Below are positions 1-64,000 of a stretch of DNA of 64,000 nucleotides, one piece after another (within the stretch, counting starts at the first letter, position 1; the number at the start of each line of letters is the position of its first letter). Origin of the DNA: Ampullaceana balthica (lineage: Eukaryota; Mollusca; Gastropoda; Lymnaeidae). The notes under the pieces are model-generated. The model had not been told where the DNA came from, did no database searches, and saw only the letters and a list, made by a program, of their open reading frames with translations. Position numbers and translations under genes: made by a program. The stretch spans positions 88,501 through 152,500 of the forward strand of contig CALYLW010000211.1 of assembly GCA_944989445.1 (NCBI GenBank), given 5' to 3'.

Positions 1-477
1 AAATGTATGAGGGAAAAACAACTTAAACAAAAAATTCATGCATTATTATTACTGATGCCAATGCAAATAAACAATGACTTTTAATATATTACTTTTGCTT
101 TTTTTATATTCACAAAAAACTTTTACCTCACTATACAGAGCAATTTGGTAAATACAGTGTACTTACCAAAATTTCTCTATATAGTTAGGTCCGGAAGTAT
201 TATCTATTTTACTTATTATTTTTTAGTCTACTTCCTATTTCAATGTTGACAGTTCTCAATTAATTAACATTTACCCCTCGGCTACATAAATGAGCTATTG
301 TTAAATCAAAATCAATGTTTGAAATAGAAGACAAAATTTTGTTTTGTGGGAAACGTCAATTTTAGTCACTGGAAAGTGTTATAATTTATATCTTAAATAT
401 TTAATATTTATATAATTTGAGGACCTTTACGCACAACTTCAGAAAACGCAAAGTTTTCTAACGTAACGTTGCCCAGA
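1..477. other. AT-rich stretch, nothing recognised
   Basis: No exon with splice borders, RNA gene or repeat could be supported here. It lies just left of a hAT transposon and is presumably intron of the GNPTG-like gene, whose first exon was searched for in 1-2400 on the + strand and not found. Confidence 0.4.
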
Positions 478-1726
478 CAGGGGCAGATAAAGACTGCACG
501 GGGCCCCTGACTGCAATTAGAACTGGGGCACGGTCCAGCCAGCGTCCATTTAAATAAAATAATTGCTAGCAGCTAATATAAGACAGTAACTTTTAAGGCA
601 GAGTGTAATTAGACAAAAAATTAAATAGAAGTCAATTTGAATTAATATAAAGTTACATGAATAAAAAATTCATTGAAATATTTATTATTATTTATTTCAA
701 CCTACAACTTATGTTGCAAACTTTTCTCACGACGAAGTTATCAAACAAGTCAGTAAAGCTAAGTGAGCTTACAAGTTCCTTTTCAATACTCATGAGATAG
801 AGTCTCTGTTGTCCCATTCAACTTCTAATTTCATTTTTTATTCTTTTCAGCTTTGAAAATGATCGCTCTCCGCTACAGTTTGATGTTATCATTGAGAGAT
901 AGATGCCAAGTGCTATGTGTACATTTGGAAAGGACTGTAAAATTTTGTTCATTCAAATACAGCAACACTTTTAGCTCTGTGCATGTGTTTTGAGTTTCGC
1001 TTTGTCCTTTCCTTTTTCTTCATAGGAATCAAATTCAGAACCCTGTCTTTTACAAACTCAAGGAGAGATTTCAACAAATGCATGGCTGAATTCAAAGATA
1101 GTCCCCGCTCTTGAAGGGATACATTCTTTTTCTGAAAACTTTTTAAAATTGTGTCCCAAATTTCAAATGAAATAGCGACTTCCAGTTGTTCAATCCTTCT
1201 GCTTCAAGTTGACTGTCACGCGGCTGAATTTCGTCAGTTGCCAATTCTTCGAGTGCTGCAATATTCTCATGGTATGATTTATTAACAAACATTACAGCAT
1301 CATGTCGGGCTGACCATATTGAGTCAGACAAGACTTTGTTAACAGGTAACCCTTTCACATGTTTTTGAAGTACCTGCCAACGATGAGTTGATGCAACAAG
1401 CCAGGTATAAAGATTTTGCAGAAGGCAAAAAAATCTGGCTTCAACAGGACAACCTTCTGCTGCACCTTTCCTAACCAAATTAAAGGAATGAGCTGTGCAC
1501 AGGACATAACAGCAACACTGCACTTCTCATGCTTGGACTCCATTATACTTCCCACTCATATTTGCAACATTGTCATATGACTGTGCACGGCATTTTTCAG
1601 GGATTCATGCAAACATTTGCCCACCTTTATTACACAATATAATAAATTTTGGGGCCCTTAAATCATTGGGGGCCACTGGCTTTAGCCCGTTCAGCCCCCC
1701 CCCCTCCCCTTTTTAATCCGCCATAG
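478..1726 (-). mobile_element. hAT transposon, ZMYM1-like, 1.25 kb deletion derivative
   Basis: The left end starts CAGGGGCAGATAAAG and the right end reads in reverse CTATGGCGGATTAAA, an imperfect terminal inverted repeat. The flanks are tgcccaga (470-477) and agcccaga (1727-1734), 7 of 8 matching, as expected for the 8-bp target duplication of hAT elements. The first 150 and last 110 bp match the short element at 30922-31493, and the inside matches the transposase remnant in 35860-37740. It lies in the presumed first GNPTG intron. Confidence 0.85.
1143..1620 (-). pseudogene. hAT transposase fragment (ZMYM1-like)
   Basis: The minus strand reads like the middle of hAT transposases annotated as zinc finger MYM-type protein 1-like: HSFNLVRKGAAEGCP, then FFCLLQNLYTWLVASTHRW, then WSARHDAV, then AALEELATDE. 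These are recognisable family blocks in the usual order. Catalytic regions on either side are missing and the frame is broken near 1523-1560, so it is dead. The first ATG of the open stretch is internal to the family, so no start is assigned. Confidence 0.75.
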
Positions 1727-2414
1727 AGCCCAGAGGTACATTTTCTAAATAATTGTTAACTGTCAACTTTGAAACAGGAAGTAGACTAAAAATAATAAAT
1801 AAAATACATAATACTTCTGGACGTGTAACGCTATATTTACCTAAATTTTAATGATTTAATCATTTTTATTTCTGACATGGAAAAGGCTTTTAAAGATAGT
1901 CCCCAAAACAATTTTTTAAGAATTGAATTTTTTTAGTTGTTAGGCCTTTTCCATGTCATTAAACATGAATTTTTCACTCTATGAGTCAGTATAACTTCAT
2001 CTTTTGACATTTGCTTTGTTCCCTCGCTTGAGTAATTCATTTTATATTTTTGGTTATTGTTAAATCTAAAATAAGAATCATTGACCCCCAAATTTTTGCT
2101 TTAACTTTTTAGATAATAAGTGATTTGAAAGAGTTTGAAGTCCAAACTGTTAAGTGTCATATTTAAATTGTTCTAGTTCTTTGCATACAAGTTTCTATAG
2201 CACCATATGTTGAATAGTATTTTTACTTAGGTATTTGATGCTGAGTCACTCTTTTATCCTCAATTATTTTCCAGTGTTATTTTGACACATAAAACAGTAA
2301 TTTTAATAATTCTCAAATATATTTTTACTTAATCAATGTCATAGTTTTTAGTCTTGCTCCAACTCAACTTCTACTTGATGAGAAAACTAAAAAAATATAT
2401 TACATTTTGTTCAG

Positions 2415-2558
2415 ACTCAACAATGTGTACAGTCAGCAGAGCTATGCCCATGCTCAAAGTGACGAAAGCCTAAAGCTTAGAGTACAGCCTGCTAACTTTT
2501 CAGGGCCACCTCATTTTAGAAGGCTTTTTGGACGTTGCTTCATCTCCACAATCAATGA
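2415..2558 (+). CDS. GNPTG: GNPTG-like exon 2 (numbering inferred)
   Basis: The acceptor is tttgttcag and the donor is gtaggc. The exon reads LNNVYSQQSYAHAQ and later SGPPHFRRLFGRCF, matching the vertebrate block SGPVHLxxLxGKCF just before the MRH domain. It starts needing two bases from an upstream exon and ends with two bases (GA) that the next exon completes to Asp. The cysteine of GRCF is the first of the MRH disulfide set. It is the most upstream coding exon visible. Confidence 0.88.
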
Positions 2559-4970
2559 GTAGGCACCATATATCTTTATGTTTCTTGTAAATGCATTGTG
2601 TACTTTCATAAAAATAAGTGATTTTATGTTTGGTATAAGTATAAGGATGCATTTTAAAAATATTTCAATGTGGGTAAGGTGATCGAAAAAGAGTAGTGCG
2701 TGAGAAAACTATTAAATTGAAAGGATGAAGGTGAGGGTTTTAGTTAAAGAAAACATATTTAAAAGTTAAAACTTTGACTTTTTTTTCAGTATTACTAATT
2801 AGTCTAATTAATCATTCTTTTATTATATTCATTTTATATATTTAAGTATAAAAATAATAATTCACACATTTAGGTGAGATATTGTTATTATAATTGTCAA
2901 TTTATAGATAGTTTAATACCTGTTAAGCAATGTTGGAAGCAAAATGGGTAACATCCAAGAAAAGTTATTCCCCCATTACCAAACATTATACACTATTAAG
3001 CGCAACTTGTCTATATTTAAAGATATAAATATTATAAAACGGGAAAGATGCTTTTGTCATCAATGTACACAATACACAATGTAATGAATTCAAAATCAAA
3101 CACTAACATTGCTTATCTTAGCATATAGTAAGTTTTAGTAAGAAGGCATGTGTAAATAACACCTTTTAAATAACACCCTTAATTGTTATTAATTAATAAA
3201 ACATTTTTATTGACTGAAGTAAAAACTATTTATTTTCTAATTTCTATATAAACTAATATCTGGTTTTAAAATTACAATATTAAGAACCAGTAAGCAATTT
3301 TATTTGGTACTCCACAAAAATCGGTTCAACTTTAATATATGGCTCAAAAGATTTTACAATGTGAATTCTGTTGAATATTTAATTTTTTTTAAAGAAGCTC
3401 TTGATCACCTATGTATTGCTCAGCAAATTCATTTTAACTTTGCCAACATTTAATAGCTTTTAAAAATCAAAATGTTTTGATAATCAACATAAACTTGACG
3501 TTTAAATCCACAATGGTAGCATTCAAGGGCATTGTTGGTTTTCGGAAAACCTTGCTGACTTATTTCAAAGCAGTTCCACAGCTGATGGTGGTTGACAATT
3601 ATTGTTATTTTGTCAACCGCTCCACGTGTCCTTAAACTTAAAATAGTCTACAACAAATTGTGGTTACATATTTCACAAAGGCTAAAGCAGATTCGTATTC
3701 AAATGCAAAAGTCTGAGTCATTGTTCATGTTTTCTTTTGAATGAAATCAGCCTTACCATACTTCATGTGACCAAAATTTGATGGAACCAAATTGCTATCA
3801 ATTTTCTTTCCATTAAATTAAATGTCTTACCACAAAATTTCTGGTATTGGTGGAAAACCCTCCAAATAGGTAAATTAATTTTTTTTAAAGTGCAGTGAAA
3901 TATGGTGACTTTCATGATTTTCTTAGGTTCTTTCTTTCCCCTACATTTTGTTTTATGAATTTTGTAAACAAGATTAAGATGATGTTTGCCAAAGAGCAAG
4001 ATAATAAAATAACTTGAGATGATTAGAGTCTCCCAAGACTATACAGAGTTATTATTTGGCGTAAATGGTAAAAACTATGACTAAGATTTGTATCCCAAGA
4101 ACACATCTCAGAGAATAATATTTGTGTTGCTAATTGTTGAAATCACTTTTCCCAACTTGTCATTAACAGAAAATTTTATACAATAAATGAATAATTTAGA
4201 AATGAAAATGACTTACTTTTATGCATTCATAAATGCTTCTTTATTTTGCTTATATTTATTAAACCACTTTTGAAAAAGCCAAAGTCACTTTATTTTATCT
4301 TGTTTTTAAAAGTCTCAAAGTCAAAGAGTATATTAACGTATCCTGATAAACTAATGACTTTCTTTAACTGTAACCCTTAGTGCAGGCACACACTATGTAC
4401 AGTTTCACCTTAAAATCTCTTAAAGTGTCTGTCTCTTAACATACTTTTTTCCATCTCACTGTTTGTTCTTATTTTGTGTAAGGTTTTGTTTCACCAATAT
4501 TTTTCACGTTCAACAGCTCTTTTAACTACTATTAAATAGCAAAAACCGTCATGGATGCACTCACTCTCACATTCACTCGTTTTTATGCTGACATTTTCCG
4601 ATCACATATTTTTGTAGCCCTGTCAATTTATCATGTGTTGTCCCATTTTCCTGTCCAATCCTTAGGAATATTTTATCCTATTTTTTTTTCGTGTGTGCCT
4701 CTAGCTGAGAGTGAAGACCTAACTACACATTCTCCTATATAATAAAAGGCAATTTTCTGTCCGGTCATCGATAGCGATTGGTCCCCCAAACTCCTACAGA
4801 CTCATACAGCCAATTACTGGCGGAAAAAAATTAAATCTCATTTACACATTGAACGAGGTTCAAAACGAGTTATTGTTGTTGCATTTTTTTTTCCAAAAGT
4901 TAATTTGAGTGGTGCGCGTTGGGATTTGTAGTCAAAAACTTTGTTTTTACGGGTTATTTTATTATAACTC
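2559..4970. other. GNPTG-like intron, first half, no recognised element
   Basis: This is AT-rich non-coding sequence between a coding exon and the G-rich minisatellite. Short open stretches at 3763-3999 and 4551-4742 resemble no known protein and lack splice or start context. No RNA gene or well-defined repeat was seen. Confidence 0.5.
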
Positions 4971-4974
4971 TGGA

Positions 4975-5505
4975 CAGACTGCGGTTTGTGTGTTTGTGGG
5001 GGGGGGGTAGGGTCTCTGGACAGACGGAGGTGGGTAATGTTGTTAAAACTATAATGTAGAGAATTTTTGACGTGATACACATCTATGGCCGGTCGAGGCG
5101 GCGGGTCTCTCGACAAACCGCGTTGGAGGGGAGGTAGGGTCTCTGGAAAGACTGTGGGGGGGGGGAGGTAGGGTCTCTGGACAGACGGGGGTGGGTAATG
5201 TTATAACTATAATTTATAATGTATAGTTTTTGTGACGTGATACACATATATGGCCAGTCGAGACGGCGGGTCTCGACAAACTGCGGTGGAGTGGATGTAG
5301 GGTCTCGCGACAGACCGTGGTGTTGGGGGGGGGGTAGGTGGGGTCTCTGGACAGACTGCGGTGTGGGGGGGGGTAGGTAGGGTCTCTGGAAAGACCATGG
5401 TGTTGGGGGGTAGGGTCTCTGGACAGACCACGGTGTGGGGGGTAGGTAGGATCTCTGGACAGACCGTGGTGTGGGGGAGGTAGTGTCTCTGGACAGACGG
5501 GGGTG
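4975..5505 (+). repeat. G-rich minisatellite (GTCTCTGGACAGAC unit)
   Basis: About ten imperfect copies of a roughly 30-60 bp unit with core GTCTCTGGACAGAC followed by a G-rich run (for example at 5007, 5170, 5342, 5417, 5450 and 5485). Some units include a conserved TGACGTGATACACAT segment. The purine-rich G runs (up to 13 G) lie on the sense strand of the GNPTG intron. Minus-strand open frames here are proline/arginine-rich translations of the repeat, not genes. Confidence 0.85.
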
Positions 5506-6267
5506 GGTAATGTTAAAACTAAAATGAATAGTATTTTTGACGTAATACACATGTATGGCCGGTCGAGACTGTGGGTCGTACATGTGTATCACGTCAAAAA
5601 TAATGATTGACAATAAAATGATTTGAAACGTGCTCGTTTTCAAATAAGAAATACTTTTTTTTTAGGGTGAGGAGAGATTTGTGACGTCATATTTGTTTAT
5701 TTTTAGCGTGTCTAGGTTGTTGTTTTTTTCGGATCTACGTTTTTGTTGATGTGTTGGTTCGGTTTTTCCCAAAATTGTCACTGGCAGCACTGACCAAGTT
5801 CCCAGACTGAACACGTGAGTGCGCAGTGCTCATTTTAATATAATGACTGAATCAAAGTGGCAGAATCAAATACTGGTGATATAGTTAGTCAAAGTGGACT
5901 GAATTTGACTAGATAATATATTAAATATAAAATATTAACGATCTCGTCTTTTCAATAATTCATGACTCTAAGAAATCTATGTAACTATGTATTATTGATT
6001 CATTGGTTATGAATAAAATAAATTACAAAACATTCATTTTTTAATTTAATATTTTTCTAGCAATTACAGATATTTTTAATCTTTGCAATTGATGTTTTCA
6101 TCAAGAGATTGTTGTTTAACTTTTATTTCTCCCAGTAACAAACTGAACGCACACCCCCCCCTGCTTGTTCACTTTTTCAACAGGATTTAATGTATGTGGG
6201 AATTTTTAGTCTAATTTGGTAATTTTTTTACTCCTACCTGGGAAAATTTGGCACCTTGAGTTAATAG

Positions 6268-6390
6268 CATTGAGGGTAGGTAGGGTCTCTGGACAGACCA
6301 CAGTGGGGGTGGGGGAGGTAGGGACTCTGGAAAGACCGCGGTGTGGGGGGGGGTAGGGTCTCTGGACAGACGGGGGTGGGTAAAGTTGTG
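6268..6390 (+). repeat. Second block of the GTCTCTGGACAGAC minisatellite
   Basis: Three further units with the same core and G runs (near 6284, 6320 and 6358) lie about 0.75 kb after the main array in the same intron. The separation suggests that one array was split by an insertion. Confidence 0.8.
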
Positions 6391-6477
6391 ATTTCCTACC
6401 ATGAACTTCACAGGTCACCCTACCCTTATTCCCGTCCTTGGACGGGCTTTGTAGCTAGTTTTGACATATTCTAGATC

Positions 6478-7310
6478 AGGGGTACCAAACTGAGGACCAT
6501 GGGCTGGATTCGGCATGTGACATCATTTCATCCAGACCACCAACTGTACTTGAATTTGTTTAATAAACTATGGAATATAATACATTTTTTGCATTTTACA
6601 ATTTAAATATAATAATATGAATACTATGAGATCAAATTACAAAATAGTTCATAAGACTGCAGAATGACTTTTGGAATCTTCATAAAAATATAGAATGTAA
6701 GTGTAAGAATAAAATAACTTGTGGACTAATAAAGCCAATTAGTATCAGCCTTTGGCCATGGAACTTTAAGAAAATTTCACAAATTGAGAAAAATGCCATA
6801 AAAAGGTCATAAAGTTGTTACAATAAAACTGAACTAAATGTCCAGAAAGTTTATTACATTGAAGACAATGTATATATAATGATATATCAAACATAAAAAA
6901 TAATTATATCCGCAAGTATAACTGATTACATTACTGATTGTTCTAAATATTCCACTTGTTTAAAAATTTGATTTACATTTTCAGCAAAAATCCGCAAGCA
7001 TTTATATTTATGTGTCCATCTAATTTCACATAGCAAAGGAACATTTGGAATTAGGTTTCTTCGCTGATTACTTTCTCGGAAAAACACTATAATTGAATTA
7101 ATTGTTCCTATTGTGTAACGTACAGTATTCATGATTGACATTATTTAAATCGTTCACAACAAGATTTAGTTTATTTGAACTGCAATGTACAAATGCTGCT
7201 TTTGGGTATTTTTTTCGAATTATTGCATTTGCCTATAATTCGAAGGGTTTACAAATGACCAGTAAGAAAATGAGTGAATTGAATTAATTAAGCCTGAGAA
7301 GCGCCCGCCC
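6478..7310 (-). mobile_element. Degraded hAT transposon
   Basis: The left end resembles a common hAT terminus (CAGGGGTACCAAACT). Inside, the minus strand at 6926-7141 reads FFRESNQRRNLIPNVPLLCE then IRWTHKYKCLRIFAENV, which is like the central block of hAT transposases related to the 52 kDa PKR-inhibitor repressor. The right end and target duplication could not be fixed, so the limits are approximate. Confidence 0.55.
6926..7141 (-). pseudogene. hAT transposase fragment
   Basis: Seventy-one codons match only a central slice of a transposase of about 600-700 residues: the CE-x-RW motif and the following helix. No DDE residues or C-terminal dimerisation domain are nearby. It is a remnant inside a GNPTG intron. 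Confidence 0.6.
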
Positions 7311-7689
7311 CACGTTTTTAGTCATATTACATCATAGTACTTGAGCATATAAGTTTGAAACTTTTATCAATCCAGAAAAAGATTTTTCCTTCACAATTCT
7401 GTGAAACAAATTATTATTTTCTTCTTTTTAGTCCGCTTATAAAAAGGTGGTTTTTAAAAATCTTTTTTTACTTCTATTTATTATATAGGATATACATAAA
7501 TCTCTTTGTAACATAATAAAATAGAGATGAAATTCCTAATACATTGTATTTGCACACAATGAAATTCTTACTGTAATACTACTTACACTTTTAGTGCACA
7601 CATTTTTTTGTTGTATGAACATTTTAAATTTATGTCACTTTTAACTTTAGTAGATGGGCAGTTCATGCTCGGGGAAGGAGTGTGGAGTA

Positions 7690-7835
7690 GTATTTCTTTA
7701 CAAACACATTTTAGTGTTTTTCTCCCAACACATTTTAATGTGTTTTTTTCAACACATTTTAGTGTGTTTTTTCCAACACAGGTTAGTGTGTTTTTTCCAA
7801 CACATTGTACATGTAGTGTGTTTTTTCTAGTCTAT
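7690..7835 (+). repeat. Short tandem repeat (CCAACACATTTTAGTGTGTTTTTT)
   Basis: Five to six copies of a 23-28 bp unit; each contains the near-palindrome ACACATTTTAGTGTGT. The array ends about 70 bp before the acceptor of the next GNPTG exon, so length changes here would sit close to the branch-point region. Confidence 0.8.
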
Positions 7836-7907
7836 TTATGTTTATTGACACTATCTTTGAAAAATGAAATTTTATTTGCTAACTTTGTTTGATTTGTATG
7901 TTTACAG

Positions 7908-7991
7908 TTATAAGTACAAATTTTGTCCTTTCTCCAACATAACTCAGTATGAGCAAGGCCTTCACTGGAACCCTTACAAAGGCGTGCTAGG
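7908..7991 (+). CDS. GNPTG: GNPTG-like exon 3 (numbering inferred)
   Basis: The acceptor is gtttacag and the donor is gtaggt. The exon encodes YKYKFCPFSNITQYEQ then GLHWNPYKGVLG, matching vertebrate YKYEFCPFHNVTQHEQ...GILG. It holds one MRH cysteine and the sequon SNIT. It starts with one base completing Asp and ends with two bases of Gly. Confidence 0.92.
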
Positions 7992-8875
7992 GTAGGTTTT
8001 ATGATACATTTTGCTAAATAACATGACATTCTATACTTTCTAATTTTGTTTTTTTACAAACCTTCTTTCCCCTTACTACCTTGCATGCCAGTCTATCAGG
8101 AATCTTGTAAGTTGACTTAAATCAACTCCATAATTAGCTAAGAGCTGAAATTTGGCACACATGCTCATCTCTGATGACAAAAGATGAGAGAGGGGAAACT
8201 GTTTAAATGTTTTATCTTGGACCTGAACTGCTTACCTTTTGATTGAGTTTACAGTCAAAGCTCATGGGCATAAAAAAAAATCATCTTTCCTAGCACCATC
8301 TCCCTCTCAAAGGATTTTTATCAGTATTAATAATAATATCAACTCAAAATTTGTATGGAATCAAGTGAGGGAAATTAAACCAATGTTTTTTGATGAAACT
8401 TGTCTAGCTTTTGGGTAAAATGGAAGAGTTAGAGTTAAAGCTGAAACACTATTTAAGAAAAGAAAATAATTTTTAATAAGTTTTATGGAGGTTTAGTGAA
8501 TTTATTTCTGCAGGTAAATTTAGTGTAATGGCTATGTGGTTCCATGTATGGATTTAGATTCTTTAGCCAAAAGTTGGAATTCTCTTAAGTTTTGTTATCA
8601 GTTCATCATTTTTATATCTTTTGCATATAGGTTTTATCCCCAAAAGAATTTTAAAGCTGAGTTAGCAGCATAGCTTTACTATTTATTACTATGAAATCCA
8701 TTGATGGAGGAATAAAAGTGTGACTAAATACATGTGCATCTGATCTTATTAATTTTTTTTTGAGTCACAGCATTATTAATTGATCTGATTATCAAGTACA
8801 AAAAAATGTATGTTCTATTTTAAAATTAATATCCTTTGATTAACATAATTAATGAATTGCGCTCTAATAATACAG

Positions 8876-8969
8876 TGTGTGGCAAGAATGGGAAATAGTG
8901 AATAATACCTATGTTGCTATGTTAATGAAAGATGGAGATAACTGTGGTAGCATTTTTAGATCAGTACGG
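8876..8969 (+). CDS. GNPTG: GNPTG-like exon 4 (numbering inferred)
   Basis: The acceptor is aatacag and the donor is gtaagt. The exon encodes VWQEWEIVNNTYVAMLMKDG then DNCGSIFRSVR. The vertebrate counterpart is [23 protein letters not shown]. The sequon NNTY and the third MRH cysteine are here. It ends on a codon border. Confidence 0.92.
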
Positions 8970-9431
8970 GTAAGTTTCCATTGTCAAAAAAATTACATTA
9001 ATTTCTTTGTATTATTTATTTGTAATCAGGATTACATTTATTTTTGTATTATTTAAATAATCCTTAGTATTTTATGTTAATTTATCACTGCCTATATAAC
9101 ACTTAGCAAGTATTTAGAATTTACTTATATAAGACCCCACCTCCAATTATTTCTTCTTCTATCTGCTCTAGAGCTTAAGCAAAATTTGCCACATCCCAAG
9201 TTATGGCATAAGGAAAAGCTTACACAGGTTTAATTAAAAAAATGAAATTGGGAGACTTAATTATTATTCAATATACATAATTCCTGTCTTTTGTATGTGT
9301 GGATGTAACGAATATGACGTCATATAATATTTTTAGGTTATGTTAGGTGGCGCTGCGTTCGATTTTGTATAAAAATATTAAATGACGTCATTGTTTTGGC
9401 TAATCCTTTTATAAATAAACCACTAGATAAA

Positions 9432-10378
9432 ATGAAACCTACCACACAAACCCATAAAATTAACCATAAAAAATCTAATAATAATAATAATCAAAACATT
9501 CTCAAAACACTAATAGTTAATTTCCAAAGCATAAAAAATAAAATTCCAGATTTAGAACTACTTATAAAAACAGAAGAACCAGACATAATTGCTGGTTCTG
9601 AAACTTTGTTGAACCCCAACATATATAACTCTGAGATTTTAAACACCAATTATAATATTTTTAGGAAAGACAGACCAGACAATTATGGAGGAGTGCTACT
9701 TGCAATTAAATCAAATATCATAGCTGAAGAAATTACTACACAGCCAAATTTTAATATAGAGTCTATTTTTTGTAAAATAATTACACCAAACTCATCCCCA
9801 CTTATTGTAGGCAGTATATATAGACCACCGAATACAAACCTAGAATACATGAACAATCTTTGTAGTCAATTAACTTTCATAAAAGAGAATAATAAAAATG
9901 CAGTTCTATGGATTATGGGGGACTTTAATCTTCCAGATATAAATTGGAAAAATTATACAATTGATAACCATCAAACTAACAAAGAAATTAATGAACACTT
10001 TTTAGACACTATAAACAACATAAACCTAGAACAGATAGTAAAAACAGCAACAAGGAAAAATAAAACACTAGATTTTTTCCTAACAAATAGACCAGGACTA
10101 GTGTTAGACTATAAAATAATTCCAGGACTGTCCGACCATGATATAGTTAGGGTCACCAATACAATAAAAACTAAAATTAATAAGATACCTAGAAGAATAA
10201 TCTATCTTTGGAATAAATGTAATTCAATAAAACTACACCAATCAGCGGCTAACTTCCAACAAACTTTCCTAAGTAAATTTAACACATATAGCCCAGTAGA
10301 AGAAATTTGGAAAGATATAAAAACAAATCTAAAAACTATAATGGATGAGAATGTTCCAACAAAACTAACATCAAATAT
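9432..10378 (+). CDS. LINE endonuclease domain (EEP family)
   Basis: From the first ATG the frame reads an apurinic-type endonuclease: NFQSIKNKIPDLELLI, EPDIIAGSET, RKDRPDNYGGVLLAIKS, GSIYRPPN, MGDFNLPDINW and GLSDHDIV. These are the usual catalytic Asn/Glu, Tyr, Asp-x-Asn and Ser-Asp-His positions of LINE endonucleases, in order. The frame is open over the whole domain and is cut by a nested LINE tail at 10379. The reading frame resumes at 10788 on the other side of the insert. Confidence 0.85.
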
Positions 10379-10786
10379 ATACTGGAGAATATTCGAAACT
10401 GACAGGAATAACACCATTAGTTAAATCATTAAACCTTGAAACACTAGAGGATAGAAGAACCAAAAACAAAGTAGTAATCATACATAAAGCAATTAATTCT
10501 AATTTAGAAATACAACACAAAGATAACTTAATACAACCCTCAGATAGACATAAGGATAAAAACACCTTTCTTATTCCGTATGCAAGAACAAACACATACA
10601 AGTTTTCCTTCTTCCCGTCCGGAATTCGGGCGTGGAATGGGTTGCCTGAAGAATCCAGGAAAACCAACACTTAATCAACATTTAAATCTCTAATAAAAAT
10701 GCAGGACTAAACACAAACCATAGATAAGCGTAGGACGCAATAATCTTCTGTATAGAAGGAGCGTCTGTAAACAGATAAGATAAGAT
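10379..10786 (+). mobile_element. 5'-truncated LINE copy nested inside the LINE
   Basis: The segment starts in the C-terminal coding part (it matches 12356 onwards) and runs to the GATAA-repeat tail at 10775-10786. Removing it rejoins the host LINE coding frame without gain or loss of frame (…SNI before, KINKCWFNSRLKK after), so it is an insertion, not a deletion of the RT. Its own frame carries at least one stop. Confidence 0.85.
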
Positions 10787-12703
10787 AAATAAAATTAACA
10801 AATGCTGGTTCAATTCTAGATTGAAAAAGCTATGCAAACAAAAAGACAACATATTTAAGAAATATAAAGCTACCTATTCATATAGGATACACAAAAAATA
10901 CTTAAAGATTAAACACTTGACACAAAAACTTAGTCGAAACCTCCAAAATGAATATATAAACAATGTAATTACCAAAGATAGTAATAAAAACTTATGGTCC
11001 TTTATCAAATCTAAAAAAATGGAACCTTCAGGAATAGCCACACTAAAAGGCTCAAATAATAAAACCTATAATGATAATGAAACTAAAGCTAATATCCTTA
11101 ACACATATTTTGCATCATCTTTTTCTGCCTCAGGCGACAAGGAAGTCTTAATAAATTTAAATAAAATGGAGGAAATAGGTAACATAACTGTAGATGAGAT
11201 AGGTATACATTCACTCCTAAAAAAACTTTAAAATCTACTGGCCCAGATGATTTGCCTGCAAGGTTATTAAAAGAACTAAGCAATGAACTGTCCCCAATCC
11301 TTGTAGTTCTCTTTCAAGCCTCTCTAAACCAGGGTAAAGTGCCCCAGGATTGGAATTAGCTAACGTAAACTCCACTCTTTAAGAAAGGGGATAAATCAGA
11401 CCCATGGTAATTACAGGCCTGTATCACTTACTAGTATCACCTGTAAATTACTAGAACACATAATATATAGTAGAATAGTTAACCACCTTGACAAATATAA
11501 TGCCCTATGCCCACATCAACACGGCTTTAGAAAAAACAGATCATGTGAAACACAATTAATAGGTTTAATAGATGAACTATCAAAAGGCTTAGACAAAAAT
11601 GATCAAATAGATACAATATTACTAGACTTCTCAAAAGCATTTGACAAAGTTCACCACCTTAGTTTACTTAAAAAACTTAACTACTTTGGAATCTCAGGTT
11701 CCTTACATCACTGGATCCAAGACTTCCTTTTGGGCAGGGAGCAAACTGTAATAATTAATGGATCTAAATCTGCACCAATAAAGGTTAATTCAGGAGTTCC
11801 ACAAGGAACTGTGCTAGGTCCCTTACTCTTTTTAATATGTATAAATGATTTACCCAACAACATCTCAACAGGAACAAAATTTAGGTTATTTGCTGATGAT
11901 TGTATAATCTATAGAACAATTAAATCAGAACAAGATAGCAAAATTTTACAAAAAGACCTAGATGAATTGATAACATGGGAAACTAACTGGAGTATGAGTT
12001 TCCACCCAGAAAAGTGTCAACTGTTAAGAGTAACAAAGAAAAAGAAACAAATAAATTCAAAATATTTCATTCATGGAAAGGAATTAACCCAAACTAAAGA
12101 TGCAAAATACTTAGGAGTCATAATAATGAGAAATTATCATGGAATCCCCATGTCAATGAAGTTATTAAAAAATCAAACAAAACCTTAGGCTTTATAAAAA
12201 GAAACCTTTACAAATGTAATAAAGATATAAAACTAAAATGCTATCTCACTTTGGTGAGACCTGTACTAGAATATGCATCTTCTGTATGGGACCCATCCAC
12301 CAAAGAAAACATTGATAAACTAGAACAAATCCAAAAAAGAGCTGCCAGATTCATTACTGGAGAATACTCAAAACTGACTAGAATAACACCATTAGTTAAA
12401 TCATTAAACCTTGAAACACTAGAGGATAGAAGGACCAAGAGCAAAGTAGTAATCATACATAAAGCAATTAACTCTAATTTAGAAATACAACACAAAGATA
12501 ACTTAATACAACCCTCAGATAGACATAAGGATAAAAACACATTTCTTATTCCGTATGCGAGAACAAACTCATACAAATTTTCGTTCTTCCCGTCCGGAAT
12601 TCGGGCGTGGAATGGGTTGCCTGAAGAAACCAGGAAAGCCAACACTTTATCAACATTTGAAAACTCTAATAAGAATGCAGGACTAAACACAAACCATAGA
12701 TAA
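10787..12703 (+). pseudogene. LINE reverse transcriptase, broken
   Basis: This region begins INKCWFNSRLKKLCKQ and runs through the RT palm to a C-terminal block WNGLPEETRKANTLST. Catalytic FADD is intact. Breaks: the frame shifts near 11230, a stop and a shift lie between 11350 and 11420, and one base is missing near 12128 relative to the inverted copy at 16674. With these breaks it cannot make a whole RT. Confidence 0.85.
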
Positions 12704-13168
12704 GCGTAGGATGCAATAATCTTCTGTATAGAAGGAGCGTCTGAAACAGATAAGATAAGATAAATAAAGCAGGAACCTGTGTTTTGTATTTAACCTTTAT
12801 GATAGTATATGTACATGAAACAGTATTTAACCTATATGTACAAGAAACAAACACATTTATTTAAATTGCAGATCTCCCGCAAGTTAAACCCATCGCCATT
12901 AATTTGGTTGTTCTACATCTCACTATGTAACCACTGAATTACACAATGATAATTCACTTTTTAAAAATTTTTAAGCATCTAAGACATTTTTCAAAAAAGG
13001 AGTGAAGCACTAACAATACTAACATCCACTATAGAGGAGTTTTGTAGAAGAGGTATAGATAGAATTCAAGGAATAATATAAGGATATTTTTCTTTAAACC
13101 AAATATGTCCTAGAGTTTGCTCTTATAATTATATATGGCATGATAAGTCAGGATCCAAAAACAAAAGT
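11932..13168 (+). repeat. Left arm of a 1237-bp near-identical inverted repeat
   Basis: It pairs with 15641-16877 in reverse complement. The arm holds the LINE 3' part (to about 12775) plus about 393 bp of unique 3' flank (12776-13168). Differences seen are few: a one-base gap near 12128, an extra base near 12657 and two or three substitutions. Both arms are 1237 bp. Confidence 0.9.
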
Positions 13169-13499
13169 AAAGGGTTGACAAGAGGAAACAGTAAAATAAT
13201 TATTTTTTTAAAATTAATCACTGTCTTATCAAAACAGAACATTGTAAGGTCATGCAAAATCATTAACATGTGATGGCATAAAAATTTTAATTAACTGACT
13301 TTTGAGTTTCTTTTTTAATTTTACTTGAAAAAAAAATTATGCCGATGCAACTGGAAACTAGGTAGAAGGGATTTTTATATATTTTTTCCGTGGCATTTTA
13401 TGTTTAGTCTTTAATTATTTTTTAATTAAGATTTTTTATCTTTCTAAACTTTAACTTAAAAAAAAATTTTTTTGAAAAATTAGCTGAATGTAATATATA

Positions 13500-14580
13500 T
13501 ATCACAAGAACGACCAGAAGCTTAGCATACGCCGCAGCTTTGCTCATCATAGATAGTGCAAAGAACGGGAAAGGGGGGAGTACGGACACAAACAGCAGCA
13601 CGAAGTAATGAAATTAAACAACCCGGTAAATACAAAGTTATTTACTATAAATCCCTTATATATGAGACATAACTAAAAGTATTGATTATGTTCAAACGCG
13701 ACAAACATTTACAGACTGAAACTGAGTGAATTCACTCTGGCTTTAAAACCGGAAGAAGGGGGGGGACATCGATGGGTGGCGTGAACGCGTACTCAACTGG
13801 CACGTGGAAGACAAACAATAACAAACTGTGAAATTGAATTACATATTATGTTATTTGAGATAAACTAAAAATGCATTAATTTAAATTTAATTAAGGTACA
13901 TTCGATCTATCTGAAATTTTGATATATGCATTGTTAGGTGACACAAGTCTATGTGCATAATTTCAGCTCGATAGCATCACGGGAAGTGTGTCAATTTTTA
14001 CTTTTGTTTTTCTGCCTGACCGACCGACTGTGAACCCAAGACAGAGAGAGAGAGAGATGGCGGTGAAGTTAATATAAGGGATTTAATAAACAACCCCGAA
14101 AAACAAGGTTTTTGACTATAAATCACTTATATATGAGAAAGAACTTAAAGTATTGATTATGTTCCAACGCGAGAAACATTTACAGCCTGAAACTGAGTGA
14201 ATTCACCCTGGTTAAAACACGAGATGTGGTCACCAATGGCTGGCGCGAAGTCAAGTGACCCGTAAAATGTAAACAATAGCGACTGCTACATATAGTTTTA
14301 TATAGATAAACTAAAAATGCATTAATTTAATTACGGTAAGTTCAATCGATGTGAAATTTTGATACGATGCATTGTTAGGTGACACGAGTCTATGTGCAAA
14401 ATTTCAACTCGATGGCATCACAGGAAGTGTGTAATTTTTTACTTTTGTTTTTCCGCCCGCCTGCCCGACGACGAACGGCAGAGAGAGAGAGACGGCGGTG
14501 AAGTTAATATAAGGGATTTAATTATTTTTTTTTAAAACGTAAAAACGAAGTTTTTGACTATAAATCCCTTACCAGGATCA
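13500..14580. repeat. Helitron-like non-autonomous repeats, two units
   Basis: Two successive units share the modules TTTACTATAAATCCCTTATAT, gcgacaaacatttacagactg, tgcattaatttaa...gttcgat and a GA-rich end followed by taatataagggattta. The starting motif tagcatacgccgcagctttg and the lack of inverted ends resemble Helitron/Helentron non-autonomous elements. The class is inferred; the family is clear because the modules recur at 27363-29480 and 50380-50650. Confidence 0.6.
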
Positions 14581-14689
14581 AATAGATAGTATTTATTAAG
14601 TAAATATTTAGTGCTAAAAAATAATTCTTTATTTATATTTTTGACTATAATGAGATTTGAATGATCTATATAAAATATGATAATACTAG

Positions 14690-15290
14690 CTGACCCGCGG
14701 CGTAGCATACGCCGCTAATGATTAAGTGACGGTGAAGACGTCCTGAAAGATACAGTTGTCAAAATGGGGTGGGTTTGGGAAAACGACTGTGAGTGAATGA
14801 AAACAAGGAACTCTGGAGAGACCCGCGGCGTAGCTTACACCACAGACTTGCTCATCATAGAAAGTGCAAAGAACGGTTGGGGGGGGGGTGAGAGTACAGA
14901 CACAAAAAAGCAGCACTAAGTAAATAAAAAATAGCAAGTAAACGTAAAGACTGAGGTTGTTGTTACCCGCCTCCCATTTATTAACCGACGTTCACTCGCG
15001 TTGTTTTGATTTCTTCGTGCTGTAGTTTGTGTCCGTTCTTTCTCCACTCTCTTTGCACTCTCCATGAGCAAGTCTGCGGCGTATGCTACGCCCCGGGGCG
15101 TCTAGTGTATATTGATTCCCGTTGTCTGTATGGATGTAAGTTAGGTGGCGCTGCGATCGATTTTGTATAAAAATATTATATGACGTCATTGTTTTATGCT
15201 TATATTTTAATTTTTTGAAAAGGGAACGATGTACAAATAGGATTTGAGCTGACCCGCAGCGTAGCATACGCCGCTAATGATTTAGTGATG
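14690..15290. repeat. Helitron-like ends (GACCCGCGGCGTAGCATACGCC)
   Basis: The motif ctagctgacccgcggcgtagc occurs at 14687 and again, diverged, at 14820 and 15249, and inverted at 15075-15095, with the companion ttaggtggcgctgcg at 15141. Short hairpins such as GGCGTAGCATACGCC fit Helitron termini. Several truncated copies seem stacked in both orientations. Confidence 0.5.
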
Positions 15291-15640
15291 GGTTGTCTGT
15301 ATGTATGTATGGAATAATGCACACAAAGTATTTCATAATAATTATAAATCCTCAAATCCTATTGGTACATCGTTACTTTTCACAAATTAAAATATAAGCA
15401 TAAAACAATGACGTCATATAATATTTTTATACAATCCATGCAGACAACGGGAATCAATATACATAATTTACATAAGTAACTTATCCGTGTTTGATGAATA
15501 CGAAATATTAAACTTGCTGAAATGTACACAAAGTATTTCATAATAATTATAAATCCCCAAATCCTTTTTTTACATCGTTCCCTTTTCAAAAATTAAAATA
15601 TAAGCATAAAACAATCTTATCTGTTTCAGACGCTCCTTCT

Positions 15641-16877
15641 ACTTTTGTTTTTGGATCCTGACTTATCATGCCATATATAATTATAAGAGCAAACTCTAGG
15701 ACATATTTGGTTTAAAGAAAAATATCCTTATATTATTCCTTGAATTCTATCTATACCTCTTCTACAAAACTCCTCTATAGTGGATGTTAGTATTGTTAGT
15801 GCTTCACTCCTTTTTTGAAAAATGTCTTAGATGCTTAAAAATTTTAAAAAAGTGAATTATCATTGTGTAATTCAGTGGTTACATAGTGAGATGTAGAACA
15901 ACCAAATTAATGGCGATGGGTTTAACTTGCGGGAGATCTGCAATTTAAATAAATGTGTTTGTTTCTTGTACATATAGGTTAAATACTGTTTCATGTACAT
16001 ATACTATCATAAAGGTTAAATACAAAACACAGGTTCCTGCTTTATTTATCTTATCTTATCTGTTTCAGACGCTCCTTCTATACAGAAGATTATTGCATCC
16101 TACGCTTATCTATGGTTTGTGTTTAGTCCTGCATTCTTATTAGAGTTTTCAATGTTGATAAAGTGTTGGCTTTCCTGGTTTCTTCAGGCAACCCATTCCA
16201 CGCCCGAATTCCGGACGGGAAGAACGAAAATTTGTATGAGTTTGTTCTCGCATACGGAATAAGAAATGTGTTTTTATCCTTATGTCTATCTGAGGGTTGT
16301 ATTAAGTTATCTTTGTGTTGTATTTCTAAATTAGAGTTAATTGCTTTATGTATGATTACTACTTTGCTCTTGGTCCTTCTATCCTCTAGTGTTTCAAGGT
16401 TTAATGATTTAACTAATGGTGTTATTCTAGTCAGTTTTGAGTATTCTCCAGTAATGAATCTGGCAGCTCTTTTTTGGATTTGTTCTAGTTTATCAATGTT
16501 TCCTTTGGTGGATGGGTCCCATACAGAAGATGCATATTCTAGTACAGGTCTCACCAAAGTGAGATAGCATTTTAGTTTTATATCTTTATTACATTTGTAA
16601 AGGTTTCTTTTTATAAAGCCTAAGGTTTTGTTTGATTTTTTAATAACTTCATTGACATGGGGATTCCATGATAATTTCTCAATTATTATGACTCCTAAGT
16701 ATTTTGCATCTTTAGTTTGGGTTAATTCCTTTCCATGAATGAAATATTTTGAATTTATTTGTTTCTTTTTCTTTGTTACTCTTAACAGTTGACACTTTTC
16801 TGGGTGGAAACTCATACTCCAGTTAGTTTCCCATTTTATCAATTCATCTAGGTCTTTTTGTAAAATTTTGCTATCTT
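15641..16877 (-). repeat. Right arm of the 1237-bp inverted repeat
   Basis: It is the reverse complement of 11932-13168. Its inner edge abuts a second short LINE tail (15611-15640, agaaggagcgtctgaaacagataagat on the minus strand). Seen on the minus strand it is therefore a 5'-truncated LINE, its GATAA tail, about 393 bp of the other locus's flank, then another LINE tail. That arrangement fits a 3' transduction or template switch better than simple inversion. Confidence 0.85.
16123..16842 (-). pseudogene. LINE RT C-terminal part, open frame
   Basis: About 240 codons run from just after the RT palm (WETNWSMSFHPEKCQLLRV) to WNGLPEETRKANTLSTLKT. Unlike the + strand twin, this copy keeps the base that is missing near 12128, so its frame is continuous here. 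It is 5'-truncated at 16877 and lacks the endonuclease and the catalytic FADD, so it is non-functional. Confidence 0.8.
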
Positions 16878-16884
16878 TGGTCCA

Positions 16885-17390
16885 AGTTATTTTCTGCTTT
16901 ATATTGTAGTCTTATCTATTGGTCAAACACGGAGTACATGCAGGGAATGGAGGAGCAGTTCTCCCGTGTGCTTAAGCATGAATGATATGATATTGTTATT
17001 TCTATGTCTATTACTGTTACCCTATTTTTCTGCCTGTAGCCTATACTCTTAACTGTTGCTGTTTGTTTTTTAAAATTCATTCTCTCTGAGCTAATCAGTT
17101 AAGGATCATCCTTTTGGTTATATTTTCCAAAATGCTTGTGCAGAAATTTTCCCCTTAATTTAGGAGAAAAGAATCCTTTTTCTTTAAACTTTTAAATATA
17201 TAACTTTCTTGCAATTTTTAACTATTACCTGAACTTGGATTTATTTTGCTAACAAATCTTCACAACAGTTGCAAAACCTTCTTTACTGAAACAAGCTTTA
17301 TCACTTGGTGTAATGAAAGTTTTGTTATGTTTCAAATCTCAAAAACTAAAGAAATAGTTGTTGAATAACAGAGGGCTACCCCAATAGGAG
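16885..17390. other. GNPTG-like intron segment, nothing recognised
   Basis: This AT-rich stretch lies between two LINE fragments. No open frame of note, no splice-bordered exon and no clear repeat were seen. Confidence 0.4.
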
Positions 17391-17391
17391 G

Positions 17392-19020
17392 TCTAATGAC
17401 TAACAAAATTACAGTGTTGTTGAGCCTTCTCGTCCATGAGGGGCATCCACCGATCATCGTTGGCGTCTGCGATTCCTCTAAGGTCATAGGCCACCTACGA
17501 GAGACCTCCAGGCATCTCTATCCTGGGCCAGCTTCTCCAGGATCTTCCATTCATGGCCAATTCTCTTGATGTCTGCCTCCAATTCTCGGCGCTAAGTGTT
17601 TCTTGGACGGCCTCTTTTCCTCTTACCCTGTGGGTTCCATTTCAGGGCTTGCCTTGTTGTATTAGAAGCAGGTTTTCTTAGTGTATGACCAATCCACCTC
17701 CACTGCTTCTGGAGAATTTCTTCCTCAATGGGCTTCTGTTTTGTCCGCTGCCACAGTTCCCGGTTGCTGATTTTGTCCGGCCAGTGAATTCCGAGAATCC
17801 TTCTTAGACAATTGTTGATGAAGGACTGGATTCTGGTCAGGTTTACGGCCGTTGTTCTCCATGTCTCGGCTCCATATAGCAGCACAAGTTTCACCATAGC
17901 GTTAAAAATCCTTACTTTTAACTTGCTGCCTAAGTTGTTGGAGACCCAAACATTCTTGAGTTGCTGGAAGGCTGCTCTTGCTTTTCCGATCCTTATTTTG
18001 ACGTCAGCATCTGTACCACCTTGTTTATCTACCACGCTGCCAAGGTAAAGAAAACTTTCCACCTTCCCAAGGGCTTCTCCTTCAAGCATAATGGGTGATG
18101 TACTGGTGGCAGTGGCATTAACCTTGAGGATTTTACTCTTCCCTTTGTGTATGTTGAGACCATGCTAGCAGAAGTGGCTGCGACAATGTTTGTTTTCTCC
18201 TGCATCTGTTTTGGGTATGTGCAAGAAGGGCAAGATCATCAACAAAGTCAAGATCATCAAGTTGATCCCACAAGGTCCATTGGATGCCATTCCTTTTCTG
18301 CTGTGTAGATGTTTTCATCACCCAGTCAATGGCTAACAGGAACAGGAATGGTGACAGCAAGCAACCTTGTCTCACACCAGAGTTCACCTGGAAAGCATCT
18401 GTCACCTGCTGACCATGGACAACTCGGCAGTTTATCCCTTCATACATGTGTCTGATTATATCCGTAATCTTCTGTGGCACCCCGTAATGCCTTAGCAATC
18501 TCCACAGGGTTTGCCTGTCAACACTGTCAAATGCTTTTTCATAGTCAACAAAGTTGACATAGAGCGGCGAGTTCCACTCTAGTGACCACTCTAGAATGAT
18601 GCGCAGTGTCGCTATCTGATCAGTGCAGGATCTGTTGGTGCGAAAGCCAGCTTGTTGGTCCCGCAGCAGAGGGTCTACAGCGTTTTTCTTCCTGTTAAGT
18701 GGTACACGGCTGAAAACCTTTCCTGGGATCGACAGCAGAGTGATCCCTCTGTAGTTCGAGCAGGAGCTTAAATCCCCCTCTTTTAGGATCTTGAAAAGGC
18801 ATTTCTCTTTCTAATCGGAAGGAACTTGCTCCTCTTCCCATATCTTCATAAACAGAGGGTGTAGCATTTCCACACTGGTTTCCAAGTCTGCCTTCAGTGC
18901 CTCTGCTGGGATGCCATCAGGTCCTGCAGCCTTTCCATTTCTGAGCTGTTTAATTGCCCTGCTAATCTCTTCTTTGGTGGGAATATTGCAGTCAATTAGC
19001 AGGTCATTATCGGCTGTAAT
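17392..19020 (-). mobile_element. Second LINE family (RTE/BovB-like), 5'-truncated
   Basis: The minus strand carries an RT from about 19020 to the C terminus near 17392. Blocks in order: RNGKAAGPDGIPAEALKADL, NYRGITLLSIPGKVFSRV, QAGFRTNRSCTDQI, VDYEKAFDSVDRQTLWRLL, SGVRQGCLLSPFLFLLAIDW and LDFVDDLALLA. The FxDD box reads FVDD. The C-terminal region holds [24 protein letters not shown] and [10 protein letters not shown], and ends ADANDDRWMPLMDEKAQQH. It has no EN domain here and a different tail from the first family. Confidence 0.88.
17592..18498 (-). pseudogene. RT of the RTE/BovB-like LINE, broken
   Basis: Two open stretches (18133-18498 with the RT palm, 17592-18089 with the C-terminal thumb and GRPRNT end) belong to one protein and are separated by a frame break near 18090-18170. 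Upstream coding to 19020 has a further in-frame stop near 18810. FVDD replaces the usual FADD, but the two aspartates remain. Confidence 0.8.
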
Positions 19021-19039
19021 ACAAAACTACAGTATTGAG

Positions 19040-19944
19040 TAAATAATTTTGACTTCACAATAAAGCTGTTCTGAAGTTAAAAAAATTGTAGCCTGCTTGG
19101 TTGATATATCATTATCATTATTTGACATGAAAATATTTAAACTATATTATAGTTGTTGCCATATATCTTCCAAATTTAACATCTTTAATTATTTCCAGTT
19201 GCATTGACATAATTTTTTGCATGACCTTGATAAGACAGTGATGTATTTAAAAAAAAATTATTATTCCACTCTTTCCTCTTATCAATCCTCTCCTATCCTC
19301 GAAGAAAAGCTGTTTACACAAATTACACAAACTTAATTTGTTTTTTTAATCACTGATATCTTAGTCCAAGTTAAGCCTACTGAGAGCCAATTCTTTCCCT
19401 TTAAAATTAAGATACAAGCTACAAGCAATCATTTGTTACTCTTTCTGTAAGAGTTACCAGCATGCTTGCTGTGAAGTTATCATATCTAAATTAAGAGACA
19501 ACAATTGAAAAAAATGTTTATTGAAAAAATGTACTAATTTATATATGCGCTGAGCATCTATTAAGACTTTTTTTAAGGCAAAGAAAATATTTCTTTAACT
19601 TTTAGGAGTTGTGAGTGATTTTATTACAAAATAAAACTTCATAAGCAATTAGAACTCATTTTGATTGTTCACATTTGCCTCTAAATTAAAATCTATTAGT
19701 AATGTTATTTTGTCCATGATTACAAAGTACATGTAAAGAATGTTACAAACCATCACCATGTAGTCTCTTTTGATGTGTATATATAGGACATACTCCCCTT
19801 GAACTTCTTAGCTTCCTTTAATGCTACCATTAACACTAAATGTGTTTCAGTTGATATGTAATTAATGTAATTTTATTGTCATTGATGCCACTCCTAATAA
19901 CTTAAAGTTTTTTTTAATTTGTTATGTTTTGTAATCATAACCAG
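19040..19944. other. GNPTG-like intron segment, nothing recognised
   Basis: AT-rich sequence up to the acceptor of the MRH exon. No recognisable element or open frame was seen. Confidence 0.4.
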
Positions 19945-20142
19945 GTTACATTTGTCTGTGGAAATGAAAACAAAATTATAAATGCTAGTGAGCCTGAAAC
20001 ATGCAAATATCACATAGTCTTTTTGACTCCCCTTGTCTGCCACACCAATTCTATGAAAGTTTACCCAACTCTGAGCAAAGGTCTTCAAGGAGAATGGGAG
20101 AGCCTAGAACTACAAAAGTCCAGAGGGGAACTAACTTTAAAG
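19945..20142 (+). CDS. GNPTG: GNPTG-like exon 5, core of the MRH domain
   Basis: The acceptor is cataaccag and the donor is gtagag; both borders are phase 0. It reads VTFVCGNENKIINASEPETC, then KYHIVFLTPLVCH, then VYPTLSKGLQGEWESLE. Vertebrate GNPTG has VELACGKSNRL...EPSTCVYALTFETPLVCH...VYPTL at this place. Glu and Tyr of EPETCKY correspond to the MRH mannose-contact residues, and the last three MRH cysteines are here. Reading through the donor would give a stop about nine codons on, so splicing is needed. Confidence 0.94.
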
Positions 20143-20459
20143 GTAGAGGATAAGTCTATAAAAATATTTTAAAATTCTTTTATGATCTTTAATAACAGCT
20201 GTAACTCAGTGGCAAAGCATCGACAGGTGTGAAATTAAAATATTGTTTTGCAATATGGATAATATTTTCTACTTTAAGTTTCATATGGGGGTTTATCTGG
20301 AGGAAATTCAGGGGTTCTCTGAAACTGAACTTGTAGCACAGATTCGAGCTTCTCCTATACATGGAATGATGAGTTAAATAAATTGCTAAAAAAATTCTGA
20401 TGCATAAAACTCGAGGACATTGCATTTTGTTCTGCAAATCAGCTTGAAAAAGACAAAAA

Positions 20460-21330
20460 TCATGGCTTAAGACACGTGTTCTCCTCCTACCATCAATATC
20501 GACAATGAAAACTTGGAGGCTGTGGACAGCTTCACCTACTTGGGGTTCAAGGTTTCCAACTCACTATCTATTGAGGATGAAATAAACAGTAGAATTGGCA
20601 GAGCAGCTGCCACAATGGCTAAACTAAATAAACGGGTTTGACAAAACACCAAGCTAACAGAGAAAACCAAACTGTGTGTCTATCGAGCCTGTGTCATCAG
20701 TACGCTGCTATACGGAAGCGAGACATCCCCATGAGCGCAAGCTTAATAGCTTCCACTTGAGGTGCCTGCGTCGCATCTTTGGCATTAAATGGCAGAACAA
20801 AGTGCCAAATAGTGAGGTCCTGATGCGTGCCAATATCCAAATTATGTTCTCAATCCTTAGTGAAAGACACGTAAGATTGCTAGGACATGTAAAAAGAATG
20901 ACCCCGGGTCGTATCCCTATATGGAGAACTGGAATCGGGAAAGAGGAAGACAGGTCGCCCACATCTCTGATTTAAACATGTCTGCCAGAGAGACATGAAA
21001 GCAGCCAGAATAAACACAAGTGACTGGGAATGCAAAGCAGAAGACAGAACTACTTGGCGCACAGTTGTCAAAGAGGGCATCATAGTAGCCGAGGAACGAA
21101 GGATCGAGGAGGCTACAGACAGAAGACCTAGGAGAAAGGAGAAAGGAACATTGGGATGCACAGAACTCATGTGCAAAAGCTGTGGAAAAGACCAGAACTC
21201 AAGGATAGGACTGCTCAGCCACATGAGGAAATGCAACCCAACCCAACGGTGATGCACCATCGTCTCTTGAGATGGAAGGATGCCGATGATTATGAATACT
21301 AGAGAATGGACGATAATTATGTTATAGGGA
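20460..21330 (+). pseudogene. Third LINE family, C-terminal RT fragment with zinc-finger end
   Basis: The + strand reads NIDNENLEAVDSFTYLG, then SRIGRAAATMAKL, then YRACVISTLLYGSE, then RKLNSFHLRCLRRIFGIKWQ, then ERHVRLLGHVKRM, and ends CKSCGKDQNSRIGLLSHMRK, a Cys2-His-Cys type finger. The frame breaks near 20640, 20730 and 20975. The same family recurs at 51520-51910. It lies inside the GNPTG intron. Confidence 0.8.
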
Positions 21331-21474
21331 CTGTAAGGATCCATAGACTATATATGTTTCACAATGCCACTAATATTTCTCACAATAAGCCAATAATTTG
21401 AAGTGATTCTATAAATTTATGTTGAAAATTATGAGGTCAGCGTGATGAATTCTTTTATTTACTTTATTTGGTTA

Positions 21475-21757
21475 CTTATCTTATCTTATCTATACAGACG
21501 CTCCTTCTATGCAGAAGATAGTTGCGTCCACAGACCATGACAGATGATCTGTTGGCAAGTGATGCAGCGTTCACAGGCCACGGCTTTGTGGGTTCCACGC
21601 ATTACCCAGCCGCCTAACTACTGTTAGGTACCCATTCGGAGCGGGGTGACTCAGGGACGCCCTAGGCCCCGGGAACAATCCCTTGCCTTCACACGGATTC
21701 GAACCCGTGACCATCGGTACGGCAGTCCAGTGCGCTGCCATTCGACCACCGCGTCTT
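21475..21757 (-). mobile_element. tRNA-derived SINE with LINE-type 3' tail
   Basis: On the minus strand the head carries a pol III A box (TGGCAGCGCACTGG) and a B box (GGTCACGGGTTCGAATCC), 30-odd bp apart as in tRNA. The body runs to a 3' tail with the core atagaaggagcgtctgta and then GATAA repeats. That tail is the same as the tail of the LINE at 9396-12775, so this SINE is probably mobilised by that LINE. Confidence 0.88.
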
Positions 21758-21799
21758 GATGTTACGGCAAAATAACTTTTTGACAAATCACAAGCCTTC

Positions 21800-23989
21800 A
21801 GCTGGAACATTGCTATGGAAAAGACTACATCATTGTCACAATTATGCCTGTTTTACAAAACTGAGTATTGGATATCAATTCCATTTAACAATCACTTGCT
21901 AAATATCGCTGGTGTGCATGCAACTGGTTTACTGCACATTCTATGACTATCCTAGCAAACGAAAAGGTGTGCCTATTCTCCTCAAGCTGCACCCATAAGA
22001 AAATGTTTCAATTGATGTATAGTGGGCTTTTGAAATGAAAAGGAGTACATGTAATAGTTGAGCACTATGAGGAAATATTAGAAGCCTTAGAAGTGTTGAG
22101 AGATGGGCCAAAACTATTTAAAAAAAACAACTGGAAACCAAGATGACACTGTTACTTTGCATCTTGATTTATCTTTTTTTCTTTTCCTTGCATGTTTTGA
22201 ATCCAATCTTAATGGAAGTTAGTGATACACCTATCTACCTGCAACTACGAGGACTTATGCTGAAATATATGGAATAAGACAAGACAAGACATGTGTGCAA
22301 CAGTTAAAAACGAATTTTTCCTGGATTGACAGTTCTGTTTAGTGTTGAAAGCAACTGAAAAGTTCTGAGGATATCTTAAGTTTAGAACATATACACAGAT
22401 AAAATATTTGGAAGGCTTTAAATGATATCTTGTGAGTTGAGTTTTAGGGCCAGTCAAACCTTAGTACAAGTGATATGCAGAGAACAAATGGAAAATATTG
22501 AAAGACTTTGTGTCGAAAATAGAAAGTATACAAAATTGGTTGATGAATATGCATCACCAATGATTTGCATCCAGCAAAGCAAAACATTGTTGGATGCTGA
22601 AAAGGAAGACTTTAACATATCATTTCCTGAGTAGACAGATTTCAATGAGCTCCATTGGTTCCACATTTCCTTATTTAAGAAAATCAACACAGATGAGCAG
22701 ATTGCTAACTAGCCAGCTTTGCTTATGTGAATTAACTGGTGAAAGTTTTAAATTTGGTTTTAAAATTAATTTAAGAACCATTATATTTATATCTATTGCT
22801 GAGAAATTGTATCAACCTCAGAATTTTTCAAAGCTAAATGGAAATGACTGAGTAATAAAAAATATATCAGGCCAACACTGAGTCAAGAAAGACGGAGTAA
22901 CCTAACAATGCTTTAAATTGAGAGAAATTTCTATGTATATTTTTATTGAGAAAGCATCACATTTTTAAATGTATTCTAATGTCTGTTTCACTTAGCTGAA
23001 TCCTATTTAACAAGCTTTTTATGTTTGTTTTCAAACAACCCTGGAAATTTCAGTGTATATTGGTTGATAGTAATAATAATAATGAATTGAAAATGTATAT
23101 AGTAAGAAACTGGGCTCACAGCGCTTTACATAAAAATAATAACATTATAAACATACATATAAGTATCAATGCATTCAATAAACATTCATATTGTAACAAA
23201 CCATATAAATGACTAATTTTGAAAGTAAATTCATGCAACATTTTTTGGAATTATAAGACACTTGCAAACTGGGGGGGGGGCGGGGGGGGAATATTTTTTT
23301 TTACATCTAACAATCCCTTTTAAATATACATTCTTTTCAGAAATATGTTGCATTTCTTCTAATTTTTTTTCATAACTTAAAGTTTTACCTAAAAGAGTGT
23401 ACTTTTTAATTTTTACTGTTACAAAATGATAGGGGCCTTCTAACATGTTTGTTTTTTCCCCAAAAAGTCAAATTTTGAGTTATTACATCAAGAGCAGTTT
23501 CATTAAAAATGGACTCAAATGATGAATGTTATAGCAATTTTGATTTAATTAATGATAATTCATTGGTTAAAATGCTTATTAGTAACAAATATTTCTTTAA
23601 AGGAATTGAATTTAAATCCAGCCATATTTTACACAATGTTGTTGACTTTGCTGGATTGTAACCTTGTTTCATCATTGAAAATTCATATTATTTAACAATT
23701 CTAACTGATTGCATTAATATGGGAATTACAATTTAGGTCTTTGCTATAGGAAGTTAACTTATAAAAATTTATAAAGAAAGCACTTCTAATTTCACTTTCT
23801 TGTCATTCACAAACATTTTTTCAGTACTTCATAAACTGCTGTGAAATATGAAGTTAGTACCAGTTTGATTTTTTCATTGTTAATGTGGTATTAGCATAGT
23901 GATAATAGTGATTCCATGATACAGTCATTGAAAGGTAGTTGAATTCTAAAGTATGCTGTCAAGTGAATATGCTTTTCCTTTTTTGACAG
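21800..23989. other. GNPTG-like intron segment, unclassified
   Basis: A stretch at 21850-22130 has a degenerate coding look (LNIAGVHATGLLHILYDY) and 22422-22634 is an open frame of 70 codons, but neither matches a family I recognise and both have nearby stops. A poly-G run lies at 23270-23290. No splice-bordered exon was seen before 23990. Confidence 0.35.
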
Positions 23990-24139
23990 GGCTACCAAAA
24001 GAGATTAAGTTTAATATTTGAGAAATCTGGAATATACATGAATAATGAGAGACACTCTGCTTTATTAATAAAAGCAGAACAAACAGAGAAAGCTAGAATA
24101 AAGGATGGGGACTTTGACAGCTTGGAAACATGTAAAATA
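23990..24139 (+). CDS. GNPTG: GNPTG-like exon 6 (numbering inferred)
   Basis: The acceptor is tttttgacag and the donor is gtaagtg; phase 0 on both sides. It reads GYQKRLSLIFEKSGIYM and ends DGDFDSLETCKI. Vertebrates have GHEKLLRTLFEDAGYLK and later GFETLENCRKAH. The cysteine of LETCKI aligns with the human residue reported to make the gamma-gamma disulfide. The linker between the two blocks (NNERHSALLIKAEQTEKARI) is poorly conserved. Confidence 0.92.
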
Positions 24140-24292
24140 GTAAGTGTCACAAATCTATAATCCAATCTGATCAAATGGCAAAAACTTTTTTTGACATGGA
24201 TGTTACTTTTATGTAGATTTTCAAATTTAAACCTTTGTGTTCTGCAAAGTGCATTTTAGAATTTTGAAATTTATTATCAATCTTTTTCTCAG

Positions 24293-24350
24293 GAATTCAA
24301 GAAAATTCAAGAAAAATATAGAAATCTTGTATCTCAACTTGCTTTTGAAG
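24293..24350 (+). CDS. GNPTG: GNPTG-like exon 7 (numbering inferred)
   Basis: The acceptor is tttctcag and the donor is gtaaag. It encodes EFKKIQEKYRNLVSQLAFE plus one base, a charged helix that matches KELSKEIKRLKGLL of the vertebrate protein. The intron before it is only 153 bp. Confidence 0.88.
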
Positions 24351-24769
24351 GTAAAGAGGCTAGTTATAATTATATATATCTCTGTCAGTCTATATATATG
24401 TTACGCCCCAAGCCTGAGGTTAGGCCAGTTCCCAAATCGGTCAGCCATTTGCACTTTGGCTGAAGCATGTGGCCAATGTTCAATGTGCTATAAATTGCCA
24501 GTCTATATGCTTCTTTAGCCGGCTACTTTCAGAAGTGCTGATGCAAGACTGCCCAGTAGTTGGCACAGCTGTCAAGACATAGCCCAAACCAAGATTCAGT
24601 CAAACATGCCAGCTAAGATGTTCAGAATCTGATGATGACATGGATGCAGACAAGTGAATCAACCTATTGGGCTGCAGATCTCAGATTCATTCAATCATGC
24701 CATAAAACTTCGGGGGATTTAACTCAACAGCTTTGAAAAGTTTCATGGCAATTAGATGAATAAAATAAT

Positions 24770-24885
24770 ACCCATGGCGTAACATACACTGCAGACTTGC
24801 TCATAGATAGTGCAAAGAAAAGGGGGATAGAAGGGACACAAACTACAGCACGAAGAAATCAGAACAACTCGAATGAACATCGGGA
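24770..24885. repeat. Helitron-like fragment
   Basis: It shares gcagacttgctcatagatagtgcaaag and acacaaactacagcacgaag-type words with 13530-13610 and 14850-14920. It is a truncated copy inside the last GNPTG intron. Confidence 0.5.
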
Positions 24886-25062
24886 GGGGTGGGACATCGC
24901 TGACATATTGATGGCTGATGGTCTCGAGGCATGTGCACTGTGGCTAGCTACCTGCACCAACCTAGCTTGCCAACCATAAACTGTGATTGCCCAACTCTAG
25001 AGAGGGTCAGCTATGTTCGCAAAACAGGGCACAAACAAACATTTTTTAAAATTAAAAAATTA

Positions 25063-25137
25063 TGTTTCCGCTGAGGCTTGGACCCATTACCTCCCGCATG
25101 TAAAGCGGACGTGATAACCACTATATGTACTACGAAC
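25063..25137 (-). tRNA. tRNA-Val(TAC)-like sequence, probable pseudogene
   Basis: On the minus strand AGTGGTTATCACGTCCGC is followed by a TTTACAT loop (anticodon TAC) and GCGGGAGG, closely like metazoan tRNA-Val. The T arm GGGTCCAAGCC departs from GGTTCGAANCC at two places and extra bases sit in the D-arm region. The 3' acceptor GGAAACA pairs only partly with the 5' end. It is likely a decayed tRNA or SINE head. Confidence 0.4.
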
Positions 25138-25380
25138 AACATGTTATTCTGTGAAGGAACAACGCAAGAAGCATTGTTGGTCTCGAAACATGCCCCCCCC
25201 TTTTGAACCCATGTCGCTTGATTGGTGGACCCCACTCACTCTTGATCTTGTTCTGGTGAATTATTATATATATATAGATTTATAAAGCTTGAATAAGAAG
25301 AAAATAATAATTTATTTCTACATTACAGGTTTCTTAAATTATATAATTTATTTCTACTGATATTTTATTTAAAACCTTAG

Positions 25381-25403
25381 GATCTGAAGAACATGAATTC
25401 TAA
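25381..25403 (+). CDS. GNPTG: GNPTG-like last exon
   Basis: After the acceptor aaaaccttag, the two bases GA complete Gly (from the previous phase-1 donor). The frame then reads SEEHEF and stop TAA at 25401-25403. Phase fits exactly. The human protein continues for about 40 weakly conserved residues, so this tail is shorter. A longer alternative last exon cannot be excluded. Confidence 0.75.
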
Positions 25404-25701
25404 ATCAACAATTTAAAAATGGATGAATCCCAACAAAATCACTCAGCACATCAACCATGATAAAAGAGATGTGAACCATGAAATCAGCAAGTGTACAAGA
25501 TAATTAATAAAAAAATTTTTTTAAAAGAACATGTTGATATTAGAATAATTTAAAAGATTCCTCTTTTCATGAAGGTAAAGAAAAAATTTAGAGCCTCATA
25601 TATTTTCTTGACCAAGCAGGCAACATTGATTGGATTAGCAAGACAAGAGTTGTGATGTTTTATAAGTCATACTTTTTACTATTACTATTAATTCATCATT
25701 A

Positions 25702-25707
25702 AATAAA
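25702..25707 (+). terminator. Candidate poly(A) signal AATAAA for GNPTG-like gene
   Basis: AATAAA lies about 300 bp after the stop codon. Another AATAAA is at 25506-25511, about 100 bp after the stop. Which is used cannot be told from sequence alone. Confidence 0.45.
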
Positions 25708-25903
25708 ATTCAAAATTAACTCCTTATTTCTTGTTTAATCACATTTACATTACGAATACCTGGTACAAGCACTAAAAAAAGTGATACATCCTAAGCCTAA
25801 TGAACTTAAGTTCCTTCTTATCACAAAACAAGCACACAATGATAACTTATTTCTCTGCAATTGATCTTGAACATTTAATGATCAATGGAGGGCTAAACAG
25901 TAA

Positions 25904-27128
25904 TGGGTCCGTCCATAAAGTACCTCACGCTAATTTTGACCATTTTCGTCCTTCCTCCCCCCTGTCACAAACTCGCACAAATCTCGGGGAACCCCCCCCC
26001 CTAAAGTACGTCACACTTTTGAATTAAAAAAACAAAATACAACTAATTAAAATATTTAATTTAATACTTAACACACACTTCACTATTAAACTGTATTAAA
26101 ATATAAAATTTCCACTTAAAAGTAGGGATGTCCCGGGTCAAAATTTTGAAATCCGGCCACAGCTGGATTTGGCCTGGATTTATGAAGTGAAATTCTGCCG
26201 GAGCAGGATTTGTAAAAATAGCCGGATTTTCCGGAGCTGGAGTCGAAATCCGGTACGCCCCTACTTAAAAGAACTATCAGATTATTAAAATGATTTTAAT
26301 AGTAGAATAGTCAATTGTCAACAGTTGTCACAGTTATTCCATGAAACAGTAACTCAATCTAGATCGAATTTGAAAACAAAAATTAGACAATTATATAATA
26401 CACATCATTTATCTGCAACCTTTTCATTTACAATGGGTGAGGTCAAGTTTTAGATTATGCAATCTATTGACACAGGATAAGAAGTAGATGAGCAAAACTT
26501 GACCTCACTCAGTGATTAAATAATAAAAAGGAAACATACAATTTGACTAGAAAAAAAAACTAGATTGACACCAACTCTTGTGCTATATTGAATCTGTTTA
26601 TTATGGTCCTGTGAATTATGTTTAATTCAAAATATTCACTTGACATCATCTTTAATACCATGGTGAAGTGAAGTGTTCATAAATCATTCATAGTTACGAC
26701 TGACATTAATATTTCACCATCATCGTTTCCTGGAAGGATACTTGCACACAGATCAACTCTTCCTCATCTAGCCACTCAACAGCCTCTATATGTGCATTTT
26801 CTCTTCGGGCAATAACTGCCATGGGTTCTCTTTGCCTTCTAGAAGCGATTCTCAAAGGACGGATGCGTTTTATCTGAGTTGATTCTTCTTGAACAGTTTG
26901 GGTGGGCACATTCTCCTGAGCCCGAGTTCTGTCTTGTCCTGCATATTTCTTCAACATTGTTTGTGAGGCAAAATGTAGGTGAAAATTATATTTAAAGCTA
27001 TTTAAATTCTACACAAAAAAAATTAAAAAAATAAAAACAATAAAGAAGAAAGAAAAAATAAATGTGTGATATCACACATGGCCTGACCCCCCCCCCTTTG
27101 GAACGTGACATACTTTATGGACGGCCCC
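25904..27128 (-). mobile_element. Transposon with GGGGCCGTCCATAAAGTA-type ends
   Basis: Left end gggtccgtccataaagtacctcacgc and right end tgacatactttatggacggcccc form inverted ends of a family seen about ten times here. Unlike the short MITEs it has a 0.9 kb interior, shared with 56283-57773. Inside are a short open frame (26706-26957, minus) and a nested 145-bp element at 26124-26266 whose inverted ends are AAGTAGGG and CCCCTACTT. Confidence 0.7.
26706..26957 (-). CDS. Unknown transposon-borne open frame
   Basis: Eighty-three codons begin MLKKYAGQDRTRAQENVPTQ and are rich in Arg/Glu, with a basic stretch RIRPLRIASRRQREP and an acidic end VEWLDEEELICVQ. A broken copy of the same frame is at 56918-57130 on the + strand inside a sister element, so it belongs to the transposon family. 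I do not recognise the protein; it may be the end of a transposase or an accessory protein. No catalytic motif is visible. Confidence 0.5.
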   Translation of the reverse strand: MLKKYAGQDRTRAQENVPTQTVQEESTQIKRIRPLRIASRRQREPMAVIARRENAHIEAVEWLDEEELICVQVSFQETMMVKY

Positions 27129-27362
27129 AATAGAGATCGCACTTTTTTTTTAAAAAAGTTTGGCAAATCATATTTTCATTAATATTTCGTAATAATTTTT
27201 ATATTAAAAAATACTTTATTGTATAAAGCTCTCAGTAAACATGTTCAACATTGCATTTATTTAATTAAATAGGAATACTGAATAGTTATTCAAGGAAATA
27301 ACTAGTTTTTGTAGTGTTAGAGTGGCCAGACCTTTAGTAACTGAGAGCCATTTTAAAGTATT

Positions 27363-29480
27363 AAATAAAACAAACCCGTAAAAACAAAGTTTTTGACTAT
27401 AAATCCCTTATATATGAGACATAACTAACAGTATTGATTATTTTCAAACGCGACAAACATTTACAGACTGAATCTGTCTTATCTCAACTTTGCTTCATAA
27501 CCCTGAGAGAGAGGAAATGTCTGGTCACCTATCACTGGAGCGAGCTCAGCGTGACACGTAAAATGTCAACAAAAGCACGCCGGTACTTCGATGGGTCGCG
27601 TCAACGCGTGACTGAACAATCACGTGATAAAACAAACCCGTAAAAACAAAGTTTTTGACTATAAATCCCTTATATATGAGACATAACTAACAGTATTGAT
27701 TATTTTCAAACATTTACAGACTGAATCTGTCTTAACTCAACTTTGCATCATAACCCTAGTGGGGGGAGGGGTGGGTGGGGGGGGGGAGAGGGGAAAAGGC
27801 TGGTCACCGATTCGCTTGACCGAGCTCAGAGTGACACGTAAAATGTAAACAAAAGCGCCCGTCGCTTCGTTGGGTCACCTCAATGCGGCAGCTGAAAATT
27901 TCACGTGGGAAAAAAACAATAACAAACCATGAATTTGAAGTACATACCTCATATAAGGATAAACTAAAAATGCATTAATTTAATTACGGTACGTTCGATC
28001 GATCTGAAATTTTGATACGATGCATTGTTAGGTTAGACGGGTCCGTGTGCCAAATTTCAGTTCGATCGGATCACGGGAAGTGGGTCATTTTAGACTTTTG
28101 TTTTTCCGCCCGCCGAGCCCATGAGAGAGATGATGAGAGAGAGACAGAGAGAGAGACGGCGGTGAAGTTAATATAAGGGATTTAAATAAAACAAACCCGT
28201 AAAAACAAAGTTTTTGACTATAAATCCCTTATATATGAGACATAACTAACAGTATTGATTATTTTCAAACATTTACAGACTGAATCTGTCTTAACTCAAC
28301 TTTGCATCATAACCCTAGTGAGGGGGGGGGGTGGGGGGGAGAGGGGAAAAGTCTGGTCCCCGATTCGCTTGACCGAGCTCAGAGTGACACGTAAAATGTA
28401 AACAAAAGCGCCCGTCGCTTCGTTGGGTCACCTCAATGCGGCAGCTCAAAATTTCACGTGGGGAAAAAAACAATAACAAACCATGAATTTGAAGTACATA
28501 CCTCATATAAGGATAAACTAATAAAACAAACCCGTAAAAACAAAGTTTTTGACTATAAATCCCTTATATATGAGACATAACTAACAGTATTGATTATTTT
28601 CAAACATTTACAGACTGACACCGAGTGATGTCCCTTGTCTTTAATAAATGGGGGTGGGATGTGAGGGGGTGTCGGCACGACGGTCGGCGTCAACACGACG
28701 GTCGGCGTCAACTCAAACTCACGTGGAAGTGGGAAAAAAACCACAATAACAAAACAGTGAATTTAAATTACATACCTCATATAAGGATAAACTAAAAATG
28801 CATTAATTTAATTACGGTTCGTTCGATCGATCTGAAATTTTGATACGATGCATTGTTAGGTCAGACGGGTCCGTGTGCCAAATTTCAGTTCGATCGGATC
28901 ATGGGAAGTGGGTCATTTTTGACTTCTGTTTTTTCGCCCGCCGAGCCCAAGACAGACAGAGAGAGAGAGAGAGAGAGACGGCCGCGAAGTTAATATAAGG
29001 CATTTAAAAATGCATTAATTTAATTACGGTACGTTCGATCGATCTGAAATTTTGATACGATGCATTGTTAGGTTAGACGGGTCCGTGTGCCAAATTTCAG
29101 TTCGATCGGATCACGGGAAGTGGGTCATTTTCGACTTTTGTTTTTCCGCCCGCCGAGCCCATGAGAGAGACAGAGAGAGACGGCCGGGAAGTTAATATAA
29201 GGGATTTAAAAAAAACAATAACAGTGAAATTGAATTACATACCTCGTATAGAGATAAACTAAAAATGCATTAATTTAATTACGGTACGTTCGATCGATCT
29301 GAAATTTTGATACGATGCATTGTTAGGTGACACGGGTCCGTGTGCCAAATTTCAGCCCGATGCCATCACGGGAAGTGGGTCATTTTTGACTTTTGTTTTT
29401 TCCGCCCGCCCAAGACAGAGATGACGACAGAACTACAGAGACGGCGGTGAAGTTAATATAAATAAATAAATAAAATATAA
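27363..29480. repeat. Array of Helitron-like modules
   Basis: Four copies of the head (acaaacccgtaaaaacaaag, near 27370, 27632, 28192 and 28528) and four of the tail module (gttcgatcgatctgaaatttt...GA-rich...taatataagggattta, near 27990, 28810, 29035 and 29285) are joined in tandem, complete or partial. The array is inserted between agagccattttaaagta and agagccgctttgaagca, parts of an older hAT-like repeat. G runs up to 10 and GA runs occur. Confidence 0.75.
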
Positions 29481-30921
29481 GGGATTTAAAAATAGTTGAG
29501 AGCCGCTTTGAAGCACTATGGATAATTAAACTTGGCTTGGAAATCTTCCAGTACTAATTGTAACATATGATTAATAAATTGTACTCGAGATGCAATGTGA
29601 ACACAGAAGAGCCGCATGCGGCTCACGGGCTGCTGTTTGCCCACCGTTGTATTATTGTATTGATGTAAGTAGAAAGTACTTTTTTTTTGGGGGGGGGGAT
29701 GATTGAAAAAAATTATCTCTTTGTTTTAGACAAATGGAGTATTTTTTAAATGGGAGGTCAGGGAATGAATTAAAACATTTTACCAGTATCATTTAAAACG
29801 CGAAGGGTCTTGGGAAAACACACATTTGGAAATGAGTATTGCAACATTTTGGTGAAACAACTACAACACTTACTGTTATACTATAACTATATGTGACTTA
29901 ACAGTTTCAACTACTTAACTAACTCAATATGTATGTTAATTTGTGTATGCGAAGATAAATAATATTAACTTATCATCGTCTGAATGCATTAAAAAAAATT
30001 AAGTTTTTACAGGCATTACTACAATTAATGGGGTATACTTTAAAATAAATTAAATTTTTAGCACTTAATCTCTTGCAATACTGACCGCTTACAGTACTTA
30101 ACAATTTTTTTTTCTATCTGTCACTATAAATAATAGCTTTTAGAATAAAATTAATTTTAAAAAAACAAAACAACTAAAAATAATTAACTACCTGTATTGT
30201 AACTGTAAGTGGCCGTCCATAAATGACGTCACGCACCTAGGGGGGGTAACACTTTTGTGACGAGGGGGGGAGGGGGGTTGAAGAAATGTGACGTCACATC
30301 AAAAGGGTAACTTTAATTAAAACTTCCACTGAAATATTTGGTCGCTTACAATTTGTTTAATGATTTTTATTTAAATTTATTTTAAATCAGTGCTTCTCAA
30401 TATGCCAGTTGGTAGGCCATCAGACGCTGGTTGGCGTAAACTAACAAGACACGAAAATTAAATCTAATAATCCTTAAGTTTGAGAACCCACACGATAACC
30501 TATGAAATGGCGTCGTTTGATGTTGACATTAAAGTTAAAGCATTTGTGATGTAACCGCAGCTCCGTTTGGTTCTCTCACCGCGAACTTTTTTGCACGTTA
30601 CCCCAAAATATACAAGTTTATGTGTGCGTTACCCCCCCCCCTTCCCCAGGCCCCAGACTTTAGGTCCTGCTCACATGACTCGGGGATTTGAGGGAGCGTC
30701 ATTAGCGAAAATGCTACTGGTGAGTTTTACAAGCATGACAAGTGTCTAAAATGATCTGAATAGGATTATGTGTAGATGTTTAAGCCAAAACAACACGGAA
30801 TATCCTTTTTCTTTAAAAAAGGGGGGTCTATTTGATAGAATTATAAACGTTTTTGATATAATTGTTCGATTTGTTTTTGGTCAAACGCCCCTGGCCATTC
30901 TAGATATAATGATAAATGAGC

Positions 30922-31493
30922 CAGGGGCGGATTAAGACTGCACGGGGCCCCTGGCTGCAATTCAAACTGGGGCCCTCCCTATCCACCAAGCGTCCCTTTA
31001 AATAAAATGATAGCTAGCAGCTAATATAAGACCGTAACTTGTAACTAAATAGTTAATCGGTTCCTTTAACATACTTTGTCTGTACTACGGGATCGGCCTT
31101 CCCAGCCAAAGATTATTCATGAAAAAATTGGAATATGAAGAAATAACTGTTTGCCGGTATCCTAATACTAATATTGAGTGTAAAAATACAATTAAAAAAA
31201 GAAAATTGTGCTCACGCCGGGAATCGATCGCGTGACCGCTTGCACAGCAGGGCGACTTTCTACCTCAAGACCACAAAAAGGTGAAGTTTAAAAATATAAA
31301 AAATAATCTTTAATATTTTCTCTTAGTGAGCCTATAAAATCAGTTTTTTTAATTATTTAATTTACGATATTTTCAAGAATTCATGCAAACATTTGTCCAT
31401 CTTTCTTATAAAATATACTAAACTTGGGGGCCCCTAATCATCGGGGGCCCATGGCTTTTGCCCGTCCAGCCCTCCCCCCTTAATCCGCCATAG
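30922..31493. mobile_element. 572-bp non-autonomous hAT with perfect 8-bp duplication
   Basis: Starts CAGGGGCGGATTAAG and ends with the reverse of CTATGGCGGATTAAG. The target duplication aaatgagc is exact (30914-30921 and 31494-31501). It is a short relative of 478-1726. A tRNA-like segment lies inside at 31205-31272. Confidence 0.92.
31205..31272 (-). other. tRNA-like segment inside a hAT MITE
   Basis: The minus strand has an A-box-like GTGGTCTTGAGG and a B-box-like GGTCACGCGATCGATTCCC, with a TGC triplet (CTGTGCAAGC) in the anticodon region. The fold is imperfect. It is likely a captured or decayed tRNA/SINE head. Confidence 0.4.
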
Positions 31494-32883
31494 AAATGAG
31501 CCCATTTAAAATTAGTCAAGTATTCATTAACTTTATTTAATGCATCAAATTCTTGACATTGCAATTCGAGAGGAGCACAAAACTACTTTTCTTCTTAGCT
31601 CAGTTTTTAAGGCATTAATTTTAAATATCACAGAAAGGATACGTGATACAGGCAAGTCATGTGGATTAAGATTTATTGTCACTCGTGTCAATATAAATGA
31701 AAGTATGGTAGATTCAGGTGTCTTCGTATAGTACGTAGGTAAGAAATCTACATAGTTGTCAAAATTTTAAAAATGCATTTTCTGGAATGGACATATGTTT
31801 CAAGCGTACACGTAGACATGACGTATTTTAATATATCTAGTGGATTGTATATGAAGAAGTATTTATTGAAATTATAACTTTTTTTAAAAATAAAATTGAC
31901 ACCAAATAATGGCTTGGATGAACGTGATGAGATTTTATGAGTGTATGTTTGACCGACTCAATGCTTGTGAGTAGCAATGGCAAATCCCCACGAGCACCAA
32001 TGTCAAGTCGGGGTTTGTTTTGTTTTTTTATGATGAGGTTCCTACGGCACTGAATCTTTGATCTACCAAATAGGAAGACGGGAAAGCAGTACACAACTTC
32101 TGTACAATAACCCATAATGCAGGATATAAAATTGGGATCTGATTTTGTAACCAGAATTTGTGGTATCCTAGTTCAAACATTGGTTTATATTCCTCATTTC
32201 AATAAGCTGATCCTGTATTAGTATGGATTCATCTGTGTTTGGGATGTGAGTTTGTCCACGCGCAAAAGGGTTTGCAATAAACGCAGATATTACGCTTTTA
32301 GTTTTGATTAAATTTAATTGGTTACCTTGTAGTTTCAAATTACTTTCGTTTAAGTTGGTAAATAAATCATTCATAAAGGATATGTCATTTTTAGTTGATT
32401 GTGTTGCAGATCATTATATCATTGTCTTTGTTTTCCAGGAATTCCAACACTGAATCAAACAGAGCATAAAATCGATTTAAATATGTACTTGTTGATAACC
32501 AAAGTACTTCTTTGTGTATAAGTAAACGATTATAGTCTTTTTTTTCAAAAAAAAAGGTTGAATAAATAATATCTCATTGATGGCATTCCTTTATTGACTT
32601 TATCAACTGCTCTAATGACATAATCTAGTGCTCAATGCAAATCATTCAGATTTTTTGCGAATAAATGATGTGAGATAAATGACACAATGTACTGATTATA
32701 AATTTGGTACAGCTTTATTTTTTTTTAGGTATGACAGAAAGTCAAGGGTATTGCTTTAACTTTAAAATATCTCTGCAATTCAGCAAATAACGTTTCACCT
32801 TTCACGTATCTGTTTCCAAAAATTTAGCCATACTTCAAATATTCAACAACACTGTATTGTCGGCATTGTTTCTTCGGCTCACT

Positions 32884-33052
32884 CAGTGCTGGATTCATCT
32901 ATTTGCTAAACAAGCGATAGCTTAGGGCCCCTGCCTTCTTGGAGGCCTCCAGGGATTTTTTTTCATATTTGAAACTGACATAGAATATCTGGACTTCAAA
33001 AGGGCCCCCAATATCTCAAATGGCTTAGGGCTCAAGTCTAAATCCGGCCTTG
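32884..33052. mobile_element. 169-bp hAT MITE
   Basis: Ends CAGTGCTGGATT and, in reverse, CAAGGCCGGATT. The flanks ggctcact and gactcact match at 7 of 8. It is nested in the ZBED-like hAT. Confidence 0.75.
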
Positions 33053-33962
33053 GACTCACTCATTCTCTTATATGTTTTAACAAACCACTGTTACTGTTAG
33101 TAATAATAATTAACGTTTTCAATGGAATGCTGCAGTAAAGCCCTATTGTACAAAAATATTTGATGATTTTATTGATAGGATACAATTTAGATAAATATAG
33201 CTTCACCACACATCTCAAATTACCCAACCTTGCAACCCGCGTAGGTTTAAGTTAAAAACTTGTATTTTCTGACCTAGCTATAGGAATTCAGCATTTCTTA
33301 CGAGCTTGACCTTTCAACAAACCAAGTATTTTGATTGGTTATAGCTGTGGAAATTACCATACCTTTTCTACTACCTTTTCTAGGAAAAAACAACATTGTA
33401 TACAAGAATGATAGCTCCTAAGATGGTATTTAATTAGTAGAAAATGCATTGAGACACTTTTTTATTATCATATTTATTTTTATTTCCATAATAATAAAAA
33501 TTGATCATAGTTTTATTATTTTATATTAAACCTTGCACGGACCCCCTGACGTTGTTCAGGGACCCCCAAATCAATTTTCATTTCCCACGGAATGGTACCG
33601 GGGCCGGGGACCACTTTGGGAACCACTGATGTAAGAATGTAGACCTTCACTAAATAAATAATACATACTTAAATGACAATAAAAGTGATTTTAAACATAC
33701 TTATTTTCAAATAGAAAATAAGGTTTTATTTTATTTTATTTTATTTTTTTTGGGGGGGGGGTCAAAGCTTTGTGACGAGGGTGGGGGGTAAAAATGGGCC
33801 AAAATCGCGTGACGTCATTTATGGACGGCCCCTAACTATATCAGTGCTTAACTAAACAATGAAAATTAGCGTGCGCAAATAATTGACTAACTTAACTATA
33901 TATAATATATATATCTCCATACAGTAAACACGCTAAAGGATAGTTGCCACTATATTGGTAAT

Positions 33963-34771
33963 TTAGAAGGGAAAAGTGGCCTTGGCTTGATTAAATTTTT
34001 GTAAATTTGCAAGAGCATTTCGTTTAGAATCTTCAGTGGATCGGGCATAAGGTCTGGTTAAATTGTCTTTCCGTAGTGTTACACCAAAACCAGGTCTGTC
34101 TGGGAGATCAATGTATCCATCTTTAGGTAATGGCTCGTCTGGAAATAAGCCCCCAAAGTAAGGAACAATTTCATCGGCTTTGTTACTTAAATTGATGTAT
34201 TCTGCTAAAGGGCAGTTGTTGAAAGCATATTGGAGATGGTAGGAAAAAACACTTGAACCGTGGGGAATGACCAAAGTGTCAGTGGCAGATGCCATTGCCA
34301 CCACTCGCCTAGCCTCTGTCATTCCACCCAGCCAAGTAATATCTGGTTGTATTATGTCCACACAGCGTGATTCTAGTAATTTCTGAAACCCATATCTGGT
34401 GTATTCGTGTTCTCCTGTTGCTAGTAGTATGCTGGATGTTCTCAGGTTTTCACGGACTTGACAGTAGCCATCATAACAATCTGGCATAAGATACTCCTCA
34501 ATCCACTTTATTCCATAGGGTTCCAGACATCTTGCAAGTTTGGTCGCGTAAGGAACTGTGAGCGCCATGTAACAATCCAAACTTAACGGAAAGTCTGGTC
34601 CCACTTTCTCTCTCCAGGATTTAAAAAACTCCACATTTTCCCGCAAACCATCGTCACCAGCGCTTGGACCATAACAACAAGGTATTTTTGCTCCTACAAA
34701 ACCAAGTTTCTGAGCTAAATCGGGCCGGGCAGTGGTTGAGTAGACGGGCAGGCGGTCCTTGGTTTTACCAC
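33963..34771 (-). CDS. Dehydratase exon C: catalytic barrel and C terminus
   Basis: The acceptor is tttcctggcag and the exon starts GT, completing Gly split from exon B. It reads GGKTKDRLPVYSTTARPDLA, KLGFVGAKIPCCYGPS, then LSLDCYMALTVPYATKLARC, KWIEEYLMPDCYDGY, LATGEHEYTRYGF, DIIQPDITWLGGM, VIPHGSSVFSYH, and ends with the family's PDRPGFGVTL block and stop. All expected metal and acid/base residues are present. There are no internal stops over 268 codons, so it looks functional. Confidence 0.95.
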
Positions 34772-34833
34772 CTGCCAGGAAAAAAAAACAATGACAGAAT
34801 TAGGCGGCGATTTCAAATGAATTTCCAAGCCTG

Positions 34834-35100
34834 TGTAACAGGCCAGATTAAACCCCCGACCAGAATATACCCGGGTATAAACTGGCCTAGGCCAGAATAT
34901 ACCCGGGTATAATCTGACCTAGGCCAGAATATACTCCGGGGGTTAAACTGTCCTAGGCCAAATTATACCCCTCCAGGCCAGAATATACCCCTTGACAACA
35001 TGAGGATATATAGTAAAAAATGATTGAATGACTATATAGACATTCTATTAGAGTTTTAGCTATGTCAGAGAAGTCAAACTCATTTCTTAGGTATGAAAGA
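34834..35100. repeat. Left terminal inverted repeat of the long-TIR element
   Basis: It pairs with about 40570-40803. Sub-terminal words ggccagaatatacccgggt and cctaggcc recur three to four times, typical of transposase-binding arrays. The same terminus is at 55735-55935, inverted. Confidence 0.85.
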
Positions 35101-37199
35101 TGTTTTAATAACAATAAAATAACAATAATAAAATAATTTCTTTTATTACCATGCAGTGGCGTCTCTAGGGGAGGCGGGGGGGGGGCGGGCCGCCCCGGGT
35201 GACACCCATCAGGGGGTGACACCCGAGCCTAAAATTTTACTGTGTACGATTTTATGTCAGAAAACTAAAGATGACAATTTTTTTAATCTAGAAAGAAATA
35301 CAATGAAATACGTTAAACGCGAAAATTCTTATTAAAAAAATATCAGTTAACTTGCAATAATAAAACAGTCCCAACACACGAAAAACATTAAAACAAATTA
35401 GGAAAAAAAGAAAAGAAATAGTCGCAGCAGAGAGATCTTTAAAAACGGCTGGAATGAAAGAGGCAGTGTCTTCTGTTTTAAAAGATATAAAGCCATTTGG
35501 GCTTGGACACACTGACAGCATGATCCCCCCCCCCACCCCCCTTGAAAAAAAAATATCAAAAGATGGGTTTTCTTTGTTGATGTTTATCTTGAGGAAAATT
35601 GTGATTTCAATGTCTTTGAGTTAATATTTTTATATATATATATATTTATTAAAGGCGTGAAAGCATAGATATGCATGTTTATATACAGGTAGTCCTCCGG
35701 TTACGACGGTCCCATCCCGACTTACGCTGTTTAGTGCTTACGAACGCGCACCCGTAAAGAATAGTATTACGCGTTATTCCGTATTTTTAAAAAAGAATGT
35801 TCATGAGGTAACAAATTCTTTTCTCATTTTGAAATAACAAAAATTATTGAAAAACATGTATGATTATTATTTCAACCTACAACTTTCGTTTGCGAATTTT
35901 TCAAATGGCGAAGTTTTCAATCAAGTCAATAAAGCTGAATAAGCTTACAAGTTCCTTTTCAATGCTCATTAGAGAGAGCATATTCAGCCTTTTTCGTCCC
36001 ATGCAAATTCTATCTCATTATATATTCTTTTCAACTTTGAAAAGGATTGCTCTCAGCTGCAGTTTGATGTCATCATTGAAAGATAGATGCGAAGTGCGAT
36101 GTGTACATTTGTAAAGGACTGTGTGAAATATAGCTAATTCAAAAGCAGCAAAATATTTAGCTCTGTGCAAGTTTTTTGAGTTTCGCTTAATTCCTTTAAC
36201 CTGAGCCTGGGGCTGGACAATAACTTTTTTAAGAGTTCTGAAAATTGGACTAATTCTGAAGGTAAGCAGTCTTCGAAATCACTCATGAACCTACATGTGG
36301 AAGAAAATCAGAAGCCCCCAGTCTAGTGCTCTTTATGGGTCCTCCTGGAAGACCCCCTTAGCCATCTGGCCACCAAAGGGACGTGACAGCTGAGGAACCC
36401 CCCCCCCAAATTTTTTAAAATAAAATCGGTCGCTTCTGAAGCGGCCACCTGGGCATCCAGGACATACAGTCAAAGATGCCTCCCACTAAGTTGCCCTCAC
36501 AAGGAGGTGGTAGAATGTCCTACTACGACCCGCTACCACTTTGGCGCCATCCCGGCAAATCACACGGGTCTCCATGGTTAGGACCGCCGCAGACCGGGGT
36601 ATCATCAAAGACCTACCTGGGGTGCAACCCTCACTGGAAGGTTTCCTCAGAGCAGGCGTCCAATGCGTTCTTCGCGGCACTTTTTGCTAATCCGTACTGG
36701 CGCTCCTGGCCCTAAATCTGCACCGCTCGATTGCGTTGCTAGTAAATTAAGGGGGACGAAACGGTTGCTTCGGATTTATCCGACCCCTTCTTCGAAATCA
36801 CTTGAATGTTCTTCCATTAACTTGGCTGCTGCCCATCGGGTGGCGAAAGTGCTGAGCTCAGTTAGGTTTGTAAGAAAGCCAAATTTCTCATGGATGTATT
36901 TATATGCACTAAACCAATGTTGTAGGGCTTAAGAAAGTTTGTCAATGATTACCAGAAATACCTCAATCTTGAATTTTTTTCTCCAGAAGAATACTGTTTT
37001 GTTGATGTCTCTTTATAAAACTGACGCTTTCTTTTTTGTTTGATAGTATTGAAGATTGCTTACACTGTTTTTACCACGGACTTTTCCTTTCCTTTGTCTT
37101 CATAGGAATAAAATTAAGAATGCTATTTTTTAACAAACTCACTGAGAGACTTCCTTTCTAAAATTGTTTCCCAAATTTCAAGTAAAATAGCGACTTCCA

Positions 37200-37705
37200 G
37201 TTGTTCAATTTCATTTAGAAATCCTTCTTCTTCAAGTCGGCAGTCACGTGGCTGATTTTCATTCGTTGCAAATTCTTCCAGTGCTGCGATATTCTCATGG
37301 TATGAGCTATTAACAGACCTTACAGCATAATGTCAGGCTGACCATCTTGTGTCAGACAAGGCTTTGTTAGCATAATGTCAAGCTGACCATCTTGTGTCAG
37401 ACAAGGCTTTGTTAGCATGTATCAATTTCATATGTTTTTGAGGTACCTGTCATCGATGAGTAGATGCAACAAGTCGGGTATAAAGAGTTTGCAGAAGACA
37501 AAAAAATCTTACCGCAGTAGGACAACCTGCTGCTCTTTTCCCAACCAAATTAAAGGAATGAGCTGTGCACGGCACAAAATGAGCTACAATGCACTTCTCA
37601 CGAAGAATAGCCTGGTTTCCGTTATACTTCCTACTCATTTGCAGCATTGCCCTATGACTGTCCAAGGCATTTTCAGGGATTCGTACAAACATAATGGCCT
37701 GCATC
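37200..37705 (-). pseudogene. hAT transposase fragment (ZMYM1-like)
   Basis: The minus strand reads PENALDSHRAMLQMSRKYNG, then PCTAHSFNLVGKRAAGCP and FFCLLQTLYTRLVASTHR, the same blocks as at 1143-1620. The line continues with breaks and a 50-bp tandem duplication (catcttgtgtcagacaaggc twice, 37340-37415). Confidence 0.75.
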
Positions 37706-37802
37706 TTTATTATACACTATAATTCATAAAAAGTTTGGGTGCCCTTAAATTATTGGGGGCTTTTAGCCCGTTCAGCTTCCCCCCCCCCTTTTAAATCCAC
37801 CA

Positions 37803-38189
37803 TACGTCCACGCATCTGTGACGATGTGCTACGAGGAGGGGGTGTTTAAGAAATGCGACGTCACATCAAAAACGCGAAACTTTAAATAAAAGTTCCACTT
37901 AAATATTTGATTGTTTACCATTTATTTAATTACGTTTTCAATGACTTCACGCGTGTTACGATATTACAGTGCAGACTTACCCTAAATACATATTTAAATG
38001 ACAAAAAATAATTTGCAACCTGCTAATTTTTATTGAGAAAATACGACTAGGGGGAGGGGTTTCAAAGCTTTGTGACGTCATATCGTAAAAAAAGGGGTGG
38101 GGTCTAAGTTTTTGTGACAAAGTATGACGCTGGGGGAGTGTGGGGTAAAAATCGGCAACCTCGCGTGACGTCATTTATGGACGGCCCCT
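37803..38189. mobile_element. TGACGTCA-type MITE, left end damaged
   Basis: The right end cgtgacgtcatttatggacggcccc is intact and the body matches 59320-59721. The left end is eroded (cgtccacgcatctgtgacg). Confidence 0.65.
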
Positions 38190-39290
38190 TCAGTCCTGAA
38201 GGGGTGACACCATGAGCTACCGCCCCGGGTGACACCAACCCTAGTGACGCCTCTGTTACGATGTCTGATAGGACGGTAACTTTTTATCTAAAAATACAGT
38301 CTACAGGAGTATAGATGGAATCAGCGTTTTTTTTTAAAAAATAAAAGTTGAATAATTCTAACAATACATGAATTGATTTTTTAAAAAGTAATTTAAGCGC
38401 GATAGGGACTATAGTTATAGCTTTTCAAACACTTGCGAAATTTTTTTTTCGTGTACCGCGCGTATTAATCAAATCATTAGGTTTAATTATTTTGAGTATG
38501 ACAATAAAGATTTTTTTTATAAAGTATTGAATTAAATTATGCATGAATTGTTGTTTTTTTCCTTGCACACATTTTAAATGTTACTGGCAACCACGGCTTA
38601 GGGCTATCTTCGTTTTGTTTTTAAAATAAACATATCATGGCGCTTTCCCTTTTTAAAAAAATCTGTCAGAATATACACTGATCTGCAAAATAGTTAAAAG
38701 AATAGGCCGACTTAAGTGTGGGAAACATCGTTTGACTTCACCCCATGTTGCTTGTCGTATTTCCGAACCTTTATCTGTAGCTCGGTTTGCCTTGGCGGCG
38801 TCTTAAGACATTCAAAAGAAACCTTTGTGTCAGTAGCGAAAATTATTGTTACTTTTTAAATCAGTGCAATTCATTTTTAACTGTGTTACCTTAAAAACAG
38901 TACGGTCATCCTTATTGGATTTCGCCAATGTTGGATTGTCCGCTTTCTAAACACTTATCTATTGTTATGTAGCACGGATTGCGTTCCGTTTAATCTGTAT
39001 TCAAAAGAACCTCTGATCTCGTCGCGCCATATTATTTTATTTTAAACCAGCCTAATTTCTTTTGAAAGGCGTAAATATAAATCATGAAACCCTGATGGAT
39101 TGGTCCCTACCTCGTGGTAGAATCATTAAACAATGGAAGAGTGTAGCTAAAGAATATATCGACTGACAAAATACTAAGAAACACCGACAATGTCAGTAAC
39201 GTAAAAGTTTACAGCAATTAACCGGTTTCTTCACCCAATCAGTTCCCTGATGACTCTGTTAAAGGTAATGTCAATGGGAGCATACAACAA

Positions 39291-39485
39291 ATGGATCAAG
39301 AAAGCAGAGGTGAAGAAACAGATATCATCGTGATACAACCTGTCTCAAAACAAATGCAGTTTAGCACTTTTAACCCACTAACAATTTCAAGAAGAAAGCG
39401 TCTTAGCACAACTCTTGGCTTTACTTTTGACAACTTTGTATATTATGGCCGCAATCGAGATCTTGAACAACCAAGGTGTACATAA
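39291..39485 (+). CDS. Short unknown frame in the long-TIR element
   Basis: Sixty-four codons start MDQESRGEETDIIVIQPVSK and contain NPLTISRRKRLSTTLGF. A diverged copy (with MQIRTFQPLKFSRRKRLS and a frame break) is at 52150-52345 in the other long-TIR copy. The coding-like text may be a captured host exon or a transposon gene start. I do not recognise a domain. Confidence 0.4.
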   Translation: MDQESRGEETDIIVIQPVSKQMQFSTFNPLTISRRKRLSTTLGFTFDNFVYYGRNRDLEQPRCT

Positions 39486-39905
39486 CAACTATATGACAAC
39501 CACATAACTACATAACAACTACATAACAACTATATAACAACCACATAACAACTACATAACAACCACATAACAACCACATAACTACATAACCACATAACTA
39601 CATAACAACTACATAACAACCACTTAACAACTACATGACAACTACATAACAACTACATAACAACATGACAACTACATAACAACTACATAACAACCACATA
39701 ACAACTACATAACAACCACATAACAACTACATAACAACCACATAACAACTACATAGCAACCACATAACAACTACATAACAACCACATAACAACTAAATAA
39801 CAACCACATAACAACCACATAACAACTACATAACAACCACATAACAACTACATAACAACTACATAACAACTGCATAACAACTACATAACAACTACATGAC
39901 TACTT
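39480..39905 (+). repeat. Minisatellite ACATAACAACT
   Basis: About 40 tandem copies of an 11-bp unit (acataacaacT/C). The sister element at 52460-52535 has about seven, so the array has expanded in this copy. Confidence 0.92.
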
Positions 39906-39915
39906 GAATAAAAGT

Positions 39916-40265
39916 GGGGAATGGGTTGGCTGAGGAAACCAGGAAAACCAATATCAACATTAAAAACCAACACTATCAACATTTAAAACTAACACTATCA
40001 ACATTTAAAACCAACTCTATCAACATTAAAAAACCAACACTATCAACATTTAAAACTAACACTATCAACATTTAAAACCAGCACTATCAAAATTTAAAAC
40101 TAACACTATCAACATTTAAAACCAGCACTATCAACATTTAAAACTAACACTATCAACATTTAAAACTCTTAAAAAAATTCAAAACTAGATATAAACCAAT
40201 GATAAGCGTAGGACGTAATAATCTTCTGTATAGAAGGAGCGTCTCTAAATGATAAGATAAGATAA
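39916..40265 (+). mobile_element. 5'-truncated LINE tail with internal minisatellite
   Basis: Starts with ggaatgggttggctgaggaaa (the LINE C-terminal WNGLPEET region), then has about a dozen copies of an 18-bp unit actatcaacatttaaaac (39955-40165), then the LINE tail tagaaggagcgtct and GATAA repeats. The unit is an amplified piece of the LINE's own caacactttatcaacattt. A sister is at 52552-52865. Confidence 0.85.
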
Positions 40266-40803
40266 TGGTAAGGAATCCAAAGTGTTAACACTCGTTTGAA
40301 AAGCAACAAATATAACCACTCTTAAATTATTGTTTTAAAATAATCATGTGGTGCTGGATTAAGTTAATGTTAAATGAAAAAAAAAGAAAAACGCTGATTC
40401 GATATATATTTGCATAGACTGTAACGTTTGATCTTGAATCGTCGAAATTATATAAGATTTCATATTTAAAAAACGAGAAAACGACATCATCGTTTTCAAA
40501 TAAAATGTCATGCTCCTTTCATTCATCGTAAAATATTTTGTAATCATTATTTTATTTTAATTAACACAATTTTTCTCATTAAGAAAAGAGTTTAATTTAT
40601 CTGACAGAGCTTAAACATGAAGAGAAAATCTAAATAGTCATTCATCCATTTTTTACTATATGTCCCCATGTTGTCAAAGGGGTATATTCTGGCCTGAGGG
40701 GGTATATTCTGGCTTAGGCCAGTTTAACCCCGGGGTATATTCTGGCCTAGGCCAGATTATACCTGGGTATATTCTGGTCAGCGGTTTAATCTGGCCTGTT
40801 ACA
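40266..40803. repeat. Right arm and terminal repeat of the long-TIR element
   Basis: The outer 230 bp invert the left terminus. The inner 300 bp (atccaaagtgttaacactcg onwards) recur at 52866-53008 and, inverted, at 53009-53405. Confidence 0.8.
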
Positions 40804-41100
40804 CCTGTTCATAAAAGCCGAAGGCTCGACCTTCTAAATAGAATGACACATAAATGAATTGTCATTCAATGCATTTTTCTTGCCAATTCTAACCTTGAAA
40901 ATTAAAATTAAACAAGTTTATTTGAAATTAGGTCATCCTTGTAGTTTCATGCAATGTGGAGAGGGAAGGGTGTTAATTAGACAATTTAAGGTAAAGGATC
41001 GGTATTTGGAAAAAAAAATCGCCGTACATTTATTTATTCTAATTCTATCTTTTATATAAATTATAAATATTTTTTAGAAAAGAAAGAAATATCCAGCCTA

Positions 41101-41290
41101 TTGTCACTTCTTTTTACAATTCTTTTCACACTGTTTGTAAAGAAAGGTTTTCTCTACTGGACTAATTTGATTTCACTGCAGCTAAATTTAAAAAAAATTT
41201 TTTCGTTATATTCGTTTTATTTGTTCATTGAGGAAGGCTCTTTGCCGAAACGTTCGCTGTTTTGTTACATCCTGTCAGGCTAACTCATAC
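41101..41290 (+). mobile_element. Penelope-like element 3' end
   Basis: gaggaaggctctttgccgaa, acgttcgctgttttgttac and gtcaggctaac match, in reverse, 49620-49670 next to the GIY-YIG coding part at 49825-50163. It is a short 3' fragment ending about 70 bp from the donor of dehydratase exon B. Confidence 0.7.
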
Positions 41291-41356
41291 CCTGTTTATA
41301 TGTTATACATTTACGACTTTCAGAAAGACATGTATGAGATTTGTTAGTCTACACAC

Positions 41357-41432
41357 CTAAAAGTAAATAAACTGGTTCATTTCTTAATTTTCCTAAAAGA
41401 TCCCATAGGGCTAGGTCAACTGCGCTGATGGC
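41357..41432 (-). CDS. Dehydratase exon B
   Basis: The 76-bp exon has acceptor ttattgcag and donor gtgtgt. It reads [20 protein letters not shown] then VYLLL plus one base of Gly, the strongly conserved [15 protein letters not shown] block of mandelate-racemase-like enolases. It starts at phase 0 (after exon A) and ends at phase 1 (exon C starts with the other two bases). It survives between a Penelope fragment and a MITE. Confidence 0.95.
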
Positions 41433-42001
41433 CTGCAATAAATAAAATTTAATCAAAATTATTATTTTTTAAATGAAAAGCAAAATACAAGAAAAAACAT
41501 AAATCTAAAAACATACACACATAGAATCCACTTTGGATACACACAAAATGCATGGCTGCAGGAGAAACAAGAGAATGCGAAACATGGAAAATAAGAACTT
41601 TGTTTTAGGGGGCATCCATATATTATGTACTCACAAAAGTCGTATTTTCGTACCCCCTCCCCCCTGTTGCACACCGTACATTTTCGGGACCCCCTCCCCT
41701 GTGCGTACGTACAAATCCCCCCCCCCAGTTTAAAAAATTAATTTTAAGCCCGAGTCAAAAGTTATTGGTTTTACTCTTTGAAGCCGTTCATAAATGACGT
41801 CTAAAAGGTGGGGTGGAGGGGGTCACGCATTTTGCTCGATGTGCGACGAGGGGGAGGGGTGTGTTTTAGAAATAAGACGTCACATCTAAATGTGGTTGTG
41901 ACGCCATATTGGAGGAGGGGTCTAACTTTTTTGTCGAGGGGGTAGGGTGAAAATCGGCCAAAATCGCGTGACGACATTTATGGACGGCCCCAAAGCTTTG
42001 A

Positions 42002-42189
42002 CCACGGCTGGTCTTAGAATTTGCGGGGCCCTATGCCGCTTAGTATGCGAAACGGAATGCGCGTGGCCTAGTTTGGGTAGGGATAAAGATTCAATAAGAA
42101 TAATAAGTGAAAATTAAGATAGGTTGGGCCTATGAAAGCGCGGGGTCAACTGCGACCGCATAGGTTGCAGTGGCCTAAAACTGGCCCTG
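42002..42189. mobile_element. 188-bp hAT MITE
   Basis: Starts CACGGCTGGTCTTAG and ends in reverse CAGGGCCAGTTTTAG. The flanks are gctttgac and tctttgac (7 of 8). Confidence 0.75.
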
Positions 42190-42297
42190 TCTTTGACCCC
42201 CCCCCCAAAAGCCATGTTTTTGTAATTGAAAATTAGCATGTTGCAAATCACTTTTTTGTCATTTAAGTTTAGTTTAAGTATGTATTTAGTGTATTGT

Positions 42298-42418
42298 ATA
42301 TAATATTATATAATTATAATATATATATATTTTATATATTATATTACATAATGATATATTATATCATTATATATAATATATAATATTATATATATTATAA
42401 TATTCTAATATCGTTAAG
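42298..42418. repeat. AT-only palindromic stretch
   Basis: About 120 bp composed almost only of ATAT/TATA words with several self-complementary blocks (for example taatgatatattatatcatta). It could extrude as a cruciform. Confidence 0.7.
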
Positions 42419-43772
42419 CACATGTAAAACTTCATTAAATAAATTGTTAACAATCACATATTTAATTGCAACTCGTATTTAAAGTTACGCGTTTTGATGT
42501 AACGCAACATTTCTTAAACACCCCCTCCCTTTCGCCACATTGCGTCACAAACGGTTGAACCCCTCTCCCATCATTTATGGACGGCCCCTTTGTGACGTCA
42601 TACGGGAGAGGGGTCTATGTTTTTGTAACGAAGTGTGTCGGGGGGGGGGTAAAAATTGGCCAAAATTGCGTGATGTCGATCATGGACGGCCCATTTATAT
42701 TTTTTGTAACATAGTGTTTTTCATTTTGAAATTATTTTAAAAATAATATAGATATTCAAATTGTATTGTCTTGAACACTACATAACAAAACAGATAAAAT
42801 ATAACAATACGAGCAGTGAAATCGAGGTCCCATTGTGTATTTATAAAGGCTAAGGCACCGGTTAGCGAAAGAGAAACTTTTACTAATTTCAAGAAATGGA
42901 AATATAAATCAGACGAATATATTTTTAGTAATGTGGGAACGTTTGGTCTGAATCAAATGTTAATTACTTCCAAGTAATTAAAAGTTCAGAATTTCGTTTG
43001 CAATAAATTATAAAATATTATTGCATATCAGTCTTGACTCAGTCGGTCTCGAATGCCGTTTGCAGCCAGAGCAATTTACGTTACTAGGCTTAGTATTATG
43101 CAAAATAAAATTATTGTGCGTGCGTACACATTCAGTCGAGGACCACCCCCCCCCAGTACGCATCCATACGCAAAATACCGTTAATTTAAGACCCCATCCC
43201 CCTCCTTGCTCACGTAATATATGGATGGCCACTTATTGCACTTATTTTTATACCACAACTCCTGCAGCATACCGAGTGACCAGACATAAGTAAACCAAAG
43301 TACTCATAATTTAAACGCTGACTTTGTTATAAATCAAATTTTGTTTGAAAAGTTATATGATTGAAACTCATTATTAGGGAAAAGCAGGCAATCAATTTTT
43401 CACACCAAGAAATATGACAGGTTTTCATGCTTTGAAATGGGAAGCTCCTTTTTTTTACCACTTGTCAGTGGTTCATTGATGTTTGGATAAAAAACAACTC
43501 AAAAGATAATAACAATTAATGTGTTTATACTATGATTTATAATGTACATAAATATGAAAAAAAAATCATGCTCTCGTTTATGATTTATTCCTCTTTAAAA
43601 TTGCCCTTAAAAAAAACTTAATTTGTCAAAGATCTTACCCAAATTTGCAAGTGAATGTGTTTACGCCTTTAAAAAAATGAATTGGCGTCGGTCAAGAAAT
43701 TTTTAAATTCTATAAAGGATCGTATTTAAAATCACAATCCAATTATTTTAAAAATCACCTCAATACGATGTT

Positions 43773-43982
43773 CAGAGGCGGCGTTAGGTACGCGCGAGAC
43801 CTGGTGCAACAATGACCTCGCGGGCCCTCCCTAGATTAGATCAATTCTTGCGCAAACTCAGTAGTGCAATATCTGCCGGCTTTTTTGTTACTAAAATATA
43901 GTTTCAAGTCTGAAACGCGGGGCCCCCTAAGCGAGAGGCCTGGGGCGATTGCCCCAGCTGCTATCCCCAAAGGCCGCTCCTG
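43773..43982. mobile_element. 210-bp hAT MITE
   Basis: Starts CAGAGGCGGC and ends, in reverse, CAGGAGCGGCC. The flanks acgatgtt and cgaatgtt match at 6 of 8. Confidence 0.65.
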
Positions 43983-44054
43983 CGAATGTTGCTCTAGGAT
44001 GGATAAAGTTCGCAGAGACTAGCTGTTTTTTCGGTGTCTTATCTTCTTATCTTA

Positions 44055-44313
44055 GGGGCCGTCTATAAAGTACGTCACGCTACTTTTGACCATTTTTACC
44101 CCCCCTGACCCCTGTCACGAAATGTCACAAATCTCGGACCCCCTCTCTAAAGTATGTCACACTTTCGTCAAATTGTTTTTTTTGATAACAAAATAATTAA
44201 AATTTAATATAAAACACCGTGACGTCACACATGGCGGACCCCCCGTCACAAACTGTCACACTTTCTTACACCCCCCCCCCGCCTGGAGTGTGACGTACTT
44301 AATGGACGGCCCC
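44055..44313. mobile_element. 259-bp MITE with TTA duplication
   Basis: Ends ggggccgtctataaagtacg and cgtacttaatggacggcccc, with TTA directly outside both (44052-44054, 44314-44316). The inner ends carry cgtcacgc/gtgtgacgt words. Confidence 0.88.
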
Positions 44314-44883
44314 TTATGAGTTAAAAATAAATAAATACATGTTAATTGTTAAAACGTTGTTATGTGACGTCTTGTCAGGCCTACTATACATACCCTGTTT
44401 TAACAAAATATATTTATTTTTCTAAAAGCCTGATTGTTGTCTCACCCATATTTATCTTATCTGTTATATGCTCCTTTTATACAGAAAATTATTTAGTCCT
44501 ACGCAAATCCAGTGGCGTAGCTAGGGTCATGTGCGCCCGGGGACATGACACAAAATCTGCACCCCTTGTCGGGTTTAAAAATTCTGGGGTTTCAGTGAGT
44601 CCCCAAGATAATTTTGAAATTTTACGGTTTATAATTGTGTGGTTCATTTTTGAAGCATCTGGTTTTTAATGAAATAGAATACAGACTAATAGTTCTCTGT
44701 ATTATTATGATTGTAAACAATTTATTACAACAAAAAAACTCTACTAATTATACATGACTCATATAGACATCGTCTACAGCAAATTGATCCTCATTGATTT
44801 GAATGTCGCAAACTCGTCAATCACATTGTCAAAATTAATATTCTCAAGTGTTTCTCTTTCGATGTTGAGGAGTGCAAGATCAC

Positions 44884-46535
44884 TCAGACGGTTTGTCCCA
44901 TTGAAGCACGTAAATAAGACAAAATAAACTTCAGTTTGCTGAAGGACCGCTCACAACTTTCATTTGAAACAGCAATTGTTAGAAGTATTTGAAGTGAACT
45001 GCGCAGATTCGGAAATACGTCATGTCCATATGAAACAATAAAACCAAGAAGATCCAAAGGGGTTTCCAGCAGAACTTCAGTCCGGGTACTGAGCAGCATT
45101 TTTCAGACTCCGATTTGTGTGCACAATTCGTGACCATTTACGTCAGCGCCGTAGAAATTAGCGAAATCTAAGCAAGTTTAACGAAGTGTATCGACTTTTG
45201 TCTCAGCAAGAAGAGTTTTGACGTCTAGTAAAAATCCAAATGTGCTGTTTAGGTTTTTTAGACGTAAAAACCGTATTGATATCTCCTTTTGGAGTCTATA
45301 AATTACGCTGTTCATATCACGTGCAATTTCTTCTTCTGCAGAAAGTCCTGCATCTCTTGTTAATTCTCAAGGCATCCTCCGATGTCGTATAATCCTTCTG
45401 ACAACTTCGATTCCCAAAGTTGTGCATCTTCTTCTCCATTGTCTACCGCAACCTGGCTCAAATTATCACGAATGTTGACAATTTCTTGCTCAAACGATTC
45501 AAGATCAGATGCTGCTTCCTTGAAATTCACAGTAGGTTTCTGCAACCGTTTCTGGACACGATCAATTTCCCAATTATGATGTTCCAGAAATGTAACAAAA
45601 CTAGAAAGTTAAAGTTTAATATACCTACCAGCAAAGCTTCTGCATCACATCTGTTGTCAGGCGTCCTTTTGTATGTTCTGATAATTTTTCCAACAGCCCT
45701 ACCAGTTCATCTATAAGTCCTTAATAAATTGCTTTAAAAGCTTCTGATCGTGCACTCTAACGTGTTTCAGGCTCCCTCTTTATTGTGATTGGCACAAATC
45801 TTTTTAATTCTTCCCAACGAGTTGTTGAACGAGAGAAAACAAAAATTTATACTTTCAACTGTTCCAAAAAAAAATGATAACAACTGGATCCTGTTTATCT
45901 GAATGTACTCCTGCTAAGTTTAAGCTGTGGTTGTCACAGTTGATGAACAATCCTATATGATTTCTGGCACATATTCGCTGTTGAAGGCCAGATATATGCC
46001 CAGTCATTACAGCAACAATGTCATAACATTGTGACCGATAGTCGGATAGAGGTATGTTATTAGATTCCAGTTTGTCTACTATAACTCTTTAAGGCTTGCT
46101 GAGTCTTTGGAATGTATCTGGATAAAACATAAAAATTATTCTTTGATGGTTTCTTATTTAGTTTGAAAATCCACATCCACAAATCTGATGACTCGAGAAA
46201 GCTGTTCCCGTTGTCTAGATCGAGTTTTGAGTCAAGTAAGATACTGTAGTACTTGTTTTTTTTCTGATTTCACTCAACAGCTGATTCCTTACAGTCGATG
46301 TAAGTAGATTGATAAATTCATTTTGGATTACCGGTGAAAAATAATATACAGAACCTGGATTTTCTCGGGCATGTTGTGGGTGTTTTTCTAACAGTGGATC
46401 ATACTGAGCAACAAGTTTGATCACAGAGACAGGAAAGAGAGGCGGTGTCTGATGTTTCATATGAAAGGAATCCAACTTGCTTTGACATACCGACATAATC
46501 CCGTGAGAGGAGAGATCTTTCCTCCCCTCCCCCAC
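44884..46535 (-). pseudogene. hAT transposase, ZMYM1-like, multiply broken
   Basis: Read on the minus strand: VSVIKLVAQYDPLLEKH and VIQNEFINLLTSTVRNQLL (N-terminal part, near 46350), degenerate middle, then QEIVNIRDNLSQVAV and finally TIAVSNESCERSFSKLKFIL, the C-terminal dimerisation signature. Frameshifts and stops separate these pieces. Confidence 0.8.
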
Positions 46536-46630
46536 ATTACTCCCTTCACAGAGGGATTGGGAAGTAAGATTTTTCTTTTTAAAGAGTCAAATCATGCAGC
46601 AAAGGGACGTGAATTAACCATTCTGTAAGC

Positions 46631-47839
46631 CAGTGGTTCTCAACTTTTTGAGATTCAAGGACCACTTGAAAAATGTGTGTCTTAGCTACGGACCAATACT
46701 AAAAATTGTGCTACTGCCGTTCGGGAAATTTAAATATAATTATACTGTGTATATAGATAGCTATAAGTAGTATACATGTTAGTTTGTAAAACTGTACTAA
46801 CATGCTACGATTTGCGTGATCCAGAAACAATATTGTAATGGCTTTGTTTTGTAACGAACAAATGTCATTTATATTAGTCTCATAGTCTTCTTATGTAGTT
46901 CTACTTGCTAAGTATAAAAAAACTTTAAGTCATAAACAGTAGTTTGTATTAAAAAGACTGCTATATTAGTTTATTTAGTACAAACGATGTTTTGTTTTTA
47001 TTGTAAGCAATGCCGAAAATCCACTTGCAACAAGTTGAAAGGGTTAAAAGTATTTTAAAAGCTATATCTGAGACAGTTCGGAGTACTATAAAATTTCATT
47101 AAGCCCACTTTAATTACGATGTTGGTAATTTTATTTCATTAGTCAATGTGAGTGATATTAGGACTGGAAACCCACGAAAAACCACTTAATGTTATAAATC
47201 ACAAAAGTAGAATTAAAGTTGGTCCTGCATTTATTGAATGTAACCAGAAATCAAATTTATCAACAGTTTATTTATTTCAGCATTTTCTGATTTCTCGGTG
47301 GTTTCGTACATCAAACATATCAAAGTTACCTTGAAATATCTTCTTTTCCTAAGATCAAGATTTTCGTAAAAGCAGACACTTTGCCACTGAGAGTAATATA
47401 ATGTGTCTGCTTGCCTTGCCGAGTTGAATTAAGGTTATTGAGTTCAGCCAAAAAAGCCAGAACAGCAAAGCATAAGCTATGGTTCAAATAATCATCAAAC
47501 TTTGAGTTTTTTCTACAAGAAACTCTCTTACGTCATCACTTTATTCAAAAAGTCTGATAACCAGCGAACTTCAATATACATCAGTAACTGTTAATGTTCA
47601 AGATTCATATTCGAACATACGAAATCAAAGAGACGAGAATTTAATGGACGAGCCTTGATACAATTTATAAACTATTTAGGCCAGATCAAAAATATATTTT
47701 AAATCTGCGTTAATTCTTTCACTTGCTAGTCTTTATCGATGAATCATACAGTGCGCACATTTCATGCTGTGCTCGCGGACCGCCAGGCATATCTTCGTGT
47801 ACCACTAGTGGTCCGCGGACCACAGGTTGAGAACCACTG
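46631..47839 (-). mobile_element. 1.2 kb ZBED-like hAT nested in a hAT
   Basis: Ends CAGTGGTTCTCAACTTTTT and, in reverse, CAGTGGTTCTCAACCTGTGG. The flanks ctgtaagc and ctttaagc match at 7 of 8. The minus strand near 47380-47460 reads FLAELNNLNSTRQGK then LSGKVSAFTKI, the N-terminal part of ZBED/SCAND3-type transposases. Confidence 0.88.
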
Positions 47840-48476
47840 CTTTAAGCCACTCCTTTTTCTTGTCTTGGTCATTTTGGTTGCTTTTAGTGTCGTCTCTGTC
47901 GGTTCTATTAATAAAATCACCTTTGTCTCTTACTACTCCCCCACTCTCACTCGCAGCAACTCACAGTTTTTTTTAAAAACGCCAACAGCAATCCTATATT
48001 GTGGATGTGTCATTTATTTATGAGTAGAATGGCGCCCCTTAACGCTCAATGGGGGCGCCAAAATCATACTTGCCAACTGGTTTGTAATGAAGATATTTTC
48101 GGAGCTCCAAAATTCAATCTTGCAAACGTATTTGGGATACATAAGTTTACGTCAAAATAAAATTAAATAATGAGTTTTAATACTTATTTTGGTGCCCCCT
48201 AACGTGGCGCCCGGGACATATGTCCCACCCCTGCCCCCCTCGCTACGCCACTACGCTTATCCATGATAATGTTTAGTCTTACATTTTTATTAGAATAAAT
48301 AAGTGGCGGCACAAGCAGATAACGTATTTCCTTACCGAGGTTTCGAACGAGTAGATTACATGTAGAAATGGAAGCAGGCAAAATAAAAAAAACTTGATGC
48401 TTTAAAAAAATTATCAATTTATTATATGGACAGATATTTTTGCTATTAAAACATATGTAGGCAAAGGCTAACTAAC

Positions 48477-48659
48477 CTGAATGGGAAGACCTTTACGTCC
48501 GTAGTTAATAGTACCCTTAAACATCTGGTCCCACATAAGCTCAACATTTCTTGGGTCTTGACCTTCAACAAACTTGCTGAGATGCTTCTCGACGATATAG
48601 CAACCTGGTTCACCACCAATAGTCACACCTACTCCAACTGTACCGTCATCTGCTTCAAC
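48477..48659 (-). CDS. Dehydratase exon A (most upstream found)
   Basis: The acceptor is tttatttgtag and the donor is gttagt. Sixty-one full codons read VEADDGTVGVGVTIGGEPGC, YIVEKHLSKFVEGQDPRNVE, then MWDQMFKGTINYGRKGLPIQ. This is the N-terminal half-cap and first barrel strand of the family (GxGVTxGGExxxxIVEKHL...YGRKGL). Both borders are phase 0. The preceding part, with the usual HW motif and TSWGIxxLG block, must lie in another exon. Confidence 0.95.
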
Positions 48660-49590
48660 CTACAAATAAAACGGAACACACAAATCAATGGACTACTTCA
48701 ATATCTCGAAAAATTGAAAAAGTGTGCACATTTAACAGAAGAACATTATAATGTTTTCAATTGAAAATTACAAAATATATATATTTTAACAATGTACAAT
48801 AATGTAAAACATTCCACAAAAAGAGTTACTTTCTGATCCAAATTGAATAAATGCCAACACTTTAAAAAATGTTACAAAGTGCGGCCATTCATTACTAATA
48901 GTGAAAACTTTATTTCAAAGTAGTTAAGTTTAAAGTCTGATGCCTTCATTTGCAAGTATAAACAGTTGATTACAATGATTTAATATTCCACAATCATACA
49001 AAAAGCACTGGTAAATATAACAAAATGTAGTCAAACCTACATAGATGCATGTAAAACGGGTTGCCCAGCTAAGAAAAAAGAATTTATTAGGGCCTTATCC
49101 GAGGATTTGGCCTCCTATGAGCCTGTAGGAAATGCGGCAACGAGATGAGGCTCCCTAAAGAAGACTATACACTGAACAGCCCTAAGTCAAACTATGTGTC
49201 TTAGGAAGAAAGCTGAGCAAGAACAGCATCTGGTTTGAAGCGAATTATTAAACACTTGCTCCAGCTTTAGAAGACCGACGCACCACTCACAAAAATAAAA
49301 TACAAGAAGTCTCCCAACACAAAAACATTGTAAATATATAGATCCTGCAAAATCACCGTCCAATGATCCGCAAGGGAGAGTGCAAAGACTTACTAGCTCT
49401 AGCTATGTCCGAATATAAAAACTTCTGCAGACAAAGGAGCAATCCATTAAGGGCACGTATGAAGCCCCGGGCCCCATGCGAAAGATATCGGCTCCATTAA
49501 AAGTTGTTTTACATGACAAAACCAAACAAAATGAAAGATGGGTGAACATAATGGTGGTGAGACTGCAATCAGGCTTATAGATTAGTAAAT
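48660..49590. other. Dehydratase upstream intron, nothing recognised
   Basis: AT-rich sequence without recognisable repeat ends or exons. The part 49080-49480 is less AT-rich and may be decayed repeat. Confidence 0.4.
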
Positions 49591-49599
49591 GGATAAAAT

Positions 49600-50200
49600 G
49601 TAAACAGGGTAAGGGTTAGCCTGACAGGACGTAACAAAACAGCGAACGTGTCGACAAAGAGCCTTCCTCAACGAACAAAAATGTACCAAAAATAAAACGA
49701 ATATACAGAAATACAAAATAAAGACTTAGCTGCGGTGAAATCCGAAGAGTCAATGAAACAAAAGGGGAATAGTGTGAGCTTATATAGTAAAGGAGAGAGT
49801 GGGTGTGGCAAAACGATTAGTTTGTCAGCGCAACACAAAATTCTCCAGACTAACACTGCCGGGTGTGTTTGTGCAAGAGACCATGGCTGTGACAGACAGG
49901 TCATCGACGTCCATATGGTCACGTCCATTCAAGTGTCGGGAGACAGGACACTGTTTGTCTTGTGTTATCGCACGGACATGGTCTGCGATACGGCAGGGGA
50001 GTAACCTCCCCATCTCACCTATGTACTTCAAAGAGCAGCGCCTACACAAAATGGTGTATACCACATTGCGGCTGGTAAAAAGAAAGCCATTCTTAATCCT
50101 AAATATCCCCTTAGGAAAGACAATCTGGTCCGTCTGGGTAACAAAAGGGCATGTCTTACACATTTCTGAATTACTGGATGATGTCGTCCTGTGTGACTAA
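49600..50200 (-). mobile_element. Penelope-like element, 3' part
   Basis: It comprises the GIY-YIG coding end (49825-50163) plus a 3' non-coding tail to about 49600 that is shared with 41101-41290. The RT part is missing. It lies upstream of dehydratase exon A. Confidence 0.8.
49825..50163 (-). pseudogene. GIY-YIG endonuclease domain of a Penelope-like element
   Basis: The minus strand reads MCKTCPFVTQTDQIVF, then NVVYTILCRRCSLKYIGEMG, then RIADHVRAI and PVSRHLNGRDHMDVDDL. CxxCPF, the VY...YIG core, the Arg-xxx-His and the PVSxHF-like block are the Penelope endonuclease signature. It is a C-terminal fragment of a protein of about 600-800 residues. Confidence 0.85.
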
Positions 50201-50379
50201 TTAGCTTGTGACTAAAAAATTAGTTTCTTCTTTTTCATGAGAGATTCTACACTCCTCACTGCAGCTGGGCCTCATCTTTTTTAAAAAAGTTATTTTTGTT
50301 GATTTTATTTTCTACTTTTACGCGTTAACAAAAGATTTGTAAAACTTAATTTCATTCATGAAAATTTAAACTCTTGAAA

Positions 50380-50650
50380 CAAACCCGTAAAAACAAAGTT
50401 TTTGACTATAAATCCCTTATATATGAGACATAATTAAAAAGTATTGATCATGTTTAAATGCGACAAACACTTACAGACTGAGATTGCCTTAACTCCCCTT
50501 TGCTGTAAAACGGAGGGGGAGGGGAAAGGTCTGGTCACGGATGGTTGAACTCAACTCAGCGTGACGCGTAAAATCTCAACAAAAGCAGGGCGCTTATATA
50601 GAGATAAACTAAAAATGCATTAATTTAATTACGGTAAATTCGATCGATCT
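50380..50650. repeat. Helitron-like module copy
   Basis: It shares acaaacccgtaaaaacaaagt, actataaatcccttatata and tgcattaatttaattacgg with the 27363-29480 array. Confidence 0.65.
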
Positions 50651-50837
50651 GGAACTTTAATAGTTTAATCATACCCACAAGCCAAACCTACCGTGAAAAT
50701 TTCAGCACTTTAGCGAGTCAGAAAAAGTGTTTACGAGCGTTTTGAAAAAGTTGACGACAGATCCGGAAGCGTTGAATACATATACAGATCCGCTTACGCG
50801 CACGAGTCAATAGGATAGGGGCCTCAAAACACATTTT

Positions 50838-51400
50838 TTGGTCACTATAACATAAACTCCCAAACGACTAGAGCGCAAACTTTGTCAACCATGGAAGACC
50901 AACTGTATGATCAGCTTTTACAATTCTGCTCTACAACGAAAGTTAAGTACCCCCAGTGGATCCATGAATAACCTTCAGAGAAACGGTCAAATGCCAAGTC
51001 ACAATTTAGACAAACTGCAAAGCCTTTTGAAATAAACAACAAGATTCTTTACCATTGAGAAAAGGAAGTTCTCAATAAAAGTCGCCTGCCAGATATCCTG
51101 AAGATGTTTCATGTCAACCCAAATTTTGGTGGCCATTTTGGCAGAGATAAGACAGCCACAATCTCTGAAGGCTGTTATTGGAAAAGAATGAAGAATGACG
51201 TTCACAAATATATCAAAGCCTGTCAAAAATGTTTTGCCTTAAAGCCAAAAACCAGCAAAAAGAATCCAGCACTGAACAATATACCAGTGCATACCACATC
51301 TGTACATGCCTCAACCAGATGCACTCCTTTTGAAATTATGTATGGACGAAAAGCCAAGCTACCCACGGATCTCAGGCCTGCGGAAGATGGGACAGTTTAA
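50838..51400 (+). pseudogene. Integrase-like protein fragment (KRBA2/GIN-type, H2C2 zinc finger)
   Basis: Starts MEDQLYDQLLQFCSTTKVKY near 50890 and then reads ILKMFHVNPNFGGHFGRDKT, CYWKRMKNDVHKYI and KACQKCFALKPKTSKKNPAL. His-x-His...Cys-xx-Cys is the H2C2 finger before an integrase core. Stops near 50970 and 51058 break it, and the DDE core is deleted: only a late block CTPFEIMYGRKAKLP remains. A minus-strand sister is at 54205-54600 inside the long-TIR element. Confidence 0.75.
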
Positions 51401-51519
51401 CCATTAACTTATTTTGACAATGTCAACGCCTATGTGCTGAACACACATACAGCAATTCAAAAAATGCTAAATCTAACCGTCAATACCAATATCCACCCAG
51501 CCCAGTCGCATGAAGAGTG

Positions 51520-51910
51520 TAATTTTGATCGCAGAAATACTAGCAGCCAAGAATTAACTGATGATTCCATTTTTTATATAATCCTTAATGAAAGACGCCT
51601 TAGATGGCTAGGACATGTGAAAAGAATGAGCCCGGGTGGCATCCCCAAGGGCATCCTACATGGAGAACTGGTATCGAAAAAGAGGAGGATAAGTCTCCCA
51701 CGTCTCCGATTTAAGGATGTCTGCCAGAGAGACTTGAAAGCAGTCAGAATAAGGATAAGTGACTTGGAGTGCAAAACAGAAGACCGATCTACATGGCGCA
51801 CAGTTGTCAAAAAGAACGTAAAAGTAGCTGAAGAGTGCAGCTTGGACGAGGCTACAGACAGAAGAGATAGGAGAAAGGCCAAAACATTAGGAGAGACGGA
51901 AAGATTCTGA
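51520..51910 (+). pseudogene. LINE RT C-terminal fragment (third family)
   Basis: Reads ERRLRWLGHVKRMSPGGIPK, then GELVSKKRRISLPRLRFKDV, then CQRDLKAVRIR and TWRTVVKKNVKVAEE, as at 20830-21120. It is an end fragment lacking the RT core. Confidence 0.75.
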
Positions 51911-51939
51911 TGACGATGATATCAAGAATCATCGCCACA

Positions 51940-53008
51940 TTCATCGCATGGAATCCCTGATGGATTGGTCCCTACCTCGTGGTAGAATCATTGAACAAGG
52001 GAAGAATTAAGCTAAAGAATGTATCGACTGACAAATACTCAGAAATACCTAAAATGTCAGTAACGTAAAAGTTTACAGCAATAAACAGGTTTTTTCACCC
52101 AATCGATTCCCTGATGATTCTGTTAAAGGTAATGTCAATGGGAGCATACAACAAAAAGAACAAGAAATCACAGGTGAAGAAACAGATATCATTGTGATAC
52201 AACCTGTCTCAAAACAAATGCAGATTAGGACTTTTCAACCACTAAAATTTTCAAGAAGAAAGCGTCTTAGCATAACTCTTGGCCTTACTTTTGACAAGAT
52301 TGCGTATATATTATGGCCGCAATCGAGATCTTGAACAACCGAGACATACATATTACGGGGGGGGGTTGGCGGTTATTTCAGGGCCATAAGCTACATTATG
52401 ACAGGAACAGAGGACAACCACATCCCCCTCAGAGATAAAGTAATACATGAACACTGGCATTACATAACAACTACATGACATCTACATAACAACTACATAA
52501 CAACTAAATAACAACTACATAACAACTACATAACTACTTGAATTATATTGTGGAATGGGTTGGCTGAGGAAACCAGGAAAACCAACATTATATCAACATT
52601 TAAAATTAACACTATCAACATTTAAAACAAACACTATCAACATTTAAAACCAACACTATCAACATTTAAAACCAACACTCTATCAACATTTAAAACCAAC
52701 ACTATCAACATATAAAACCAACACTATCAACATTTAAAACAAACACTATCAACATTTAAAACTCCAATAAAAATGCAAGACTAGACATAAACCAATGATA
52801 CGCTTAGGACGCAATAATCTTCTTTATAAAAAGAGCGTCTTTAAATGATAAGATAAGATAATGGTAATGAATCCAAAGTGTTCAAACGCGTTTGAAAAGC
52901 AACAAATATAACCACTCTTAAATTATTGTTTTAAAATAATCATGTGGTGCTGGATTAAGTTAATGTTAATGAAAAAAAGAAAAACGCTGATTCCATAGAT
53001 ATTTGCAT
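51940..53008 (+). mobile_element. Partial long-TIR (Ginger-like) copy, + orientation
   Basis: It matches 39090-40425: the ccctgatggattggtccct block, the small frame, the two minisatellites, the LINE tail and the first 145 bp of the right arm. It stops abruptly at 53008 against an inverted copy. Confidence 0.8.
52552..52865 (+). mobile_element. 5'-truncated LINE tail with minisatellite (second copy)
   Basis: Same structure as 39916-40265, with about nine units of actatcaacatttaaaac. Sharing of the expansion shows that the LINE entered the long-TIR element before that element multiplied. Confidence 0.82.
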
Positions 53009-53470
53009 AGTAAAAAATGGAAGAATGACTTTTTAGATTTTCTCTTCATGTTTAAGATATGTCAGATAAATTAAACTCTTTTCTTAATTAGCAAAATTGT
53101 GTTAATTAAAATAAAATAATAATTACAAAATATTTTACGATGAATGAAAGGAGCATGACATTTTATTTGAAAACGATGATGTTGTTTTCTCGTTTTTTAA
53201 ATATGAAATCTTATATAATTTCGACGATTCAAGATCAAACGTTACAGTCTATGCAAATATATATCGAATCAGCGTTTTTCTTTTTTTTTCATTTAACATT
53301 AACTTAATCCAGCACCACATGATTATTTTAAAACAATAATTTAAGAGTGGTTATATTTGTTGCTTTTCAAACGCGTGCGAACACTTTGGATTCCTTACCA
53401 TTATCTTATCTTATCATTTAAAGACGCTCCTTTTACACAGACGATTATTACGTCCTACGCTTATCATTGG
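52800..53470. repeat. Head-to-head palindrome of long-TIR copies
   Basis: 52800-53008 (LINE tail plus start of right arm) reappears inverted at about 53255-53470, around a 245-bp asymmetric centre (the rest of the inverted right arm). Arms are about 200 bp and over 90% alike by eye. Confidence 0.8.
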
Positions 53471-53759
53471 TCTTGCATTTTTATTACAGTTTTAAATGTT
53501 GATAGTGTAAGTTTTAGGCTACTTTTTTTGAAATTTTGAAAGATAAGATGAAATCTCCATCCAAAAACATGGACAATGGTGTCATCTAAGGTTTATCTAT
53601 TAATGCAAGTATATTATATTAGCCTTAGATTTAGCTATACGCTTTCTTGTACATTTTAATTGGACCACTGGCGCTATAATACCACATGCGTCAGGCAGTT
53701 GAACATCATTAACCATGTAAGACTGCTCATATTAGAGAAGGAAAACTCTGTTTACAAAC

Positions 53760-54190
53760 CTCCGCTGCCTTGCGGTCATACTCACTCTCGAGAAAGGCTA
53801 GGGGAGTAAACCCTGATAAAAAATCAACGACTTGGAGAGGAGCTGGGCGCCACCAAGTCTATAACTATAAGCCCACAGAAAGGAAACATAAAACACAACA
53901 GATAAAAATATATATGCCGGACCAGTCGAGGAACGGATTAACAACCACGCACTTCACTGCAACTCACCAGAATGGGGACGTTAATTATAACTCTAGAACC
54001 GACCCAATTAAGCAGAGAAGGGATAAATATAAGCACTTGGAACGTAAGAACCCTGTATCAGTGTGGAAAAGTAAAAGAACTAACGCATGAATTACAACGG
54101 TACAGTTGGGACATCATAGGACTTGCTGAAGTCCGTTGGACAGGATTTGGTGAAACATCAACAGAAGATAAGACATACAATTTGGTTTAG
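53760..54190 (+). pseudogene. LINE 5' part with endonuclease start
   Basis: After a 5' region with SRNGLTTTHFTATHQNGD the frame reads ISTWNVRTLYQCGKVKELTH, then YSWDIIGLAEVRWTGFGET, the opening of an RTE/BovB-like endonuclease. It stops at 54190 directly against the integrase fragment. Confidence 0.75.
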
Positions 54191-54204
54191 CGGTGATGAC
54201 TCCA

Positions 54205-54600
54205 AACATCAATAGTTTGACAGGCTTTGATATATATGTGAACGTCGTTCTTCATTCTTTTCCAATAACTCTGCCAAAATGGCCACCAAATTTAGGTTGA
54301 CATGAAACATCTTCAGGATATTTGGCAGGCGACTATTATTGAGGAATTCCTTTTCACCACTGTCAAGAATCAATCTCTTTTTTTGCTTCAAAATGCTTTG
54401 CAGTTTGTCTAAATTGTGACTTGGCATTTGACCGTTTCTGTGAAGGTTAGTCATGTATCCACTGGTGGTACTTAACTTTCGTTTTAGAGTAGAAATGTAA
54501 ATGCTGATCATACAGTTGGTCTTCGATGGTTGACAAAGTTTGTGCTCTAGTCGTTTTGGAGTTTACGTTATAGTGACCAAAAATGTATTTTAAAAATTGC
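54205..54600 (-). pseudogene. Integrase-like fragment, N-terminal part
   Basis: Reverse-complement sister of 50838-51230: the start DQLYDQHLHFYSKTKVKYHQ, then LNNSRLPNILKMFHVNLN. The frame shifts in the H2C2 region (GGHF is lost), and everything after it is missing. Its place inside the long-TIR element suggests that it is the remnant of that element's own integrase. Confidence 0.65.
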
Positions 54601-54809
54601 GAAATCCGATTCGTAAACTCTGTAAAGATTGGACTAATTCATTAAGGTTGCCACTATTCGCAACTTTGTGCTACTCATTTATATTTACGCCTTTCAAAAG
54701 ATATACGGCTGGTTTAAAATAAAATAATAGGGTGCCACGAGTTCAGAGGTTCTTTTGAATGCAGATTAAATGGATCATACAGAATGGGACTGCGATAAAG
54801 CTTTTAAAT

Positions 54810-54932
54810 AAAATACAAAATACACAAACAAATTGTGCAATTAAAACAATAAATTTGAGCTTTATTTTAGTTTAAAATAAAGCTCAAATTTATTGTTTTA
54901 ATTGCATAATTTGTTTGTGTATTTTGTATTTT
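54810..54932. repeat. Near-perfect 60-bp hairpin palindrome
   Basis: Arms 54810-54869 and 54873-54932 are reverse complements with one mismatch seen and a 3-base loop. The whole insert is bracketed by agattaaatgga (about 54763-54774 and 54933-54944). The related copy at 38970-39000 has that word only once. Confidence 0.9.
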
Positions 54933-55937
54933 AGATTAAATGGAACACAATCCGTGCTTCATAACAATGCATGGAAAGCGGACAATCGAACATTGGCGAA
55001 ATCCAATAAGGATGACCGTACTGTTTTAAGAGTAACACAGGTAATAATGAATTGCGCTGATTTAAAAAATTAAAATAATTTGCACTAATGGAACAAAGGT
55101 TTCTTTTAAATGTCTTAAGACGCCACAAAGGCAAACCGAACAACAGATAAAGGTTCGGAAATACGACAAGCAACATTGGGGAAGTCAAACGATGTTTCCC
55201 ACACTTTAGTCGTCCTATTCTTTAAATTATTTTCATGTCAGCGTATATTCAGATAGATACCAAAAAATAGGGAAAGGTGTCATGATATGTTTATTTCAAA
55301 AACAAAATGAAGATAGGCTTAAACCGTTGTTGCCAGTAACATTTAAAATGTATGTGAGGATAGAAAAAAAGAAAGAAACAAACAAACAAAACATTCATGC
55401 ATAATTTAATTCAAAAATTTAAAATAATCTTTATTGCCATACTCAAAATAATTAAACATAATGAATAAGCGAGGTACACGAAATAAATGTTCGCAAGCGT
55501 TTGAAAAGCTAAAACTATAATCGCTATCGTGCTTAAATTATTATTTTTTAAAATAATCAATTCATGTATTGCTTGAATTAGTCAACTTTAAAATAAAATA
55601 AAAAATTAAAACCTACTGATTCCATCTATACTTGTGTAGACTGTAACTAAAGATAAAAAGTTACCATCCTATCAAACATAGTAATACAGAAATTATTTTA
55701 TTATTAATATTTTATTGTAAATAAAACATTCTTCCTACTTAGGAAATGAGTTTAACTTCTCTGACAAAGCTAAAACTCCAATAGAAAGTCTAAATATGCA
55801 TTTATTAATTTTTTACTATATTTCCTCATGTTGTCAAAGGGGTATATTCTGGCCTGGGGGGGTATATTCTGGCCTAGGCCAGTTTAACTCCCGGGGTATA
55901 TTCTGGTCAGGGGTTTAATCTGGCTTGTTACACCGGG

Positions 55938-56007
55938 ACAAATGGATTCGAACCCGTGACCATCGGTACGCCATTCGAACGCGCTGCCACTCGACCACCG
56001 TATCGAT
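55938..56007 (-). mobile_element. tRNA-derived SINE head fragment
   Basis: The minus strand has GGTGGTCGAGTGGCAGCGCG (A box) and GGTCACGGGTTCGAATCC (B box), as in the SINE at 21475-21757. It directly abuts the end of the long-TIR element; the tail is absent. Confidence 0.7.
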
Positions 56008-56280
56008 AAGAATAATTAAATTTGTTTTCCCTGGAACACCGGAAGTAGGCCTCGCTCTGCCAAAACAACTATGTAAATAGTTCAGAACACCGCTAACTTT
56101 GTATTATCTCTATTTACTTTTGCTGTCCAAGATATATTTGATTCCAAATTACTTATCATGTATATTTCAGCATCCACTTTCCCGCAAAAAGAGCGCTACT
56201 ACCACTAGATTACATATTAACGATTTGCATGTTTGGGTTGAGCATATTAATAAACATTGATACCAAAACACAGAATGAGT

Positions 56281-57773
56281 GAGTACGTCACGCTCCGAGG
56301 GGGAGGGGGTGTAAGAAAGTGTGACACTTTGTGACAGGAGGGAGGGGGGGTCAGGCCATGTGTGATGTCACACATTTATTTTTTCAATTATTTTTTTTTC
56401 TAATATATTTATGTTTTTAGTAGAATTTAAATAGCTTTAAAAATAATTTTCAAACATTTTGTGAAACAGAATTAGTTTTATGTCAAAATAGCATGAAATG
56501 CGTATCCCCTGAATGTGTTGTTCATAAATCTGAATTGGATGCAGCAGGACTAATATTACAAATATAAGGATCAGGTATGGTTTGACAATCATGCTCGCGC
56601 CAGCCAATATTTCACTCAAATTGTTAAATTTCAGGACATGAAATGTTGCGACAAAGCACAAAGCTCATATTTCAACGTTTTACCTTCAAAATTCTTCCGT
56701 CTCCAATCCCAATCAACCAAACAATTGATGGACTCAAAGCTTCAGAAATAGCAAATGCAGATTCTCATAAATGTCCTTCCTTGATTGTATCACAAACTCT
56801 CAAATTTGATGACATTATGCCAAGATCAACAAGAGTTTTCAAAGTACAACCATATGATTAGCAGCTTATTTGATCGACTTTTCAAAGTATGTCACTTATA
56901 TTTTGCCTCACAAAAAATGTTGAAGAAACATACAAGACAACACAGAGCTCGGTCTCAGGAGAATGTGCCCACCCAAACTGTTTAAGAATCAACTCAGATA
57001 AAACTCATCCGTCCTATGAGAATCGCTTCTAGAAGGCAAAGAGAACCTATGGCAATTATTGCCAGAAGACAAAATGCACATACAGAGGCTGATGAGTGGC
57101 TAGATGAGGACGAGTTGATCTGTGTGCAATAATCCTTCCAGGAAATGATGATGGTGAAAGATTAATGCTAGTCGGAACTATGGATGAAAACTTCATTTCA
57201 CCGTTGTAAGATGATGTCCAGTGAATATTTTTGAATTAAACATAATTCATAGGACCATAATAAATATTCTACTATTCTTTTAAGTGGGCGTGTACGGGAT
57301 TTCGGCTCCAACTCCGAAAAATCCGCTATTTAAAAAAAAATCCGGCTCCTTTAAAAAAAAATCCGGCCCCGGGAAGTTTCATTTAATAAATCCGGCTGAC
57401 CGGTAGATTCCTAATTTATATATATATATATTCATAATGGCTCTGGCAAATCAGGAATCCGGCCATTTTGAGAAATCTGATTTCGGCTCCAGCCGGATTT
57501 CACTTCATAAATCCGGCCGAATTCAGTTCCGGCCGGATTTCAAAATTTTGAATCCGGTTCATCACTAATTTTAATTGGAAATTTTGTATTTTAATACAGT
57601 TTAATAGTGAAGTGTAATTTAAGTATTAAATTAAATATTTTAATTAGGTGTTAACAAAAATTTTATTTTGAAAGTGTGACATACTTTAGGGGGGGGGGTC
57701 CCAAGATTTGTGACAGGGGGGAGGGGTGGTCAAAATGGTCAAAAATAGCGTGACGTACTTTATGGACGGCCCC
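56281..57773 (+). mobile_element. GGGGCCGTCC-family transposon with coding remnant
   Basis: The right end gtacgtcatttat-type (tgacgtactttatggacggcccc) is followed by TTA; the left end is truncated. The interior matches 25904-27128 in reverse. It includes a longer copy of the ccgg-rich nested element (57288-57560) and coding-like stretches at 56643-57130. Confidence 0.65.
56643..57130 (+). pseudogene. Broken unknown transposon protein
   Basis: Reads PSPIPINQTIDGLKASEIAN, then LKFDDIMPRSTRVFKVQ, then after a shift MLKKHTRQHRARSQENVPTQ, a stop, and RIASRRQREPMAIIARRQNA. The last two blocks match 26706-26957. Together they show that the family codes for a larger protein with a C-terminal basic/acidic end. 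The family was not recognised. Confidence 0.5.
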
Positions 57774-58407
57774 TTATTTAAAAAAAAATTGGAAATGAAA
57801 AATATAATAGGATTTAATAATATCTTTAACAAAGTTTTATATTTTCTAATGTAGCAGCGAGATTTGAAACGTAGCTGGCGGAAATGACTAATGACTGTGC
57901 ATGCACATTGAAGTAAAAAACAAAAAAGCGTCCGTATCTATTAAGTTCTAAATATTTTACATTCGTTCCACATCTCAATTTAAACTACTCATTCACTTCT
58001 TCTACATATTCTTTTGGCCTGAGACTTACCTATCTCTTACCTATCTATATAGATTGCCCAAAAAATTTGTAGTAAAACCATTAAGCAATTATTATATAAC
58101 TAGTGTATCACCCGTCAAAAATGACGGAAGTTTTCAAAATAAATACACATCAGATTAAAAAATAACGTAATACAGAACTTTTGTTTTATTTTATTTATTT
58201 TAATTTGATTCATTTATTATCATGTTGAGCAATTTTATGCGGAACGTTCGAAAAGTGTTTCGCAGCGCCACCTAACAGCATTACATCCATACAGACAACG
58301 TGAATTATGTATGTTGATACCAGAGTTCACACGTTGGGGGTATAGCTAAAAATAATAATAATAAAAATAACAAAACACACACACACACACACAAAGGGGC
58401 CAACCAA

Positions 58408-58799
58408 AAATGATGTCACGCGATTTTGCCAGATTTTCATCCACCCACCCCCCTCATCACACATCGTCACAAAAACTTCGATCCCCCTCCAATATGACGT
58501 CACAAAACTCCCCCCCCCCATAAAAGCAGTATTTTCTATTTAAAAATAAGCATGTTTCAAATAACGTTTTTGTCATTTAAGGATGTATTTAGTGTAAGGT
58601 TGCAGTCCAAGATCGTAATACACATGAAGCCATGTAAAACTTTATAAAATAACTTGTAAGAAATCAAATATTTAAGAGGAACTTTTATTTAAAGTAGTGC
58701 GTTTTGATTTGACGTCACATTTCTTAAACTCCCCCCTCCCCCTCGTCACACATCGTAAAAAATGTGTAGACCCCTCCCTTTTTTTAGATGCGTGAAGTC

Positions 58800-58800
<1 letters not shown>
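58408..58800. mobile_element. TGACGTCA-type MITE, right end lost
   Basis: Left ggggccaaccaaaaatgatgtcacgcgattttg and internal cctaaa/ttaaacaccc-type C-runs match the family in reverse orientation; the right side stops at the TA microsatellite (gtgaagtcatttatatata). Confidence 0.55.

Positions 58801-58851
<51 letters not shown>
58801..58851. repeat. (TA)n microsatellite
   Basis: About 25 uninterrupted TA units, followed by TA/CA interruptions to about 58880. Confidence 0.95.
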
Positions 58852-58858
<7 letters not shown>

Positions 58859-59319
58859 TATACACATATACACATACATTTCCAAATTATAATTTAATGC
58901 ATTTGTGTTATTAATATTACCCATTTTGTATTTATTCCTTTATTTTTATGATTAGTGATTTAATTAATGGATTTACTCTTTTCAATGGTGAATATTGATA
59001 AAAAATGAAGTTTGCAGTTTTTATAAATAAAATTTGTTCTAGTTCCTATTTGTGATCTATGGTAGTTTCTTTCTATTCAAAATAAATATTTTCCAGTTGG
59101 CTTATATGTAACGTAGCAGTTTAGTTTTGTAGCCCATATAGCAATACTATTAATATTTCTAATTAATTTAATTTTTTATTTATTTCCTGATCTCTGAATA
59201 TATTACACAGCCTTGTTTGCACTATCGGTTAAAAATTGAAGCGTGTTAATTACATTTGGACAGTGGCGTAGCTAGAACTTTTGCCGCCCGGGGCGGTCTC
59301 CAATTTGCCGCCCTTTTTA

Positions 59320-59721
59320 GGGGCTTTCCATAAATGACGTCACGCACCTGGGGGGGGGGAGTTATATATTTGTTACGATGTGTGACGAGGGGGGTGTGTT
59401 TAAGAAATGTGATGTCACGTCAAAACGCGCAATAATTTCCCTTAGCTATTCCCTGACACCTTATTTAATGACCTTTATGTAAAATCTGTGTTACCACATT
59501 AGAGTGAAGCTTTACACTAAAAACATACTTAAATGACAAAATTTTTATTGAAACATGTCTTTTTCAAATAGAAAATACGGCTTTTATTGTGGGTGGGGGG
59601 TGTTAAGGCTTTGTGACGTCATATTGAAGAAGTGGTCTAAGTTTTTGAGATGACCTGTTACGAGGGGCGAGGGGGGTGTGATATCAGCCAAAATAGCGTG
59701 ACGTCATTTATGGACGGCCAC
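59320..59721. mobile_element. 402-bp TGACGTCA-type MITE (best intact copy)
   Basis: Ends ggggctttccataaatgacg and cgtcatttatggacggccac, with TTA on both sides (59317-59319, 59722-59724). Two inner GACGTCA/TGACGTC words flank G-rich and C-poor blocks. It serves as the reference for the family. Confidence 0.88.
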
Positions 59722-60194
59722 TTATTCGATTATATGATGTTTTTTTTATAAATTAATAAACATGAATAAATAATTTTATTTGAAATGAAGTGAAGGTAGG
59801 GAACATGTTTACCATTACATGCCATATTTAGGGAAGCAGTTAAAAAAGAGTCCGCATAAGATGATATAGCTATAAATACACATTTATAAAAATACACAAT
59901 ACTTTTTTAAACGCCACGATAAAGTTACTGAGGTCGCAGCTCCCCCCCTCCCCCCCCCCTCCCTTATGAGACAAAACATTTTCGAAATTTACACCCAAAA
60001 ACATTACCAATTACTATTCTTTTATATTTTATTTATGAATAAATGAATTTTGTTTTCAAATTACAAATAAAGAAATAGTATAAATTAGTATGTAAACATA
60101 TTTATACATTTACTTTCTTAACGTTCATAATAGAAAAATCATGTATTATGCTATCAAAATTTAAATTATTTATATCTTGTTCAATGGACAATAT

Positions 60195-60310
60195 TGCAAG
60201 CTTTTGTAGTCTTAATTCACTCATTGTGGAACGAAGATACTTTTTTTTATCAACTTCAGTTTGGAGAAGCTCCTTTCACAACTAGCAACACTGATAGCAA
60301 TTGTTATAAA
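60195..60310 (-). pseudogene. hAT dimerisation domain remnant
   Basis: SVASCERSFSKLKLIKK then, after a one-base shift, RSTMSELRLQKLAILSIEQ. It is the C-terminal end of the transposase of the 59261-62704 element. Confidence 0.8.
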
Positions 60311-61095
60311 TATTCATAGCAAAATTACAATTTTGGGTACATAATTTTCCAATCTGTATTGTTGAATAAATTTTAATAGATCAAGGGGGTCATTTCCCCT
60401 AATTTTCTAACATAATGACTCTTCTTGTAGTTTAGGTACAGCCATAAAAAACGTGGGTCATTTTTCTTTCAATCTTGAATTGGTCCTTTTCAATGTCAAT
60501 AAAGAAATTTATTTGATGTTCAAATTCTTCGTTTAGTAGGTTACATGGTATTATATACGAATATTTCTTGAAAGGTATGCAACTCATCAACGCGTTCTTT
60601 TATTTTCTCTTACATTTCCATCCATGGATAAAAACATTTCTTTTGTACTTCTTGTTCTAAAAATAGAACCACGTCTTCGTAATTTTCCTCACTCATATTT
60701 CTTTTCCTTCCAACTCCGCGTTCCGTTGATAACTCCAACTCTTCATAAATTGTTTGGCTGAAATATCAGCTTTTTCTATTAGCAAATCTCTTTGTTCCAT
60801 GCAATGGGTTTGCATTAATTTAAAAAATGACAGGCTCACATAAATTGAGATAACATAGAAAAGAAAATGATTGCATTGAATTGAGTAAAATTCCATCATC
60901 TGTTCTCGTTTTACTAGATCAGATGTCAATTTTTCCAAGACGCTTGAAATTTAAAGTATGTCTTTAAAAAATTATTTCTAGCTATTATGGTCTGAGGCGT
61001 AACAATGACTTGGCTTTGGGGTAGTTGCCAAGGGCGCAGAGGGCTAATCCTTTAATTAATTCAAATATAATATTGTCCTACCTTTTGGATTTTTT

Positions 61096-61810
61096 TAGGG
61101 CTGTTAACGATTAATGTATATTTAATAGTTAACTTTTGAAAAATTAACGATTAATTAATCGTTAATTTCGATTAAAGCCTAAAATTAAAATTTATGATGT
61201 CATAAGTAACACTTATTAAACGTTCTTGTTGTAAATATAAATAACACTTGAATGTCTCCTTTATATGTCATCTTTTAAGCAACTACGCAAAAAGACAAGT
61301 GTGTTGACCTTATTTGATTCAAGTGATGAGCGGGTCTAATTTACAATATAACAAGCCAAGCAGAACAATCATTCACATGGAACTGAGGTAACTGGTATGC
61401 AAAACAATCTTGGCAAGGAATGACATTATCGGAAATTGGTGTTCATTAAGTTTCCACCATTGTAGAGGGTAAATGGATTCAGGAACTTTCATCTCCAATT
61501 TGTAACGCAGTACTTCATCAGAAGAGCTGTCGTCATTTTCTGTCTCTGAGTCAGACTCCATTATTGCCATTAGCTTAATACGCTTTTCATTTGCTTTGAT
61601 AAGTAGGCGAAGTGTTAGAACCATGGTAGGCAAACTTTATCAACATTTTGAACATTCCCGTCAGTCAATAGTTTAAAACCAAAATGTTCGTGTAATCGTC
61701 AGGAAATGTGTAATTATTTATCGGCCGCTATTTATTTTTTTTTAAATTTTTGATTTCCAATAATTTGTAAGTGATTGGTCGATTAATCGTTAAAAAAAAT
61801 TGACGAATTC
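61096..61810 (-). mobile_element. hAT with ATTAACGATTAATCG ends
   Basis: Left end agggctgttaacgattaatg and inner attaacgattaattaatcgttaa; the right end (gattaatcgttaaaaaaaatt) is truncated. The minus strand at 61373-61633 reads ESIYPLQWWKLNEHQFPIMS, the C-terminal WW block of hAT transposases. A sister is at 62740-63507. Confidence 0.65.
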
Positions 61811-61827
61811 AAATTATTTACACATTA

Positions 61828-62101
61828 GGGGCCGCCCATAAAGTAAGTCACGCAAGTTTTGACCATTTTTAACTCCCCCCCTCCCCCCGTCACAAACTGT
61901 CACAAATCTGGGACCCCCCCCCTAAAGTACGTCACACTTTCGAGCAAAAAATTTGTTTTTTATTAACAAAAAAAAATATTTTAATATAAAACTCCATGAC
62001 ATTACACATTGCCTGTCCCCTCCCCCTGTCACAAACTCTCACACTTTCTTACACCCCCTCCCTGTCCCCTCTGGAGCGTGACGTACTTTATGGACGACCC
62101 C
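61828..62101. mobile_element. 274-bp MITE with TTA duplication
   Basis: Ends ggggccgcccataaagtaag and acgtactttatggacgaccc c, with TTA outside both (61825-61827, 62102-62104). It is a close relative of 44055-44313. Confidence 0.88.
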
Positions 62102-62739
62102 TTACTTTAATTGGATATGCGTACCATGTTTCATGTATAACCGAATTTTAATGAAAAACACAAATTATGTGTGCTACTTCAATGCAATAAAAACCAAAAA
62201 ATAATAATTTTTAATTACTTAACAACTATTTTCTGAAAACTGAAACAGTAATATAAATTACTATTTGCAATTTAACACAATATTTGAACCACCATGCCTT
62301 GTAGTTACATGTTCGCACATCATTCTGCGAATTTCGAAATTCCACGCAAAAACTGTCATGGCGATATTAATGGCACATATTGTTCGGCCCAGCGGTCATG
62401 TGTTTTTGTTTAGTTTTCTTATGAAAACGTTATCTGTGACGGATACCGCTTAAGTTTCACAACAAAACGATACCTTTTTTTAGTGATTACATTTTTTTGA
62501 ACGGCTTTGCGTTAGTTATAACAATCACTATGTAACCAAACAAATGTTGTGCGACCTGTTAATTAAGAGTAGAAATTACGAATATTTTGTTTCACCTTGG
62601 CGGTTGTCGGAAATGGTTATACTTTTCAAATGCCCACAAATGCCGCCCTCTGAATGTGTGCCACCCGGGGCGACCACCCCCTCCACCCCCTAGCTACGCC
62701 ACAGCATTTGGAACATCAAATACCAAATTTATATTTTAG

Positions 62740-63507
62740 CTATGGCTAAATTAATCGTTAACTTTTGATACATTAACGATTAATTAATCGTTAATTTCGA
62801 TTAAAGCCAAAAATTTTAATGTATGGTGTCATAAGTAACATTTATTAAACGTACTTGTCGAAAATCGAAATAGCACTGGAATGTCTTCTTTATATGAAAT
62901 CTTTTAGCCAACAACGCAAACAGACAAGTGTATTGGCATTGTTTGGTTCAAGTGATTAGCGGGTCTTTTTGTCATTATAACCAAACGAGCTGAAAAAAAT
63001 TGTTTACATAGCTTTAGATTGTCTGAACTGAAGTTTCTAATACTGTAGTGGATGTTTGGTTTGCAGGTGATATGTAAGCGAAGTGTTAGAACCATGGTGG
63101 CAATGGCATCTTTAAGCAGCGCCGCTGCGCAGATGTTTTACCGATGCCATGCAGAAGTTTAGAATCACCACGCAGTAAAATTTTGCACAAAAAATGGAAG
63201 TTGTGCAACTTTGCACACGAAACAACGAGCTTAGACTTAGAGGGAACATTGCATGGAAGGCAAAAGATTTCTCTCAATGGAAACAACCTTTATCAACATT
63301 TTGAACAATCACCTAAGTGAATAGATTACACAAAAATGTTCGTGTAATCGTCCGGAAATTAGTTCATATTTATCGGCCGAATTATTTTACTTTTTGACTT
63401 CCAATACATTTATAAGTGGTGGGTTGATTAATCGTTAAAAAATTTGTAATCGTTAAAAATTGTTAACGATTAATCGAGAAATCAATCGTTAATTTCCGCA
63501 GCCCTAA
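62740..63507 (-). mobile_element. Second hAT with ATTAACGATTAATCG ends
   Basis: Left part ctaaattaatcgttaacttttg; right end ttaacgattaatcgagaaatc then ccgcagcccta, giving the family end TAGGGCTGCGGAAATTAACG. Inside, MVLTLRL-type text and the caacattttgaac words are shared with 61600-61650. Confidence 0.65.
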
Positions 63508-63509
63508 TT

Positions 63510-64000
63510 TTAGCATATCATCTTCTTCTCGTTCTGAGGTTACAAATAAAAAAGTGAGAGGGGTAGAAAGGTTATCTTCTCTTGTAGCGATAGTGAAAAT
63601 GAATTTAATTAATTATCATATCATATTTTGAGCTTCCATTTAAAATAATTATAATAAATTAAATCTTTACTAAACTATTTGGTTTAGAAAACAAAATCTA
63701 CTTGGTGCAAAGTAAGGGGGGGGGGAATATTGCTTATTTTTGTTTTGATTTTTGTGCGCAATATATCGATTGCCCATAGGCAAATAAGCTATGATTGAAT
63801 CTTAACAATTCATATATTAAAAGTGTAAAAAATGTGTATGTTTTGATGGTCATCTTCAAATAAAAAACTGAATTTTGTGGCTGATATAATTTCTAACTCA
63901 TTAATTTTTAAAAAACTGAACAAATTAATGCCCTGAACATATTAAATCTTTAGGGGTAAAAAAAGGTTCTCAGGAGGTCGTGTTTTTAGCTTAGGTCACA
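63510..64000. other. AT-rich end of window, nothing recognised
   Basis: Contains a run of ten or more G at about 63717-63726; no exon, RNA or transposon end could be supported. Confidence 0.4.

Follow-up and report, generated by a model that had tools for sequence, protein, structure and literature searches.

A spliced L-rhamnonate dehydratase-type gene in the snail Ampullaceana balthica, most likely inherited from before the animals

The minus strand of contig CALYLW010000211.1 (C211) of the lymnaeid snail Ampullaceana balthica carries a spliced gene resembling L-rhamnonate dehydratase (RhmD), a family in which the characterised members named are bacterial and fungal. This locus raises the question of whether a snail gene of this kind is real and functional, which enzyme it encodes and where it came from. 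The first-pass annotation regarded it as a candidate for old horizontal transfer, kept and with introns gained later. The window analysed here is a stretch of 64,000 nucleotides of the contig, and the features of the gene within it are listed below in the order of transcription.

48477..48659, minus strand: coding exon A, internal, 61 codons (VEADDG...GLPIQ), phase 0 in and phase 0 out, acceptor TTTGTAG, donor GTTAGT
41433..48476, minus strand: intron A/B, 7,044 bases, bounded by GT...AG, window-shared repeats over 11.2% of its length
41357..41432, minus strand: coding exon B, 76 bases (25 codons and one base), acceptor TTGCAG, donor GTGTGT, phase 0 in and phase 1 out
34772..41356, minus strand: intron B/C, 6,585 bases, bounded by GT...AG, window-shared repeats over 64.8% of its length
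33963..34771, minus strand: exon C, last coding exon, stop TAA at 33965-33963, encoding the C-terminal barrel and a clade-typical tail ending in PF

The three exons are confirmed. Exon C is entered at the acceptor GGCAG, and exons A, B and C join into 355 open codons followed by the stop; when four choices of border were compared, the frame remained open to the terminal TAA only with the borders listed. Exon A is identical at 61 of 61 residues to residues 95-155 of the Lymnaea stagnalis protein P0001, and the spliced product as a whole matches this protein at 337 of 355 positions (95%), far beyond chance and without a gap at either junction. Within the A. balthica genome, P0001 matches exons A, B and C only. 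The GT/AG sites, the single open frame and the L. stagnalis alignment thus bear out the borders, phases and junctions (48477/41432 and 41357/34771) originally proposed, and an animal-type spliced gene of the RhmD family, as opposed to contamination, is supported. The accompanying remark that the introns are filled with the transposons of the surrounding DNA suits intron B/C better than intron A/B, given their repeat coverage of 64.8% and just 11.2% (counting repeats that recur inside the window by blastn at E 1e-8 over at least 60 bases).

By alignment with P0001, the window carries the 3' part of the gene, with three coding exons out of a total of four or more. P0001 has 94 residues ahead of exon A, and a counterpart of approximately 94 residues is absent from the window product; the description of the gene as three exons therefore holds for the coding exons found but is incomplete. 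The N-terminal exon was not found with P0001 by tblastn in the 64-kb window or in C211:152401-211900, where 54.4 kb of the 59.4 kb beyond the window are readable, and a search of the whole readable genome returned one chance-level match (E 4.29). Directly past the window end, on the upstream side of this minus-strand gene, lie 5,000 N in which the exon could reside. Because the 5' exon or exons are missing from the readable sequence, the complete gene and its transcript are presumed. Such an absence would be expected of a 5'-truncated, dying or duplicate copy. That reading is improbable, since the 355 codons are open, the splice sites are intact, identity to L. stagnalis stands at 95%, P0001 has no other match in the genome and the adjoining 5,000 N could hold the exon. 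We consider it quite probable that the locus is a working, apparently single-copy snail RhmD-type gene, vertically inherited since at least the common ancestor of animals and choanoflagellates.

The spliced product belongs to the enolase superfamily. Both Pfam MR_MLE domains are matched above their cut-offs, PF02746 at 41.8 bits (cut-off 22) and PF13378 (MR_MLE_C) at 154.1 bits (29.4). The NCBIfam RhmD equivalog NF011968 scores 431.9 bits against a cut-off of 393, despite the roughly 94 missing residues, whereas the eight other NCBIfam models listed fall below their own cut-offs, the next being galactonate dehydratase (152.6 against 311). Among the 60 solved sequences listed of 149 matches, the best seven are all titled (L-)rhamnonate dehydratase, as are ranks 1-18 of a Foldseek search with a model of the L. 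stagnalis orthologue. Residues K115, D152, E178, E207, D230, H257 and E277 (355-residue numbering) are common to the window product and the eight homologues compared; Asp152, Glu178 and Glu207, which we take from the family to be the metal ligands, and the presumed catalytic pair Asp230/His257 are thus identical in 9 of 9 aligned rows. The earlier claim that all metal and catalytic residues are visible stands for these positions but not for the N-terminal His/His and Arg, whose loop presumably lies near the substrate: they are conserved in P0001 as H51, H57 and R80 (aligned rows) and fall outside the window product. Together these matches support the product as an L-rhamnonate dehydratase (EC 4.2.1.90)-type enzyme, with activity and substrate predicted from its relatives.

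Acid-sugar dehydratases of other specificity exist in animals, and one of them, the L-fuconate dehydratase ENOSF1, belongs to the same superfamily; human and zebrafish carry ENOSF1 (PMC3197473). That the window gene is such an enzyme is quite improbable. Neither fuconate dehydratase nor ENOSF1 appears among the 60 solved sequences listed (of 149) or the nine NCBIfam models, and the only PF13378 matches in the genome are the window gene and a separate ENOSF1-like gene on another contig, C135. ENOSF1 identity itself is rejected, given that second gene and the RhmD chains that rank first among the solved sequences and in Foldseek.

The origin of the gene was addressed with a main tree of 79 rows, in which chosen representatives include 70 of the 360 proteins listed and two loci (L005 and L006) are omitted. 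A quick tree of 371 rows contains L006 in a wrong frame of 131 residues. The root was placed, by assumption, on five acidobacterial rows. Some group labels we assume from the form of the name (P0041 as sponge; P0037, P0061 and P0077 as choanoflagellate), and these do not affect the tree; P0279 and P0281 are labelled Chloroflexi from their position in the quick tree, and P0119 is Acanthoeca by its taxid.

The window gene lies among gastropods (98/96) within a eukaryote clade of 43 rows (99/96) comprising molluscs, a brachiopod, annelids, sponges, choanoflagellates and a pelagophyte. The topology differs from the species tree: the brachiopod falls inside the molluscs (81/81), and choanoflagellates, the pelagophyte and unlabelled rows form an unresolved comb with annelids and molluscs that excludes the sponges (99/93). 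Although the free tree has no single metazoan clade, metazoan monophyly was not rejected (p 0.391) with 25 rows constrained, including the unlabelled P0018 and P0028, which were added since they are placed among molluscs. Since the nearest relatives are molluscs, a brachiopod, worms, sponges and choanoflagellates, the gene was most likely inherited from before the animals and not picked up recently, and it would have descended vertically within animals since at least their common ancestor with choanoflagellates.

Transfer from bacteria or fungi into the snail lineage or the molluscs, with introns gained later, was suggested by the bacterial and fungal members of the family and by the one intron rich in local repeats. 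It is now very hard to credit. The best 120 of 5,761 matches and the tree give gastropods, molluscs and then other animals and choanoflagellates as the nearest relatives, and fungal RhmD joins two proteobacterial RhmD on another branch (100/96). The bacterial protein nearest by a pattern search of genome contigs is 58% identical to P0001, compared with 64-83% for 17 aligned relatives. A transfer particular to this snail is not supported, and the tree rules out a recent one, placing the gene among gastropods and not with bacteria or fungi. The outcome that the first-pass annotation itself named as refuting transfer, a position within an ancient animal clade, is in substance what the tree shows.

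An older transfer from bacteria to eukaryotes, before the animals, is possible and compatible with the tree, but unproven. A serious candidate, a little short of an even chance, is that a holozoan or some still earlier eukaryote acquired the gene in a single event from a Chloroflexota/Acidobacteria-like bacterium, after which it descended vertically in animals, with losses; algae or other protists would then share the gene by descent or secondary transfer. The sister of the eukaryote clade comprises 18 rows (99/97), and those among them that carry a name belong to Chloroflexota and Acidobacteria; the fungi group with two proteobacterial RhmD. However, 8 of these 18 rows are unlabelled, the root is assumed, bacterial sampling is thin and biased (one query and two peptide patterns), and a clade of eukaryotes plus fungi, that is, a single origin with fungi, was not rejected (p 0.188). 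Such an early transfer extends the preferred reading of pre-animal inheritance and is not its opposite. More tentatively, the lineage leading to animals and choanoflagellates may have taken RhmD from a bacterium of this kind, added the characteristic C-terminal tail, which mostly ends in PF, and kept the enzyme in grazing and filter-feeding invertebrates.

In enzymes of this family, an acid sugar bound to Mg2+ loses its C2 proton and its C3 hydroxyl (as water) to give a 2-keto-3-deoxy acid sugar. In the snail protein, the role of acid/base probably falls to His257, which is paired with Asp230, and the likely substrate would be L-rhamnonate or a close aldonate derived from the L-rhamnose of algal or plant food. 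We take LRA4, the partner L-KDR aldolase of the LRA oxidative L-rhamnose pathway, to belong to the HpcH/HpaI family PF03328. Neither PF03328 (three candidates scored) nor the GH78 rhamnosidase PF17389 matched in the genome; both negatives are weak because split genes match only exon by exon. In Aspergillus nidulans, BlastP likewise gave no clear LRA4 (PMC7532622). The gene of the nearest bacterial relative among the genome contigs (L001) lies in no recognisable rhamnose cluster. If pre-animal acquisition is true, animals would possess an as yet uncharacterised oxidative pathway acting on L-rhamnose or some similar deoxy-sugar of algae, of which the first step and the aldolase or hydrolase are still to be named. 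What appeared to be a recent bacterial transfer is replaced by an animal enzyme that is old, is widely retained and has already been named automatically in databases. Judged by titles and the beginnings of abstracts, none of the 35 open-licence PMC papers naming rhamnonate dehydratase is on animal RhmD, and the sole animal paper among them concerns zebrafish ENOSF1.

The best solved relative is RhmD of Azotobacter vinelandii (PDB 2oz3), identical to the window product at 179 of 328 aligned positions (399.5 bits) and also first in the Foldseek ranking for the L. stagnalis model. Both share the aligned metal ligands, Asp/His and Lys; the animal protein differs in its C-terminal extension ending in PF, which the aligned 2oz3 sequence lacks, and in being encoded by a spliced gene. 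Fungal RhmD of the LRA3/lraC type (Gibberella zeae, PDB 3fxg and 2p0i; Foldseek ranks 4 and 7-11) is of the same family with the same aligned residues, but has lower identity (163/353 for the Fusarium row P0122), a separate branch with proteobacterial RhmD and a different tail. The Pro-Phe end occurs in 103 of the 120 relatives (best 120 of 5,761 matches), compared with 0 of 120 in each of the fungal and bacterial lists. ENOSF1, likewise an animal acid-sugar dehydratase of the superfamily, corresponds to the C135 gene and not to the window product. The proteins named L-rhamnonate dehydratase(-like) in databases for molluscs, sponges and Salpingoeca (P0001, P0009, P0067, P0075 and others) are orthologues; along the window product, the four named share 70-95% identity with it, the aligned residues are the same in P0001 and P0075 (where checked), and the tail is similar. 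They include the N-terminal part absent from the window and otherwise show no substantial difference from the snail protein.

The gene of the snail for an enzyme of the L-rhamnonate dehydratase (RhmD) family is read from three coding exons:
48659-48477, minus strand, coding exon A, with AG/GT borders
41432-41357, minus strand, coding exon B, with AG/GT borders
34771-33963, minus strand, coding exon C, with an AG border, ending in TAA

Joined in phases 0 and 1, these exons give 355 codons followed by TAA. Three alternative choices of exon border were each tested and showed stops in every frame; the clean borders and matching phases described in the first-pass annotation held, as only these of the four choices give an open frame. 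Among the best 120 of 5,761 homologues, the best match of the product is from Lymnaea stagnalis, at 95% over the whole query. This full-length orthologue (P0001) has 449 residues, is identical to the window product at 337 of 355 positions, and matches the snail genome (1,097,344,711 bases) in three places, exons A, B and C (four candidates scored). These matches point to a lymnaeid or close kin as the source of the window. The 94 residues that precede exon A in P0001 have no counterpart within the window, in the readable part of C211:152401-211900 (the window's own contig) or elsewhere in the snail genome (best E 4.29). Exactly 5,000 N adjoin the window end (C211:152501-157500), either an assembly gap or withheld sequence, and the N-terminal exon may lie in this stretch.

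The product contains MR_MLE_N and MR_MLE_C domains and scores 431.9 bits against the RhmD equivalog model (cut-off 393), while falling below the cut-off of each of eight other listed models. (L-)rhamnonate dehydratase is among the molecule names of five of its seven best solved sequences; the other two, 2oz3 and 3d46, were deposited under other names, yet are titled L-rhamnonate dehydratase in the Foldseek results. The proposed family identity is borne out by the equivalog score and these solved relatives. A structure model made for the L. stagnalis orthologue (449 residues) from an 18-row alignment reached a mean pLDDT of 77.4 and a pTM of 0.81, with pLDDT below 50 at residues 1-7, 11-25 and 43-86, and its Foldseek ranks 1-18 are all titled (L-)rhamnonate dehydratase.

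Sites were chosen by motifs of the E. coli chain and compared across eight homologues (snail, sponge, choanoflagellate, pelagophyte, Anaerolineae, Fusarium, Azotobacter and E. coli). The following, numbered on the 355-residue product, are identical in it and in all eight:
34688-34686, minus strand, K115
34577-34575, minus strand, D152
34499-34497, minus strand, E178
34412-34410, minus strand, E207
34343-34341, minus strand, D230
34262-34260, minus strand, H257
34202-34200, minus strand, E277

By their family roles, D152, E178 and E207 would be metal ligands and D230 and H257 an Asp/His acid-base pair. The original RhmD paper is Rakus 2008. All metal and catalytic residues had been thought visible, which is right for the metal ligands and the Asp/His pair but not for the N-terminal His/His/Arg, which lies outside the window sequence. 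P0001 and the seven other compared homologues (8/8) keep His/His/Arg, so this family feature exists, though it is unreadable in the snail genome.

Pfam matches were found in 5 of 20 other open frames of the window (endonuclease, two reverse transcriptases, DUF6451 and hAT dimerisation):
9318-12703, plus strand, non-LTR retrotransposon remains, with one open frame for endonuclease (PF14529/PF03372) and another for reverse transcriptase (PF00078)
17592-18810, minus strand, reverse transcriptase (PF00078), then a DUF6451 match
61376-61636, minus strand, weak match to the dimerisation region of hAT transposases (PF05699, 24.8 bits vs 21.4)

By eye, the frame at 16123-16911 (minus strand) is nearly the same as the 3' part of the 9318-12703 element. 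Window-shared repeats cover 64.8% of intron 34772-41356 and 0% of exon C; the description of introns full of the window's transposons fits this intron better than intron 41433-48476, at 11.2%. The retrotransposon remains and the intron repeats support an animal chromosome and not contamination, as had been argued.

An organism name is legible on 31 of the best 120 of 5,761 homologues. With phyla assigned from these names, they are 22 molluscs, 1 brachiopod, 2 annelids, 4 sponges, 1 choanoflagellate and 1 pelagophyte, and the taxid of P0119 adds another choanoflagellate. The legible names of these 120 include no vertebrate, arthropod, cnidarian, echinoderm or cephalopod, though such groups may be present among the unlabelled rows or the hits beyond the best 120. 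The first-pass annotation had proposed an old horizontal transfer with introns gained, and a protein tree as a check. In that tree (79 rows, IQ-TREE, LG+C20+F+G4 PMSF; bootstrap/SH-aLRT supports; root assumed on five acidobacterial rows), the window product joins L. stagnalis (100/99), followed by Biomphalaria, Candidula and Plakobranchus within gastropods (98/96). The gastropods nest in a mollusc-plus-brachiopod group (89/86, including two unlabelled rows), with Lingula inside the molluscs (81/81), and this group lies in a 43-row eukaryote clade (99/96). A transfer peculiar to this snail is contradicted by this nesting. As its sister, the eukaryote clade has a group of 18 rows (99/97), 8 of them unlabelled and the named ones all from Chloroflexota and Acidobacteria. 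The 11 fungal RhmD rows cluster with the two proteobacterial chains (100/96), one of which, from E. coli, has a long branch. Sponges are left out of a group of 38 rows (99/93), where the branching of choanoflagellates, pelagophyte, annelids and molluscs is an unresolved comb, a position that counts against simple descent; a tree constrained to keep the 25 metazoan rows in one clade loses 7.65 log units and is not rejected (p 0.391). Joining the eukaryote clade with fungi loses 21.2, again without rejection (p 0.188), so the two may share one old eukaryotic origin. The pelagophyte RhmD, an animal-type protein ending in PF (72% identity over 97%), pairs with an unlabelled protein (P0104/P0089, two listed homologues; 100/99), through either shared descent or transfer between protists.

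By family, the enzyme would remove water from an acid sugar, giving a 2-keto-3-deoxy acid, and L-rhamnonate is the likely substrate because RhmD enzymes are its closest relatives of solved structure. The fungal oxidative L-rhamnose pathway, LRA1-LRA4, is described in PMC7532622. Among open-licence PMC papers, none on an animal RhmD was found; by title, the 35 naming 'rhamnonate dehydratase' concern fungi, bacteria, microbial communities, methods and, once, zebrafish ENOSF1. PF03328 aldolase and GH78 rhamnosidase gave no match in the snail genome (controls matched in 10/14 and 3/14 genomes, respectively), and these are weak negatives since the profile search ran exon by exon; the same method did recover an ENOSF1-like gene, via hits that span 46 and 55 positions of the profile. 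This second enolase-superfamily gene, ENOSF1/L-fuconate dehydratase-like with short exons, lies at C135:735199-727340, on another contig.

Of the bacterial relatives found in genome_contigs, the nearest is L001 from an Anaerolineae MAG, which is 58% identical to P0001 and scores 514.1 bits against the RhmD model (cut-off 393). Its neighbours (L001:205-8421) include BhcC aldolase-, sugar or inositol dehydrogenase-, amidohydrolase- and GH32-like frames, all below cut-offs, and a glutamate-1-semialdehyde aminomutase above one of its cut-offs; nothing in these roughly 9 kb can be recognised as a rhamnose cluster. As L001 adjoins enzymes of unclear pathway, its substrate may not be L-rhamnonate. 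A 579-residue protein of the fungus Cordyceps javanica (P0240) is listed with short-chain dehydrogenase domains (PF13561 and PF00106) next to those of RhmD; two pathway steps may be fused in it, or the gene model may be at fault.

The snail product ends in ATFPF, and a Pro-Phe end is found in 103 of the best 120 of 5,761 homologues vs 0/120 listed matches each for a fungal and a bacterial query. In the tree, 35 of 43 eukaryote-clade rows have it vs 0 of 36 others, the eight exceptions ending FPV, MPI, MPM, MTF, MRL or (three) MPL. In the simplest reading, the tail would be a derived trait that the members of the eukaryote clade share. Past the GFG motif, the median tail length is 37 residues for the window-product set (window included, 120 of 121 rows measured), 16 for the bacterial one (117 of 120) and 43 for the fungal one (120 of 120), where the tail has a different sequence.
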